Shown here: piece after piece, positions 1 through 64,000 of the stretch
Position numbering within the stretch: the first letter of the stretch is position 1
Layout: every line of letters begins with the position of its first letter
Assembly: GCA_019261985.1 (NCBI GenBank)
Contig: JAFAQY010000027.1
Coordinates: 124,001 to 188,000, forward strand
DNA: 64,000 bases
DNA from: Bryobacterales bacterium
GTDB taxonomy: Bacteria; Acidobacteriota; Terriglobia; Bryobacterales; Bryobacteraceae
Direction of reading: 5' to 3'
The notes under the pieces: generated by a model
What the model saw: only the letters and a program-made list of their open reading frames with translations
What the model was told of the DNA's origin: nothing
Databases searched by the model: none
Program-made: the position numbers and the translations under genes

Positions 1-364
1 GGAGCCCTTCGCCGGTCACGCTCATTTGAACGTAATCCTTCAATTTCTCGAACTCGGGGCTCCTCTTCAGCGCTTGTTCTAACTGATCCTTCAGGCGCGA
101 CATATTTTCTTTATTGATTGAAACCGTTTCACCGGTTCCCGTGGTGGCGCTCCCGGCATGCTGGCCGGTTCCGGAAGGATCGCGGAAATACGCGCTGATT
201 GCTTTCCTTATTCTCTCGCTCGATCCCATGAGCCATAACACGATGAACAGCGCCATCATCGCGGTCACGAAATCAGCGTATGCGACCTTCCACGCGCCAC
301 CGTGGTGTCCGCCGTGCCCGCCCTTCTTCCGGACGACAATTAGAGGACGGTTCTGATCGCTCAT
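1..364 (-). CDS. motB: Flagellar motor protein MotB, N-terminal part (truncated by window edge)
   Basis: Reverse-strand translation MSDQNRPLIVVRKKGGHGGHHGGAWKVAYADFVTAMMALFIVLWLMGSS is the MotB N-terminal plug/TM signature; ATGA overlap with the motA stop. Confidence 0.9.
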   Translation of the reverse strand, partial: MSDQNRPLIVVRKKGGHGGHHGGAWKVAYADFVTAMMALFIVLWLMGSSERIRKAISAYFRDPSGTGQHAGSATTGTGETVSINKENMSRLKDQLEQALKRSPEFEKLKDYVQMSVTGEGL

Positions 365-1248
365 TTGTCGTCTTTCCCCGCGGCGGCGCCCGCCGCCGAT
401 CCGCCCCTGCAAGCAGCTTCAAACTCCTTAAAGCTCGGCCGTAATCCGGAGGGTATGCTGCGCCGCGCAAACTCCACTGCCAGCATCGGAGACGATCCCC
501 GCACGAATGCCATCACTCCCTGCCGGAGACAGCGCAGATAATCGGTTTCGGCGTCATTCAGCTTTTGCAGATTCAAAGCCAGCGGCCCGAGGAATCCATA
601 GCACAGCAGAATGCCCAGAAACGTCCCCACCAGCGCCGCGGCCACTTTGTGCCCGATCTCCTCCGGAGGCCCTCCCAGCGCTCCCATGGTGATTACGACC
701 CCCAGCACCGCCGCGACAATCCCCAATCCCGGCAGCGAATCCGCCACAGTCGTAAGGGCGCTCACGGGCTGCGACGCTTCGTGGTGGTGAACGTCCATAT
801 CCGCCTCCATCATCTGGTCCAAATCGAACGCCGCCACGCCTCCGCTGATGGCCATGCGCAGCGTATCGCACACGAAAGCAGTGGCATGATGGTTCGCCAG
901 AAATTGCGGGTATTTCGTGAATATCTGGCTTTTATCGGGGCTCTCAATATCCTCCTCCAGCTTCACCATCCCCTGCTTGCGCGCCAGCATGAACAGATCG
1001 CTGAGCATTTTGAGCGAGCTCAGATAGAAAGCCTGATTGTACTTGCTCCCCTTTAGCACTGCAATCAATCCGGAAACGATCCTCGTAATGGTCGAGAGCG
1101 GATTGGCGATCAGCAGCGTGCCTAGCCCCGCCCCGCCGATAATCACCAACTCCGCGGGTTGAAGAAGCACCTTGAGCTGGCCGTGCTCCATCAAATACCC
1201 ACCCATTACTGCACCCAAAACAACGACGAATCCGATAATGGCAAACAT
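361..1248 (-). CDS. motA: Flagellar motor stator protein MotA
   Basis: MFAIIGFVVVLGAVMGGYLMEHG..., PGLGIVAAVLGVVITMGALGGPPEEIGHKVAAALVGTFLGILLCYGFLGP is typical of MotA; adjacent to motB. Confidence 0.95.
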   Translation of the reverse strand: MFAIIGFVVVLGAVMGGYLMEHGQLKVLLQPAELVIIGGAGLGTLLIANPLSTITRIVSGLIAVLKGSKYNQAFYLSSLKMLSDLFMLARKQGMVKLEEDIESPDKSQIFTKYPQFLANHHATAFVCDTLRMAISGGVAAFDLDQMMEADMDVHHHEASQPVSALTTVADSLPGLGIVAAVLGVVITMGALGGPPEEIGHKVAAALVGTFLGILLCYGFLGPLALNLQKLNDAETDYLRCLRQGVMAFVRGSSPMLAVEFARRSIPSGLRPSFKEFEAACRGGSAAGAAAGKDDK

Positions 1249-1305
1249 GTAGTGGAAGGTTAACCCAGTAAATGGCTCATCGTCAGAAGTGGATCAGGCT
1301 TTAAA

Positions 1306-1393
1306 GTGGGGCAGGTTGCCAACCTGCGGCGGGTTGCGAACCCGCCTGGCCGATGCGTGCACAAATCGCCCGGCGCGATGGCAATCGGGCGCG
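1306..1393. repeat. Composite palindromic intergenic repeat, family A, copy 1
   Basis: gtggggcaggttgccaacctgcggcgggttgcgaacccgcc...: consecutive short palindromes; similar copies at 13797-13904 and 45954-46062. Confidence 0.75.
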
Positions 1394-1445
1394 AAGCGCA
1401 CCGTCAAATCGTTTCAAAGTGCGCTAAACTTTTCCCTTGCGGCCA

Positions 1446-1793
1446 ATGCCCCTGGAGCTCCAACACCGCGACATCGAAAGCTCAACGGCGCTCGTCACCT
1501 TGAGTGGCAGACTACTGCTCGGCAAAGAGTCGCAAGAACTCGCCGCGCTGGTCCCGGAATTGATCGCCACCGGCCATAAGAACCTGATCTTCGATTTAAA
1601 GGGCGTGACTCACATCGATTCCACCGGTATCGGCCGTTTCATCGATACCTACACGCGCCTGATGAAGATCGGCGGCAAAATGCGCCTGATCTGCTCCACA
1701 GGCGCCGTCCGCGATTCCTTTCACGTGACACGCCTCGACACGGTGTTCTCGTTCTACCCGACAGTGGAAGCCGCCTGCCAAGGTCTGACGTAG
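1446..1793 (+). CDS. STAS-domain protein (anti-sigma factor antagonist type)
   Basis: HKNLIFDLKGVTHIDSTGIGRFIDTYTRLMKIGGKMRLICSTGAVRDSFHVTRLDTVF matches the STAS pattern with DSTGIG. Confidence 0.88.
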   Translation: MPLELQHRDIESSTALVTLSGRLLLGKESQELAALVPELIATGHKNLIFDLKGVTHIDSTGIGRFIDTYTRLMKIGGKMRLICSTGAVRDSFHVTRLDTVFSFYPTVEAACQGLT

Positions 1794-2000
1794 ACAGAGT
1801 AGGCTTTTAGCACCAGCGACCGGATAGACCCGCCGCTCGGCGCGCCGGAACGTAATTCGTCGCCAAGCCCAGCAGCGCCAAGACAGTGTGACAGAGAAAT
1901 ACGAAACCGGATGCTTCACAGGCCAAGGGCCAATGGCGATCGCGTTGAAGACCTTTCAGATGCGCCCCACTCCGCAGCGGAGGCTCCCTCTCGAAGCTCT

Positions 2001-2933
2001 TCAACCCCCCAGCAAGGTACCCGCCCCGATCCCACCCGACTGCGCCAGCTCGCCCGCGCTGACCTTCTTCCCGTCCTCGAAGCGAGCCTTCAGCACCTCA
2101 ATCACCCCGCCCTGCGCGACGATCTTGAAGCTCTGGGCCGTGACATCCGCCACTTCGCCGGTCTTGCCCGGCACGTCGGCAAACCGCCGAAACACGGTCT
2201 TGCGTGCTTCAAAAATCTGAAGCTTTTTGCCGTTCACGCTAGTCCACGCGCCCGGGGCCGGATTGCACCCGCGAATCAGGTTATAAACGTGATCCACAGG
2301 CTTCGCCCAATCGATCTTCGCCTCACCGGCTTTGCACCAACCTTCATAGCTCGCCTGCGATTCGTCCTGCGGCGCCTCTTGGTGCTTACCTGCAAGCACC
2401 AGATCCGCCGCTTCCAATAAAGCTTGCACCCCCATTGGAAACAGCCTATCGAAATAGACCGAGCCGAGTGTGTCGTCGGGACCGATCGGCGTCCGTTTTT
2501 GAAGAATCACCGCCCCTTCATCCAGCCCGTCGGTAGGCCGGAAAATCGTAAGCCCCGTTTCCGTATCGCCTTTGATAATCGGCCAGTTGATCGAGCTCGG
2601 TCCTCGATACTTCGGCAACAGCGACGGATGATACTGAATGGTCCCGTGCTTGGGGATGTTCACGAATTCCTGCGGCGCAAACTGGGTGACGAACGCCATT
2701 ATGCCGATGTCCGCGCCCGCGTTCCGCATCGCCTCTGAAGCCTCGGGCGCACGCAGGGATTTGAACTGATAAACCGGCAACCCCTTTTCCTGCGCCCGCG
2801 CCCGCAAGGCGTCCGCGCGCGCGCCTTCTTTTTCCCGCGCGCAAAATACGCCCGAAATCTCGTCGCCGCGCCCGGCAAACGCATCCAAAACCGCTTTTCC
2901 AAAATCCTGCTGCCCGATGATCGCGATCTTCAT
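2001..2933 (-). CDS. Formyltransferase-fold protein resembling the hydrolase domain of 10-formyltetrahydrofolate dehydrogenase
   Basis: MKIAIIGQQDFGKAVLDAF..., HPSLLPKYRGPSSINWPIIKGDTETGLTIFRPTDGLDEGAVILQK; 4 nt after the upstream CoA-transferase stop. Confidence 0.8.
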   Translation of the reverse strand: MKIAIIGQQDFGKAVLDAFAGRGDEISGVFCAREKEGARADALRARAQEKGLPVYQFKSLRAPEASEAMRNAGADIGIMAFVTQFAPQEFVNIPKHGTIQYHPSLLPKYRGPSSINWPIIKGDTETGLTIFRPTDGLDEGAVILQKRTPIGPDDTLGSVYFDRLFPMGVQALLEAADLVLAGKHQEAPQDESQASYEGWCKAGEAKIDWAKPVDHVYNLIRGCNPAPGAWTSVNGKKLQIFEARKTVFRRFADVPGKTGEVADVTAQSFKIVAQGGVIEVLKARFEDGKKVSAGELAQSGGIGAGTLLGG

Positions 2934-2937
2934 CGGG

Positions 2938-4212
2938 CTATTGCGCCTTCGCAGGTTTCGGCGGCAACGAAAATGCGCCGGCCTGTTTCTTCGCCTCGAT
3001 CTCGGCATCGCTCCAGCCGAGCACTTCTTTTAACACCTCGGCCGTATGCTCGCCCAGCAGTGGCGACCGCTTAACCTTCGCTGGCGAGGCTGAAAGCTTG
3101 ATTGGCATTCCGACGTTGAACCAGTTCCCACGTTCGGGGTGGTCGAGTTCCAACCACATCTCTCGCCCGCGCACGTGCTCGTCGTTGGCCAAATCCTCTG
3201 TGGACATGATCAACCCGGCAGGCACATCCAGCTCATTCAGAACCGCCATGAATTCGCCCTTCGTGTACTTCGAAGCGAACTTCTCGATGAGCGGCCACAT
3301 CTCGTTCTGGTTCTTGCGCCGGTCGCCGATCTTCGCAAAGCGGGGATCGTTCACCAAATCCGGCAGGCCCAAATCCGGGCCGATCCGCTTGGCCAGCGGC
3401 TCCCATACGGCCTCTTGCACCACGATGTACACGTAATCGTTCGGCCCGCCGGGCTTGCACTTGATCGCATACCCAAGCTGCCCTCCGCCGGAATCGTTTC
3501 CAGCGCGCGGAGTCGCCTTCAAACCCTTGGTCGGAACCGAGAATTCCGAAAGCTCCTGCCTGGTCAACCGTTGATGATCACGAAACTTCACGCGGCACAG
3601 GTTCATCACGCCGTCCATCATGGCGACCTCGACATATTGCCCCTCGCCGGTGCGCTCGCGCTGGTGCAGCGCGGCCAGCAGCCCGATTGCAAGATGCAGC
3701 CCCGTTCCCGAGTCGCCGATCTGCGCTCCCGTCACGTAAGGCGGGCCATCCGGCACTCCCGTCGTGCTCATGGCTCCGCCCATCGCCTGCGCGACGTTCT
3801 CGTAAGCCTTGAAATCCGCGTACGGGCCCGAAGAGCCAAACCCCTTAATCGAACCCATGATTACGCGCGGATTAATCTCGTGGACCTTTTCCCATGGAAA
3901 TCCCAGGCGGTCGAGAACGCCCGGCCCGAAATTCTCCATCAGGATGTCGCTCTTTTTCAACAAATCCACGAACACCGCCTTGCCATCGGGCGACTTCATA
4001 TTGACGGTAATTGAACGCTTGTTGCAGTTCAGCATCGTGAAATACAAGCTGTCCGCATTGGGCACGTCGCGAAGCTGGCCGCGCGTCGCGTCGCCGGCGG
4101 GCGATTCCAGCTTGATTACGTCCGCGCCCATCCATGCCAGCAGTTGCGAGGAGGTCGGCCCCGCCTGTACATGCGTCATATCCAGGACGCGGATTCCCTT
4201 GAGTGCTTCCAT
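2938..4212 (-). CDS. frc: Class III (formyl-CoA transferase-like) CoA-transferase
   Basis: MEALKGIRVLDMTHVQAGPTSSQLLAWMGADVIKLESPAGDATRGQLRD...GEGQYVEVAMMDGVMNL, CaiB/Frc family. Confidence 0.88.
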   Translation of the reverse strand: MEALKGIRVLDMTHVQAGPTSSQLLAWMGADVIKLESPAGDATRGQLRDVPNADSLYFTMLNCNKRSITVNMKSPDGKAVFVDLLKKSDILMENFGPGVLDRLGFPWEKVHEINPRVIMGSIKGFGSSGPYADFKAYENVAQAMGGAMSTTGVPDGPPYVTGAQIGDSGTGLHLAIGLLAALHQRERTGEGQYVEVAMMDGVMNLCRVKFRDHQRLTRQELSEFSVPTKGLKATPRAGNDSGGGQLGYAIKCKPGGPNDYVYIVVQEAVWEPLAKRIGPDLGLPDLVNDPRFAKIGDRRKNQNEMWPLIEKFASKYTKGEFMAVLNELDVPAGLIMSTEDLANDEHVRGREMWLELDHPERGNWFNVGMPIKLSASPAKVKRSPLLGEHTAEVLKEVLGWSDAEIEAKKQAGAFSLPPKPAKAQ

Positions 4213-4269
4213 CTAACTGTGTATCTCCTTCATTGCTAGCGAGTAGATTACCAGTATAGAAGGTGGTCT

Positions 4270-4309
4270 CCGGTTGGTCCGTTCAACCGGGGTTCGGGTT
4301 ATCGAACCC
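4270..4309. other. Two tandem short hairpins in the frc/proS divergent intergenic region
   Basis: CCGGTTG-gtccgtt-CAACCGG followed directly by GGGTTCG-ggttat-CGAACCC. Confidence 0.6.
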
Positions 4310-4374
4310 GATTGTCATGTAAACATCTGAGCCTAACTCCGGCATGCGGTATTGTGGGAAAACACCACACAACG

Positions 4375-5817
4375 ATGATCGGTTCTCCCATCACTCCCAG
4401 AGAAAAAGATTTTGCCACCTGGTATCAGGACGTTGTCATTCAGGGAGATATGGCGGAACCGGCGGAGATCGTCAAGGGCTGCATGGTCATAAAGCCCAAC
4501 GGTTGGGGCGTATGGGAGCGCCTGCAGCGCGAACTGGACGACCGGTTCAAAGCCACCGGCCACGAGAATCTGTATTTGCCTCTGCTGATTCCCGAAAGCT
4601 TCTTGAAGAAGGAAGCCGAGCACGTCGAAGGGTTCTCGCCCGAGCTCGCCGTGGTCACAGTCGCGGGCGGCAAGGAGCTCGAAGAGCCGTACGTCATTCG
4701 CCCCACTTCGGAAACCCTGGTCGGACACTTCTTCGGGAAATGGATTCAGAGCTACCGCGACCTTCCACTGCTAATCAATCAATGGGCCAACGTCATGCGG
4801 TGGGAACTGCGCACGCGGATGTTCCTGCGCACCACCGAATTCCTCTGGCAGGAGGGCCACACCGCGCACGCCTCGCATGAGGAGGCATTGGAAGAAGTGC
4901 TGCGCATGCTCGACGTCTACGCCGATGTCGCCGAAAACGTAATGGCGATGCCTGTGATCAAGGGTGTGAAAACGAGTTCGGAAAAATTCGCGGGCGCGCT
5001 GCGATCTTACTCGATCGAAGCCATGATGCAGAACGGCCTCGCCTTGCAGGCCGGCACCAGCCATGACCTCGGCCAGAACTTCGGCAAGGCGTTTGACGTT
5101 CAATTTCAAAGCAAAGAAGGCAAACTGGATTACGTTTGGCAGACAAGCTGGGGCGTCAGCACGCGTCTGATCGGGGGTCTGATCATGACCCATTCGGATG
5201 ATAAGGGACTCATTCTGCCGCCCAAAGTCGCTCCCCGTAAAGCGGTAATCGTTCCCATTTATCGCAAGGACGAGGAGCGCGCGCAGGTGATGGAAACGGC
5301 ATCGAAAATCGCCCGCGAGCTTGGCGCGCATTTGGACGCTCGCGAAGGTCAAACGCCAGGCGCGAAATTCTTCCATTGGGAGCGCCGCGGCGTGCCCGTG
5401 GTATTCGAACTCGGCCCGCGCGATGTCGCCGCCGGCAAGATCGTCATCAAGCGGCGCGATACCGGAACCAAGGAGCCCATTGCGCAATCTGAGGCGGCGG
5501 TTACGCTCGCCGAAACCCTCGACCTGATGCAGCGCGACCTTTTTGCGAAAGCCCAGCAAAGATTGATGTCGAACACCGTGCTGGCGAACTCAATTCAAGA
5601 AGTGGAAGAAATGCTGGCGGACGCGACTGCCGAAAAAGGCGGGGGCAAATTCGTTATGGCGCACGCCAAAGACGCCCCCGAAGTGGATGCCCGCATGAAA
5701 GAGTTCAAGGCCACCGTCCGCAACATCCCTCTCACTGACGGCTACGACGGTCCGGGCAAATGCATCATTACCGGCGAAAATGTCGACCGCCGGGTGGTTA
5801 TAGCGAAAGCATATTAG
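4375..5817 (+). CDS. proS: Prolyl-tRNA synthetase, archaeal/eukaryotic type (no bacterial INS domain)
   Basis: [23 protein letters not shown]...[57 protein letters not shown], about 480 aa. Confidence 0.95.
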
Positions 5818-5821
5818 GCCG

Positions 5822-6571
5822 ATGCGGAAGCCGGTTATCGCGGGCAATTGGAAAATGTACAAGACGGCCGCGGAAACGCAGTCGTTTTTAAAGACGTTTG
5901 CGCCGTTGGTCGCCGGTGTGAATAAGGCGGAAGTCGTCGTCTGTCCACCTTTCGTCAATCTTCCGGCAGCCGTCGAATCGGCGCGCGGCACGAACATCGA
6001 AATCGGGGCTCAGGATGTGTACTGGCTAAAGGAAGGCGCCTACACCGGCGAGGTCTCAGCTCCCATGCTCTCGGCGATCGACTGCCGCTGGGTCATCGTT
6101 GGCCATAGCGAGCGACGCCAATATTTCGGCGAGACAGATGAAACGGTGTTGAAGAAAACCATCGCCGCTTTAGATGCGGGGCTGACGCCCATCGTGTGCG
6201 TCGGCGAGCGCCTAGAGCAGCGCGAAGGCGGCACCACGACCGCGGTGTTGTCGGCCCAGTTCTCCGGCGGCCTCGCGGCACTTGCGCCCGAGCAATTTGC
6301 GCGACTTGTGATCGCCTACGAACCCGTTTGGGCCATCGGCACCGGCAAGACCGCAACACCGGAAATAGCCGCCGAAGCCCACGCGTTCATTCGCGATCAA
6401 ATCCGAGGCAAATTCGGCGCAGACATCGCCGAATCCTGCCGCATTCTATATGGCGGCAGCGTTAAACCGGATAACATCAAAGCTCTGATGGCCCAACCCG
6501 AACTCGACGGAGCCCTCGTTGGCGGCGCGAGCCTCGACCCCGCCTCCTTTGCTTCGATCGTCCATTACTGA
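5822..6571 (+). CDS. tpiA: Triosephosphate isomerase
   Basis: RKPVIAGNWKMYKT..., VIVGHSERRQYFGETDETV, AYEPVWAIGTGKTATPEIA, ILYGGSVKPDN. Confidence 0.97.
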   Translation: MRKPVIAGNWKMYKTAAETQSFLKTFAPLVAGVNKAEVVVCPPFVNLPAAVESARGTNIEIGAQDVYWLKEGAYTGEVSAPMLSAIDCRWVIVGHSERRQYFGETDETVLKKTIAALDAGLTPIVCVGERLEQREGGTTTAVLSAQFSGGLAALAPEQFARLVIAYEPVWAIGTGKTATPEIAAEAHAFIRDQIRGKFGADIAESCRILYGGSVKPDNIKALMAQPELDGALVGGASLDPASFASIVHY

Positions 6572-6698
6572 TGTGGCAAGTGGTAATTTCTCCCCGAGTG
6601 CTGGAGAAGATCGGGGCGTATCAGGAACGAGCCGTTAGCGCGCTTGGGCTCGCCTGCCGGCGGATGCGGATCTCCGACTCACAATTGTTCCAGGATTT

Positions 6699-6836
6699 CG
6701 AAGTCGCGAACCCCATGCCGACGTACTGTCTGCGCAAGAAGCGCTCGACCCCGATGTGCTCTTGCTTGCGGCAGACCTCGGTCGTGTACTGATGTCTCAT
6801 GACAGCAAGAACACGCGGGTGATAAACCTCGGATAG
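6699..6836 (+). pseudogene. Truncated PIN-like (DUF5615-type) gene fragment
   Basis: Reading frame gives REPHADVLSAQEALDPDVLLLAADLGRVLMSHDSKNTRVINLG-stop, resembling the C-terminal part of DUF5615 PIN-like proteins; no N-terminal part in frame. Confidence 0.5.
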
Positions 6837-6863
6837 ACGTCCCAACAAATCTGGAGCGGAATG

Positions 6864-9212
6864 CTAGTCTGCCCGGAGCGCAGCCATTGGATCGATTCGA
6901 AGAATTCGGCCGCTGGCCCTCCAAATAGCGCCAAAAGCCGCTGCCGCAAGCAATGTCGCGGCTGCGGCGCAGATCCCGGTGCTCAGCGGCTCGGCGCTGA
7001 CGATTAGGTATGTGAGGAGCTTTTCGCCGGCCACCGCCGCGCCGATCCCGAACGCCAGACCCAGACCGATCGGTCCGAGGCTTTCGCCCAGCAGCATGCG
7101 CCGAAGTGTGCCTGCCGATGCTCCGATCGCCGACCTCACCCCGATTTCGTGCGTCCGCTGCGCAATCGAATAAGCCGCGGATCCATATACTCCGATAACC
7201 GCCAGCAGCAGCGCGAATCCGCCGAAGGCCGAAACCGCCGCCGTATATAAGCGAGGCCGCGCCAGCGCATCCGCGAGCCGCTGGTCCAAAGTTTTGACGT
7301 CATACACCGGAATCTGCCGGTCGATCTGCTGAACGACGTCCCGGCAAACGGCGAGATACAACTCGGTCTTTCCGCGAACTCGTACAACGAACGTGACGAA
7401 TCCCGGAGGACTCTGCGGGATCGGGAAATAAATCATAGCCCCCGACGAGGACTCAGGACCCCCGTCATGTACATCGCGAGCTACGCCGACGATGCGGATA
7501 TTCCTGTCCGGATAACGTGCACTTGCAGTTTTGTTCAGTATGTCCAGCCCGTAGCCACTGGCTCGCGCAAAGCTCTCATTTACGATTGCCACGGGTTCCG
7601 AGCCGGCTTGATCAAACGCCGCGAAATCACGGCCCGCGATCATATTGATGTCCAGAGTTCGGAAGAAGTCCGGAGTGACCGCGACCCCAGCTCCTTGCAC
7701 TTCCGCCCCGGATGTTAACTTCAAAGACGCGCCCACAACGATCGAGTAATTCATCAGCGGCAGATAGTTTGCCGCGGCGGCGGATTCAACCCCGGGCACG
7801 CGTCGCAGGCGGTCCAACGCCTCGCGGTAATATTGCGGCTGCGTCTTTTCGGCGCGCACGCCCACAAGCGAAACATTCATCGTCACCACATGATCGGTCT
7901 TGTAACCCAAGTCCGTATGGAGCAATTTGAGAAATGTCCGGGCAAGCGTCAAGGATCCGGCCAGCAGCACCACTGTCAGCGCGCCTTGCAATACGATCAA
8001 GGCCGCGCGTGTCCGCCTGATCCGCGTGCCGCGCACTTGCGAAGCAGAACGAATCGACTCCTGCCAATGTTCCCAATCGGCGCTGGTAAGTCCGGGCAGC
8101 ACGCCGAAAATCAGACCTGTGACCGCGGCCAAGCCGATTGCGAATGCGAGCACGCGCCAGTCGACGATGGTGTACTCCTGAGCGGTAAGCGCCGCCGGGG
8201 CGAGCGTTGCCGCTAAACGCGCAATCGCCTCTGCTACTAACAAACCGGCAAGAGACGCGGGCAGAGTCAGCGCGACCGCTTCGATAATCAACTGCCGCGT
8301 CAAACGCCGCCGGCTAGCTCCTAACGCCGCCCGGATCGACAGTTCCCGCCGCCGCTCGCTCGCCGCGAACAACAGGACCTGCGCTACATTCGCGCACGCA
8401 ATCAATAACACGAGCGAGACTGCGGCCAGAAGGACCAAAGATGCGTCCCGCACCGGACCAGCCAGTAGATCGCGCAGCAGCCGCATGACCGGCACTGCCA
8501 GGCCCTTTTGGATCCTTTCTTCAGGAAACGCTCGCTGGACCTGGGCATTGAAAATCGCGCGTGCCGCTGTAAATGAAAGCCCGGGTTTCAGCCTGCCTAC
8601 CAGTTGAAAGAAAAACGCGCCTCGCTTTGGAAGTCGCGCCATATCCTCGGCCGTAGGCGCCCACACCGCGCTGCGCGCCGGATAATCGAAGCCGGGCGGA
8701 GCGATTCCGACTACCGTCTGCGGCACTCCGTTCAGCCGGATCGTCGCGCCGAGCGCCCGGGGATCTCCGCCGAACGCCTGCTGCCAGATACCGTAACCAA
8801 TCACCGCAACGCCGTCTTGGCCTTTACGGTCCTCATCCGCCGCGAAGTTCCGTCCGATGTAGGGGTCGGTCCCGAGCGTCTGAAAGAAATTGGAATCCGT
8901 TTCTGCCACCAGGACGCGCTGCGCTTGCCTGGCCTCCTGGTTGAACGTCATCTCTGTGACGTTGAATTTGGCTGCCGTTTCGAGAAAGGGGCTCGGGCTG
9001 CGGGCGTCAGCACCCAAGCCCGGCGAATAGAACGACAACTCGATCAAACGTTCAGGGTTCCGAAATGGCAGCCCGCGGAGCAACAATGCATTGCACACAC
9101 TGAAGACGCCGGTTGTAGCGCCGATCGCCAGCGCGAGCGCGATCAAAGCCAGCGCCGCGGCGACCCCGCGTTTCCGGTACACAATTGCGGAGAAGCGAAC
9201 GTCCCGCCACAT
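6864..9212 (-). CDS. ABC transporter permease, MacB/FtsX type (ADOP family)
   Basis: ALALAIGATTGVFSVCNALLLRGLPFRNPERLIEL...VLLIACANVAQVLLFAASERRRELSIRAALGASRRRLTRQLIIEA, duplicated FtsX core. Confidence 0.88.
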   Translation of the reverse strand: MWRDVRFSAIVYRKRGVAAALALIALALAIGATTGVFSVCNALLLRGLPFRNPERLIELSFYSPGLGADARSPSPFLETAAKFNVTEMTFNQEARQAQRVLVAETDSNFFQTLGTDPYIGRNFAADEDRKGQDGVAVIGYGIWQQAFGGDPRALGATIRLNGVPQTVVGIAPPGFDYPARSAVWAPTAEDMARLPKRGAFFFQLVGRLKPGLSFTAARAIFNAQVQRAFPEERIQKGLAVPVMRLLRDLLAGPVRDASLVLLAAVSLVLLIACANVAQVLLFAASERRRELSIRAALGASRRRLTRQLIIEAVALTLPASLAGLLVAEAIARLAATLAPAALTAQEYTIVDWRVLAFAIGLAAVTGLIFGVLPGLTSADWEHWQESIRSASQVRGTRIRRTRAALIVLQGALTVVLLAGSLTLARTFLKLLHTDLGYKTDHVVTMNVSLVGVRAEKTQPQYYREALDRLRRVPGVESAAAANYLPLMNYSIVVGASLKLTSGAEVQGAGVAVTPDFFRTLDINMIAGRDFAAFDQAGSEPVAIVNESFARASGYGLDILNKTASARYPDRNIRIVGVARDVHDGGPESSSGAMIYFPIPQSPPGFVTFVVRVRGKTELYLAVCRDVVQQIDRQIPVYDVKTLDQRLADALARPRLYTAAVSAFGGFALLLAVIGVYGSAAYSIAQRTHEIGVRSAIGASAGTLRRMLLGESLGPIGLGLAFGIGAAVAGEKLLTYLIVSAEPLSTGICAAAATLLAAAAFGAIWRASGRILRIDPMAALRAD

Positions 9213-9253
9213 GGTTTCAGATTAGTTCAAATACAGCCCTGGCGGTCAGACCC

Positions 9254-9373
9254 GGGTTCGCCTCCGAATCCGCGCCCGGCCGGGCGACAGGTTATGCTTG
9301 GCATGGAGTAACGACCATGTTTTCTTTGGGGCGGCGGGAATTGGAACAAACCATCGACACGACATCGCATACG
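9254..9373 (+). pseudogene. Remnant of rpiA upstream region and 5' end
   Basis: gcgacaggttatgcttggcatggagtaacgaccatgttttctttg...ttggaacaaaccatcgacacgacat is near-identical to 10011-10131 in front of and into intact rpiA. Confidence 0.88.
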
Positions 9374-9377
9374 GCAA

Positions 9378-9587
9378 CGCGAAATAGCCGCCGAAACGCA
9401 CGTGGTCATTCGCGGTCAATTCGCGCAAATTCGGCGCAGACACGGCCAAATCGGCCGCATTTAGATGGCGGCAGCCGTCAAACCCGATATATCAAAGCTC
9501 TGATAGCCCAACCCGAGCTCGACGGAGCGCGGGTTGGCGGCGCGAGCCTCGATCCCGCCTTCTTTGCCTCCATCGTCCATTACTGAT
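9378..9587 (+). pseudogene. Remnant of tpiA 3' end
   Basis: gaaatagccgccgaaacgcac...aaattcggcgcagaca...atggcggcag...atcaaagctctgatagcccaacccgagctcgacggag...ggcggcgcgagcctcgatcccgcc...atcgtccattactgatg matches 6361-6573 with frame damage. Confidence 0.92.
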
Positions 9588-9978
9588 GAACCGGCCGGAT
9601 TGCCTCGACTGCATCCTTTGTATCGATATCCCCTTCCCAGTATTGGATCAGAATATCGCGGTTCATTTCGATCCAGTTCGACAATAGCGACAAATCGCTC
9701 GCGCTCATCGCGCCCTGCACCACGCGAATCTCAGGCCGAATCGCCACGGAAACCATTTCAGAAGGAACCGCTTTTGGGCCGGGCGAGACCTTCACCCGAA
9801 CATCATGTTGCGCCCCGCCCTTGTACGAAATCCACACGACGAAAGGCAGACCAGTGTGTTTGGAGAAAAGGTTCGCCATCTCAAAGAAGTCGTCTGAACG
9901 GCTGTGGTCCCACTCGGGAGCTTCAGTTGTCAGAACGCGGGAGTTTTGCATGCCTGATCTCATAGTAACGAAACGCAC
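9580..9978 (-). CDS. Conserved hypothetical protein
   Basis: 132 aa ORF with coherent sequence (VSVAIRPEIRVVQGAMSASDLSLLSNWIEMNRDILIQYWEGDIDTKDAVEAIRPV), similar in style to a common small hypothetical family. Confidence 0.65.
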   Translation of the reverse strand: MRFVTMRSGMQNSRVLTTEAPEWDHSRSDDFFEMANLFSKHTGLPFVVWISYKGGAQHDVRVKVSPGPKAVPSEMVSVAIRPEIRVVQGAMSASDLSLLSNWIEMNRDILIQYWEGDIDTKDAVEAIRPVHQ

Positions 9979-10099
9979 GAATTCTAAATCAGGAAGGATG
10001 CAACTGCCCTGGGTTCGGCTCCAAATCCGCGACCGGCCGGCGACAGGTTATGCTTGGCATGGAGTAACGATCGTTTTTTCTTTGAAGGGACGACGGGGT

Positions 10100-10795
10100 T
10101 TGGAACAAACCATCGACAGGACATTGCAGAAGCGGATCGCGGCCGATGCTGCGGCGGCTCTGGTTACGGACGGAATGGTAGTGGGGTTGGGAAGCGGGTC
10201 CACGGCCGCGCTTGCCGTTTCGGCTCTGGGCCAGAGGGTCGCGGAGGGTTTGCACATCCTGGGTGTCCCGACTTCTGAAGCCACCGCCGCCCAGGCGCGC
10301 ATTTACAAAATCCCGCTGACCACTTTAAATCTGCACCCGCAATTAGATGTCGCCATCGACGGAGCGGATGAAGTGGAAAAAGGCACGCTCCATTTGATTA
10401 AAGGGCATGGCGGGGCGTTGTTGCGCGAGAAAATCGTGGCGAGCGCCAGCAAAAATTTTGTCGTGATCGCCGATGAATCCAAGTTGGTGGACCGGCTGGG
10501 GACGAAGTTTGCGGTTCCCGTAGAAGTGGATCAATTCGGGTGGATCGTGACGGCGCGGAAATTGGAAAAGCTGGGTTGCGAAGTGGCGATTAGAAAGACC
10601 GCGGAAGGGGTCGAGTTTGTAACCGACGGAAATAACTATATACTGGATTGCGTCTTCGGCGCGATTACCGATCCGAGCGGGCTGGCGCGGGAATTGGATG
10701 GAGTTGTCGGCGTGGTGGAGCACGGTTTATTTCCCTCGATGACTTCACAGGTACTGCTGGGCGGAGGTGCCGGCGTGACGGTGCTTGAGCGATGA
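10100..10795 (+). CDS. rpiA: Ribose-5-phosphate isomerase A (probable TTG start)
   Basis: VGLGSGSTAALAV..., DVAIDGADEV, LIKGHGGALLREKIVA, FVVIADESKLVDRLG. Confidence 0.95.
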   Translation: MEQTIDRTLQKRIAADAAAALVTDGMVVGLGSGSTAALAVSALGQRVAEGLHILGVPTSEATAAQARIYKIPLTTLNLHPQLDVAIDGADEVEKGTLHLIKGHGGALLREKIVASASKNFVVIADESKLVDRLGTKFAVPVEVDQFGWIVTARKLEKLGCEVAIRKTAEGVEFVTDGNNYILDCVFGAITDPSGLARELDGVVGVVEHGLFPSMTSQVLLGGGAGVTVLER

Positions 10796-11124
10796 ACCTA
10801 TCTGCGGAAGAGGCCCGGCTGCTTTTTAGCCGGTGGAAGGATGAATCGGCGCCGGTGCGGGTCAGATTATCGAATAATTCTGTCATGTTCGACGGTGTCG
10901 GGGTAACGGAAATTAACGCGGACACCCTTCATTTCAGCGGCCCGGCCTGGCAGTTCACAGTGCCGCTGGCCGGCGCGGAGTTTTCGTTTTCCGATCCGCG
11001 GGAAATACCGGTTGCAAGCGTGCGGGAAGCGGAGACCGCTGAATACGAGTTCGGCGTGGCGATTACTCTGGCAAGCGGTGACCGGCTGGTACTTCTTGAA
11101 ATGAAGAACCATCAGCCGGAGTAG
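10792..11124 (+). CDS. Hypothetical protein
   Basis: 110 aa ORF overlapping the rpiA stop by ATGA; no family recognised. Confidence 0.6.
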   Translation: MNLSAEEARLLFSRWKDESAPVRVRLSNNSVMFDGVGVTEINADTLHFSGPAWQFTVPLAGAEFSFSDPREIPVASVREAETAEYEFGVAITLASGDRLVLLEMKNHQPE

Positions 11125-11162
11125 CTCTCAAGAAACCACGCGCAACGTAACGCCGCGGCGGA

Positions 11163-13709
11163 CTACTGCAAAATCGCCTCAATTGCAATCGTCGCGGTCT
11201 GGCTAGCGGTAACTTCGCCCTTCGGTGAGCGGTAGCGGATCGCAACCGGAATCGCAGCGCCCAACGGAGCGGCCGCTGGAACACTAACCGTGACATTCGA
11301 GACCCCCGCAGCGACCGGCTCAACAGATGCTGCCGGCAATTCCAAATCACCGATTTGGATCGAGAGCAGGTTCGGATCCGTGCCGGCGGAAATGCCGGTG
11401 ACCGGTATCCGCAGTTGGTCCCCGGCTTGAGCCGGCTCGGCGGCGAAGCGATGATTGCGCGGCATCGCGATTAAAGAGCCATCGATGATCGTCGCCGCAG
11501 CTTGGCCGCCCGCAGCGCCGTCGACGGTGAAGATACCAAGCGCCGAATCCCGCAGCACTGTTTTGAGTGCGTTGCTTCGGCCAGCGGCCGTTTGTACCGC
11601 TACCTCAATAGGCGTTCCAGCCGCCAGAGACGGGCACACAAATGTGACCTGCTCCGTCGAAGCGAACACAACCGGAACGGGTGCGCGGTTCACCAGCACT
11701 TCCGTGCCCGGCGCCAGCCAACCGCCGCCCGCAGTCGCCAAAGATCCGCTAGAACACACCGAATCCGTAGATCCACTCGCGGCGTTCTGTACCGTGTCGA
11801 TTACGGGTGCACCTGAACCGGTCTGAATCTGCACCTCGGCTGCCGACGAACGCTGTGCCGCATCCGTCACCGAGAAGATCACTTTGAACAATCCCGCTTG
11901 CGATGCCGCCGGTGTCCACTCGAAAACTCCCGACGTGGGGTCGAAGCCGGCTCCGGACGGCAACGAAGTGGCTGCAAGAATGCCGGATGAGGCCGTCACC
12001 TGGAAAGCTAATCTCTGGTCGAAAATCGCGAATTGCCTCCCCCGTGCGGATAACACGGGTTGCCCGGATGCTTGAACCGAGATCCGCTCCTCCACTGTGG
12101 AACCAAACGCGGAGGCTTGGATCGACACCGTTTGCGTAACCGCCGGGGAATCCACTATGGCCTGAAACGAGATTGTCGATTGCCGCGCGCGTGCAGTCAC
12201 GCGAACCGGAAGGTGAACGAATGCTTCGCTTGCCGATAAAACCACTTCGGATGGACCCTCAGCCGCCTCACTCAACTGAACCTCGCAGTTGAGAGCCGTT
12301 CCTGCACGGACCAATTTCGGCTGACATGAGACATTGTGCGGGACGCCGATTCCGCCCATGCTTTTGCCAATCTCCGCGGCAGAAATGGTTGCGGTGGCCG
12401 GGACTCCACTGGCTTTGATCGTTACCGAAACAGGGCCTGAATACCCGGTGAGGGCCGTAACCTTGAAGGTCCCCGAAGTCGCGCCGCCGGTCACAGTAGT
12501 GGATGCGGGCGCCGATAATTTCGCGCTGCTGCTTAAAACCGCCAGGCTTTCGCCGCCCGCGGGAGCAGGCCCGGCGAGTGCAAAGCTGCACGTGCTGGTC
12601 TGGCCGGCTTTCAAAGTAGCCGGAACGCAGCTTAACGATTTCGGAGGGACCATGCCAATCGTGAAACTTGCCGACTGAGTCACGCCACTGATAGATGCGC
12701 TGACGATAACCGTAAAGTAGTCCGCCCCACCCACAGTCCCCGAAAACTTCGCTGACGCGGTTCCGCTTGGAACAGTAACCGATGCCGGCATGCTGATCCT
12801 GGCTCCCGCGTTCGTGCTAATGCTAACAATCGTCGCGGCAGGGGCAGTTTCCGAAAGGGCAACTGAGCACGTTGTCGTCGGTCCAAGTGGGGCGGCGATC
12901 GCGGACGGCGTGCAGGTCAACCCGGTCACGAGGATCGAAAGCGTGAACGTCAGGGTCTTGGTGATTCCATAACCGGATGCCGTAATGCCAACGCTGCGCG
13001 TGACGGAGGCCAGAGTTGTCGAATTGGCGGTAAAGCTTGCGGAGCTGGCGCCCACCGGGACTGTAACGCTTGCCGGAACCGTTAGTGATGACGAGTTGCT
13101 GCTGATTGTGAACGTGCGCGCGCTGGTAGCCGCGCTGGTCAATGTGACGGCGCAGGCTGCACTTGAATTATTGGCCATGATTTGCCCGCCGGCTAACCCG
13201 GATAACGTGCAAGTCAGCGAGGAAAGGCTGCCCGCCGTGCTCGCCGCGCTGACGGTGACCGTTCCACTGCCGGCGGTAATCGCTTCGGCCGTTCCGGACG
13301 CCGTCACCGCGTAAGTATTCGATAGGTTGACGGTCGTTGTGGAAGCGGCGGCCGAAAGATTCACGGCTACCATCGCGAGTACTCCGTTTCCAATCGTGCT
13401 GGAGTTCATGCCGGACACGGTACACGTATAAACGCCTGGGGTTGAACCGCACTTCAGAGATTTGCCCGCAGCCGTGGCGGCCGGACCGGCGGAAGCGTTT
13501 ATCGCGGTGAAATTCGACGCCGGGTAGTTTAGCTTCCATTGCACCGCCGCCGGCTGGGTGCCTGACGCCGACGAAATTGAGATGTTCAAAATAACGCTTG
13601 CGCCGGGCGTGGCCGTGGCTGAAGAAACGCTTAACGCAGGCTGAGAATAAAGCAAGCCGCAACTCAGTAGGAAGAAAAGTGCGGTAAAGATTTTTCGGCT
13701 GTGTGGCAT
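11163..13709 (-). CDS. Giant secreted Ig-like protein 1: signal peptide, cohesin-like module, Ig-like repeats, Solibacter-type (TIGR03437-like) C-terminal domain
   Basis: MPHSRKIFTALFFLLSCGLLYSQ signal; SISSASGTQPAAVQWKLNYPASNF...AGKSLKC...YTCTVSGMNSSTIGNGVLA; repeated CxP...SxTxxxAxGxxSxxF modules; NAASGSTD...GGWLAPGTEVLVN...GIFTVDG. Confidence 0.85.
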   Translation of the reverse strand: MPHSRKIFTALFFLLSCGLLYSQPALSVSSATATPGASVILNISISSASGTQPAAVQWKLNYPASNFTAINASAGPAATAAGKSLKCGSTPGVYTCTVSGMNSSTIGNGVLAMVAVNLSAAASTTTVNLSNTYAVTASGTAEAITAGSGTVTVSAASTAGSLSSLTCTLSGLAGGQIMANNSSAACAVTLTSAATSARTFTISSNSSSLTVPASVTVPVGASSASFTANSTTLASVTRSVGITASGYGITKTLTFTLSILVTGLTCTPSAIAAPLGPTTTCSVALSETAPAATIVSISTNAGARISMPASVTVPSGTASAKFSGTVGGADYFTVIVSASISGVTQSASFTIGMVPPKSLSCVPATLKAGQTSTCSFALAGPAPAGGESLAVLSSSAKLSAPASTTVTGGATSGTFKVTALTGYSGPVSVTIKASGVPATATISAAEIGKSMGGIGVPHNVSCQPKLVRAGTALNCEVQLSEAAEGPSEVVLSASEAFVHLPVRVTARARQSTISFQAIVDSPAVTQTVSIQASAFGSTVEERISVQASGQPVLSARGRQFAIFDQRLAFQVTASSGILAATSLPSGAGFDPTSGVFEWTPAASQAGLFKVIFSVTDAAQRSSAAEVQIQTGSGAPVIDTVQNAASGSTDSVCSSGSLATAGGGWLAPGTEVLVNRAPVPVVFASTEQVTFVCPSLAAGTPIEVAVQTAAGRSNALKTVLRDSALGIFTVDGAAGGQAAATIIDGSLIAMPRNHRFAAEPAQAGDQLRIPVTGISAGTDPNLLSIQIGDLELPAASVEPVAAGVSNVTVSVPAAAPLGAAIPVAIRYRSPKGEVTASQTATIAIEAILQ

Positions 13710-13766
13710 CGGTCTTTTCTTAGCCTGAGGTACGTCCGGAGTACGAACAATAAGATGGAAACCTTG
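13710..13766 (-). promoter_or_regulatory. Conserved upstream element, copy 1
   Basis: Minus strand CAAGGTTTCCATCTTATTGTTCGTAC...GTACCTCAGGCTAAGAAAAGACCG is shared with 16756-16812. Confidence 0.55.
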
Positions 13767-13796
13767 AGCGGGGACCCGATTTGCATTAAAACAACG

Positions 13797-13904
13797 GAGC
13801 AGGCTGCCAGTCCTGCGCGCGGGTTGCTTACGCGCGTGGCCCGTGTTTGCACACGCCGGCCAGCGCGATTTGGCGATCGCGCGCAGGATGGCATCCTGCC
13901 CCAC
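13797..13904. repeat. Composite palindromic intergenic repeat, family A, copy 2
   Basis: Reverse strand gtggggcaggatgccatcctgcgcgcgatcgccaaatcgcgctggccggc...; same architecture as copies 1 and 3. Confidence 0.8.
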
Positions 13905-13910
13905 AGCCGC

Positions 13911-16727
13911 TTACTCGCGCGGTGCTTCGATCGCGATCGTTGCCGATTGGCTTACCGAAATTTGACCGTCGGGCGCCCGGTCGCGCACGATAATCGGAAT
14001 TGCGTCACCTGCTCTGACGGCCTGGGGAAGCGTCGCTGAAACGGTTACGATTCCGCTCGCGCCTTCCAGGGCCTGCACCGATTCCGCCGCGACTTCGATG
14101 TCGCCTATCTGAACTCCGATAAGATTCGGGTCGGCGCTGCTGGATAATCCGGTCACCGGAATGCGTATCGTGTCCCCCGGCTGAGCGGGCTGGCCCGGAT
14201 AGCGGTGATTGCGCGCCATCGCGATCTGCGAGCCATCGAGAATCGTCGCGGCAGCCTGGCCATTACTCGATCCGTCCACCGTGAAAATACCTGGCGCCGA
14301 ATCTCGTAGCCGCGCGCTGATCGGGGCGCTTTTGCCCGCTGCTGTCTCTACCGCGACCGAGAACGTACTTCCGGCGGAGCCCGAAGGACACGCAAATGTA
14401 ACCTCGGTGGGCGAGGCGGATAAAGCCGGAACCGGCGCGCCATTCACCAGGAGCTGGGTACCCGGCGCCAGCCAGCCGCCGCGCAAGGTCGCCAATGATC
14501 CCTCCGAGCAAACTACGTCTCGCGAATGGCTGCCGGCGTTCTCGATGCTCTCGATCACCGGCACTCCGGAGCCGGTTTGAATTTGCACCTCGGCCTCGGC
14601 GGACCGCCCCGCAGCATCGCTGGCGGAGAATCGGATTTTCCAAAGGCCCCTTTCCGATTCAGCTGCGGTCCAGTCGAACAACCCCGTGGAGCTGTCGAAA
14701 GATGCGCCTTGCGGAAGCTCCGTTGCGGATAGCACGCCCGCTGTCGCGCCAACCTGGAATGTCAACCGCTTTCCGAATGTCGCGAACTGTTTGCCGGGAA
14801 CCGACAAACCAGCGCGATTGGACGCCTGGACTGAAATCCGCTCCTCCGCGACAGAATCGCCCGCCGCAGTCTGAATAGCAACGCTTTGCGTGGATGCCGA
14901 GGGATCGATCCATGCGTGGAATGAGATTGTCGATTGATGGGGTCGCGCAATTACCCGCGCAGGCACATGCGTTGACGGATCGCTCGCTGCCACAGCCAGT
15001 TCGGCGCCGCTCTCATTTGAACTACTCAACTGGATTTGACAGCTAACGGTTTCCCCGGCTTGAGCCAGTTTCGGAGAGCAGGTCAAGTTTTGGGGCAGGC
15101 TGGTACTGGGTGAGGGCGAGCCGTTGCGCCGGGGCTCCACGGCCAAAGAAATTTTCGCGGTGGCTGTAATTCCACTAGCTTTCACCGTTACCGTCACCGG
15201 CCCGGAATAACCTGTCAACGCGGCGACGGCGAAAGTGCCGGAGGTAACTCCACCGGGGGTCGTAGCTTGCGCGGGCGCCGATAAACGCGTGCTGCTCGTC
15301 AGGATGTACAGCCTGTCGCCGCCCGCCGGCGCCGCGCTAACCAGTGTGAATGTGCAAACGCTGCTTTGGCCGGCCGTCAGGGTCGCCGGAGAGCAGGTCA
15401 ACGAGTTCGCCGGAACCATCCCGATAGTGAAGCTCGCCGATTGAGGCAATCCGCTGAGTGAGGCTTTCGCCGTCACGACGAAGTAATCCGCGCCTCCGAC
15501 CGTAGGCGAAAAGTTCACGCTGGCGGCCCCGGCCGGCACAGTCACCGAAGCGGGCATGCTGATCCTTGTTCCGGCGTTGTTGGTAATGGCCACCGGCGTG
15601 GCCGCGGCGGCGGTTTGGCTCAGAGTGATCGTGCAACTTGTGGAGGTCGAATTGGGCGAGGCAATCGCGGTTGGCGTGCAACTCAACCCGGTAACTAAAA
15701 CCGAGATCGTGAAAGTGAGATTTTGGGTAACCGCGTATCCGCTCGCCGACAACGTTACGCTTTTCGTGACCGAGGGCAGCGCTGCCGAATTTAGGGTAAA
15801 CGTCGCGGAGCTCGATCCTGGCGCGACGACAACGGTGGACGGTGAGGTCAGCAGAGTCGAACTGCTGGCGAGCGTGTACGTCTGGCTCGCTGCCGCGGTT
15901 CCCGTCAAATTTAAAGCGCAGTTCGCCGTCCCGGCGCTGCTCATAATCTGAGTACCCGATACCGTTGGCACTGTGCAGGTGATCGAAGATAGAGGCGCGG
16001 CTGGCACCACCGTCAGGGTCGTATTTTGCGACATGCCCATGTACGATGCCGTTATCAGGCTCGTTTGGGCCGCCGAAACGGCGGAGGTGGCCACCGGGAC
16101 CGTAGCGGATGTCGCGCCCGCCGCAATCGTCACCGTTGAAGGCAGAGCCGTGGCTGACCCGCTCGACGATAGTGTCACGGTTGCTCCCGCCGAGGGCGCC
16201 GGCCCCGATAAATTGATCAGGCACGCGCTCGAATCGCCGCCGGCCACGGTTCCCGGAGCGCACGCGATCGAGGAGACCATCACGCCGGAAAAAACCGTCT
16301 CGGTGGCTCCGAGCGAGCTGCTGCCCGCCGACCCTGTCATATTGACGGTGATCGATGTGCCGGGGTACGTCAGCGCAAAATTGAACGAGGCGATGATGCC
16401 GTTTGAAATGATGCTCGAATTCATCCCCTTTAGGGCGCAGCTATATGTCCCGAAATCGATCGCGCAGGACAACGTTTTCCCGGCGGCCGTTGCCGCCGGC
16501 CCCGGCGTTCCGGTGACGATAGTCACCAGTCCCGCTGGAAAGTTTAGAGTCCATTGCAAAGCCGAGGGCTCGCTCCCGGCGGGAGAGGAGAGCGAGAGAT
16601 TCATAATCACATTCGTCGACGAGGTGGTGCCGAGCGCGCCGCCCGGAGATAACGTTAAAGCGGGTTGGGCACACAGAAAATTGCAGGTGATTAAAACAAA
16701 CAGGATTAAAAATAAATGTTTATGCAC
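13911..16727 (-). CDS. Giant secreted Ig-like protein 2, paralog of 1 and 3 (probable GTG start)
   Basis: VHKHLFLILFVLITCNFLCAQPALTLSP signal; SLSSPAGSEPSALQWTLNFPAGLV...AGKTLSC..YSCALKGMNSSIISNGIIA; same domain order as paralogs. Confidence 0.85.
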   Translation of the reverse strand: MHKHLFLILFVLITCNFLCAQPALTLSPGGALGTTSSTNVIMNLSLSSPAGSEPSALQWTLNFPAGLVTIVTGTPGPAATAAGKTLSCAIDFGTYSCALKGMNSSIISNGIIASFNFALTYPGTSITVNMTGSAGSSSLGATETVFSGVMVSSIACAPGTVAGGDSSACLINLSGPAPSAGATVTLSSSGSATALPSTVTIAAGATSATVPVATSAVSAAQTSLITASYMGMSQNTTLTVVPAAPLSSITCTVPTVSGTQIMSSAGTANCALNLTGTAAASQTYTLASSSTLLTSPSTVVVAPGSSSATFTLNSAALPSVTKSVTLSASGYAVTQNLTFTISVLVTGLSCTPTAIASPNSTSTSCTITLSQTAAAATPVAITNNAGTRISMPASVTVPAGAASVNFSPTVGGADYFVVTAKASLSGLPQSASFTIGMVPANSLTCSPATLTAGQSSVCTFTLVSAAPAGGDRLYILTSSTRLSAPAQATTPGGVTSGTFAVAALTGYSGPVTVTVKASGITATAKISLAVEPRRNGSPSPSTSLPQNLTCSPKLAQAGETVSCQIQLSSSNESGAELAVAASDPSTHVPARVIARPHQSTISFHAWIDPSASTQSVAIQTAAGDSVAEERISVQASNRAGLSVPGKQFATFGKRLTFQVGATAGVLSATELPQGASFDSSTGLFDWTAAESERGLWKIRFSASDAAGRSAEAEVQIQTGSGVPVIESIENAGSHSRDVVCSEGSLATLRGGWLAPGTQLLVNGAPVPALSASPTEVTFACPSGSAGSTFSVAVETAAGKSAPISARLRDSAPGIFTVDGSSNGQAAATILDGSQIAMARNHRYPGQPAQPGDTIRIPVTGLSSSADPNLIGVQIGDIEVAAESVQALEGASGIVTVSATLPQAVRAGDAIPIIVRDRAPDGQISVSQSATIAIEAPRE

Positions 16728-16755
16728 TGGAGTTAGCCATCCTTTGTTCGGATAT

Positions 16756-16812
16756 CGGTCTTTTCCTAGCCTGAGGTAACTCGGCGGTACGAACAATAAG
16801 ATGGAAGCCTTG
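16756..16812 (-). promoter_or_regulatory. Conserved upstream element, copy 2
   Basis: CAAGGCTTCCATCTTATTGTTCGTACCGCC...TTACCTCAGGCTAGGAAAAGACCG on the minus strand, near-identical to 13710-13766. Confidence 0.55.
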
Positions 16813-16944
16813 GAGCGCGCGCCTGATCTGCCTGCCTCGCCGCCTAACGGAAGCGAGCGCGAAAACCCGGTTAACTTATGCGGTGAGGCAGTGTATTTTA
16901 CGTTAAAAGAAATCTGTCCGCGGCCGATATTTTCCGCAAGTAAC

Positions 16945-16985
16945 CCAAAATAAAAATGGCGTCCGTCCACAAAGGGGCGGACGCC
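16945..16985 (-). terminator. Rho-independent terminator downstream of giant protein 3
   Basis: Minus strand GGCGTCCG-ccccTTTGTGGA-CGGACGCC followed by ATTTTTATTTT. Confidence 0.8.
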
Positions 16986-17011
16986 ACCCGCGAATGCGTG
17001 TTTACGGGTCT

Positions 17012-20000
17012 CTATTGCTGAATTGCTTCGATCGCGATCGTGGTTTGCTGGCTTGTCGCGACCTCGCCGCTGGGCAAACGGCGCCGGACCGATAACGGAA
17101 TTGCGTTACCGGCCGGCGCTGCGGCAGGCAGCGTGATCCCGATCACTACTACTCCGGCCACCGTGCCGGGCCGGACCCATTCAGCAGGCAACTCTAAATC
17201 GCCCGCTCGTACCGAAATCAAACCAGGATCGCAGTCAGCACGCAGGCCTGTCACGGGAATCTCGAGAACATCGCCGGATTGCGCCGGCTGTCCCGCGAAT
17301 CGGTAGTTCCGAGCCATCGCAATCTGAGATCCCCCTAGAATCCTGGCGGCCGCCTGTCCGTTGGCGGAACCGTCCACGGTAAAAATTCCTAGCGCCGAAT
17401 TCGAGAGGGCGGTCGTGAGCGTCCCGGGTTGGCCTGCCTCGGTCTCCACGGCTATTGAGAGCGGAGCTCCCGCAGGGCCGTCCGGGCACAAAAAAGTGAC
17501 TTCCGTCGATGACGCGTGTAGCACCGGCGCCGCCGCCCCGTTAACGGAAACACGCGCTTGCGCCGACAACCATCCGCCGCGAAGTTTTGCCAGAGAACCG
17601 CCCGAGCAAACCGAATCGATTGCTCCGCTTGCGGCGTTCTCTAATCTGTCGAGGACAGGCGCTCCAGACCCCGTCTGAACGCTGACATCGGAGAAAGCAG
17701 AGCGTCCACTCGCGTCCGCAGCCGAGAAACGCACGTTAAATATGCCTGACTGTGATTCCTCCGGAACCCAATCAAAGATTCCCGTCGCAGGATCGAAATT
17801 TGCGCCCGCAGGCAATCCCGTGGCCGAGAGAATGCCCGTTGAGGATGTATCGAATGCCGCGGTCACCGTAAACGAGAGCCTCTTTCCAATTGCGGCAAAC
17901 TGCTTGTCCGGAACGGATAGGGTGGGTCCGTTCCGCAAAACTGAGATTCGCTCCTCTATTGAAGACTCGTCCGAGCCCGCTCGAATGGCAACCGTCCCGG
18001 CCTTAGCCGCCGTATCTACGATCGCTTGGAACGATACGACGCTTTGATGAGGGCGGCCTTCGATGAGATCGGGAACGTGCACCGATGCATCGGTCGCGAA
18101 TAGCGGCACCACCGCGCCGGACGCCACTTCCGCAGTTAATTGCACTTGACAGGGGACCGTGCCTCCTGGAAGCACGACTTTCGGTGTACAGGTTATTCCG
18201 GCGATCGGCGGCTGGCCACCACCCATGCCCCGTTTCGGCCTTACGACGGCTGAGGAGATGGTCGCCGACGCCGGCACTCCAGCCGCCTTAATTGTCACCA
18301 CGACAGGGCCAACATATCCCGTCAAAGCCTTAACGGTGAAACTGCCCGATGTCAAACCGGCCGCAAGCGTAAGAGCTGCTGCCGGCACGGATAGCAAGGT
18401 GCTGCTGCTGGACACATTTAATGTGTCACCGCCGGCCGGAGCGGGTGCAACCAGAGTGAAAGTACAAGTGCTCGTCTGCCCCGCGGTCAACCTCGCCGGA
18501 GTGCAAGTCACCGATTTGGGCGGTACCAAGCCGATCGTGAAGCTGCCCGATTGAGTGATTCCGTTCAGTGAAGCGTTGATCGTCACGGTGTAATAATCCG
18601 CGCGCCCGGCGGTTGTGGAGAAAGTAGCCGAGGAGCTGCCAGCCGAAACTGTGAGCGTTGCCGGAATCGTCACCCTTCCGCCGGAGTTGCTGGCAATTGC
18701 CACCGCGGTCGCGGCCGAAACGGCTTGCGTCAGCGTTGTCGTACAAGTCGTAGTCGGGGCAGCCGGAGCGGCGATCGCATTGGGGGTGCAACTTACCTTC
18801 GATACCAGCACCGCCACTTTAAAGCCTACGTTTTGCGCGGCGCCGTAGCCGCTTGCGGTGACCGTCACTGTGCCGGAACTGGAACTCAATTTCGTCGAAG
18901 TGACGGTAAACGATGCCGATACGGAGCCCGCAACCACACTAACGGAGGCCGGAGCCGTGAGGAACGTTGTGCTGCTGGTGAGCGTGAACGACTCGTCCGC
19001 GGTCGACGCGCCGGACAAGTTGACGGCGCACGTAGCCGAAGAAGAGCTGCCCATCATTTGGGTCCCGGAAGCGGTGGGAAGGGTGCACGTAACGGATGAA
19101 ATTGGAACAGCCGGAACCGCCGTTACGCTCCCGGTTTGGGATGTTCCGTTGTAGCCGGCCGTGATGGTGCTGCTCTGGCTGCTCGCCACGGTGGAAGTTG
19201 TGGCCGTGACCGTGGTCGACGTCCCGCCAGCGGCAATCGTCACCGTTCCTGGAACGGTCACGGCGGAGTTGCTCGATGCAAGCGTAATAGTTGCCCCGCC
19301 CGCTGGCGCCGCGGCTGAGAGCGTGATCGTACATATACTGGAATCGCCTCCCGCCACCATTGCTGGAGAGCACGATAGCAAGGAAACACCGGATGATCCC
19401 GTCACGGTGATGCTTGCCACACCCGAGGTTCCCCCGGAACCAGCAATGATCGTATACGTGCCCGAGGGTCTGCCCGTCAGTGCCGTAGCAGTAAAAGTCC
19501 CGGTTAAAGATCCTGCCGCGACGGCAAAAGACGGGAGGCTGAAGTAATCATTACCGAGGAGCTCAACTGGATTTCCGCCCGCCCCTGCTGCTCCGGTGAG
19601 CGTAACAGTGCAACTGATGGATTGTCCCGGCGCAACCGTTGCTGGAGTACACGCGAGGGAAGAAACGGGTATTGCGGAGGTTCCGGGTCCCGAACTGCCT
19701 CCGCTGCTTCCGCCACCACCGCCTCCTCCTCCGCTGGCTGAACCCAGCCCCGAAAACGAGAGCGTGCTTCCGGTTGGATCCACGCCATCGGCTCCGCTAA
19801 GAGTGGCCGTCGTACTCGTTACGCCCGGTTGCAGCGTAATGTTAACGGTTGCGATCACACCGTTGGTAATGATATTCGAATTCATCCCGCTTGCAACGCA
19901 GCTGAACAGGCCGAAGTTCATCGTGCATGCGAGTGCTTTTCCGGCGCTCGTTAACGAGGGTCCGGCTGTTGCCGTAGCCGTCAGCACAGACGAGGCCGGA

Positions 20001-20179
20001 AAGGTGATCGCCCAATCAATCGCAGCCGGCTCGGAGCCCGACGGTGAAGAAATCGAAAGATTCACCGTGAGGATCCCTCCGCCGCTGGTTCCGGGCGACA
20101 ATGTCAATACATCCGCTTGGGCATAAATTAATGCAGGCGTAAATAAAGCAACCGCCGGTAACCAAAAAGACACTTTCAA
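17012..20179 (-). CDS. Giant secreted Ig-like protein 3, paralog of 1 and 2 (probable TTG start)
   Basis: LKVSFWLPAVALFTPALIYAQADVLTLSP signal; SISSPSGSEPAAIDWAITFPASSV...AGKALACTMNFGLFSCVASGMNSNIITNGVIA; Ig repeats; He_PIG-like and TIGR03437-like C-terminus. Confidence 0.85.
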   Translation of the reverse strand: MKVSFWLPAVALFTPALIYAQADVLTLSPGTSGGGILTVNLSISSPSGSEPAAIDWAITFPASSVLTATATAGPSLTSAGKALACTMNFGLFSCVASGMNSNIITNGVIATVNITLQPGVTSTTATLSGADGVDPTGSTLSFSGLGSASGGGGGGGGSSGGSSGPGTSAIPVSSLACTPATVAPGQSISCTVTLTGAAGAGGNPVELLGNDYFSLPSFAVAAGSLTGTFTATALTGRPSGTYTIIAGSGGTSGVASITVTGSSGVSLLSCSPAMVAGGDSSICTITLSAAAPAGGATITLASSNSAVTVPGTVTIAAGGTSTTVTATTSTVASSQSSTITAGYNGTSQTGSVTAVPAVPISSVTCTLPTASGTQMMGSSSSATCAVNLSGASTADESFTLTSSTTFLTAPASVSVVAGSVSASFTVTSTKLSSSSGTVTVTASGYGAAQNVGFKVAVLVSKVSCTPNAIAAPAAPTTTCTTTLTQAVSAATAVAIASNSGGRVTIPATLTVSAGSSSATFSTTAGRADYYTVTINASLNGITQSGSFTIGLVPPKSVTCTPARLTAGQTSTCTFTLVAPAPAGGDTLNVSSSSTLLSVPAAALTLAAGLTSGSFTVKALTGYVGPVVVTIKAAGVPASATISSAVVRPKRGMGGGQPPIAGITCTPKVVLPGGTVPCQVQLTAEVASGAVVPLFATDASVHVPDLIEGRPHQSVVSFQAIVDTAAKAGTVAIRAGSDESSIEERISVLRNGPTLSVPDKQFAAIGKRLSFTVTAAFDTSSTGILSATGLPAGANFDPATGIFDWVPEESQSGIFNVRFSAADASGRSAFSDVSVQTGSGAPVLDRLENAASGAIDSVCSGGSLAKLRGGWLSAQARVSVNGAAAPVLHASSTEVTFLCPDGPAGAPLSIAVETEAGQPGTLTTALSNSALGIFTVDGSANGQAAARILGGSQIAMARNYRFAGQPAQSGDVLEIPVTGLRADCDPGLISVRAGDLELPAEWVRPGTVAGVVVIGITLPAAAPAGNAIPLSVRRRLPSGEVATSQQTTIAIEAIQQ

Positions 20180-20231
20180 TGCAGCACCTTCCTCCGGCCC
20201 TTTCCGGGCCGTTAGAGGTCAATGAGCCTCC
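20180..20231 (-). promoter_or_regulatory. 5' leader with mutually exclusive pairings around the ribosome binding site
   Basis: RNA 5' GGAGGCUCAUUGACCUCUAACGGCCCGGAAAGGGCCGGAGGAAGGUGCUGCA-UUG: CCUC can pair with the upstream GAGG or the downstream GGAGG (SD). Confidence 0.4.
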
Positions 20232-20488
20232 AGTGTTGCGGCAGGCTTGTCCCCTTTTGTTGTAAGATCTTCTAACCTAAGTCAAATTAGAAAGAGGGAC
20301 AAGCGGAAATTTGCGGGTATACGGATTTGGCTGGTCGCCGCCCCTTGTCAAGACAATGGCGGTTCTCGCTTATTTACCGCGGCGTGTTTCGGGCGCTGCG
20401 GAATCGGTACTAAATATAAAAAGTAAGTTAATTCGCCCGCAATTATTTTACAATAAGCCAGGATTAATTTATTCGTATTGCCGATTAT

Positions 20489-21037
20489 TCAAAGCGGACG
20501 GACATAAGCCGCATCGATTTCCGAGGCCACGCCGCGGCCCAGCAAAGTAACGGAAACAACCAGCCGGTAGGAACTTTTCACTTTCAGCAGGATTCCTTCG
20601 ACGCCCGTGAGCGGCCCGCGATGCACTCGCACTCGCTGCCCAATTCGCAAAAATGGCCAGGGTTCTACGGTCGATTGCGTTTCGGCCATTTTCCGCACGG
20701 CAGCCAGCTCCCGTTCATCGATCGGCAACGGCTGGTTTTGACTTCCAGCCAGGCCGACGACGCCCGTGGTCGCGAGCACCTTGGGGCGGGATTCAAGCGC
20801 GATGCGGCAGAACACGTACCCGGGAATCAAAGGCAGTTCGATTTCACGGACCCTGTCGGACCAGGCGCGGCGCGTTTTATACAGCGGCAGGTATTCCTGG
20901 ATGTCCTTCGCGCGAAGGAGTTGGCTGACCTGGCGTTCGAAATTCGAGCGGACGCGTAGACCATACCAGGACTGCTTTTCGGCTGAGATGACCGGCGTGT
21001 TTTTAGCCGCTGTCGAGAGCCCGAATCCTTTGCTCAT
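20489..21037 (-). CDS. NusG-family specialised antiterminator (UpxY/RfaH/LoaP-like)
   Basis: KQSWYGLRVRSNFERQVSQLLRAKDIQEYLPLYKTRRAWSDRVREIELPLIPGYVFCRIALE... plus KOW-like RIGQRVRVHRGPLTGVEGILL. Confidence 0.9.
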   Translation of the reverse strand: MSKGFGLSTAAKNTPVISAEKQSWYGLRVRSNFERQVSQLLRAKDIQEYLPLYKTRRAWSDRVREIELPLIPGYVFCRIALESRPKVLATTGVVGLAGSQNQPLPIDERELAAVRKMAETQSTVEPWPFLRIGQRVRVHRGPLTGVEGILLKVKSSYRLVVSVTLLGRGVASEIDAAYVRPL

Positions 21038-21049
21038 GCTTGTGCGGGG

Positions 21050-21523
21050 TTACTTCGAAATCGTAATCTCGACGCGTGCATCTTTAAGGGCCACTTTTTT
21101 CAGATCCGGCATTACCGCAATTGCCTTCTTTATTTGCACCTCGTAGCGGCCTGGACGGAATGGGCGCGCTCCGCCGAATTTTAAATTGGCGATCGGCCCG
21201 CCGGGTATAGCGGCCGTCCCCCCCGCCAGGATGCAGCGCACAGTTTGCGTTTTGCCTTGCCGGCTGGCGAGCAGTTCGCATCGGATCGCTTTCTGGGCCT
21301 TTGCCGCTGCCTCCTCGGTACTGGCCCCTTTGAAGTCCAACTGAACAGACTCGGGAAACGAAAACTCCCATTGAAGAGCGACCGGTTCTTTTCCCTCGGC
21401 TTGCAGAAGTTCGATCGACAGAGCGCCGTTTCTGCCGTTCGGAGCAGGTTGGACTTCGATCGGGTGCAGCGTCTGGGCGCACACGGGCAGGGAACACAAC
21501 ATCGCTAACGAAAAAAACTTCAT
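21050..21523 (-). CDS. Secreted stand-alone cohesin-like module protein
   Basis: LSIELLQAEGKEPVALQWEFSFPESVQLDFKGASTEEAAAKAQKAIRCELL...VRCILAGGTAAIPGGPIANLKFG aligns by eye with the N-terminal modules of the three giant proteins. Confidence 0.65.
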   Translation of the reverse strand: MKFFSLAMLCSLPVCAQTLHPIEVQPAPNGRNGALSIELLQAEGKEPVALQWEFSFPESVQLDFKGASTEEAAAKAQKAIRCELLASRQGKTQTVRCILAGGTAAIPGGPIANLKFGGARPFRPGRYEVQIKKAIAVMPDLKKVALKDARVEITISK

Positions 21524-21527
21524 CCTA

Positions 21528-22172
21528 CTATCTGCGCGCGGTCAGATTCGATATACCGTAGCAACGCTGTACTTCGGGTATGAGCTTCGAGGCGAAAGCG
21601 ACGGCTTCTTCAACCGCTCCCGGCCGGTCGGGCAGCATGACACGGACGAGCGCTCCATCCGTCCGGCCGTCGAGTACGGCATCCTTCATCAGCAGAAACT
21701 TACCGACGTATTCGCTCGCAATCACTCTAGACCCGGATTGATACCAGTAAAGGACGATTTGGCGTTCGCTTCCTTTATGGATCGAATACTTATTCACAGT
21801 CACCGCGGCTCCGTTTACCGGCACCTCCACGGACCCATACTGCCAAATTTCCCATCCGCTGCCCGGTAGGCAATGCTTGGGAGAATGCATGCTCTCGCCG
21901 CTGCGCTGTTCCGCGTAGTAAGCGATAAACAAACTCAGGTATTGACTGCCGCGCGAATAAATGCGCGACACGTAGTCGGTCAGGACCAGGCGCTTGAGCT
22001 CGTTCGGGGGTAGGGGAGCATCTTGCGCGAAATTCCATCCGGCGAGCGATACGGGAATGTCGTTGAGCGGGTGCGTCAACGACTGCGGATGGCGCCGTTC
22101 GGTGTAAGCAGACGTCGCAAGCGTTGCACCGAGAATTGCAATAACGCCGGCAAACGGCCATGCGGTCTTCAC
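21528..22172 (-). CDS. epsI: Exosortase-associated EpsI-domain protein (GTG start)
   Basis: LNDIPVSLAGW..., YYAEQRSGESMHSPKHCLPGSGWEIW, VLYWYQSGSRVIASEY. Confidence 0.9.
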   Translation of the reverse strand: MKTAWPFAGVIAILGATLATSAYTERRHPQSLTHPLNDIPVSLAGWNFAQDAPLPPNELKRLVLTDYVSRIYSRGSQYLSLFIAYYAEQRSGESMHSPKHCLPGSGWEIWQYGSVEVPVNGAAVTVNKYSIHKGSERQIVLYWYQSGSRVIASEYVGKFLLMKDAVLDGRTDGALVRVMLPDRPGAVEEAVAFASKLIPEVQRCYGISNLTARR

Positions 22173-22174
22173 GA

Positions 22175-23065
22175 CTACGCGACAGCTCCTTTCGGGGATC
22201 TCTCCAGGACAGCATGCGTCAGTTTGGCGATGCCGATAAAGGCCACAAAACCTACCACGAAAACCAACCAACCCGCGAACGCGTGATAAAATCCCTCCGC
22301 AAATTCCTCATTGTAATCCGCCAGGATCGCGGTCCCGGAAACGCGCAAGACGTTCACCGCGATAGACAAGGGAGCGCTCAGCACAACCAACAATATGCGC
22401 GCGGGCAGCGAATTACACAAAAACTGGCCCAGCAAAAGCGCCGCCACCATCAGCGCCGAGAACGAATTGAGGCCGCTGCAAGCTTCATCCACACCCAGCG
22501 ACATATGCGCCAGTTGAATGATGTTTCCATCCCGGTAAACGCTCACATGGAACCACTGCGCGACCGTGGTGGCGACGCCAGACGCGAATAACTGCAGCGG
22601 CGCGGTGGCCGTGTTATACACAATGGCGGGAAGGGGAATCATGGTGGCGAGCAAAATCAGGGGGAACATCAACCGCTTTAGCCGGTCGTGGCCCCCGTAC
22701 GCCCAGATTAAGCCGGCCAACACCAAAATCAGCGAAAACCTTTGCAAGAAAAACTCAGCTGCAAGCTTGCCGGCCAAAAATGTGAGAGACCCGGCCGCCA
22801 CCAACCACAGTCCGCGCAGGCTCGGCTGGGCACGTATCGCCAATAGGGGTCTGCGATCCAGCCACGCGAAATACAACGCCAGCGGCGGCAGCAGTATCCC
22901 TTGGGAAAAACTGGGTTGGTTCCACCAGTCGTCGAAAAGCCCCGCCAAAGTTCGGCCATAAATAACAGCTATCAAAACGGCGATTGCGCCAAATTCAAAG
23001 ACACGCCTTGCAGGAAGGTCAATACCCGGCTTTGCGGGAGCGGGAGCCGTCATCGCGGGCTGCAT
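22175..23065 (-). CDS. xrt: Exosortase (XrtA/EpsH-type transmembrane sortase-like transpeptidase)
   Basis: GVDEACSGLNSFSALM (catalytic Cys), NVLRVSGTAILADYN (Arg), GFYHAFAGWLVF (His), multi-TM. Confidence 0.93.
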   Translation of the reverse strand: MQPAMTAPAPAKPGIDLPARRVFEFGAIAVLIAVIYGRTLAGLFDDWWNQPSFSQGILLPPLALYFAWLDRRPLLAIRAQPSLRGLWLVAAGSLTFLAGKLAAEFFLQRFSLILVLAGLIWAYGGHDRLKRLMFPLILLATMIPLPAIVYNTATAPLQLFASGVATTVAQWFHVSVYRDGNIIQLAHMSLGVDEACSGLNSFSALMVAALLLGQFLCNSLPARILLVVLSAPLSIAVNVLRVSGTAILADYNEEFAEGFYHAFAGWLVFVVGFVAFIGIAKLTHAVLERSPKGAVA

Positions 23066-23384
23066 CGGAGGTATCCGCGGTGCAAATGTGTAGCCAACCC
23101 CGCCCCCAGATCTTTCGAATTTCGATTCTTCGCGGTGGCGGCGCACTCGAAAGCGCCCGGCTAGCTGCCCGAAACGACAAACTTTAGCAAGGAGCGATAA
23201 AAAATGGCCTACGGGGCTTTGCTCCGGGAGCTTGTGACGCGACGTGGTTTGTGGAGAGCGGTCTTTCGGGCACGCCTCCTCCACTCGGAACCCCATTTTT
23301 GGTACCTAGCGCGAGTCGGTCTTGGCACCCGAATTGCCCGACCCACCGGGGCGGGAATCACGGTTAGGGAGATACGAGGGGGGA

Positions 23385-24884
23385 ATGAGCTTTAAGGACA
23401 TGCGCCGCGGGAGCGGCCGATTTAAGGGCCCGAAGACTCGCACTTTTTTCAAGCTTTTCACTCTAACCGCCGGAATCTGTGTTGTTAGCGCCAGCGCGCA
23501 GAACACGATGACCAGCGCCGTGAATGAGTTGCAGCGGGCCGGCTTTGGTTTTTACAATCTCTCCGTGTTTGGAGGCTACACTAATTCAACCTTTCCGACG
23601 GTGGATTCTACGGGCACGATTAATCCGAATTTTGCCTTCCACACCCTCATGACGGGCGTTACCGCGTCCATTGGCTGGCGGGCCAAGAAATCGGAACATC
23701 TGCACTTCGATGTTCGCTATACGCCGTCCTATTACTATCAAGCTTCTTCCACCGGCCTCCACACCTCCCGATTCACGCCCAATCAGAACCTCACGTTAGG
23801 CTGGAATCAAACGTTCAAAACCAGATGGAGCATGGGTGCAAATCTGGTAGTCGTGTATTCGGATTACAATCAACTCCTTTTGTTGTCCGACCCCAATCAG
23901 ATTTATGCCGGCATCCCCGGCACGCCAGGCGAATACGCGACCGCGGTGTTATCGGGTAGTGGGACCAACGCCGGACTTAACGCGGCCGCAGGCGCTTCGT
24001 CCGTTGTGGCCGGCCAGCAGAACCTCTTATACGGCAATCGCATTCTGTCGGGCGCCGCAAGCTTCTCGCTGGGGTACGAGGTCAGCCCCCGGCTTCATCT
24101 GACCGGAGGTTTTTCCGGTTCAAGAATGCAGCACCTTGCAGACAACACGGCCCCCCAAACGCCGTACCTGCTGCAACAGTCGAGCACGGTATCCGCAACC
24201 TTGGGGCTCAATTATTTGCTATCGGAGCGCGCGAATCTGACCGGGAACATGAGCTACTCCCGCGCCATATCCAGCCTGTACAGTGTCCCGAGCATGAACA
24301 TCATGATTGGAGCTGGCTACAGACTTACCGAGCACCTTTTCGTGCACGGGGCCGGAGGGGCCGGCTATCTGCTGCCGATCACCCAGGGCGGGGTTTCAAC
24401 ACCGTTCTCGCGAACGCAGTGGCAGGCATCGGCTGGCTTGGGATATCGCATCCTGCGTCAATCGTTCATGGGTACGGTGGCGCGGACCGTTTCCGACAAT
24501 TTTGGTTTAAACGGCTCCGCGACTTTGCTTGCCAGCGCCGGATGGGGTTGGAGCCCGTTGGGAAGCTCCTGGGGTATTACCGCCGGCGCGGCCGAGGTAC
24601 GTCTCAGCGGCACGAATTATGGCAACCAGGGTTATAGAGTTATGGCCGGGCTGACGCGTACAGTTAAAAGCCATATATTCATGAACTTAAGCTATGGTTA
24701 TGGGGCTGGGAACAGTCTACTGCCGCTGGCCGGGACGGGACTTGCCGCGACGGGGCTTGCTGGCACGCGGTACAGCTCGCAATCCCATTCGGTAAGGCTC
24801 ACTATCGGCATACGGCCCTATTTGGGGTCGCCAATCGGGATTGGGGCGTCGCCTGCAGAGGGCGGTGGCCTCCAGTTCCCGTGA
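23385..24884 (+). CDS. Putative outer-membrane beta-barrel protein of the EPS locus
   Basis: Signal-like N-terminus FFKLFTLTAGICVVSASAQ, alternating amphipathic strands; divergent from exosortase. Confidence 0.6.
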   Translation: MSFKDMRRGSGRFKGPKTRTFFKLFTLTAGICVVSASAQNTMTSAVNELQRAGFGFYNLSVFGGYTNSTFPTVDSTGTINPNFAFHTLMTGVTASIGWRAKKSEHLHFDVRYTPSYYYQASSTGLHTSRFTPNQNLTLGWNQTFKTRWSMGANLVVVYSDYNQLLLLSDPNQIYAGIPGTPGEYATAVLSGSGTNAGLNAAAGASSVVAGQQNLLYGNRILSGAASFSLGYEVSPRLHLTGGFSGSRMQHLADNTAPQTPYLLQQSSTVSATLGLNYLLSERANLTGNMSYSRAISSLYSVPSMNIMIGAGYRLTEHLFVHGAGGAGYLLPITQGGVSTPFSRTQWQASAGLGYRILRQSFMGTVARTVSDNFGLNGSATLLASAGWGWSPLGSSWGITAGAAEVRLSGTNYGNQGYRVMAGLTRTVKSHIFMNLSYGYGAGNSLLPLAGTGLAATGLAGTRYSSQSHSVRLTIGIRPYLGSPIGIGASPAEGGGLQFP

Positions 24885-24920
24885 AACGCCCGTCAGGTCC
24901 CATGTATCGACTGGAGCGCA

Positions 24921-26321
24921 ATGCGGGTTTTTAGTCAGTACGTCGCCGTAAAAAGCATATTGCTTCTCGTGCTCGAGGGGCTGATTGCCGCCTTTTCGCT
25001 CATCGGGGCGACTTGGCTTCGTTTTTTCAGCGAACCGGAGCAGTTCACGGCAATGTTGGGAAACCCCATTTACTGGCTTCGCGTTTTGGTGGTGGTGGTC
25101 GCTTTATTGGTGGCGTTCTATTGCAATAAGCTCTACGACTTCAACGCTCTGCGGAGCCGGCAGGAGTATTTCCGCCAGGATCAGATGATCCGGCTGGTGG
25201 AGAGCGTGGCGTATGTATGTTTTCCGCTGGCTCTGCTCTATTATTTCGTGCCCGATTTGATGCTCGGCCGCGGCATAGCGCTCATCTCGATCGCTCTGAT
25301 GCTGCCGCTCATAGCCTGGTGCAGGCTGGCGGTTTCAAGCGGCGTGCTCGAACAGAAGGTCCTGATTATCGGGGCCGGCGAGCTGGCGGAAGCGGTTTCA
25401 AAAGAGTTTTCCTCGCGCGCGGACTTGCATCTCTCGGTAGTTGGTTTCTTGACCGGGCCCGACCGCCGCGATGCGATGCCGGCTCCGGGATGCCGCGTTC
25501 TGGGCGCCGTGGAGGATCTGATGTCGGTCGCGCGCTCCACGCAAGCGAACCGGATCATCGTGGCATTGCAGGAGCGCCGCCGCGCACTGCCGGTTCGGGA
25601 TTTGGTCCGGCTGCGCATGGAGGGAGTGGAGATCGAAGATGCGCAAACCGCGATGGCGTCGCTGAGCGGGCGCGTAAGCCTCAGCACCATCCAGCCCAGC
25701 TGGTTCGTATTTTCCGACGGATTCCGGCGCTCGGAAGCCCTGTTCGCCATCAAGCGGACCATCGATTTTGTCTGCGCTATTTTAGGTTTGATTTTGACGC
25801 TCCCGATCATGGCTATCGTGGCTTTGGCCATCAAACTCGATTCCGAGGGTCCGGCCATGTACCGCCAAAGACGGGTGGGTCTGGCGGGGCGGGTGTTTGA
25901 AGTTCTGAAATTCCGATCCATGCGCACCGACGCCGAGAAGGATGGGCCTAAATGGGCGAGTTCAAGGGATTCGCGGATTACGCGCATCGGAGGGTTCTTG
26001 AGAAAGTATCGATTCGATGAGCTTCCGCAATTCTGGAACGTGATCCGCGGCGATATGAGTTTCGTGGGTCCCCGGCCCGAGCGGCCGGAGTTCGTCGAGC
26101 AGTTGCGCGAGGTCATTCCGTATTACGATGAAAGGCACACGGTGCGTCCGGGCATCACCGGTTGGGCGCAGGTTCAGTACGAATATGGGGCGAGCGTCGA
26201 AGCCGCCTGCCGCAAGCTGGAATACGATTTGTTTTATCTCAAGAACATGTCGGCATTATTCGATCTGCGGATTATTTATAAAACCATCGAGACCGTCCTC
26301 ACGGGAAAAGGCGCGCACTGA
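24921..26321 (+). CDS. EPS biosynthesis polyprenyl glycosylphosphotransferase (WcaJ/EpsB-like)
   Basis: YRQRRVGLAGRVFEVLKFRSMRTDAEKDGPKWA...GFLRKYRFDELPQFWNVIRGDMSFVGPRPERPEFV...RPGITGWAQV. Confidence 0.94.
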   Translation: MRVFSQYVAVKSILLLVLEGLIAAFSLIGATWLRFFSEPEQFTAMLGNPIYWLRVLVVVVALLVAFYCNKLYDFNALRSRQEYFRQDQMIRLVESVAYVCFPLALLYYFVPDLMLGRGIALISIALMLPLIAWCRLAVSSGVLEQKVLIIGAGELAEAVSKEFSSRADLHLSVVGFLTGPDRRDAMPAPGCRVLGAVEDLMSVARSTQANRIIVALQERRRALPVRDLVRLRMEGVEIEDAQTAMASLSGRVSLSTIQPSWFVFSDGFRRSEALFAIKRTIDFVCAILGLILTLPIMAIVALAIKLDSEGPAMYRQRRVGLAGRVFEVLKFRSMRTDAEKDGPKWASSRDSRITRIGGFLRKYRFDELPQFWNVIRGDMSFVGPRPERPEFVEQLREVIPYYDERHTVRPGITGWAQVQYEYGASVEAACRKLEYDLFYLKNMSALFDLRIIYKTIETVLTGKGAH

Positions 26322-26362
26322 ACTGAACATAGGGTCCTGGCGCTTAAGTCGGAGCGAAAAAA

Positions 26363-28627
26363 ATGCAACATTCCTTTCTAAAAGTTGGTTCCTTATGTTT
26401 GGCCGCGATATTTGCGTTGAGCGCCTGCTCGCACCGGGCCGATGTCCGCAAGCTCCGGTTCATGGAAAACGGCCGCAGGCTGTATGACAAAAGGGATTAT
26501 GCGCGCGCCATTATCGAATGGAAGAATGCGGTCGAAATCGCCAATGGGGATCCTGAGCCGTACTACTGGCTGGGGATGGGCTATCTTGGCGCGGGCAATA
26601 TTCCGCTCGCCATCGACAGCTTTCGCCATGCCGCCGATCTCGACCCGAAGCATGCCGCTGCGCAACTGCGCATGGCCGAGCTTCTGACCCTGAGCGATGA
26701 CCCGGAGTTGCTTCAGGACGCGGTGAAACGGCTTCAGATCGTTTTGAACGTGGGGCCTTCTCCCGATGCGCTGAATGCGATGGCGCTGACCGAGCTCAAG
26801 CTCGGAAACGAACAGGATTCGCAGCAGTACCTGGAAGACGCCTTGACGCGCTTCCCCCAGAACATGTCGTCCTACGTCGTCCTTTCGAAGCTCAAAATCA
26901 TCAAGCACGATCTGGCCGGGGCGGAGGACGTTCTGAAACGCGCGGTCGCGGCAGCGCCGAAGTCCGCCGATGCCCGCATCGCGCTCGGGAACTTCTATCT
27001 CGCCACCCATCGGGATCAGGAAGGCGAAAAGCTAATACGCGAGGCCGTGGATCTGGACAAGAAGAGCGGGGCTCCGCAACTGAATCTGGGAATGCTGCTT
27101 TACCGAACGGGACGAAAGCCGGAAGCCGAGCAAATCTTCCGGCAGCTCGCCGATTTCCCGGAGCCCTCGCTCAAAACATTGCACGCGATTTATCTTTTCA
27201 AGGAAGGAAATACCGAGGGCGCCCGCGCGGAACTGGAAAAACTATTCAAAGCGAACCCGAATAGCCGGGAGCTCCGCGCGCGGCTGCTTTCTTTTTATTG
27301 GGCGACGAACCGGCTCGATCTGGTGGAGCAGGCATTGAATGCCGCGATCAAGAAGAATCCCAAAGACCTCGACGCGCTGTTAAAGCGCGGTGAATTATAT
27401 GTTGTCACGGATCGTTTTCAGCAGGCCCAAACGGATCTGAATGCCGTCCTCGATTTACGGCCCGAGTCTGCCGTGCTGCACTATGTGATGGCCAAGCTCG
27501 AACAGGCGCGCGGTTCCGACGCCGGCTATCGCCAGGGTCTTGCCGAGGCGTTGCAGTTGAATCCCGGCCTTTTGCGGGCGCGCCTCGAATTGGCCAACCG
27601 GCTGACGGCGGGGAACGCGCCGGATTCGGCGATCAAGCTTCTGGACGAAGCGCCCGCCGCGGACAGAGGTAACGTCCAACTTGTCGCCGAGCGCAACTGG
27701 GCGTTGCTGGCCCAGCAGAATTACGGCGAGCTCCGAAAAAACATAAAATTAGAACTCCTCCAGGCGCGCCTTCCGGAGCTGCTGGTGCAGGATGGATGGG
27801 TCAAGATTCGCGACCGCGATTATGCGGCGGCGAAGGCGTCGCTCGAAGAAGGATTAGAGAAGGCGCCGAGCGACTCCCGGGTGCTGGTCGCGCTAGGGGC
27901 CTTGTACCGGGCGCAAAACAAAGCAAGCGAGTTCACCGACCGGCTCCGCAAGTACGGAGAAAGCAACAGATCCGCGGAAATTCAGTTCTTTATCGGGGAC
28001 TGGCTGCGCCAAACGGGCGACCGGGATGGCGCGCGCAGGTTTTTGCTGGCGGCGAAGGCGGCCGATCCGACCTTTCACGAGGTGGATGTCGCTCTCGCGG
28101 CGCTTGAAATCGCCAGCGGTAACGTGGAAGCCGCGAAAGCGCTGCTGAATCAGCTGACCAAGCTCCGGGACCGGGACGTCTCGCTGCGCGTTCAGCTGGC
28201 CAATCTGGACGTCTCTGGAAATCGCGTGCCGGACGCCATCGATCAGTACCGCAAGATTTTAGCGATCGATAGGGGTAATCTATACGCCCTGAATAACCTG
28301 GCTTATCTGCTGGCAAGCCTCAACCAATCCGATGAGGCGCTCGCGTATGCACAGCAGGCGCAGGAGTTGGCGCCTACGCTGCCGGAAGTGGAAGACACGC
28401 TCGGTTGGGTGCTTTACAACAAGGCGATTTACGGAGAAGCGGTGAGTTATCTTGAGGCTGCGGCGAAAAAAAGTGCCGATCCGGCGATTCAGTATCATTT
28501 GGGCTTGGCGTACTACAAAGCGGGCAAAAGCGATCGCGGAGCGCAGGTCCTGAAGGCCGCTTTGAAGGCCGCGCCCAACCTTAGGGAAGCCGAGCTTGCG
28601 CGGCAACAGATGGGGCTGAGCCAGTGA
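26363..28627 (+). CDS. prsT: PEP-CTERM system TPR-repeat lipoprotein (PrsT-like)
   Basis: Lipobox LSAC; many TPR units (PYYWLGMGYLGAGNIPLAIDSFRHAADLDP...); exosortase context. Confidence 0.87.
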   Translation: MQHSFLKVGSLCLAAIFALSACSHRADVRKLRFMENGRRLYDKRDYARAIIEWKNAVEIANGDPEPYYWLGMGYLGAGNIPLAIDSFRHAADLDPKHAAAQLRMAELLTLSDDPELLQDAVKRLQIVLNVGPSPDALNAMALTELKLGNEQDSQQYLEDALTRFPQNMSSYVVLSKLKIIKHDLAGAEDVLKRAVAAAPKSADARIALGNFYLATHRDQEGEKLIREAVDLDKKSGAPQLNLGMLLYRTGRKPEAEQIFRQLADFPEPSLKTLHAIYLFKEGNTEGARAELEKLFKANPNSRELRARLLSFYWATNRLDLVEQALNAAIKKNPKDLDALLKRGELYVVTDRFQQAQTDLNAVLDLRPESAVLHYVMAKLEQARGSDAGYRQGLAEALQLNPGLLRARLELANRLTAGNAPDSAIKLLDEAPAADRGNVQLVAERNWALLAQQNYGELRKNIKLELLQARLPELLVQDGWVKIRDRDYAAAKASLEEGLEKAPSDSRVLVALGALYRAQNKASEFTDRLRKYGESNRSAEIQFFIGDWLRQTGDRDGARRFLLAAKAADPTFHEVDVALAALEIASGNVEAAKALLNQLTKLRDRDVSLRVQLANLDVSGNRVPDAIDQYRKILAIDRGNLYALNNLAYLLASLNQSDEALAYAQQAQELAPTLPEVEDTLGWVLYNKAIYGEAVSYLEAAAKKSADPAIQYHLGLAYYKAGKSDRGAQVLKAALKAAPNLREAELARQQMGLSQ

Positions 28628-28728
28628 ATGCAGTTATTGGTTTCCATCCTTACCAAAAAACGCTTCAAAAGCCTCATCTAAGGTATTTCCCTAAGCCCGT
28701 CAATGTCCTAAGTTACTCATTTTAAGGT

Positions 28729-28734
28729 TATAAT
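28729..28734 (+). promoter_or_regulatory. Candidate -10 box of the PEP-CTERM gene
   Basis: TATAAT in aaggttataatcc about 75 nt upstream of the start codon; -35 not clear. Confidence 0.35.
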
Positions 28735-28809
28735 CCTTTGGAACTAAGAATGCAAATAAGCGTGAGTCAGTAGAAACAACAACAAACAAACGGAGGAATA
28801 GCTGATCTT

Positions 28810-29688
28810 ATGAAGACGGGTTATTTTTTGGGAGTGGTGATGGCAACTGGCTTGGTGACCATTCCCGCCCATGCAACGCTGCTCGGGTTAACGACCTTAA
28901 GCCCTGGAGGAAGCGTCGTTCCCGGTAATGCAACCAATTCAACGGCGACAATCACGGGTTATAAAACTGCCTGTCCAACTTTTACGCCGACCCCCCACGT
29001 CGCCGCGCCTCCCACGACACTGACGATTGCCGCGGGAAGTACGGTAGTGGCCGATACGTGCGACGAGAGTGTCATCGTTAGTTCAGCGTCAAAGCCGCTC
29101 GGCACGGCGACGCTGCGAGAAGTAGTTGCCCGGGAGTCTGGTGGAACCCTGGACTTCTACTATCAATCCAGTTTCGCGCCCAATGCCGGTGTTACCGGTT
29201 GGGGAATTTCCGACATCTTTGGCGTACCCTATACCGCCAACCCATCGTTCCTGGTAGGTAACTACCTGACGGCCGCCCTGCTCGGTTCATCTGGTACCGG
29301 CCCATCGACGAAGGCCGTCGACAATGCCAATAAGTCTGCCGGCGGCGGATTCGGCGGGACGGGGTCGTGCACTAATGGTAGCGGCATTGCAACCGGTAAG
29401 GATTGCATCACATTTGACTTCGGCCCCTCGTTGACGACTGCGGTGGTTGTGATATCTACGACCGACACGCTGTTTAGTGCTCTCACCAGGGGCGATATGG
29501 GCCTCGATGCAGACAATGGACTTGGGACTACGGCGGCCGTGGATGCTTTTTGGGGTTACGTCCCTCTCGGCTCCCCCTCTTCCGTTCCTGAGCCGGTTTC
29601 TATTGTCCTATTAGGTACGATCCTGGCGTTCTCTGCTTTCTTTATTCGCCGGCGAAAGTCGGCGAAAAACGAATCGTCTGTCAGTTAG
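28810..29688 (+). CDS. PEP-CTERM sorting-domain protein (exosortase substrate)
   Basis: Signal MKTGYFLGVVMATGLVTIPAHA; C-terminal VPEPVSIVLLGTILAFSAFFIRRRK tripartite sorting signal. Confidence 0.92.
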   Translation: MKTGYFLGVVMATGLVTIPAHATLLGLTTLSPGGSVVPGNATNSTATITGYKTACPTFTPTPHVAAPPTTLTIAAGSTVVADTCDESVIVSSASKPLGTATLREVVARESGGTLDFYYQSSFAPNAGVTGWGISDIFGVPYTANPSFLVGNYLTAALLGSSGTGPSTKAVDNANKSAGGGFGGTGSCTNGSGIATGKDCITFDFGPSLTTAVVVISTTDTLFSALTRGDMGLDADNGLGTTAAVDAFWGYVPLGSPSSVPEPVSIVLLGTILAFSAFFIRRRKSAKNESSVS

Positions 29689-29732
29689 TCCTCCGACTTG
29701 GCGGCTGTTCAAAACCAGCCACCTTTCTTTTT

Positions 29733-29766
29733 GGGCACCCGGGACGACTGGGTGCCCTTCGTTTTT
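29733..29766 (+). terminator. Rho-independent terminator of the PEP-CTERM gene
   Basis: GGGCACCC-gggacgact-GGGTGCCC followed by ttcgtttttt. Confidence 0.85.
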
Positions 29767-30089
29767 TACGCCGTGTCTCCCCGGAAACTCGCGGCGGACG
29801 GGAGCTTGCGCGACTCACGTTCATCGAGTTTTCCGGACTGAGCCGGAGATGACGGCTGCGCCGGGCTGCGGCGTCGCTCTCGTATCGCCACGCGCCGGAG
29901 CGATAGTTCTGGGGTGGAGCAGCCTGCTGGCGAGACGAATCGTTGGAATTTAATCCCACAGCAAGCCACCGCTCCAAAGGCTCAGGAAGTCAACCGGCTG
30001 GCGAGATTCAAGTAATTCAATCGCTGACCGATTTGGCTTGTAGGATGCACTAGCAGATCCAGCAACAAGATGTTGTCAAAAGTGTAACT

Positions 30090-31823
30090 ATGGCTACCCC
30101 CACCCTTAAATTGCCTCTCGCTCCAGTGCAGTTCACGCCTTTGTCCATCATCAGGATGATTTGGTTGCATCGGCTGGCTATTCTATTGATTTGGTTGGTG
30201 TGTTCCGCAGTCACCGCGATCATCGTGCGCACCCTGCCGGCTGAGTACAAGGCGGAGGTATCCATTCTGGTCGATCCGCAGAAGATCCCGAACACGGTGG
30301 TGCAATCCATGGTGACCACCAACGTTCAAGACCGCTTGGCAACGATTAGCCAGCAGATTTTGAGCACGGCACAATTGCAGAAGGTGATCGATGACTTTGG
30401 TCTGTACAAACGAGAGAAAAAGGACATGATCGCCGAAGAAATTGTTCAGCTGATGCGCTCTAAGATCAAGGTGAGTCTGGACAGAGGGTGGACCAACAAT
30501 ACGCCTGGAGCGTTCCGGATCGCGTTCACGGGCGAGGACCCGGCGGTTGTCGCCCAAGTTGCGAACCGGCTTGGGAATCTGTTTATCGAAGAGAACATGC
30601 GCACGCGCGAAACCCAGGTGGAGGGGACCTCCGAGTTTCTTGAGACGCAGCTTCAGGACGCAAAGAAGCGCCTGGACGAAGCCGAAACTCAGATCAGCGC
30701 GTACAAGCTGAAGCACAACGGCGAATTACCGGAGCAGATGAATGTTATTGCCGCGAATTTGAATCGTTTGCAATCGGAACTGGTAGGCAATCGCGATGCG
30801 ATCGCGCGCGCCGAGCAATCCAAAAAAGTGCTCGAAGACACGCTGGGTCTAGCCGAAACCAATCTGCAGGAGCTAATCGACCGCGATACCGCGGCAGCGG
30901 CTGCTCCGCCGCCGGCGGCCGGTCCAGTTGTCCGAAACCCGGAAGCCCCTGCTCCGGCGCGAGTCTTAAAAGATTCTGAGAAGCTTGAGCTGCAGCTCGA
31001 AGATGCGCGAGCAAGGGGCTACGGCGAAGCCCATCCGGAGGTCAAGCGGCTGAAGCGCGAGATCGCCACAGCCAAGGCCCGAGAAGAGAAAGAGGCAGCG
31101 GCGGCAGCGGCGGCGCCTCCGCCTTCTCCCCCGCAACCCAAGCAGGCCGATGCTGCCGAGAAAGCTGCCGCAGCGGCGGCGGCCGTGGCTCCTCCGAAGA
31201 TCTTGAAGGAGCGCGGCGAAGTTGTGCAGGCACGCGAGCGAATCAAAGTCATCAAAGACAACATTGAGCAGAATGAGAAAGACGTTGCCGCGCGCACCAT
31301 CGAGCAGGAAAGGCTCAGCAAGGCGATCACCTCCGAGCAGGCTAAGCTGACCAATGTGCCGGTTCGCGAGCAGGAAATGGCGCAGATTATCCGCGATCAC
31401 GCCTCTCTTTCCGCCGAGTATCAATCGATGTTGGCCAAGTCGACACAAGCGAAGATTTCTACGGATATGGAGTTGCGACAGAAATCCGAGCGGTTCGCCA
31501 TTAATGATCCGGCGCATGTCCCCGGAAAGCCGGACAGCCCCGATCGTCCCCTGCTGAACGCAGTGGGATCGCTGATTGGGCTGGGGCTCGGATTTTTGAT
31601 CGCGATTGCGCAGGAGCTTCACAAAAACCGGTTGTTAGGCGCGTGGGAACTCCCGGACGAGGCCCCGGTGTTGATACATGTTCCGCGAATTCAGCCCGTC
31701 GATGGCGGCGTAGTGGGCTTATGGGCGGGCTGGACCTGGTCGCGCCGGTTTGCAGTCGTCTCGGCCGTGATCATTCCGATTGTCGCGGCGCTGCTCGCCG
31801 CTCGATTCTATCTAGGCCGCTAA
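30090..31823 (+). CDS. Polysaccharide chain-length determinant protein (Wzz/GumC-like, exosortase-locus type)
   Basis: YKAEVSILVDPQKIPNTVVQSMVTTNVQDRLATISQQILS...; long coiled coil; C-terminal PDSPDRPLLNAVGSLIGLGLGFLIA. Confidence 0.88.
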   Translation: MATPTLKLPLAPVQFTPLSIIRMIWLHRLAILLIWLVCSAVTAIIVRTLPAEYKAEVSILVDPQKIPNTVVQSMVTTNVQDRLATISQQILSTAQLQKVIDDFGLYKREKKDMIAEEIVQLMRSKIKVSLDRGWTNNTPGAFRIAFTGEDPAVVAQVANRLGNLFIEENMRTRETQVEGTSEFLETQLQDAKKRLDEAETQISAYKLKHNGELPEQMNVIAANLNRLQSELVGNRDAIARAEQSKKVLEDTLGLAETNLQELIDRDTAAAAAPPPAAGPVVRNPEAPAPARVLKDSEKLELQLEDARARGYGEAHPEVKRLKREIATAKAREEKEAAAAAAAPPPSPPQPKQADAAEKAAAAAAAVAPPKILKERGEVVQARERIKVIKDNIEQNEKDVAARTIEQERLSKAITSEQAKLTNVPVREQEMAQIIRDHASLSAEYQSMLAKSTQAKISTDMELRQKSERFAINDPAHVPGKPDSPDRPLLNAVGSLIGLGLGFLIAIAQELHKNRLLGAWELPDEAPVLIHVPRIQPVDGGVVGLWAGWTWSRRFAVVSAVIIPIVAALLAARFYLGR

Positions 31824-31845
31824 TTTCCGTTAAAGTACTTAAACG

Positions 31846-32964
31846 ATGTACGAAAAATACTTCGGACTGGCAACCAACCCGTTCAGCATGACCCCCGATC
31901 CGGCCATGCTGTTCATGACGCCCACGCACCGGGAAGCGCTGGCGGGGTTGGCATATGCCATTCTGGAGCGCAAAGGTTTTGTGGCCTTGACGGGCGAGGC
32001 TGGAACGGGCAAGACCAGCTTGCTGGCTCGAACTCTGACCGTATTGCCCAAAACTCGCGTGGCATCGAGCGTCATTCTAAACCCCAGTCTCAATCAAGAC
32101 GAGTTTCTGGAGATGATGCTCTTGGACTTCGGCTTCCGGGAGGTTGCGGCCAGCAAGGCCCGAAGGCTGCTGGCGTTCCAGGAATTTCTTCTCAAAACGC
32201 AGGCCGCTAATCAGATTGCAGTATTGGTAGTCGATGAGGCTCACAAGCTGACGCCTGGTTTGCTTGAAGAGATCCGCCTGCTGAGTAATCTCGAGTTTCC
32301 GGGGACGAAGCTGCTTCAGATCGTGCTTGCAGGGCAACCGGAGCTGATCGATGTTTTGAACCGGCCCGATTTGCGGCAATTGAATCAGCGGGTATCCGTG
32401 CGGCTTTCGATCGGGTTATTGAAGCCGTCGGAGATCTCGCAATATATCGCCTTGCGCTGGTCCAAATCGGCCTCGACGCCCCCGCCTTTCGCGGACGCAG
32501 CCTACCGCGAGATTGCGCTGTGGTCGCGCGGAATTCCGAGACTGGTGAACTCGATTTGCGACAACGCCCTGATGCTGGCCTTCGCGGAAACATCTCCGAA
32601 GGTCGAGCCGGTTCATGTCGGTGAGGCGGGACGGGATCTTTCGCTTGCCGATCCGGGCGGCGATCCAGTGAAATTCAAAGCGTATTATCCCGCGCCGTCG
32701 CCGGCGGCGGCGAGCGCGCCGGGAAGCGGCATAACCAGCATGACCGCGGCCAACAGGGCGCAATTGAGAACTGGAGCGGCGGGGCAGAACCCGAAACGGC
32801 CTGTTAGCGCAGGCGAGGACGACGATTTTGAGATGAGAAGGCCGGCGTTGCCGCTGCGCGTGACTTCGGTCCCGCGTACGTTGAATGAGTATAGCCAGCA
32901 AAAACCTTCGTTGTGGCAAAGGTGGGTGGGGAAGAGGCGCGCTGTCGAACGCGCAGCTCCGTAG
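31846..32964 (+). CDS. ExeA/GspA-like AAA ATPase (exosortase-locus type)
   Basis: MYEKYFGLATNPFSMTPDPAMLFMTPTHREALAGL..., Walker A TGEAGTGKTS, Walker B AVLVVDEAHKL. Confidence 0.92.
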   Translation: MYEKYFGLATNPFSMTPDPAMLFMTPTHREALAGLAYAILERKGFVALTGEAGTGKTSLLARTLTVLPKTRVASSVILNPSLNQDEFLEMMLLDFGFREVAASKARRLLAFQEFLLKTQAANQIAVLVVDEAHKLTPGLLEEIRLLSNLEFPGTKLLQIVLAGQPELIDVLNRPDLRQLNQRVSVRLSIGLLKPSEISQYIALRWSKSASTPPPFADAAYREIALWSRGIPRLVNSICDNALMLAFAETSPKVEPVHVGEAGRDLSLADPGGDPVKFKAYYPAPSPAAASAPGSGITSMTAANRAQLRTGAAGQNPKRPVSAGEDDDFEMRRPALPLRVTSVPRTLNEYSQQKPSLWQRWVGKRRAVERAAP

Positions 32965-33029
32965 CGAGATCCGTAAGCGGGAGAGATCAAAGCAAGAGCG
33001 AGCGGCGAGAGCCGTTAAAGAAAACAAAT

Positions 33030-34022
33030 ATGAGCAAGATATTACAAGCCCTGCACGGCGCGCAAAATGAAGTTTCCGAGCTGTTGCCGGCGCTGATCGG
33101 AGAGGAGGCTCCCGCGGAGAGCAGCGCACCGGCGGGGGAGGAGCCCGCCGACGCGGCGGTGAGCGATCAAATTCAGGCGGCCGAAGCTGTGCTGCCGCAG
33201 GCGAACGGCGTGGGGGCAGTGGGCGCGGCTCCTGCGTTTGCTGCAGCCGAGGCACCTGCGGCGGAGGCGCCGCCCGCCCATTCCGGGCGCATACGCGAGG
33301 TTCCGCTGGCGATTCCGGCCTCGCTCGCCCTGCTTCCGTTTGAAGATCCGCGCGCGCACGCAGCCGAACAGTACCGCATCCTCCGCACCAAACTCAGCCA
33401 TCATCCCATGCGTCCCAAAATGATCGTGATCTCAAGCGCGAACCCTGGGGATGGCAAAACTTTTACGGCGATCAATCTGTCCGGCGTATTGTCTCTTAAG
33501 GGCGAGGGAAAAATACTTTTGATCGACGGCGATTTCCGCAGGTCTGCCCTGCATCGCCAGCTCGGCATTCCGGCGTCTCCGGGCTTGGCGGAGGTGATTC
33601 TGGGAACCGCCGCGCTCGACGACGCAATCATACAGGCCCAGCAGTTCCCGCACCTGCACATTCTAGTGAACGGGAAGCTGGAGGATCTGAATCCCAGCGA
33701 ATTGCTTGACTCGCCGCATTGGCGAGCGCTGTGTCAGGCGGTGCGCCGACGCTATCAGTACATTATTGTGGACACGCCGCCGGTGTCCGCGGTCGCCGAC
33801 TTCGAGTTGATTCAAATGGCTTCGGATGGAACCGTGCTGGTCGCGCGGCCGGAGCATACCAACCGGAGTGCGTGTTTTAAGGCGATTGAGGCAATACCGA
33901 GAGAAAAGCTCCTCGGGGTGATTTTGAATTGCTCGCAACCCTGGTTCTTAAATAAATCCCACAGCTATGGTTATGGCTACGGCTATGGATACGGAACCGG
34001 GGCCAAGGACGCCCGGAAGTAG
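33030..34022 (+). CDS. BY-kinase (CpsD/CapB-like tyrosine autokinase) with Tyr-Gly tail
   Basis: KMIVISSANPGDGKTFTAINLSGVLSL...ILLIDGDFRRSALH...YIIVDTPPVSAVAD; C-terminal SYGYGYGYGYGTG. Confidence 0.9.
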   Translation: MSKILQALHGAQNEVSELLPALIGEEAPAESSAPAGEEPADAAVSDQIQAAEAVLPQANGVGAVGAAPAFAAAEAPAAEAPPAHSGRIREVPLAIPASLALLPFEDPRAHAAEQYRILRTKLSHHPMRPKMIVISSANPGDGKTFTAINLSGVLSLKGEGKILLIDGDFRRSALHRQLGIPASPGLAEVILGTAALDDAIIQAQQFPHLHILVNGKLEDLNPSELLDSPHWRALCQAVRRRYQYIIVDTPPVSAVADFELIQMASDGTVLVARPEHTNRSACFKAIEAIPREKLLGVILNCSQPWFLNKSHSYGYGYGYGYGTGAKDARK

Positions 34023-34103
34023 CGTTCGGCAGCGAGAGCAAGTTCAGTTATTGCAATCACTTACATCAATGAGATGGGAGTGAAAGGGCGGAGCTTTGTA
34101 CTT

Positions 34104-34583
34104 ATGTATCCGAATCTAAAGTTGCGGCTATGGACCACCGGGATACGTCAGAACCGGCTGGCGAAGATGCTGACGATCGATGAGACCACGCTGAGCCGCA
34201 TTGTGAACGGGTTTCGTCAACCTAGCCCGGAGATACGGGAGCGGATCGCAGCCGCGCTGGATTGCGATGAGACCTGGTTGTTTCAAACGGAGGAACGGCA
34301 CAGGGCCGGGGCGGCGCCGGCTCCTGCTGCAGACCTGCCTAGTCAAGCCGCGCAAGAGGGCGTTAAGCCGCCGCGGGTGCCGCCGCGAGTTTCGGAAGAG
34401 CGGCCCAGGATGGGGCCGGGCGTTACCCGGCCGGGAAGCTTCGCCACCCCGGCCGCCGCGCGGGCTACCGTTTCGACGGACGACGGACAGAGTAGCGGTT
34501 CGGTTCTTTCCGCGAACGACGGCGGAAACGGGGCCGCGCCCAGGCGCGCAAGCCGGCGCAATCGCGCGCCGATGAGTCTTTAA
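34104..34583 (+). CDS. XRE-type helix-turn-helix protein with Pro/Ala-rich tail
   Basis: MYPNLKLRLWTTGIRQNRLAKMLTIDETTLSRIVNGFRQPSPEIRERIAAALDCDETWLF. Confidence 0.75.
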   Translation: MYPNLKLRLWTTGIRQNRLAKMLTIDETTLSRIVNGFRQPSPEIRERIAAALDCDETWLFQTEERHRAGAAPAPAADLPSQAAQEGVKPPRVPPRVSEERPRMGPGVTRPGSFATPAAARATVSTDDGQSSGSVLSANDGGNGAAPRRASRRNRAPMSL

Positions 34584-34622
34584 AGTTTAGTTCGTAAAAG
34601 TCTGTTTTCTGTCCTTCCGATT

Positions 34623-36551
34623 ATGTGCGGAATTGCCGGTTATTTGACACACGATCCGGTGAGCTTGGATCCAAGCTTGCTTCGCGGCATGTGCGATCGC
34701 TTGGCGCATCGCGGACCCGATTCGTATGGGTGTTTTGCGGAACCTCCGGTTGCGCTGGGGCACCGCCGTTTAAGCATCATCGATCTCAGTACCGGCGATC
34801 AGCCGCTCGGGAACGAGGATGGCTCGGTCCAAGTGATCTTCAACGGCGAGATCTACAACTATAAAGAGCTGCGCCAAGAGCTTCGCGGCAAGGGTCACCA
34901 ATTCCGCACCGAGAGCGATACCGAGGTTCTGGCCCATCTATACGAAGAAGTGGGCGAGCGTGTCCCGGAATTCCTCAACGGCATGTTCGCCTTTGCGATC
35001 TGGGACGCGCGGCGGGAAAGGCTGATGCTGGCGCGCGACCGGCTGGGCAAAAAGCCGCTGTACTACACAACCGCGGTGAAGGGGTTTGCTCTGTGTTTCG
35101 CATCCGAGCTAAAGGCCCTGACAGTGATTCCGGGTTTCGACGCCCGGGTGAATCATCGCGCAGTCGCGGATTTCTTGAGTCTTTCCTACGTGCCCGATCC
35201 GGATACGATTTACGAAAGCACATCCAAGCTTGCGCCTGCGAGCGCTTTGGTGGCTACCCGCTCCGGAGTCCGGGTGTGGCGCTACTGGCAGCTTAGGTTA
35301 AACGCGGACCGAGGCCGTTCGCTCGAGGGGTCGATGGAGGAGATTCGCGCCCTTGCAAAGGATGCGGTCCGCCGCAGGCTGTTGAGCGATGTGCCTTTGG
35401 GGGCTTTCCTGAGCGGGGGCGTGGATTCCTCGGCCGTGGTCGGATTGATGGCCGAGCAGAATCCGGATCCCGTCAAGACGTTTTCGATCGGTTTTACAGA
35501 CAAGAGATTCGACGAGCTGGAATACGCGCGCATGTCGGCCGCGATGCATGCGACGGATCATCGCGAGCAGGTAGTCTCGCCCCGCATCGAGGACGTCTTC
35601 GATGTCCTGGTGGAGCATTTCGATGAGCCGTTTGCAGACTCTTCCGCCATTCCGATGCTGTATGTTTCGCGGATGGCGCGGGAGCAGGTGACGGTGGCAT
35701 TGTGCGGGGACGGCGCAGACGAAATTTTCGGCGGCTACCGCCGGTACCTCCACGGTGTGATTGAAGAACGTCTACGGCGAAGGTTTCCAAAGTGGTTCCG
35801 GCAATCGGCGATCCAAGCCGCGGGCCGCTACTACCCCAAATTCGACTATCTGCCGCAGGTGTTTCGCGCCAAGACTTTGCTCACCAATGTAGCGGATGAT
35901 TTAGGCAATGCGTATTTCACGACCATGTCGGCGTTTCGGGACGCGGGGCTGGAGGCTGTGCTTTCAAGCCATGTTCGCCGTAATTTGAACGGGTATTCGC
36001 CGCGCGAGAGATTTCGCGGAATGTTTAAAGACGTGAAGGAGTATTCGCCGCTCGAGCAGATGCAGTGGGTGGACCTTCAAACGTATTTGCCGGGAGACAT
36101 CCTGGTGAAGGCGGACCGCGCCACGATGGCTTATTCGCTCGAGTCAAGATCTCCATGGCTCGACTACCGGATGGCGGAATTGGCTTTTGGGCTTCCTTCA
36201 GACTTCAAGCTGCATGGGCGGACCGGCAAATATATCTTCAAACGCGCCGTTGCGCCCTATGTTCCCAAAGCGGTCATCGACCGCAAGAAGATGGGTTTTT
36301 CCGTGCCGCTGGCCGAATGGTTCAGGAGCGCATTGAAACCGATTTTCCGTGCTTTAGTGTTTAAGCCTGAGATGGAGGAGTTCGTAGCGAGTAGGGAAGT
36401 CGAGAGCATCTGGGAAGGACATCAATCGCGGCTGCACAATTACGACCGGAAGCTGTGGAGCCTGCTGATGCTGGCGGCGTGGAGTCAGCGGCACAGGAGC
36501 GGGCGCGTTAAAGACGAAGTGGCATCGGTAATGCAGTCAGCGGCGTCCTAG
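34623..36551 (+). CDS. asnB: Asparagine-synthase-like glutamine amidotransferase (exosortase-locus type)
   Basis: MCGIAGYLTHD...HRGPDSYG..., FNGEIYNYKELR, SGGVDSSAVVGLMAE. Confidence 0.92.
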   Translation: MCGIAGYLTHDPVSLDPSLLRGMCDRLAHRGPDSYGCFAEPPVALGHRRLSIIDLSTGDQPLGNEDGSVQVIFNGEIYNYKELRQELRGKGHQFRTESDTEVLAHLYEEVGERVPEFLNGMFAFAIWDARRERLMLARDRLGKKPLYYTTAVKGFALCFASELKALTVIPGFDARVNHRAVADFLSLSYVPDPDTIYESTSKLAPASALVATRSGVRVWRYWQLRLNADRGRSLEGSMEEIRALAKDAVRRRLLSDVPLGAFLSGGVDSSAVVGLMAEQNPDPVKTFSIGFTDKRFDELEYARMSAAMHATDHREQVVSPRIEDVFDVLVEHFDEPFADSSAIPMLYVSRMAREQVTVALCGDGADEIFGGYRRYLHGVIEERLRRRFPKWFRQSAIQAAGRYYPKFDYLPQVFRAKTLLTNVADDLGNAYFTTMSAFRDAGLEAVLSSHVRRNLNGYSPRERFRGMFKDVKEYSPLEQMQWVDLQTYLPGDILVKADRATMAYSLESRSPWLDYRMAELAFGLPSDFKLHGRTGKYIFKRAVAPYVPKAVIDRKKMGFSVPLAEWFRSALKPIFRALVFKPEMEEFVASREVESIWEGHQSRLHNYDRKLWSLLMLAAWSQRHRSGRVKDEVASVMQSAAS

Positions 36552-36557
36552 CGCAAA

Positions 36558-37901
36558 ATGAACTCCGCGCCGGCAACCGAATCTCGCGCCCGGACCGCGC
36601 CGGCGGGGGCCGGTTTCGCGCCTTGGCTGCTCGAGTCTCTAACGCGGTTATCTTTTAATTCGTGGAAAGCATTTGCCTCCATATTCCTGCTTTCGCTTGC
36701 AGTACGGCTGGTGCTGCTCTCGCAAGTCCCGACAGCGCGAATCGCGAACGGAGCGGAGGCCGAGAACATCGGCATTTCCTTAGCAACGAAAGGAATCTTT
36801 GGAAATCCGTACAGCCTGCCCAGCGGTTATACAGCGCACTGCGCTCCGTTCTATCCTTGGCTGGTTTCGTTGGTCTATCGATTTTTTGGAACCGGTTACG
36901 CAGGCAATCTGGTCCGCTGCGGGTTGCTGATTACGGCGTATTCGGCGCTCTATGGTTTGTATCCATGGTTTGCCCAAAAATTTGGTTTTCCGCCCGCCGC
37001 GGGAGTTCTCGCCGGGTTGATTTCCGCCGCAATACCGATAAAAAGATCCGCCGAGGTATTTTTGAGTTGGGAAGAGCCATACGCTGCCGTCGCCGTTTTC
37101 GGGCTGTTTCTGCTGACGCGGCGGGTTTGGCGGAACGCGAATGGTTGGGGACTCGCCGTAGCTTACGGGCTTTGCTGGGGGCTGGCTTATTACATGGCCC
37201 CGGCCTTGCTGCCGCTTCAGCTCGCCTTTTGCGCTTTGCATCTGATCCTGTTCCGGAAAGGCAGCGCGCTGCGGGTTGCGAAGTGGTGGGGTGTAGCGTT
37301 CATGGCCACTGCTCTGGCAATCGCCCCGTGGACGATAAGAAATCATGCGCGATTAGGAGCGTGGATGTTTATGCGGAGTTGCATGGGGATGGCGCTCTAT
37401 GTTGCGAATCATGACGATGCTCATCCATCCATCGCGGAAAACGAAGTTCTGATGCGCCGCGCGCATCCGTTCATGAGCCGGGACGCGGCTCTACGGGTTC
37501 AAGAAATCGGAGAAGTGCAGTATAACCGTGAGCTGCTTCGCAAAACGGAGGCCTGGATCGCGCGGCGTCCGTTTGCATTTCTTTCGTTAACGGCTCAGAG
37601 GCTGGTCTATTTCTGGCTCGGGCCGCTGGAGAGTCCCATCACGATGATTCCGACCTTGGTTTTTACCGTGCTGGCGTTGCCGGGTCTATGGGCAATGCGG
37701 CGTGACTCGCAGAGGCTGGAGTTTTGGTTATTTAGCGCGGCTTGGGCGATCTATCCCTGCTTGTATTATCTGGTGAATTACGTCAACCGGTACCGGGTTC
37801 CGATCGATTGGACGATCATGCTTTGCGCCTCGGCTTTCCTTTATCGCAAGCTCGAATCGGCCACCCTGCGCGCGGCATCCGCGAGCGAAAACGGACGATG
37901 A
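36558..37901 (+). CDS. Multi-TM glycosyltransferase-like membrane protein (ArnT/PMT fold)
   Basis: Many hydrophobic segments with APFYPWLVSLVYRFFG and an ArnT-like loop pattern; EPS context. Confidence 0.6.
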   Translation: MNSAPATESRARTAPAGAGFAPWLLESLTRLSFNSWKAFASIFLLSLAVRLVLLSQVPTARIANGAEAENIGISLATKGIFGNPYSLPSGYTAHCAPFYPWLVSLVYRFFGTGYAGNLVRCGLLITAYSALYGLYPWFAQKFGFPPAAGVLAGLISAAIPIKRSAEVFLSWEEPYAAVAVFGLFLLTRRVWRNANGWGLAVAYGLCWGLAYYMAPALLPLQLAFCALHLILFRKGSALRVAKWWGVAFMATALAIAPWTIRNHARLGAWMFMRSCMGMALYVANHDDAHPSIAENEVLMRRAHPFMSRDAALRVQEIGEVQYNRELLRKTEAWIARRPFAFLSLTAQRLVYFWLGPLESPITMIPTLVFTVLALPGLWAMRRDSQRLEFWLFSAAWAIYPCLYYLVNYVNRYRVPIDWTIMLCASAFLYRKLESATLRAASASENGR

Positions 37902-39565
37902 GTCAGCCTACGCTTTATCAAGAAACCAGGCCTACCCAGCCGGTTACCCGGAATGCGGAGAACATGAAAACCATAGGGGCCTTTGCGGCCCTTGCTTTGG
38001 CGGTAACGATACTGCTCCTGACATCGCCTTACCACGCCGACATATGGTGGAGCGACGCGTCCCGGCACGCGATGGATGGCGCTTTCTATCGCGATCTGGT
38101 GCGTTACCATCCCATCGGACACATGCGACAGTTCGCAATGAACTACTACTTGCGGTATCCGGCGCTGACGATTCTGTTCTATCCGCCGCTGTTTCCGGTC
38201 GTGGAAGGCATGTTTTTCGGCATATTCGGAATTTCGCTATTTACGGCGCAATTAACCGTGAGCGTCTTCTATTTGGCGGCGGCTTGGGGAGTGTACGTTT
38301 TATGTCGCCGCTGGATGAGCCCTGGTCCGGCGTTGGCGGTAAGCCTTCTTTTTATAGGGTGTCCGGAGGTCGCGTTTTGGGGCCGCCAGGTCATGCTGGA
38401 GATTCCAGTCTGCGCTTTTTTGATCTGGACCGCGGTGGCGTTTGTACGTTATTTAGAGGATCGCAGGCCCGGGCTGGCGTATGCCGTCGCCGTGCTGTTG
38501 GCGGGCGCGGCTTATACGAAACAGACGTCCATGTTTATTGTGCCCGCGCTGTTATGGACCGGCTGGCGAAAGTTTGGTCCGGCGCTGTTCAAAGATCGTC
38601 ACGTGTGGGGAAGCGCCGGGCTTTTTACGGCGCTGATGGTTCCTCTGCTGATCGTAAACCTAAAATTCGGGCGGCTGAACGCGGGGTCCGTAGTTGGGGG
38701 AGATTGGAATGGAATTCCGGTGTTTTCGTGGCAGGGCCTTTCCTATTACGCACGGCAGTTCCCGAGCCAGACCAATTGGGCGATTGTTGTATTAGCGGTG
38801 GTAGCTCTGGTTGCGTGGGTAGCGTTGGGCAAAGGCGCGGAGGGCGATTCATTTTTTGCGGCCTGGCTTGCCGCCGGATATGCATTCTTTTCATTCATCG
38901 CCCTGAAAGAGCCGCGGCACACAGTCCTGATTCTGCTGCCGCTGGCATTTTTCGCCGTACGAGCCCTGACCAGGTTCGCTCCGCCCGCGATTGTGCCTAT
39001 TCTTGCGGTTACCTTTGCGGTGGTCAGTTTCGGTAACACGATGTTGCGCCATCCGCCGCCGTATGTGGATGGCTATGCAAAAGCCGCGGAATACATAGCC
39101 GCGCGGGCGCCTCGCGGATCCGTAGTGCTATTTTCCGGTTACCGTGACGGCGCATTCATATTTGACCTGCGGCGTCAATTGAAGCGCACCGATTTGTGGG
39201 TTTTAAGAGCCGATAAGCTGCTGCTGAGAGTTGCTGTGGGCCGGCAGCTGGGAGTTGAGCAACTGCGCGTCTCGGAAGCCGAAACCGAAGGCATGATTAA
39301 TGAACTGGGCGTGTCCTACATCGTGAATCAGCCCAATTTTTGGGACGACCTCTCGAACATGCAGCAACTGCAACATGTGCTGCATTCGAGCCAGTTCCGT
39401 AAGGTGGCTACGATTCCGATCACCTCTAATGTGAATCACACGGACCGGGAACTCGAAATTTACGAGAATCTGATGCCGATCCAGATTAACCGGAAACAGC
39501 GCATACGAATGGAGCTGCCGATCATCGGAGTGCAGGTCGAGGGGACGTTCGACGCCTTTAAATGA
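37898..39565 (+). CDS. Multi-TM glycosyltransferase, ArnT/PMT (GT39/GT83)-like
   Basis: ATGA overlap with previous gene; LRYPALTILFYPPLFPVVEGMFFGIFGISLFTAQLTVSVFYLAAAWGVYVLCRRW. Confidence 0.72.
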   Translation: MSQPTLYQETRPTQPVTRNAENMKTIGAFAALALAVTILLLTSPYHADIWWSDASRHAMDGAFYRDLVRYHPIGHMRQFAMNYYLRYPALTILFYPPLFPVVEGMFFGIFGISLFTAQLTVSVFYLAAAWGVYVLCRRWMSPGPALAVSLLFIGCPEVAFWGRQVMLEIPVCAFLIWTAVAFVRYLEDRRPGLAYAVAVLLAGAAYTKQTSMFIVPALLWTGWRKFGPALFKDRHVWGSAGLFTALMVPLLIVNLKFGRLNAGSVVGGDWNGIPVFSWQGLSYYARQFPSQTNWAIVVLAVVALVAWVALGKGAEGDSFFAAWLAAGYAFFSFIALKEPRHTVLILLPLAFFAVRALTRFAPPAIVPILAVTFAVVSFGNTMLRHPPPYVDGYAKAAEYIAARAPRGSVVLFSGYRDGAFIFDLRRQLKRTDLWVLRADKLLLRVAVGRQLGVEQLRVSEAETEGMINELGVSYIVNQPNFWDDLSNMQQLQHVLHSSQFRKVATIPITSNVNHTDRELEIYENLMPIQINRKQRIRMELPIIGVQVEGTFDAFK

Positions 39566-39616
39566 GGCGAGAGACGTCGAGATAAGGGCCGTAAACCCTC
39601 GCCACGAATTGACCCA

Positions 39617-41737
39617 ATGAAGGAAAGTAATCGATCAGCAGTTAAGCGCGGGGTTGTTTCTCAAGGAATCGTTTTCGGGGTTTTGATTTGGCTCACCTAT
39701 GCGGTAGCCGAATACCTGTTCACATCGGTGGTTACGGCCTCCACGTACGGGGCTCCGATGTTTTCGCCGTGGTTCTGGAGTTTGACCGGAAAGCTGGCTG
39801 TGTCCTATGCGTTTCTGGGCGCCGGCTTCGGCGCGCTATCGGGAGCGTACGCAAACCGAAAGGCGTTGACGGATTACGAGGCCGACCGCATGGTTCAAAG
39901 CTTGGTCGTGTTCAGTTTAGTGGCGGCCTTTCTGGTCCAGGCGGCGATCACGGAAGCATCTGCGTTCTCGGTGTGGGATTTGGAGACCATCACCGCCGCG
40001 GCATTGTTGGGGACCGGATTGATTCTCAATCTTTATTCGAAATCGTGGTTTGAACGGTTCGGGCGATATCTGCATCCCTGGGCGGTGGTGACAGTTTTGG
40101 TAGCCGGCCCCTGGATTAATCACAGCCTGCTGCGAATGGCGGTTTTTGCAGGAGCGGTTTTCGGTGGTTTTGTTCTAGGCAGGCTCAGGCCCGGGCGCGT
40201 TGGGCTTACCGGTGTAAGAGCACTGGCGGCCGGGTTCCTACTCCTGCTGCTCGTGGCCATCGGAGGGACGACGGAGTTCCAGACCGGATTACAACATCCA
40301 GCGGTTGCTAACGGTAAACCGGCCGCGAACAGAACACTTGCGGCGCGGACTTCTCCGAATATTGTTCTCATCACGATGGACACGGTACGGGCGGATCATT
40401 TGCCGATATACGGGTATGCGAGAAATACGGCGCCCCATTTGACGGCTTTCGCCGCCGAGGCCACGTTATATAAGAACTCGATCGCCGTTTCCAACATGAC
40501 GCTGGCCACGCACGCCAGCATTTTCACCGGCTTATACCCGAGCGCGCACGGAGCTCACAGTCTGCCGAGAAATCCCACGGGCTCGCCGCTGCGGCCAGGA
40601 ATCCCGACGGTTGCGGGAATGCTGTCGAGAAACGGATACCTTAGCATGGCCGTGGTGGCGAATCACGCATACTTGGATCCGTTTTACGAGGTCGGGCGCG
40701 GGTTTCAGGCGTACGACATACGCCAGCCTGTGCCCATCGTAAACCCCGAAATGAGCACGGATTTGCGGCTGCTACTGCGATATGGCATCCGGCAAATTCT
40801 AGACCTGTTCACCTCGACCGCGGAATTCGACAGAGTCAGCCGCCGGGCGGCGGAGATAAACGATGCCGCTTTTGACCTGCTGAACGATGCGCGGTCGCGG
40901 CAGATGCCGTTTTTTTTGTTTCTCAACTACATGGATGCGCACGGTCCGTATGTTCCACCCGCGCCGTATGGAGATCTGTTTCCGGGAAGGTTGAGGAATT
41001 TTTCCGATACGTCCTATCGCCGGCTGGAGCTCGAGCTGGTGCGGTCCGAACGCCCGGTGACGCCGCGCGAGAAAGAGCACTTGATTTCGCAATACGACGG
41101 CGCCATCGCGTATCTGGATTCCGAATTGGGCAGTCTGCTCTCCGGGCTCAAAGCTCGTGGTCTTTACGATGATGCCCTGATTATAATTACGTCGGACCAT
41201 GGGGAAAATTTCGGAGATAGAAATCTTTTAGGGCATTGGATTTCACTATATCAGGATGAAGTCAGTGTGCCCCTTATAGTGAAATACCCGCACCAAAGTC
41301 AGGGCAAGGTGGTAGAAAGCATGGTTAGTCAGATCGACATTGCTCCCACTGTGTTGGAAGCGGCGAATGTGCCCGCGCCCGCTACCTTCGCCGGGAAAAG
41401 CCTGATACAGCCCGTCGATCCGGAACGGTTGCTCTATAGTGAAGCGTTTTTTCCGCGGGCCCCGTATAGCCAGTCGAAGCTCTACCCAAAAAGTCAGCGC
41501 GCGGTATATCAGGGCTTTAAGAAGCTCATAGATCTGGGCATCGGAAAGCGCGAGCTTTACGATTTAGCCATGGACCCGTCAGAAAGGCGCGATGTTTATC
41601 GCGACAACCAGGAGCTTGCCGCGAGGTTTGAAACGGCGCTCAGCGCATGGGCAGCGCATCAACCGGGTGTTTCCCCGGCGGGTTCGACGCCCGGCCAAGT
41701 TTTAAAACAACTTAAATCGTTAGGTTATGTTCAATAG
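39617..41737 (+). CDS. Membrane-anchored sulfatase/phosphotransferase-like (alkaline phosphatase superfamily)
   Basis: NIVLITMDTVRADHLPIYGYARNTAPHL...SNMTLATHASIFTGLYPSAHG...IITSDHGENFGDRNLLGH; N-terminal TM helices. Confidence 0.85.
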   Translation: MKESNRSAVKRGVVSQGIVFGVLIWLTYAVAEYLFTSVVTASTYGAPMFSPWFWSLTGKLAVSYAFLGAGFGALSGAYANRKALTDYEADRMVQSLVVFSLVAAFLVQAAITEASAFSVWDLETITAAALLGTGLILNLYSKSWFERFGRYLHPWAVVTVLVAGPWINHSLLRMAVFAGAVFGGFVLGRLRPGRVGLTGVRALAAGFLLLLLVAIGGTTEFQTGLQHPAVANGKPAANRTLAARTSPNIVLITMDTVRADHLPIYGYARNTAPHLTAFAAEATLYKNSIAVSNMTLATHASIFTGLYPSAHGAHSLPRNPTGSPLRPGIPTVAGMLSRNGYLSMAVVANHAYLDPFYEVGRGFQAYDIRQPVPIVNPEMSTDLRLLLRYGIRQILDLFTSTAEFDRVSRRAAEINDAAFDLLNDARSRQMPFFLFLNYMDAHGPYVPPAPYGDLFPGRLRNFSDTSYRRLELELVRSERPVTPREKEHLISQYDGAIAYLDSELGSLLSGLKARGLYDDALIIITSDHGENFGDRNLLGHWISLYQDEVSVPLIVKYPHQSQGKVVESMVSQIDIAPTVLEAANVPAPATFAGKSLIQPVDPERLLYSEAFFPRAPYSQSKLYPKSQRAVYQGFKKLIDLGIGKRELYDLAMDPSERRDVYRDNQELAARFETALSAWAAHQPGVSPAGSTPGQVLKQLKSLGYVQ

Positions 41738-41902
41738 CGCGCCGTTCGCCGCCGCGGGACAGCGCTATAAAACTCCGCGCGTCCGTGCTTATTGTGCACT
41801 CGATACCGAGAAATTGGACGGAATGGATAGGGTATTTCCGGTGCACTTTTCAGGCTTCCAGCAGCTTTGTAGCTTCCGCTTTCTCGTGATAATTTCTAAC
41901 AT

Positions 41903-44377
41903 ATGATTCGCACAGCACGCTATTTTTTACCGATATTATTATTAACCGCGAACTCCGGGGTTTTCGCAGCGGCGCCTGCGAACTCCGTCGTGATTAAAGA
42001 TCAAAGCGGGAGCGCGCAAAGCAACCGCCCGTTTACGATTTCGCGTTTATTCGCCCAGGGAGACATTCCGCACTTCGCGCAGGCAGTGATTGGCGGAACC
42101 GCGGTGACGACCCAGTGCGATGTGAAGACGCGCTGGCCGGATGGAAGCGTCAAGCACGCCATGCTCTCTTTCCAGGCTAATCTGAGCGCCAATGGTTCCA
42201 TCACGGTCAATTTTGTGGACCAGCCGGCGGGGAACAACACGGGGGCGATGACGCAAGCGCAGATGCTGGCGGCCAATTGGGGGGCTGAAATCGATGTCAC
42301 CAATGGCACGACCCTCACGGCGAACGCGCGCCAAATCGTCACCGACTGGAGCGGATCGAGCTCCGATGCGCGCGTCACCTATTGGCTTCAAGGCCCGATT
42401 TGCACTCAGGTAATTCTCGAGGACCGGACCCCGGCGCTGACGTATGACATGGGGTGGGACACCTACAAACCTTTGCACCCGATCTTTGTGGTCACTTTTT
42501 ACCCCGGTTATACGGCGGGAGTAAAAGTAGAGATGATTCTCGAAAACATGTGGACCACAAAACTCGAGGATCAAACGTACTCGGTAACCCTTCAAACCGG
42601 AAACCCGCTGGCCGCAGTGTATAGCAAATCGGGATACACGCACTCGGCGAAAAGCCGTTGGCGCAAAGTATTCTGGAGCGGCTCCCAGCCCGGCGCCGTG
42701 AACGTCGATTTTAACCTTCCATACATGATCTACACTCAGGCTGTGCCCAATTGGGACCTCAGCAAGACAGTCCCATCCGGCACCATCAATGCGGATGCGA
42801 ATGCGTTTAAATCGAGCGATCAGTGCGACCTAGGGGGACATGGGATTTGGAGCCAGTATTTGCCGCAAACCGGCGGCAGGCCGGACATAGGGGTTTTCCC
42901 GGCTTGGTATGTCCGGTATCTATACAGCATGGATTTCAATATGTTCAATCTGGTGGTGGGGCAAGCTGCTTGCAGCGCGTATATTCCGAATATGTATCGA
43001 GAATCCGCCACGGGCAAGTTTTTCGATAGCGCCCACTCCGTGAACGCGTTCGGCCACCCGGTATCGCTCGATGCCCGGCCTACGATATACTCGGACCTAT
43101 CGCGCACGGATCTGACGAACGCTGCCGACTCAATCAAACCGGTCGGGACAATGACTGTGGCCGGTTGGACGGACGATCTGGCTCACGAGCCCGGCTGGAA
43201 CTATATACCGTATCTGATTACGGGAGATTGGTATTTCCTCGAGCAGCTTTACCTGCATGCTTCTCGCGATTTGATGGCCGTGGCGCCGGGATTCGATAAT
43301 TACACGCGGGGTAACAGTTGGGGTTATTTCGCATATGCAATTCAAACGCGCGGTCAGGCGTGGGGGCTCCGGGACATTGCGCATGCGGCTTATATGGCGC
43401 CGGACGGCTCGCCGGAAAAAGCGTATTATACCGAGAAACTGAACAACAACATTGCGGTTGAGGAAGGTTACCAGAATGTGCTGAATGGAGTCTATACGCC
43501 ATCGAACACCGCATGTCCCGGCTACAATCAAAACAATCCACCAAACAAATGGTGCTGGGGGCGTATAACGGTTGGCGAGAACATTCCCAATACGCTGCAC
43601 TTCCCGAATCATGCGAGTTTGGCCGGCAATCCGTGCGCCGGCGAGCCGCACTTTGTCCCACAGACCGATCCCGACGCGTGTTCCATCGCGGACAACCTGT
43701 TTATGTGGGCGTACAAGTTCAATGTAGAAGGCCATCTCCAGGAACTCGGATTCCCGATTGGGCCTCTGAATCAAGTTCAGCTCCTTTCCCTTTTGCACAT
43801 GCTCCAGGATCCCGGTTTCAACCCATTCCTGTCGGGCGACTATATCATTGGCATCCGGCAGGTCAGCACGAATGCCTACTACCAAAACTGGGCCGATGTG
43901 TTGAACGCGTATTCCACCACGTGGAAGAATGCCTGCGGAACCGTCGTGAACCTGCGTACGATCACTTCCTGGCCGGAGGGGTGCGGCGCGGGCGACGCCG
44001 ACGTTACAAGTCCGGGCTACCCGCATATCATGAAAGGCGCCGCCAGCTACCTCGCCGGACTCAATGTCAACGACGGAGCGCTCTCGGGGACAGCCGCCTG
44101 GAATTGGATGGTTGCGAACGTGGGCTACCAAAACGGCGTAGGCGTGAATCCGCAATTCGCGGTTCTTCCCCGCAGCCTGTCTACGGCAACCCCCACCAAT
44201 TGCGACCTGAACGGCGATGGTGTTGTCGATGTGCAGGATGTGCAGATATCGATAAATAAAGCTCTCGGGCTGCTGCCTTGCGCCGGAGGCGATCTCGGAA
44301 CCGGCACATGCAACGTGGTTCCCACGCAACGGGTAATCAACGCGGCGCTGGGAGCTTCCTGCCGGGTGGGTCCGTAA
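41903..44377 (+). CDS. Secreted polysaccharide-lyase-like (PcRGLX/YetA-like N-terminus) protein with C-terminal dockerin-like module
   Basis: Signal MIRTARYFLPILLLTANSGVFAA; TRWPDGSVKHAMLSFQANLSANGSITVNF; C-terminus CDLNGDGVVDVQDVQISINKALGLLPCAGGDLGTGTCNVVPTQRVINAALGASC. Confidence 0.7.
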   Translation: MIRTARYFLPILLLTANSGVFAAAPANSVVIKDQSGSAQSNRPFTISRLFAQGDIPHFAQAVIGGTAVTTQCDVKTRWPDGSVKHAMLSFQANLSANGSITVNFVDQPAGNNTGAMTQAQMLAANWGAEIDVTNGTTLTANARQIVTDWSGSSSDARVTYWLQGPICTQVILEDRTPALTYDMGWDTYKPLHPIFVVTFYPGYTAGVKVEMILENMWTTKLEDQTYSVTLQTGNPLAAVYSKSGYTHSAKSRWRKVFWSGSQPGAVNVDFNLPYMIYTQAVPNWDLSKTVPSGTINADANAFKSSDQCDLGGHGIWSQYLPQTGGRPDIGVFPAWYVRYLYSMDFNMFNLVVGQAACSAYIPNMYRESATGKFFDSAHSVNAFGHPVSLDARPTIYSDLSRTDLTNAADSIKPVGTMTVAGWTDDLAHEPGWNYIPYLITGDWYFLEQLYLHASRDLMAVAPGFDNYTRGNSWGYFAYAIQTRGQAWGLRDIAHAAYMAPDGSPEKAYYTEKLNNNIAVEEGYQNVLNGVYTPSNTACPGYNQNNPPNKWCWGRITVGENIPNTLHFPNHASLAGNPCAGEPHFVPQTDPDACSIADNLFMWAYKFNVEGHLQELGFPIGPLNQVQLLSLLHMLQDPGFNPFLSGDYIIGIRQVSTNAYYQNWADVLNAYSTTWKNACGTVVNLRTITSWPEGCGAGDADVTSPGYPHIMKGAASYLAGLNVNDGALSGTAAWNWMVANVGYQNGVGVNPQFAVLPRSLSTATPTNCDLNGDGVVDVQDVQISINKALGLLPCAGGDLGTGTCNVVPTQRVINAALGASCRVGP

Positions 44378-44482
44378 AAGGTCCGATTTTTTCGTTCCCC
44401 TTCGTTTTTCCTATTCCGATCCTCTCCCTTGTTAGAATGCGGGGGCTTCGCGGCCCCCGCTTCCCCGCTCCGTACTTCCTCG

Positions 44483-45949
44483 ATGAAGCTCGCGCAGTTA
44501 TTCAAACAGTCATCGATTTACATGGTCGGCGAATTTGTGCGCCGCGCCATCGGATTCGTGATGATTCCGGTGTATACGCGGTATTTGAGCACGTCCGATT
44601 ACGGCATTTTAGAGCTGATCGACCTGTTTGTGATGATCGCCGGCGTGTATTTCGGCATGGAAGCGATCGTCGACGGCATGCTGCGCATCTATCACGATTA
44701 CGCCGATGAGCGCAGCCAGGCGGCGGTGGTCTCGACGGCCGTCATCGGGACGGCAGGCTGCGGACTGCTGGTGGCCGCGGTCGCGGCGGTAACGGCAATG
44801 CCGCTAAGCAGGCTTGCATATGGGTCCGCGAGCTATGCCTGGCTGATTCGCATGAGCTTCGTGGCGCTGTTCTTCGGCAGTTTAATGGAGATCGGGCTCG
44901 CTTATCAGCGCATCCGCGAGCGCGCGGCTCTGTTCGTGAGCTTCTCGGTGGTTCAGATTCTGGTGAACGTCGGCCTCAATATCTATTTCATTGCGTTCCG
45001 GGGCATGGGTTTGTGGGGCTTTTTGCTCTCCAAGCTGGTGGTGACCAGCCTCGGCTCCGCATACCTGCTGGCGATCTTGTTTCGCGAAACCGGGTTCGCG
45101 CTGCGGACCGACGTGGCGCGGCGCATCGCCCGTTTTGCCGGCCCTTTGATTATCTCCGGCGGGGGAATCTTCACCATCCACTTCGCCGACCGTTTCTTCG
45201 TGAACCATTACGGCTCGTTGAGCGACGTTGGCATTTACGGATTGGCATACAAATTCGGTTTTTTGGTGTCTTATGGGGTCGGTCAGCCATTCGCCAGCGT
45301 CTGGGGCGCGCGTTTGTATGCTCACGCGAGCGGAGAAATGTGGAAGCAGCAATTCGCGCGCGTGGTTACTTATCTGGCGTTCTTTTTGGTGCTGGCGGCC
45401 GCGGGCCTGGCGTTATTTATCGATAAGATACTGGGATTCGTTGCGCCTCCGGCGTATCTTCCGGCAGCGATGCTCATCCCGATTGTCGCGTTTGGTTACG
45501 TTTTCCGCGAAATCGGGGACTATTTCCGCGGTATCTTATTTATTAATAAACGCGTGTATTTGTTCGGAAGAATTACGGTGGCTTGCGCCGCTCTGAATCT
45601 GGCGCTGAACTGGATTCTGATCTCTCAATATAAAGCCGCGGGAGCGGCCTGGGCGACCATGCTCACCTGGCTCGCGTACATGGCGGCTTGCTGGATCATG
45701 GCCTACTCCGAGCACCACATTCCTTATCCCGTAAAGTCATTCCTGTTGCTGTGCTCGCTTGCAGCCGCCGTGTGGCTGGCGAGTACGCGCATGAAGATGC
45801 TGCCGCTCGGCTGGCAGTGGGCCGCGGATGGAGGGCTGGCGCTCTTGTTCGTCGGAGCTGTATGGAGCACGGGTTATTTTTCGGCCGAAGAGCGCGATAC
45901 GATCCGGCAGCAACTGGCGAGCACATTATCGTGGCGGAGCGCGGATTAG
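44483..45949 (+). CDS. wzx: Wzx-like polysaccharide flippase / MATE-fold exporter
   Basis: LAQLFKQSSIYMVGEFVRRAIGFVMIPVYTRYLSTSDYGILELIDLFVMIAGVYFGM; multi-TM. Confidence 0.9.
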   Translation: MKLAQLFKQSSIYMVGEFVRRAIGFVMIPVYTRYLSTSDYGILELIDLFVMIAGVYFGMEAIVDGMLRIYHDYADERSQAAVVSTAVIGTAGCGLLVAAVAAVTAMPLSRLAYGSASYAWLIRMSFVALFFGSLMEIGLAYQRIRERAALFVSFSVVQILVNVGLNIYFIAFRGMGLWGFLLSKLVVTSLGSAYLLAILFRETGFALRTDVARRIARFAGPLIISGGGIFTIHFADRFFVNHYGSLSDVGIYGLAYKFGFLVSYGVGQPFASVWGARLYAHASGEMWKQQFARVVTYLAFFLVLAAAGLALFIDKILGFVAPPAYLPAAMLIPIVAFGYVFREIGDYFRGILFINKRVYLFGRITVACAALNLALNWILISQYKAAGAAWATMLTWLAYMAACWIMAYSEHHIPYPVKSFLLLCSLAAAVWLASTRMKMLPLGWQWAADGGLALLFVGAVWSTGYFSAEERDTIRQQLASTLSWRSAD

Positions 45950-45953
45950 TCTT

Positions 45954-46062
45954 GTGGGGCAGGATGCTATCCTGCGCGCGATTGCCAATCGCGCTGGTCT
46001 GCTTTTCTGACACTCGGCCAGGCGGGTTGGCAACCCGCCGCAGGTTGGCAACGTGCCCGACA
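45954..46062. repeat. Composite palindromic intergenic repeat, family A, copy 3
   Basis: gtggggcaggatgctatcctgcgcgcgattgccaatcgcgctggtc...ggcgggttggcaacccgccgcaggttggcaacgtgc. Confidence 0.8.
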
Positions 46063-46064
46063 CA

Positions 46065-47183
46065 ATGAAGCGGACGGATTACGACGCGGTAGTGATCGGC
46101 GGCGGGTTTTACGGTTGCACGATCGCGCTGTTTCTGCGGGAGCACTTCGGCTCCGTGCTACTGCTGGAGCGGGAAAAGGATCTGCTGACGCGCGCGTCGC
46201 TGGTGAATCAGGCGCGGGTCCACAACGGTTATCATTACCCTCGCAGCTTCGTTACAGCGCTTCGTTCCTTCGTGAATTTCCCGCAGTTCGTGAAAGATTA
46301 CGGCGACTGCCTGGATTCGAGCTTCGAGCAGTATTATGCCATCGCGGCCGCGCAGTCGAAGACCAATGCGCTGCAATTCTTGCGGGTGTTTTCGAATCTC
46401 GGCATTCCCGTGCGGCCCGCGCGGGCAGCGGTGAAACGGCTGTTTTCGCGGGGCCTGGTTGAAGACGTGTTTCTGACGACCGAATACGCCTTCGATGCAG
46501 TGGGATTGCGGCGCCGGTTGTCGTTCGAAATGGAGCGCGCGCGCATCGAGGTCCGGTTGGGATGCGGGGCCGAGAAGGTTGTGCCGCGGCCATCGGGTCA
46601 ATTAGAACTGGATCTCGACAACGGCGCGGCCGTGTGCGCTCGACGCGTATACAATTGCACCTATTCGGGAATTAATCGTCTCTTGCGTTCCAGCGGACTG
46701 CCGCTGCTGCCGATGAAGCATGAACTGGCGGAGATCGCGCTGGTGCAGCCCCCGCCGGAAATCGAAGGCCTCGGAATTACAGTCATGGACGGTCCGTTCT
46801 TTTCCACTATGCCTTTTCCGGCCAGGTCGATGTACAGCTTCAGTCATGTCCGCTATACCCCGCACACCAGTTGGCGCGATGACGACAGCCAACCGGCGGC
46901 CGCGCCGGCGCCGGATGCGGTGCGCACGAATTTCCCATTCATGCTGCGCGACGCAGCCCGGTATGTGCCGTGCCTCAAAGACACCCTTTACGCCGGCTCG
47001 TTATTCGACACCAAAACCGTTCTGTTGAAAAACGAGTCCAACGACGGCAGGCCCATCCTGTTTCGCGAGCATCACGGTTTGGAAAATCTGTACGTTATCA
47101 TGGGCGGCAAGATCGACAATATATATGACATCCTCCACATCCTGGAGGGACGGCAAGCCAGGGCGACCGGAGCCGTGCAATGA
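46065..47183 (+). CDS. FAD-dependent oxidoreductase (DAO-like)
   Basis: DYDAVVIGGGFYGCTIALFLREHFGSVLLLEREKDLLTRAS dinucleotide-binding motif. Confidence 0.85.
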   Translation: MKRTDYDAVVIGGGFYGCTIALFLREHFGSVLLLEREKDLLTRASLVNQARVHNGYHYPRSFVTALRSFVNFPQFVKDYGDCLDSSFEQYYAIAAAQSKTNALQFLRVFSNLGIPVRPARAAVKRLFSRGLVEDVFLTTEYAFDAVGLRRRLSFEMERARIEVRLGCGAEKVVPRPSGQLELDLDNGAAVCARRVYNCTYSGINRLLRSSGLPLLPMKHELAEIALVQPPPEIEGLGITVMDGPFFSTMPFPARSMYSFSHVRYTPHTSWRDDDSQPAAAPAPDAVRTNFPFMLRDAARYVPCLKDTLYAGSLFDTKTVLLKNESNDGRPILFREHHGLENLYVIMGGKIDNIYDILHILEGRQARATGAVQ

Positions 47184-49138
47184 GTATCGCCAGCCCTGCT
47201 CGCAAGGGTGGGATTGAGGTTGCGAGTCGGCCGCAGACGATGAGCCATCCTTTACTCTGGAGCGCGGCGTGTTTGCTCGCCGCTTGGATCGTATTAGTGT
47301 TTCTTAGCGGGTGGGCCGAGGCGCGCGTATTTTCCGGAAGCCCCGTGGACGGACCTTTCCAGCTTGTGAACGCACTGCGCCGCTTGCACGCGGGCCAGCG
47401 CGCGGGCACGGATTTTCCGTTTTTTCATGGCGTCGGGGTTCCCTGGCTACATTACCCGGGTTTCGTTTTGCTGGGCGCGAACCTGTGGGCATCCGAGCTG
47501 ACCCGGCAATGGCTTTCTCCCGTGCTGTATCTCGGATCGATGTCCGTGTTCGCATGGGTGGCGACATCGGGTGATAGAAGGAAAACGATCGTATTCGTCG
47601 CCTTGGGAGCTTTGCTTTCCTGTCCGTTAGGCCTGCGCGAGCTATACACGCCGGGAAACAGTTTGCTCGGTATCCGTTCGACCATGCCGGTATTCTTCTT
47701 CGCCGTGCTCCTGACGCGATGGGGCGCGGCGATAAAGATAGCTCTCGGCGGAGTGGTCGCCGCGCTTGCCTGGATCTGCGGCACCGACCAGGGCTTGATG
47801 CTGATCGCCGCTTGTGCATTCGGGGGTGTGTTCTTACTGGTAACGCGCAGACCGTTACGCGGAATCGTCGCCGGAGCCTTTCTAACCGCATGCCTCGCGT
47901 TAGTTCCGATATTGGCGCTGATCACAGGTGCGAATGTGAAACCGGCGCTACGTTACGCGTTTATCGATCTTCCGCAGGATCAGTTTTGGTTTTTCGGCGC
48001 TCCGCCCAATAGTTTTCCGTCGGATATCTGGTCGCTGCGGTTCGTCGGTGTTCGCGCGATCACGGTCATCGCAATCTCGGTGGCAGTTTGGCTTGCGTTA
48101 TTTCTGCGTCCCTCGAAGCGTCCCGATTTCACGGTGGTTTTTTTGATGCTCACCACCGGATTGCTTGCCTGCCTTTCTTATCTCGGCCTGCTGAGCGCGT
48201 CTTACTTTGCGCCGCTGGGACGCCTGCTGTTGCTCGGCACACTCATGTGGGCTGTGTCCGAATCGCATCCGGGCTGGCTGATCCTGATTTCCATTCCCGG
48301 TGTTGCTTTGGGCTTGATCGGCCCAGCCTCGGATCTTTGGAAACGCCGCGAAAAATTGTTTGAAACCGGGCCGATGGTATCCGGATGCATTCTTGCTCCG
48401 GAGTGGAAGGAACATTTGAAGAAGATCGAAGATGCCGTGGGGCCGCTTTCAGGACGCGGAAACGAACTGCCGTTGTGGTCCACATACCGCGGGCTTCCCG
48501 AAGCTATCGCCGGAGCGATTCTTCCGGGCGAGGACTACCTGATTCACGCACTGGGGCCCGAGCGCCAGTCTTACATCGAGCGATTCCGCAACACAAAACC
48601 GCAATTCGTGCAGACCATCCGGCCGGAGTACACCAACTACGAGGAGTGGCTCCGCAACAGCACATGGCCGTTTTACCGCGAACTGCTCGCGCATTATGAA
48701 ATCGCTACGGTAACCCCGTTTTCGTTGATTTGGAAACGAACGCCCGAGCCGGGGGGCGACGAATCGCCCGCGAGTAGCATCGTTCCCGGCAAGACTTTTT
48801 CGCTGCCGCCCGGAGGCGAGCAGCCGGATGTAGTAACCGTAGAAGTCGAATATCAAACCACAAGCTCGCTGCGGCTCGTACCGTTGTTCAAATCCTTGCC
48901 GCGCTATTTGATTCAATTTAGAGGTACGCTCAATACCGTGCCCGTATCGCTCCCACCGGCGCCGAACCGCGGAAGGTTCGTGTTCGGCGTGCTTCGCCGT
49001 CCCAGAACGATTCCTGTGCTGCGCGCGGAATCGGAGGGCCTGGCGCCAGGCGCTGCCGTGGAGATTCGCGCCGTAACGATCCAGCCGCGCCAGCTTGCTC
49101 TGGGCCAGATGCAGTTTGCAGCTGCCGGAGCGCATTAG
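47180..49138 (+). CDS. Multi-TM membrane protein of the EPS locus
   Basis: 652 aa, multiple hydrophobic helices then a soluble C-terminal domain; overlaps previous stop. Confidence 0.65.
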   Translation: MSIASPARKGGIEVASRPQTMSHPLLWSAACLLAAWIVLVFLSGWAEARVFSGSPVDGPFQLVNALRRLHAGQRAGTDFPFFHGVGVPWLHYPGFVLLGANLWASELTRQWLSPVLYLGSMSVFAWVATSGDRRKTIVFVALGALLSCPLGLRELYTPGNSLLGIRSTMPVFFFAVLLTRWGAAIKIALGGVVAALAWICGTDQGLMLIAACAFGGVFLLVTRRPLRGIVAGAFLTACLALVPILALITGANVKPALRYAFIDLPQDQFWFFGAPPNSFPSDIWSLRFVGVRAITVIAISVAVWLALFLRPSKRPDFTVVFLMLTTGLLACLSYLGLLSASYFAPLGRLLLLGTLMWAVSESHPGWLILISIPGVALGLIGPASDLWKRREKLFETGPMVSGCILAPEWKEHLKKIEDAVGPLSGRGNELPLWSTYRGLPEAIAGAILPGEDYLIHALGPERQSYIERFRNTKPQFVQTIRPEYTNYEEWLRNSTWPFYRELLAHYEIATVTPFSLIWKRTPEPGGDESPASSIVPGKTFSLPPGGEQPDVVTVEVEYQTTSSLRLVPLFKSLPRYLIQFRGTLNTVPVSLPPAPNRGRFVFGVLRRPRTIPVLRAESEGLAPGAAVEIRAVTIQPRQLALGQMQFAAAGAH

Positions 49139-49143
49139 TCACA

Positions 49144-50133
49144 ATGCCGGTTAATGAAGACACACTGATCACGATCCTCACAGTCTTGGATAACGATCAG
49201 GACCTGCTCGAAGAGTTCGTCGCGGAAACGTCGACCGTGCTCGAACCGCAGTTCCGTTATTACGAGATCGTCCTCGTCGACAATCACTCGATGGACGCGA
49301 CGGCGGCCAAGGTGCAGCAGCTTGAAAAAACCTATGCGAACCTGCACTATCTACGCTTGTCGCGGCGCTACGATTCGGAAACGGCCTTCGCGGCGGGCCT
49401 GGAGAATTCGCTCGGCGATTACGTGATCGTAATGGATTTACGCTCCGATCCACCCGCCGCGATCCCGAAACTTCTGGCCGAAGCGGCCGAGGGTTATGAG
49501 GTCGTTATTGGCGAGCGCTCGCCCGAGCCGCGGGGTCATTTCTATGGTTGGATCGAGCGCGCGTTTTATCGCATCGCAGACGTGTGTTTGCCCTTCAAGC
49601 TGCACCCCAACGCGAGCTATTTCCGGTGCCTGAGCCGGCAGGTGGTCAATTCCATAACGCGCATCCGCAACAAGTCGCGGTATCTCAAATACCTGAACGA
49701 GGTGGTTGGATTCGAGCACGCTTACGTCTTGTACACGCGGAAGCCGCGGCGCGCCGGGCACTCGCTGCAGCCTTCGACCTTTGAAGCGATCGCGTCCGGA
49801 GTCGACATGATCGTTTCGCACTCCGCGGTGCCGCTGCGCCTCGCGGCGTTCCTGGGAGTGGTCGCAAGCTTTTTGAGCGTTCTGTACTTCGTCTACATTT
49901 TGATAGTGAGCCTGGTAAAGCACAAGGTCGCCGAGGGCTGGATTACCACGAATGCGGTCAGCACGATGCTGTTCCTGTTCTTGTTCCTGATCCTTACCGT
50001 GCTTTCCGAATACGTCGCGCGATTGCTTGAAGAAACGAAGGACCGGCCCTTGTATTTTCTGGAAAGCGAAAGCTACAGCTCGACCATTTATTACAAGAAG
50101 GACATGATTGAGCACAAGCTCAACGTAGATTAA
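49144..50133 (+). CDS. Family 2 glycosyltransferase with C-terminal TM helices (DPM/ArnC-like)
   Basis: LITILTVLDNDQDLLEEFVAE...YYEIVLVDNHSMDATAAKVQQL...YVIVMDLRSDPPAAIPKLL. Confidence 0.85.
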   Translation: MPVNEDTLITILTVLDNDQDLLEEFVAETSTVLEPQFRYYEIVLVDNHSMDATAAKVQQLEKTYANLHYLRLSRRYDSETAFAAGLENSLGDYVIVMDLRSDPPAAIPKLLAEAAEGYEVVIGERSPEPRGHFYGWIERAFYRIADVCLPFKLHPNASYFRCLSRQVVNSITRIRNKSRYLKYLNEVVGFEHAYVLYTRKPRRAGHSLQPSTFEAIASGVDMIVSHSAVPLRLAAFLGVVASFLSVLYFVYILIVSLVKHKVAEGWITTNAVSTMLFLFLFLILTVLSEYVARLLEETKDRPLYFLESESYSSTIYYKKDMIEHKLNVD

Positions 50134-50136
50134 CAG

Positions 50137-50216
50137 TAGGGCAAGCTTCAGCTTGCCCGCCCCAAAATGGACAAGCTGAAGCTTGTTCCAAAATGGACCA
50201 GCTGAAGCTGTCCTAC
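50137..50216. repeat. Palindromic repeat family B, triple unit
   Basis: TAGGGCAAGCTTCAGCTTGCCC...GGACAAGCTGAAGCTTGTTCC...GGACCAGCTGAAGCTGTCCTA; related single unit at 58341-58363. Confidence 0.8.
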
Positions 50217-50221
50217 CTGCT

Positions 50222-51037
50222 ATGCACCCAGTCACTGAAATCGCGGGAGAAGACATCTGGCAATTGCCCGAACATCGCATTGAGGAGTTCGCTCCCAAGG
50301 CGCGCGATTATTGCGTGGGCATTCCGATTATCAACGAAGGCGAGCGGATTCGTTCGCAATTGCGACGCATGAGCGACTGCGGTGTCGCCAATGTCGCGGA
50401 CATAATCCTGTTCGATGGCGGCAGCACGGATGGTTCGCTCGATGAGAAATTTTTGCGCGCCAACTCGGTGCGTACGCTGATAACGAAATTAGGCCCAGGC
50501 AAGCAGGGCGCGCAATTGCGCATGGGCTTTGCATACGCGCTGCGCCAAGGTTATCGGGGTGTCGTCACCATCGATGGGAACGGCAAGGATAGCGTCGATT
50601 CAATCGGATCTTTCGTAAAGGCGCTGGAGCAGGGAATGGATTATGTGCAGGGTTCGCGCTATCTGCCCGGCGGCGCCGCGGTGAATACTCCGTTCTTACG
50701 CCACTGGGCTGTAAAGCTGATCCACATTCCGATCTTGAACTTCGCGTCGGGTTTTCGGTACACGGATACGACGAACGCGTTCCGCGCCTATAGCCGCCGG
50801 CTGCTGCTCGACCGCCGCGTCCAGCCGTTTCGCGATGTTTTCATGACCTATGAAATGCTGGCGTATTTTTCCGTGCGCGCGCCTCGGTTGGGTTTTAAGA
50901 CGATGGAACTGCCGGTACGCCGCAGTTATCCCGCGTCGGGAAAAACACCGACCAAAATCAGCTCGTTCCGCGGGAATTTCCTACTGCTGAAAATTCTGTG
51001 GGGCGCGGTTACCGGAGCGTACAATCCCCACGCATGA
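50222..51037 (+). CDS. Family 2 glycosyltransferase (polyprenol-phosphate mannosyltransferase-like)
   Basis: YCVGIPIINEGERIRSQLRRM...IILFDGGSTDGS...GVVTIDGNGKD. Confidence 0.85.
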   Translation: MHPVTEIAGEDIWQLPEHRIEEFAPKARDYCVGIPIINEGERIRSQLRRMSDCGVANVADIILFDGGSTDGSLDEKFLRANSVRTLITKLGPGKQGAQLRMGFAYALRQGYRGVVTIDGNGKDSVDSIGSFVKALEQGMDYVQGSRYLPGGAAVNTPFLRHWAVKLIHIPILNFASGFRYTDTTNAFRAYSRRLLLDRRVQPFRDVFMTYEMLAYFSVRAPRLGFKTMELPVRRSYPASGKTPTKISSFRGNFLLLKILWGAVTGAYNPHA

Positions 51038-52650
51038 TCACGCGGATTCTAATCATCTACTGCATCCTCTCCGGGGCGGTTCAGAGCTGGGCTTATCGCC
51101 ACGCGATGAATGCCGACGGAGTGCCGTACCTGGACATCGGCGATGCATGGATGCGGCTGGATTGGAAGTCCATTGTTAACTCCTATTGGAGTCCGGTTTA
51201 TCCACTATTGTTGGGAATCGCGAACCTCGTTGGCGGACAGAATCCGCGGAACGATTTTGTGCGAGCGCATGCCGTAAATTTCGCTCTGTTTCTTGCGACC
51301 CTGGCCGCGTTTACGTGGTTCTTACGGCGCTTTATCCAAAACGTAGATGCCAAGGGCCTGTATCGGGCTTCCCTGCTCGCAGGCGGCTATAGTCTGTTCC
51401 TTTACAGTGCTCTCGAATTGCAAGCCAATCGCAACGTCACGCCGGATATGGGCCTGATGGCGGTTATTTATATCGCCGGTGGGCAACTACTCGATTGGGG
51501 GAATCGCAACCCGACGCGGTCGGCCGTATGGCTCGGCGTGGCGCTGGGGATCGGATTTTGGATCAAGGGAGCGGCGTTCGCGGCGGGTTGGATCTTTATT
51601 GTAGCGGCCGCAATCTCCGGCGGAAGATCGCGAGCGCACTTGCGCGCGGCGGCAGTAGCGGTGGCGGCCTTCCTCGCCATGTGCCTTCCGTGGATCGCCG
51701 CGATGTCATGGCAGACCGGGCGGCTTAATACCGGCGACACGGGGCGCCTTAACTATGCGTTCCTAGTGAATGGAGTCTACATGACGCACTGGCGTGGAGA
51801 TCCGAGCCTGGCTACGCAGCCAATACACCCGACGCGCATCATTGCCGCCCAACCGGATACGTTCGAGTTCGCAACTCCGATCGCCGGAACGTACCCTCCT
51901 TGGGACAACCCGGCGTATTGGAACGAAGGAATCAACCCGCATTTTCACCTGGATAAACAAATCGCCGTGCTAGAGGATTCGGCGGCTTTCCTGCGCGGGC
52001 TCTTTTTCCGCCCGTTGATCGCGTGGACTCTGATGGTGGTGCTGGTCGGCGCGCTGGCGTTTCGGGCCTGGTTCGCCTATTGGTGGATCGTATTAGCGTG
52101 TCTGGCTGTGGTGGGCATGTATGCGCTGGTGCTGATTGAAGGGCGATACGTCGCTCCGTTCATCGCACTGCTGGTTTTTGTGTTGACCGCGGGAGCGCCG
52201 TCCAAAGTTCTGAATTTCGCGCGTTTGGGCGCTGGCGTGCTGACACTGGGACTCGTGGGTGTTTCCCAATTCAACATCGCGCGGCAGCCATATCCTGCCG
52301 CCAGCGAGCAGGTAGCGCAATCGCTCGAAGAACTCGGACTGCGTCCCGGAGAAAAGGTCGCCGTTGTCGAAGACGGGCTGAGGCATTACTGGGCCCGGTT
52401 GGCACGGGTGCGTGTGGTGGCCGAGATCCCTTCGGCTGAGCAGTACAGCCAAGCCCCCGTGGAGCGCCGGCTGGCAGCCCTCTCGGCGGTCGACCGGACC
52501 GGAGCGAGGTGGCTGGTAAGCTCCAAGCCCTTGCCGGGATCCGGCGACTACAGTTGGCATCCCGTACCCAGTACAAACTATTTCTATATGCACCGGCCGC
52601 AATCGGGCGATAGTCGACCAAGGCTGCTTGCGCTGAATCTCGCCGAATGA
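51034..52650 (+). CDS. Multi-TM glycosyltransferase-like membrane protein
   Basis: ATGA overlap with GT2; VPYLDIGDAWMRLDWKSIVNSYWSPVYPLLLGIANLV and many TM helices. Confidence 0.65.
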   Translation: MITRILIIYCILSGAVQSWAYRHAMNADGVPYLDIGDAWMRLDWKSIVNSYWSPVYPLLLGIANLVGGQNPRNDFVRAHAVNFALFLATLAAFTWFLRRFIQNVDAKGLYRASLLAGGYSLFLYSALELQANRNVTPDMGLMAVIYIAGGQLLDWGNRNPTRSAVWLGVALGIGFWIKGAAFAAGWIFIVAAAISGGRSRAHLRAAAVAVAAFLAMCLPWIAAMSWQTGRLNTGDTGRLNYAFLVNGVYMTHWRGDPSLATQPIHPTRIIAAQPDTFEFATPIAGTYPPWDNPAYWNEGINPHFHLDKQIAVLEDSAAFLRGLFFRPLIAWTLMVVLVGALAFRAWFAYWWIVLACLAVVGMYALVLIEGRYVAPFIALLVFVLTAGAPSKVLNFARLGAGVLTLGLVGVSQFNIARQPYPAASEQVAQSLEELGLRPGEKVAVVEDGLRHYWARLARVRVVAEIPSAEQYSQAPVERRLAALSAVDRTGARWLVSSKPLPGSGDYSWHPVPSTNYFYMHRPQSGDSRPRLLALNLAE

Positions 52651-53723
52651 AACTCCCCCGCCACGCTGAGATCTGGGCGCCCGGCTACATCGCCGATCGG
52701 TGGAAGCGCGCTTTTTCCCGAAGCGTGGAACCGGCGCGCGTGTGGCTGACGATCGCCGATCATTATGAGCCACTGTGGCGCACAACCGACATGGAGGCCG
52801 CGAAAAATCGAGTCCGCCAATGGGAAAAGAAATGGCCCGAAATCGCGAGCCGCCACCGCGATTCCGCGGACCGCTCTCCGCGATACACCTTCTTCTATCC
52901 GGAAGAAAACTACGAGCCGTTTTTTCTAGATCCGCTTGCGGAAATGACCAACTCGGGTATCGGGGACGTCGAGATCCACCTGCACCACGACGGCGAGAGC
53001 CAGCAGGCTTTTATCGATCGCATGAGCGGCTTTATCGAGACTCTTTCCACCCGCCACGGCTTGCTGCGCCGCATCGATGGAAAACTTGGCTTCGCGTTCA
53101 TCCATGGCAATTTTGCGCTCGACAACTCTAATGGAGGACGCTGGTGCGGACTGAATAACGAGATCACGCTTCTACGAGACGTGGGCTGCTATGCCGATTT
53201 CACCATGCCCTCGGGAGGCCCGACCCAAGCCCGCCTTCTCAACACGATTTATTGGGCCATCGACGACCCCAGCCGGCCAAAATCCTATGACGCGGGCCCG
53301 GCGCTAATTCCCGGCGTGGAATCCGCCGGCGATCTGATGATGATTCCGGGGCCTTTCGGCCTACGGTGGAAAGAACGGCTGGTTCCACGGATCGAGCTGG
53401 GAGAGCTATCCGTCCACGACCGCCCTTCCGCTTACAGGATCCAGCGCTGGTTGGATTTATCCCCGCGCATCGGCCGGGACATCTTTGTAAAATTGTTCAC
53501 GCACGGAGCGCAGGAGGCGAACTTGCGAGTTCTCCTCGGCGGAGACTTGGATCGCGTTTTTGAACTGGTTCGCGAAGAATGCGGGCGCCGCGGATGGTGT
53601 TATTATTTCGCGACTGCGTGGGAGATGTTCAACGCGGTCCACGACTCCTGGGGCCGGCGGGACCCGGTGGCTAACCTGGCTATGAAAGCCGCGCAGACGC
53701 AGTTTGATCGCAAGTTTTCGTAA
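52647..53723 (+). CDS. Putative polysaccharide deacetylase-like protein
   Basis: VWLTIADHYEPLW...RYTFFYPEENYEP...DVEIHLHHDGES...GFAFIHGNFALDNS; NodB-like layout, weakly recognised. Confidence 0.5.
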   Translation: MKLPRHAEIWAPGYIADRWKRAFSRSVEPARVWLTIADHYEPLWRTTDMEAAKNRVRQWEKKWPEIASRHRDSADRSPRYTFFYPEENYEPFFLDPLAEMTNSGIGDVEIHLHHDGESQQAFIDRMSGFIETLSTRHGLLRRIDGKLGFAFIHGNFALDNSNGGRWCGLNNEITLLRDVGCYADFTMPSGGPTQARLLNTIYWAIDDPSRPKSYDAGPALIPGVESAGDLMMIPGPFGLRWKERLVPRIELGELSVHDRPSAYRIQRWLDLSPRIGRDIFVKLFTHGAQEANLRVLLGGDLDRVFELVREECGRRGWCYYFATAWEMFNAVHDSWGRRDPVANLAMKAAQTQFDRKFS

Positions 53724-53756
53724 AATTGTTCTTCATATAAATAAAAAGAGATATCG

Positions 53757-55073
53757 ATGCTGCGTTCGATTTTACTAACCGCAATATTTGCCGTTTTGAT
53801 CAGTTGGAGCCTCCGGCGCGCCTGGCTCGGCATCCTGGTCTGGGCCTGGTTCAGCTATATGAACCCGCACCGGATGGCTTTTGGATTCGCTTACAATTTC
53901 CCGTTTGTTGCGATTGCCGCGGCAGTAACCTTCTATGCCTGGCTCTCTTCCAAGGAGAATAAGCGCTTTCCTTGGACCATAGAAACATACCTTCAGGTGA
54001 TGCTGTGCTTTTGGATAACGTTCACAAGTTTCTTCGGGGACAGCGATTTCGTTTGGGAGTACTGGAACCGCGCCATAAAGGTTCAAATCATGATCTTTAT
54101 GACGTTATGGATCATGAGGAGCAAATTCCGTCTGGAAGCCCTTGTGTGGACGATTGTGATCTCGATTGGATTCTTTGGCGTTAAGGGAGGAATCTGGACG
54201 ATTCTTACCGGCGGCCATGGGCGCGTCCAAGGGCCGGACATGTCGTTCATTCAGGGCAACAACGAGATCGCGCTCGCAATGGTGATGGTATTGCCGCTGA
54301 TGCGCTATCTGCAGCTGCAGGCAACGCAAAAGCAAATCCGGCGAGGGCTGATCGCCATGCAGATATTAACGACGCTGGCCGTGTTGTCGACTTATTCGCG
54401 AGCCGGTCTTCTGGCGCTTGGCATGGTCGGAGCTCTCTTTTGGCTGAAGAGCCGGCACAAAATAGCTTTCGGAGTCGCCATGCTGCTGGTGATCGCCCCA
54501 ATGATAAAATTCATGCCCTCCGAGTGGAGAGACCGCATGCGGAGCCTGGAAGCCACGGATGAGAGCCAGCTTGACGATTCCGCGAAAGGGCGCATCAATT
54601 CCTGGCGTTTTGCAGTTAACCTGGCGATGCATCGCCCGATAACGGGCGGCGGTTTCCGCGTGTTTATGACGCCGACGTTCTTTCAGTACGCGCCCGACCC
54701 CACCAGTCGCCATGACGCCCATAGCATCTATTTCGAGACTCTAGGCGAGCACGGTTTTCCAGGCCTCTTTCTTTTCCTCAGCCTCGGTTTCTGCACGTGG
54801 ATGACGGCGCGCAAAGTTGCCCGGCGCGCCCGCAAGATACCGGAGCTGGCATGGATGGTTGATTTGGTGAGCATGGCTCAGGTCGGCCTATGCGGATTTG
54901 CAGTCGGCGGGGCGTTCGCCGGACTGGCATTCTTCGATCTGCCGTATGATCTGATGGCCATGATTGTTTTGTGTAAATTTTTGCTTCAAGATCACGAGCG
55001 AGCGAAAGCTATGGCCCACTATCCGTCAGCCGGAGTTCCGGTGGAGACGGGCGTGCTCGCTGCTAATGCCTGA
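53757..55073 (+). CDS. O-antigen-ligase-like protein, exosortase-associated putative O-glycosylation ligase type
   Basis: LRRAWLGILVWAWFSYMNPHRMAFGFAYNFPF...NNEIALAMVMVLPLMRYL...TYSRAGLLALG...DAHSIYFETLGEHGFPGL. Confidence 0.88.
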   Translation: MLRSILLTAIFAVLISWSLRRAWLGILVWAWFSYMNPHRMAFGFAYNFPFVAIAAAVTFYAWLSSKENKRFPWTIETYLQVMLCFWITFTSFFGDSDFVWEYWNRAIKVQIMIFMTLWIMRSKFRLEALVWTIVISIGFFGVKGGIWTILTGGHGRVQGPDMSFIQGNNEIALAMVMVLPLMRYLQLQATQKQIRRGLIAMQILTTLAVLSTYSRAGLLALGMVGALFWLKSRHKIAFGVAMLLVIAPMIKFMPSEWRDRMRSLEATDESQLDDSAKGRINSWRFAVNLAMHRPITGGGFRVFMTPTFFQYAPDPTSRHDAHSIYFETLGEHGFPGLFLFLSLGFCTWMTARKVARRARKIPELAWMVDLVSMAQVGLCGFAVGGAFAGLAFFDLPYDLMAMIVLCKFLLQDHERAKAMAHYPSAGVPVETGVLAANA

Positions 55074-55178
55074 TAAATACGCATTTAAAAAACAATAATT
55101 CGCGTTGGATGCTTTTTCCCTCGAGCTCCCGTATCGTAAATTACCGTACGCAGAAGAGGGTGTGAGAAGCCCAGAAAA

Positions 55179-56117
55179 ATGGAACAGTCGTGGCAGGTGA
55201 AATGCGTTATCGATACCTTGAAACGAGGCCTGCCATTTCAGGAACACCTGCGGCGTTTCAAAGATCGCGTCATCGGATACCAGCGCGAGCCAAAGAAAGA
55301 TGCGCAGACCATTCAAGACGGCATTCGGATAATTCAATGGCTGGGAGAAATAGCCGGATGTAAGGTTCTTGAGATCGGCACCGGGTGGCAACCCATGATT
55401 CCGATCTTGTACTCTTTGGCGGGGGCTTCGCGCATTTACACAGTGGACCTGCACCGCTTGATGCGGCCAGAAACGTTCGCCGCCGCGCTCGACGCAATCC
55501 GTGAGAATAGAGATCAGATCGCCGATGGAATTTCAACCACTTCAGATGCAGTAAATTGGGCGACCCGGCAGTGCTCGGATGTGGCGCAGCGTTTGGAAGA
55601 ATTACGGATAACGTATCTGTCCCCTTGCGACAGCCGCCGTCTTCCCCTGGAATCGGGATACATCGATATCGTTACGTCCCGGGCCGTATTAGAGCACATC
55701 CCGCCTGCCGTAATCGGAGATATCTTTGCGGAATCCCGGCGTGTGCTTCGAAAAGGCGGAGTTATGTTGCACCTTGTCGATCACTCCGATCACTGGTCTC
55801 ATCGCGACCGGCGAATCAATGCGGTTAATTTTCTGCAATACCCCGACTGGCTGTTTCGGTTCACTTGCATTAACCCGCAGAATTACCAAAACCGCCTCAG
55901 GCACCCCGAATATATTGAAATGATGCGTGCAGCGGGCTTCGTGCCGGAGCGTGAGGAGAAAAGCATCGATTCAAACTGTCTTTCGGTTTTGCCCCAGATG
56001 CGGGTTGCCGGCAAATTTGTTCACTTCACTCATGAGGACCTTGCCACAACCAGCAGTATTGTTCTTGCGAGAACCTCGTCCGCCTGTGCTCGAACCCAAA
56101 CCTCAAATCTCAATTAA
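55179..56117 (+). CDS. Class I SAM-dependent methyltransferase
   Basis: GCKVLEIGTGWQPMIPILYSLAGASRIYTVDLHR...YIDIVTSRAVLEHIP. Confidence 0.85.
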   Translation: MEQSWQVKCVIDTLKRGLPFQEHLRRFKDRVIGYQREPKKDAQTIQDGIRIIQWLGEIAGCKVLEIGTGWQPMIPILYSLAGASRIYTVDLHRLMRPETFAAALDAIRENRDQIADGISTTSDAVNWATRQCSDVAQRLEELRITYLSPCDSRRLPLESGYIDIVTSRAVLEHIPPAVIGDIFAESRRVLRKGGVMLHLVDHSDHWSHRDRRINAVNFLQYPDWLFRFTCINPQNYQNRLRHPEYIEMMRAAGFVPEREEKSIDSNCLSVLPQMRVAGKFVHFTHEDLATTSSIVLARTSSACARTQTSNLN

Positions 56118-56189
56118 GCTCTTGTGCCGGACCAGGCGTGCCCTGCCGCGGTGACGCCGCCAAGTTGTCATGCATAAGCGAGGCGCTGA

Positions 56190-57398
56190 GTGGCTTCGAA
56201 GTTGCCCATCTTAAGCCTTAGCTGTGTTTTCCCCAACCCGGACGACCCCGGCTTGGGTCTGTTCGTCAAATCAAGGCTCGGCTATTTGAGCAAAATCGCG
56301 AGTATTAAAGTGATAGCGCCACTGGCGCTCGTCGATTTTTCGAGCGCGGGAAAGGCGCGCTTCGGGCGCCGCGGCGTTCCCTTCCAGCGGCGCGAGGACG
56401 AACTCGAGATCCTCCACCCTGCCTGGATCTACCCGCCAGGAGGGTTCGCCGTTAATCCGGTTCTCCTGTTTGCGCGGCTGCTCCCCTTCGTGAAGCGGGT
56501 TCGCAAGAACTTCGATTTCCAGGTCATCGACGCCCACTTTGCCTTCCCCGATGGCATCGCCGCGGCCCTGTTGTCGCATGCCACCGGCGTTCCGTTCACG
56601 GTTACGCTGCGAGGCAGTGAGGTCCTGCACGCGGAATATGCGCGCCGCCGCAAATTCATGGGCTGGGCTCTCAAAAGGGCCGCCCGAGTCATCGCTGTGT
56701 CCGAGCGGCTGCGTAATTTCGCAGTCTCGCTGGGTGTCGATAAGGCGCGAACTGCCGTGATTTCGAACGGCGTCGATTCGTCGCGGTTTTCTCCACAAGA
56801 TCGAGATGCCTGCCGCCTTAAGCACGGTATCCCGCCCGGCGCGAAAGTGATTCTTTCGGCGGGCACGCTCATCGAACTCAAGGGACATCACCGCGTGGCG
56901 AAGGCCTTGGCCGGACTTCGCCGCCGCGGTTTTAATGCCGAGCTGCTAATAGCGGGGCGGAGCGGCGCTTTTGAAACTGAGATCAAGAAACAAATCGCCG
57001 GGCTCGGATTCACTGACTCCGTCCGCATCCTCGGCGAAGTCCCGCCCGCTGAGCTGGCCGAGCTGATGTCCGCATCCGACGTGCTCTGTCTGGCAAGCTC
57101 GCGCGAAGGCTGGCCCAATGTCGTTCACGAAGCCATGGCCTGCGGCACGCCGGTGGTTGCTACCGATGTCGGAGCCGTGCGGGATATGATCCCCTCCCTC
57201 CAGCATGGCGTGGTGGTTCCGGCGGGCGACGAGTCCGCTCTGGAAGATGCATTGTTGCAGGCGCTGCAGCGCCAGTGGGACCGGCAAAAAATCTCCGCAT
57301 GGGCGCAGTCGCGTACGTGGGAGCGCGTGGCGGAAGAGGTGCTGGCCGAATTCCACGCCGTTCTGAACACCGCCGCGAAGAGGAACGCCGCCGCATGA
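56190..57398 (+). CDS. Family 4 glycosyltransferase
   Basis: VPFTVTLRGSEVL..., VIAVSERLRNFAVSLGVDKARTAVISNGVDSSRF, ASSREGWPNVVHEAMACGTPVVATDVG. Confidence 0.92.
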   Translation: MASKLPILSLSCVFPNPDDPGLGLFVKSRLGYLSKIASIKVIAPLALVDFSSAGKARFGRRGVPFQRREDELEILHPAWIYPPGGFAVNPVLLFARLLPFVKRVRKNFDFQVIDAHFAFPDGIAAALLSHATGVPFTVTLRGSEVLHAEYARRRKFMGWALKRAARVIAVSERLRNFAVSLGVDKARTAVISNGVDSSRFSPQDRDACRLKHGIPPGAKVILSAGTLIELKGHHRVAKALAGLRRRGFNAELLIAGRSGAFETEIKKQIAGLGFTDSVRILGEVPPAELAELMSASDVLCLASSREGWPNVVHEAMACGTPVVATDVGAVRDMIPSLQHGVVVPAGDESALEDALLQALQRQWDRQKISAWAQSRTWERVAEEVLAEFHAVLNTAAKRNAAA

Positions 57399-58369
57399 GG
57401 GTTCTGGTAACCGGCGGAGCGGGATTCATCGGGTCTCACGTTTGTGAGCGCCTCCTCTGCGACGGCCACGAGGTCTCGATTATCGACGACCTCAATGACT
57501 TTTACTCGCCCGCGCTCAAACGCGAGAACCTCGGCTGCATTACCTCGGCGGGCCCAGCGTGCTTCTTCCACGCCGATATTTGCGACGAGATTGCTGTTCA
57601 GCGCGTCTTCGACGCGACCTTGCCGGAGGCGGTCATCCACCTTGCCGGTCGCGCGGGCGTCCGGCCAAGTTTGGAGCAACCGCTCCTCTATGAACAGGTC
57701 AATGTCCGCGGCACGTTGGTGCTGCTGGAACAATGCCGCCGTCTCGGTATCCGGAAGTTCATAATGGCTTCGTCCAGCTCCGTCTACGGCGCCGCCAATC
57801 GCGTTCCGTTCCGGGAAGACGATCACGTTAGCCACCCGATCTCTCCCTATGCAGCCACGAAGATCGCGGCCGAGCGTCTCGCCTACACTTATTCGCATTT
57901 GTACGGAATCGGAGTAACGTGCTTCCGGTTTTTCACGGTTTACGGCCCGCGCCAGCGCCCGGACCTGGCGATCCGCAAGTTCACCGAAAAGATTCTTCAG
58001 GCACAGCCGATTCCGGTTTATGGCGATGGCTCCGCAAGCCGCGACTATACGTTCGTGCGGGATATCGTTAACGGTGTCATGGCGGCCATCGAACACGATT
58101 TCGCGTATGAAGTCTTCAACCTTGGAAATTCCAGTCCTCTGAGCCTGAGCGATTTGATTCGAAGCATCGAAACGGCCACCGCCCGCAAGGCGATCATCCG
58201 CCGCCTTCCGGATCAGCCCGGCGATGTCCCGATCACATACGCGGACGTAAGCAAGGCCGGCCGGCTGCTCGGGTACGCTCCGAAAACGCCATTCGAGCAA
58301 GGCATCCGGGAATTTGTGGACTGGCTGGCGTGTCGCCCGGTAGGACAAGCTTCAGCTTGTCCCGGCTGA
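57395..58369 (+). CDS. NAD-dependent epimerase/dehydratase (UDP-glucuronate 4-epimerase-like)
   Basis: [21 protein letters not shown]..., [29 protein letters not shown]; ATGA overlap with GT4. Confidence 0.92.
   Translation: [324 protein letters not shown]
58341..58363. repeat. Palindromic repeat family B, single unit inside converging gene ends
   Basis: taGGACAAGCTTCAGCTTGTCC; same core as 50137-50216. Confidence 0.75.
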
Positions 58370-59308
58370 AACTCCCTCCAGCACCAAGTCCTCTATCTCC
58401 GAGCCGCCATTGAAGCGCTCTAGTAGCGCCAGGCCCCGCCCGGTTTTTTGAAACACGCTTACGCAGTTGCGGGCCGGGCGTGGCTCCTCAATGGTCCTTC
58501 CCACGACCCAGATCCCCCCTTCGATTAAGCTGGCGCCTACAGCCGCGGCTCCGGCGCGCAGCCTGGTTGCATCGAAGTAGCCCGGATTCAAGATATTCAT
58601 CGTCCGTATCGCGTGAACGGGGCGGGGCAGCGCTTCGAATACCGAATGGGACCGCACTTCGAAGCGTGAATCCTTCGCGGCTAAGCGCCGGGCGACGGGA
58701 TGAATCAAGCTGATTTCTTGCACGCTCCAGTTGTCGCCGACGGCTTTGCGCGCGGCATTTTGAGCGTTCACTAAACCGGCTCGCGCGCGCTTCGCCAGCC
58801 ACCGGTTCACCGGATAATGAGCCGGTATCGGTTTTTGCAGCGATAGCACGAATGGCGGACGCACGTATTGTAAAGGCGTGCCGTCCGCCTCCAGGATGTA
58901 CGATTCCTTCCGGCCACGGAGCGAAGCTTCCTTCAGGCCCAGCAGAACGTCGGAAGCGATGACGCGAGCCTCCGGAAAATGCTGCCAGAGCGAAACCGCC
59001 CACTCGGCCGAAACCCGGCAATCCGATGCGGCCCAGTCGTGAACTTCCATCTCCTGCGCACGGAGGTTATTTTTAAGAATTTCGTTCACCAGCGGATCGA
59101 GGTCGGCGAACCGCTGCGCATAAGTGGAGCGGAAAATCCCGGAGGACAGCCGCAAATGCCGGACGATATGCTCGAAGACTTCCTCGGAATCCTCTTTGAG
59201 CAGTTGGTAGGAGATGACGTCAGCTTGATTCGGGTCAAACCGCGCAGCCGGAACTCCGGAGTCACACCGGACGCTTTGCGCTAAGCGCCAGATTCCAGTC
59301 TTGTACAT
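58352..59308 (-). CDS. CheR-like SAM-dependent methyltransferase-type protein
   Basis: MEVHDWAASDCRVSAEWAVSLWQHFPEARVIASDVLLGLKEAS resembles the DWAxSDxxxS.EW pattern. Confidence 0.55.
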   Translation of the reverse strand: MYKTGIWRLAQSVRCDSGVPAARFDPNQADVISYQLLKEDSEEVFEHIVRHLRLSSGIFRSTYAQRFADLDPLVNEILKNNLRAQEMEVHDWAASDCRVSAEWAVSLWQHFPEARVIASDVLLGLKEASLRGRKESYILEADGTPLQYVRPPFVLSLQKPIPAHYPVNRWLAKRARAGLVNAQNAARKAVGDNWSVQEISLIHPVARRLAAKDSRFEVRSHSVFEALPRPVHAIRTMNILNPGYFDATRLRAGAAAVGASLIEGGIWVVGRTIEEPRPARNCVSVFQKTGRGLALLERFNGGSEIEDLVLEGVSAGTS

Positions 59309-60420
59309 GGCTCCTCATCCGGCTGCGCGGCCCTAACGCGCTTGTTCGCCACAATGGCGCCCTCGATCAAAGTTCGATACTCCTCCACCATCCGCTCCTT
59401 TGAGTAACAGCGCACGGTGCGCTCCCGATTCGCCGCGCCCAGCATGCTTCTCCGATTTGGGTCCTTGCCGATTTGCCGCAGCGCCTGGGTGTAAGCCGGT
59501 TCATCGTTCGATGGCGCTACACAGCCGGGGGCGCTCTCACCTAAAAGCTCGCGGCTATCGCCAACATCCGTGCAGATGACCGGAAGGCCGGAGGCCATCG
59601 CCTCTAGCTGAGCATTTGAAACCTGCTCCGTCACCGAACTCATCGCAAACACGTCGAGACGGCGCAGAAATGCCGCTGGATCCGCCTGATGCCCGGCGAA
59701 CTCAACACGGCCGGCAATCCCGAGCTCCGAGACAAGCGCCGTTAACTCCGCGCGGCAGGGCCCTTCGCCCGCCAAAATCAGTTTGCTATTGGGCACGGCG
59801 GCCTTTGAGAAGGAGCGGATCAGCAGCATCAGATTCTTCTCCGGACGCAGGCCGCCGAGATATCCGAACACGACACCCTCGCGGGCGGCGGGGCCGTTGC
59901 GCGGCCGGTAGTGTTCCACGTCCACTCCCGTTGGGATCAACTGCACTTTATGCCGCAGCAATTTGAATTCGCGCCGGGCGATATTCAACATCGTTTTCGA
60001 GGTCACCACCGTTCGATAGATATTGTTCAGCACCAGCCGCCGCATCCAAACCCGCCGCCGTTTCAGCGATTGTGCTTCATCCGTTCCGAAGCCGCATTCG
60101 CTGTGGATAACAGGCACTCCCGCCAGCCGCGCTCCCAGAGTGCCTTCGAGCGCACCCCAGTTGTAGGTAAGCACAGCCGCCGGCCTCCACCCCGCCACCA
60201 GCGCGCGAAATGCGAGCGGACCGGTCGTTTTCGGCAGACCCTCCACCGTCGCATCCACTGAGCCGCTGATCGCCTTGGCCGCCTCCAAAACACCATCCAA
60301 AGCGATAATCCGGTGGGCGAATCGCGCTCCCATCGCGTTGATGATCGATACCATGCGCAACTGAGTTCCGCCCGGTCCGAAGCCGGGAAAGACGTGCAGA
60401 AGCCGGGGCGCCTCAGTCAT
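59281..60420 (-). CDS. Family 4 glycosyltransferase
   Basis: RLLHVFPGFGPGGTQLRMVSI..., IPTGVDVEHYRPR, VFGYLGGLRPEKNLMLLI, NAQLEAMASGLPVICTDVGDSREL. Confidence 0.92.
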   Translation of the reverse strand: MTEAPRLLHVFPGFGPGGTQLRMVSIINAMGARFAHRIIALDGVLEAAKAISGSVDATVEGLPKTTGPLAFRALVAGWRPAAVLTYNWGALEGTLGARLAGVPVIHSECGFGTDEAQSLKRRRVWMRRLVLNNIYRTVVTSKTMLNIARREFKLLRHKVQLIPTGVDVEHYRPRNGPAAREGVVFGYLGGLRPEKNLMLLIRSFSKAAVPNSKLILAGEGPCRAELTALVSELGIAGRVEFAGHQADPAAFLRRLDVFAMSSVTEQVSNAQLEAMASGLPVICTDVGDSRELLGESAPGCVAPSNDEPAYTQALRQIGKDPNRRSMLGAANRERTVRCYSKERMVEEYRTLIEGAIVANKRVRAAQPDEEPCTRLESGA

Positions 60421-61588
60421 ACACCAGAACCTTGCCGCCAGGCTGCAATATGTCCACCACGCGTTGCGCGTTGGCTTCCCACAGCAGACCCCGATCGTGG
60501 ATCGCCCGCAGCGCGCCTTGACCAACCCGCGCTCGAAGCGAAGAATCGAGCACCAATGCCGTGAGCGCCCGCGCAAAGCCCTCCGTGTCGCCAGGCTTGA
60601 ATAGCACCGCCGTCCGCCCGTTGTCGAGCAGTTCCTCGATGTTCTCCTGCCTGGGCGCGACGATAGCTTTCCCCAAACCCATGTACTCGATAATTTTCAT
60701 CGGACAGCAGTATTCGTTCGCCGCGGGCTGCACGGCGATTTCGACCAGATTGAGATACGCCGGGATGTCTTCATGCGAGACGGCGCCTGTAAAAATAACC
60801 GCGTTCCCTAGACCGACTTTTGCGACATAATCCCTCAGCTCCGGCGTTGCCGGCCCATCGCCGATCAGCATCAGCACGGCCCGATCCTTCCCCAGACCGG
60901 ATTGATGGAAGGCTTCGAGCAGAAACTCCAGGCCGTGCCAGCGCCGGAACCAGCCGACAAATCCAATCGCCACACGATCGCGAATTCCGAGCCGGTTCGC
61001 AAGCGCACTGTCCGGTTTTGAAACGAAGCGATGCAGGTTCACGCCGTTCGGCATCAGGTACAACTTTGTCTCGTGGACGCCGTTTTCCATCATGATCCGG
61101 CGCAAGGGGCCGGACACCACCACTACCCGAGTCGCACTGTTGCAGATCACACGCTCCATCCAAGCGGCGAATTTGCGCGCGCGTATTTCTTTGTCGCGGC
61201 TCATTTCAAGCGCCAGCGGCGAGTTCACTTCAACAATGATCGGCTTGCGCATCAGCGCGCTTGCGGCCACGCCTGAAAAATTTAGCAGGGAGTAGCGTTC
61301 GTAGATGAAATTCGCGCCGCTGCTTCGGATTTTGGAGCACAGCCACGGAATCGCGAAGAGGTTATAGCCTAGCTGAATAAGTTCAGAGGAAAAGGGAATG
61401 CGGCGGAATAGCTTTTTGAAGCCGGATTCTTGCGCCTCGCGCTCCGGCTCGCTGGTCCGATTTTCGGTTTCGACCAAAGAGGCGATTGTGACCTCATGCC
61501 CCAATCCGCGGAACGCCGCGACCATCTCCAAAATATGCACCTTCTGTGCGTCTGTGGCCCGGGTCCGGTGATGATACAGGATCTTCAC
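60413..61588 (-). CDS. Family 4 glycosyltransferase (probable GTG start)
   Basis: VKILYHHRTRATDAQKVHILEMVAAFRGLGHEVTI..., LMPNGVNLHRF, CCPMKIIEYMGLGKAIVAPRQENIEELL. Confidence 0.9.
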   Translation of the reverse strand: MKILYHHRTRATDAQKVHILEMVAAFRGLGHEVTIASLVETENRTSEPEREAQESGFKKLFRRIPFSSELIQLGYNLFAIPWLCSKIRSSGANFIYERYSLLNFSGVAASALMRKPIIVEVNSPLALEMSRDKEIRARKFAAWMERVICNSATRVVVVSGPLRRIMMENGVHETKLYLMPNGVNLHRFVSKPDSALANRLGIRDRVAIGFVGWFRRWHGLEFLLEAFHQSGLGKDRAVLMLIGDGPATPELRDYVAKVGLGNAVIFTGAVSHEDIPAYLNLVEIAVQPAANEYCCPMKIIEYMGLGKAIVAPRQENIEELLDNGRTAVLFKPGDTEGFARALTALVLDSSLRARVGQGALRAIHDRGLLWEANAQRVVDILQPGGKVLVYD

Positions 61589-62769
61589 CGTGAAACCGCC
61601 ACCTCCGATACCCGATCGAGCTCGTTGGTGACGAATTGCAAATTCTTCAACCAAGAGAAGCGTTGCTGCGCGTGCTGGCGAATGGCCGTGTCCGTTTGAG
61701 CCGAGTCCGCTGTCGAGGCGAATGCAGCGGCGTAGTCCGAAACGGACTCGCAACGTGTCACGCCCTCCGGCGCCGATTCGCCAAAGGTGCTCGCCACCGC
61801 GGGCGAGGCCAGCACACGCTTGCCCATCGCGAGGGCTTCCAATACCTTGTTCTGCACTCCGCGCGCGATCCGCAGAGGAGCGACCATCGCTCGGGCGTTT
61901 GCGAGATACGGCCGCACGTCGGAGACGCCGCCGGTAACGGCTATTCCCGGCGAATTTGCCAGCCGCCGAATCGAGTTGTCGGGATCGCGCCCCACGATTA
62001 CGAACTCCAGATTCGGCCACCTTGACCGCAGGCTTCCGAAGACGTTTTCCGCGAACCAGCAGCACGCATCCACGTTGGGGAAATAATTCATCTGCCCCAC
62101 GAACACTAAATATTGCCGCTTGGCCAATTCCGCGTTCGCGGGCGTGGTCCGCGGGTCGAAGCGCTCAAAATCGACGCCGTTAATCCAGTACTCCACTCGG
62201 GCGCGCGGCGCAATTTTTTGCAGCAGCTTCTGCTCGCGCGGCGTCGTCAAAAACGTGCACTCGGCGCGATTCGCGTACTCGGCTTCCAGCTTGCGGAATC
62301 TCCGGCCTTCCAGTTTGTAAATCGCGCCCGGCCAGCGGCGCTCGCCGTATTCCAGCCACTTCTCCGAGTCCACATCCACCATATCGATCCAAAGCGGAAC
62401 ATCGGAAGGGGCGAACTGTACCACGGCGGACGAGTAAGCCAGTGTCGCCGTCAGCGGAAGCGACCTCAATTCGCCGACGTGGGCCTGCATCCTTGAGCTA
62501 CGGTAGAAAGACGTATTCAGGCAGCCACCGAATGCGAACCGCATCGCCGCTGCCGCAAGCGCCTTCCGAGGCGAAATCAGTTCCGCGAAAACGGAAGCGC
62601 AAACATCCTGCATCTCCCCCGCCTTGTCGACCTCCGCGGCTGTTCTCGCAAAGCAGGCCAGATGCACGCGATGCTTTGCGGCCAATGCGTTCAGTTCGTG
62701 CCATGCCCGAATCTTCTCCCCTTTATCCGGAGGATTGGGAACGCAATGCGATAAAAACAGAATGTCCAT
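61585..62769 (-). CDS. Sugar transferase, PEP-CTERM/EpsH1-associated family (GT4)
   Basis: MDILFLSHCVPNPPDKGEKIRAWHELNALAAKHRVHLACFAR...NYFPNVDACCWFAENV...GVQNKVLEALAMGKRVLASP. Confidence 0.92.
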   Translation of the reverse strand: MDILFLSHCVPNPPDKGEKIRAWHELNALAAKHRVHLACFARTAAEVDKAGEMQDVCASVFAELISPRKALAAAAMRFAFGGCLNTSFYRSSRMQAHVGELRSLPLTATLAYSSAVVQFAPSDVPLWIDMVDVDSEKWLEYGERRWPGAIYKLEGRRFRKLEAEYANRAECTFLTTPREQKLLQKIAPRARVEYWINGVDFERFDPRTTPANAELAKRQYLVFVGQMNYFPNVDACCWFAENVFGSLRSRWPNLEFVIVGRDPDNSIRRLANSPGIAVTGGVSDVRPYLANARAMVAPLRIARGVQNKVLEALAMGKRVLASPAVASTFGESAPEGVTRCESVSDYAAAFASTADSAQTDTAIRQHAQQRFSWLKNLQFVTNELDRVSEVAVSR

Positions 62770-62774
62770 GGAAT

Positions 62775-62852
62775 TGGTAGGCGGAGCAGGGATTGAACGC
62801 TGCAACCTCCTCTGTGTTTAATAGAGGCGCTCTACCATTGAGCTATCCGCCT
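62775..62852 (-). tRNA. tRNA-like gene with encoded CCA, anticodon not confidently assignable
   Basis: AGGCGGA-TA-GCTC-AATGGTA-GAGC-G-CCTCT-ATTAAACAC-AGAGG-AGGTT-GCAGCGTTCAATCCCTGC-TCCGCCT-A-CCA: 7-bp acceptor stem, D arm, 5-bp anticodon stem. Confidence 0.75.
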
Positions 62853-62871
62853 ATAGATCATCGCCGCCGAC

Positions 62872-63927
62872 CTACGGAACCAACGAAACGAGCCGCGGCC
62901 CCAGGACTTTCGTTAATCCCAGAGGAAGCCGCTGCCATAACAGAATCGGCAGCCGGAAAGCTGAGTTTTCCGGCGAGTAATTGGGCAATTTTTTGCGCTT
63001 TACCAAGTGTACTTCGTACGGCAATGCCCGTTCCACCATCCCCCAATGCGATTTGAAATCATACGACCCCTTCACGCGCTTGCTGCGGCCGAAATCGAAC
63101 ACGCGATAGCCGTTCTGGCCGCCCCAGCGCATCAGATCGTAGTACATGAAATTGTTCGGCTGCGCGGCGTTATACGCAGGATCCGAAGCGCCGTAATAAG
63201 GCAGTACCTGATCGCGGAAATAGAAGCTCAGAACCGCCGCCACTACCTTCCCGGAAAGCGTGATCTCCCGTATACTCGCCATGCCCCCGAATTTTTCGAG
63301 CAGGGTAGAAAAATGACGCGCCGGAAAACACGGCGTACCCAGCCTGCGAAGATTGCGCGAATACAAATTCTCAAACGCTGCGATATTCGAGAATTCCTGC
63401 CGGCTCCCCAAATCCTCCTTCAAAGATTTCCGAACTGCCGCCCGAGTCTTGCGGGGAATCGAGTTCAAAATCGTTTCCTCGTCCGGGCCGATTTCCTGCG
63501 TGAACGTCACATAGCGCGAAATCCGCGGCAACCCGCTGCACTGCGCTTCCCAGGCATTTCGCAGCTCGATGTCCTGCACTTGTAGCCGCTCTCCAATTGC
63601 CTTCGCCCGTTCGAGCAGAGCCAACTGGGCCTCCTCCGAGTCCGCCAGAATTCCGCCGTAAACGGCAAACGGCGAGGAGATCAGCCGCTTTCCCGTCAGT
63701 AGATTGCTGACGAGGAAAAGAGGCAGAACGCCGCACACGCGGTCCTGCCGCACCGCCATCAGGCAAACTCCCCGGTACCCGAATGTGGTTTCGATGCTTT
63801 CCTTCCATGCCGTCAGGTGAAAAGGGCTGCCATGCGGATGTTCCAGGACGAACCGGTCCCATGCGGCGTAATCCTGGCGCTCCAAATCCCGGACCAGGGT
63901 AACCTCTCGCTCGATCTCAGTCTCCAT
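62872..63927 (-). CDS. FemAB-like (GNAT) PEP-CTERM system-associated protein
   Basis: DYAAWDRFVLEHPHGSPFHLTAWKESIETTFGYRG..., YNAAQPNNFMYYDLMRWGGQNGYRVFDFGRSKRVKGSYDFKSHWG. Confidence 0.93.
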   Translation of the reverse strand: METEIEREVTLVRDLERQDYAAWDRFVLEHPHGSPFHLTAWKESIETTFGYRGVCLMAVRQDRVCGVLPLFLVSNLLTGKRLISSPFAVYGGILADSEEAQLALLERAKAIGERLQVQDIELRNAWEAQCSGLPRISRYVTFTQEIGPDEETILNSIPRKTRAAVRKSLKEDLGSRQEFSNIAAFENLYSRNLRRLGTPCFPARHFSTLLEKFGGMASIREITLSGKVVAAVLSFYFRDQVLPYYGASDPAYNAAQPNNFMYYDLMRWGGQNGYRVFDFGRSKRVKGSYDFKSHWGMVERALPYEVHLVKRKKLPNYSPENSAFRLPILLWQRLPLGLTKVLGPRLVSLVP

Positions 63928-64000
63928 TCGGCAGGATTAACGCACGTCCCTTGCCACCAGTATGGATTCGCCCAAAACACGCGCCTTTGAATCTGTTGAA

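Follow-up and report, generated by a model that had tools for sequence, protein, structure and literature searches.

Why should a small secreted protein, made of the same domain that stands at the N-terminus of three giant proteins, be encoded between the epsI and nusG-like genes of an exosortase locus in a member of the Bryobacterales? This question was addressed in a stretch of 64,000 nucleotides, hereafter called the window (positions 124001–188000 of contig C82 of genome G000, which comprises 6.49 Mb in 138 contigs), and the protein in question was named P0001.

Gene Order around the Stand-Alone Protein

P0001 is encoded on the minus strand (21050–21523) by an open reading frame of 157 aa with an ATG start, an N-terminal signal peptide (MKFFSLAMLCSLPVCAQ, ending ...VCAQ), and two conserved cysteines, Cys82 and Cys97. 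It is not a chance reading frame, because orthologues exist, for example in genome G021, where a protein with 35–36% identity occupies the syntenic place; a scan of the contigs with P0001 as the query returned a single match, on the G021 contig. The C-terminus (KDARVEITISK) has no hydrophobic tail, and thus a PEP-CTERM-type sorting signal, the mark of an exosortase substrate, was not found on this protein. Nine PEP-CTERM matches are scattered elsewhere in the G000 genome, and a second exosortase/epsI pair is located on its contig C37 (L082). A lipobox on P0001 was considered and rejected, as its LPVC sequence was judged by eye to lie off consensus.

The order of genes on the minus strand is exosortase, epsI, P0001, nusG-like gene and, after approximately 310 bp, the three giants. 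The exosortase of the EpsH family (22175–23296; PF09721, 9.5e-64) more likely starts at a Met about 77 residues into its open frame, and EpsI (DUF3485; 21528–22271; PF11984, 3.8e-50) has its true start further in, near 22174. The third neighbor is a transcription antiterminator of the NusG/UpxY family (20489–21037; NF033644, above cut-off). The preliminary description had placed a secreted product 4 nt after epsI (stop at 21528) and 12 nt before the nusG-like gene (start at 21037), and the product, its neighbors, and both gaps were all confirmed. The giants have 1055, 1019, and 913 aa (open frames 17012–20179, 13911–16970, and 11163–13904), and each carries one cohesin-like module on an Ig-like stalk (19749–20116, 16270–16673, and 13251–13637, respectively, all on the minus strand). 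The UpxY/NusG-type gene (20489–21037) lies upstream of these approximately 9 kb of same-strand giant genes and might be needed for their full transcription. When the region 20100–23500 was scanned for promoters and terminators, nothing above chance was found. On the plus strand, a divergent EPS operon begins at 23322 with the gene of an outer-membrane barrel-like protein (23322–24884), followed by an EpsB-type polyprenyl glycosylphosphotransferase (24921–26321; TIGR03013) and a PrsT-like TPR protein (26363–28627); further genes of the operon are of the Wzz-type, ATPase, sulfatase, flippase, and polymerase-like kinds.

Homology to the Giants and Cohesin Fold

The homology of P0001 to the N-terminal module of the giants, which the preliminary description had proposed, was borne out by several comparisons. 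BLASTP of P0001 against the three N-terminal domains gave E values of 3e-5, 1e-7, and 2e-5. When six stand-alones were aligned to the three giant modules by profile–profile comparison (hhalign), a probability of 98.8 was reached (E 5e-17, 131 columns), against a probability of 0.1 in the control comparison with the giants' Ig-like repeats, by which these repeats were rejected as the source of the module. A profile made from 51 giant-type modules, whose independence is qualified by their original collection with a mixed profile, recovered all 15 stand-alones (P0001 at 3e-15, Z=5000) and matched none of 300 shuffled sequences. All 13 members that were aligned, the giants among them, have the same residues at five positions (K78, C82, C97, G101, and G109).

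Judged by profiles and a structural model, the domain shared by P0001 and the giants is a cohesin. The preliminary description had overlooked this identity, as well as the dockerin protein encoded in the same window. Up to an E value of 1, all PDB entries retrieved with the joint family profile were cohesins from cellulosomal proteins (best match 1.7e-6), and nine of 13 family members matched Pfam Cohesin. One giant of the window, giant 3, exceeds the Pfam cut-off (PF00963); the G018 orthologue of P0001 scored 0.0018, below cut-off. P0001 itself is below the Pfam and NCBIfam thresholds, with no PF00963 match, and its fold assignment therefore relies on the profile and the model. The AlphaFold (AF2) model (pLDDT 86.7, pTM 0.79) has the beta-sandwich fold of cohesins: its 19 best PDB matches were all cohesins, with modules of Clostridium perfringens at the top and autonomous cohesins of Ruminococcus flavefaciens also among them. 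Based on the HMM alignment to 2vn5 and the strands of the model, Cys82 and Cys97 were placed on neighboring strands 5 and 6, a position consistent with a bridging disulfide.

A Separate Stand-Alone Lineage

When the 150 genomes of the family were searched with a stand-alone profile, 13 genomes scored at least 111 bits, followed by a gap down to 81 bits, where the giants start. The stand-alone family is present in at least 15 genomes. The earlier statement that the product resembles the first domain of the giants and hardly anything else was right about the first domain, and too narrow with regard to the breadth of the family and the cohesin fold. In a maximum-likelihood tree of 67 modules, the bootstrap of which was not fully settled, the 15 stand-alones, which come from the Bryobacterales family, were grouped in a clade of their own (99/98), away from the giants, with whose module they share the cysteine pair; one PA14-fused protein fell inside this clade. 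Because this clade is separate and well supported, the stand-alones appear from the tree as an old sister lineage of the giants' modules, and P0001 is not the recent copy for which it had been taken. Stand-alone-type cohesins also occur in fusion with an AMIN domain (L184:9821-11005) and with a PA14 domain (L074:1461-2489).

The preliminary description had suggested looking for the order exosortase-epsI-module-nusG in other Acidobacteriota. The full order was observed only in G000, and parts of it were found elsewhere: in G021, the module and nusG lie beside a syntenic EPS cluster without the exosortase, and in G010 and G173 the module is near exosortase/epsI. In G018, it is near PrsT and a giant.

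The Dockerin Protein and Its Genomic Association with Cohesins

The proposed partner is a secreted protein of 824 aa in the EPS cluster (41903–44377, plus strand), encoded between the sulfatase and flippase-like genes, whose C-terminus (CDLNGDGVVDVQDVQISINKALG...CRVGP) is a dockerin. Of the duplicated calcium-binding F-hand that characterizes type I dockerins, this divergent, Cys-bearing dockerin (44189–44374, plus strand) has a canonical first loop and a degenerate second loop, the latter being canonical in the orthologues L110, L111, L131, and L214. Its Pfam score is sub-threshold, and scores above cut-off were obtained in the orthologue L111 and in L118, L120, and L124; all four aligned homologues matched Dockerin_1 (best 9.5e-6, one above cut-off), and a profile of this dockerin type matched PDB dockerins at 5.5e-7. 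No other dockerin was detected in the 6.49-Mb genome, and all four Cys-cohesins are encoded within approximately 33 kb of it (all inside 11163–44377 of the window), while two more Pfam cohesins of G000 are on other contigs. The N-terminus of the 824-aa protein gave a weak match to PcRGLX (0.04), and the AlphaFold model of this protein (pLDDT 34) was too low for use.

Dockerin-less homologues of the 824-aa protein are common in the family. Several other arrangements were noticed in related genomes. A single chain of 206 aa (L124:600-1220) joins a cohesin-like module to a two-loop dockerin (Pfam 2.5e-6) and constitutes a natural adaptor. In G025, G013, and G008 (L116, L115, and L120), secreted proteins of approximately 380 aa with almost the same architecture make up another dockerin-bearing family, and on contig C63 of G167 (L199) the dockerin match of a 4154-aa open frame is located near two cohesin matches.

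We found that cohesins and dockerins were associated across the 150 family genomes: cohesins were present in 44, dockerins in 37, and both in 32 (Fisher test, 1e-17 with kinship ignored; 3e-10 when counted by genus). They are also neighbors in the genome, considering that 14 of 52 dockerins had a cohesin at a distance of 5 kb or less, against an expected 0.26, and 21 of the 52 at 25 kb or less, against 1.3. For genomes with a stand-alone the association was weaker than this general one (dockerin in 9/13, p 5e-4), and it may be partly owed to the giants. Full-length orthologues of the 824-aa protein with a dockerin were found in G000, G010, G025, G088, and G021. A stand-alone cohesin is present in all five of these genomes, and in four it shares the contig with the orthologue, approximately 14–46 kb away. 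The approximately 16 genomes with dockerin-less 824-type homologues, among them G096 and G068, which are equally close, have no stand-alone. The Fisher test for this pattern gave 2e-4 (4 vs. 16, family set, no correction for phylogeny), and 8e-4 if G095 is counted, in which a 1004-aa frame combines a partial 824-type match and a dockerin without a stand-alone. The five dockerin-bearing orthologues may represent one lineage.

Proposed Role and Alternative Explanations

We give about even odds (roughly 0.5) to the following reading: P0001 is a single, autonomous cohesin that is secreted into the periplasm or out of the cell, where it would attach to the 824-aa protein by way of the dockerin and act as a shuttle, an adaptor, or a competitor of the giants. 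An adaptor-type role had been one of the options of the preliminary description and fits the data best, with the binding inferred from the genomic association. The free cohesin would bind this dockerin, and others of its kind, by the usual calcium-dependent cohesin–dockerin contact. Soluble P0001 would then compete with the single cohesins of the giants for the dockerin protein, or hand it to them, and would decide whether this protein remains free or docks on the giants. The assembly would work on the exopolysaccharide or the surface matrix of the cell itself. The place of P0001 beside EPS genes and near the only dockerin detected in the genome suggests a cohesin–dockerin assembly applied to the bacterium's own extracellular matrix. 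In its fullest form the proposal is doubtful, and we put it forward only tentatively: at the exosortase locus, the Bryobacterales might possess a minimal, EPS-directed analogue of the cellulosome, in which Ig-stalk giants with one disulfide-braced cohesin each and a free shuttle or competitor cohesin would position a dockerin-tagged secreted protein on their own matrix.

The main rival reading, which seems to us plausible at somewhat below even odds, is that the cohesin fold was kept while the stand-alone lineage turned to another ligand (a polysaccharide, some other protein of the envelope, or the machinery for EPS export), so that P0001 would be a small accessory of the EPS locus working without a dockerin. 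It is the main rival because no dockerin was detected in four of the 13 stand-alone genomes of the family set; two of these four (G156 and G177) also lack a giant cohesin. The separate, divergent clade with its own conserved CxLxGG-like motif, the fusion of clade members to AMIN (L184) or PA14 (L074), and the EPS or exosortase settings of the stand-alones in G000, G021, G010, G018, and G173 point in the same direction. On the other hand, the stand-alone accompanies the dockerin-bearing 824-type orthologues in all five genomes and is absent from the genomes with dockerin-less homologues, and all five invariant residues are shared with the dockerin-linked giants.

Two further explanations take the adjoining giants as their starting point. 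P0001 might bind the cohesins or stalks of the giants and serve as a chaperone or cap during their export and assembly, as its operon-like place upstream of them on the same strand would allow. However, stand-alones also occur in G156, G177, and G121, in which the profile threshold used revealed no giant-type cohesin, and pairing of cohesin with cohesin is not the usual mode of this fold; we consider this role, which the preliminary description had raised and for which, as regards the chaperone, our data give no support, improbable. Alternatively, as the three adjoining giants begin with the same domain, P0001 could be a recently cut-off N-terminal module, left without a function of its own. 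Such a remnant is hardly credible, considering that the 15 stand-alones group together apart from the giants, that they have kept their length, their signal peptide, and their cysteines at 25–36% identity, and that the G021 orthologue adjoins nusG with no giant in the 20 kb read around it. An origin of P0001 from a truncated giant was rejected on the basis of the tree and this conservation.

Comparison with Known Systems

One of the closest parallels to the proposed shuttle or competitor is provided by the autonomous cohesins of R. flavefaciens, such as ScaG (4n2o, 4wkz), which were found by the fold search and are likewise single secreted cohesins without a scaffold. Voronov-Goldman et al. 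(2015; cited in PMC12484212) reportedly proposed that they act as a "molecular shuttle." However, they belong to a Gram-positive cellulosome and align to P0001 at 9–10% identity, whereas P0001 belongs to an exosortase/EPS cluster of Acidobacteriota and has a conserved Cys pair. The closest folds are the cohesins of C. perfringens glycoside hydrolases (2vo8, 2jh2, and 2w1n; E 8.7e-7, TM up to 0.80). These are also non-cellulosomal, but they are domains within enzymes, while P0001 is a free protein. Non-cellulosomal cohesin- and dockerin-like modules have reportedly been described before (Peer et al. 2009, cited in PMC5244752); as here, the organism is not one known for cellulosomes, and unlike those modules, the present pair is linked to a locus of the EPS/exosortase type. 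The locus is not a cellulosome, in which a multi-cohesin scaffoldin with a CBM gathers many dockerin-bearing enzymes acting on plant fibre: each protein has one cohesin, and a single dockerin was detected in G000. EPS clusters of the XrtA/PEP-CTERM type have EpsH, EpsI, EpsB_2, and PrsT-like neighbors in common with the window; according to the matches obtained, NCBIfam names no free cohesin, cohesin giant, or dockerin protein as a component of these systems.

In our literature search, no paper linking cohesin, dockerin, Acidobacteria, and exopolysaccharide was found, and cohesin, dockerin, and exosortase together retrieved only an ANME review. Cohesins and dockerins are widespread outside cellulosomes, and their role there is stated as not known (PMC5244752). 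The present locus is compact: besides the single dockerin detected, it has three scaffold-like cohesins and a free one, all in an EPS/exosortase cluster; therefore, one set of binding assays could test the function of such modules outside cellulosomes. The genome pattern also yields a prediction, namely that a dockerin on the 824-type protein accompanies a free cohesin. Compared with the known systems, P0001 is an autonomous cohesin that belongs to an EPS/exosortase cluster and not to a cellulosome, and the same locus encodes its probable dockerin partner.
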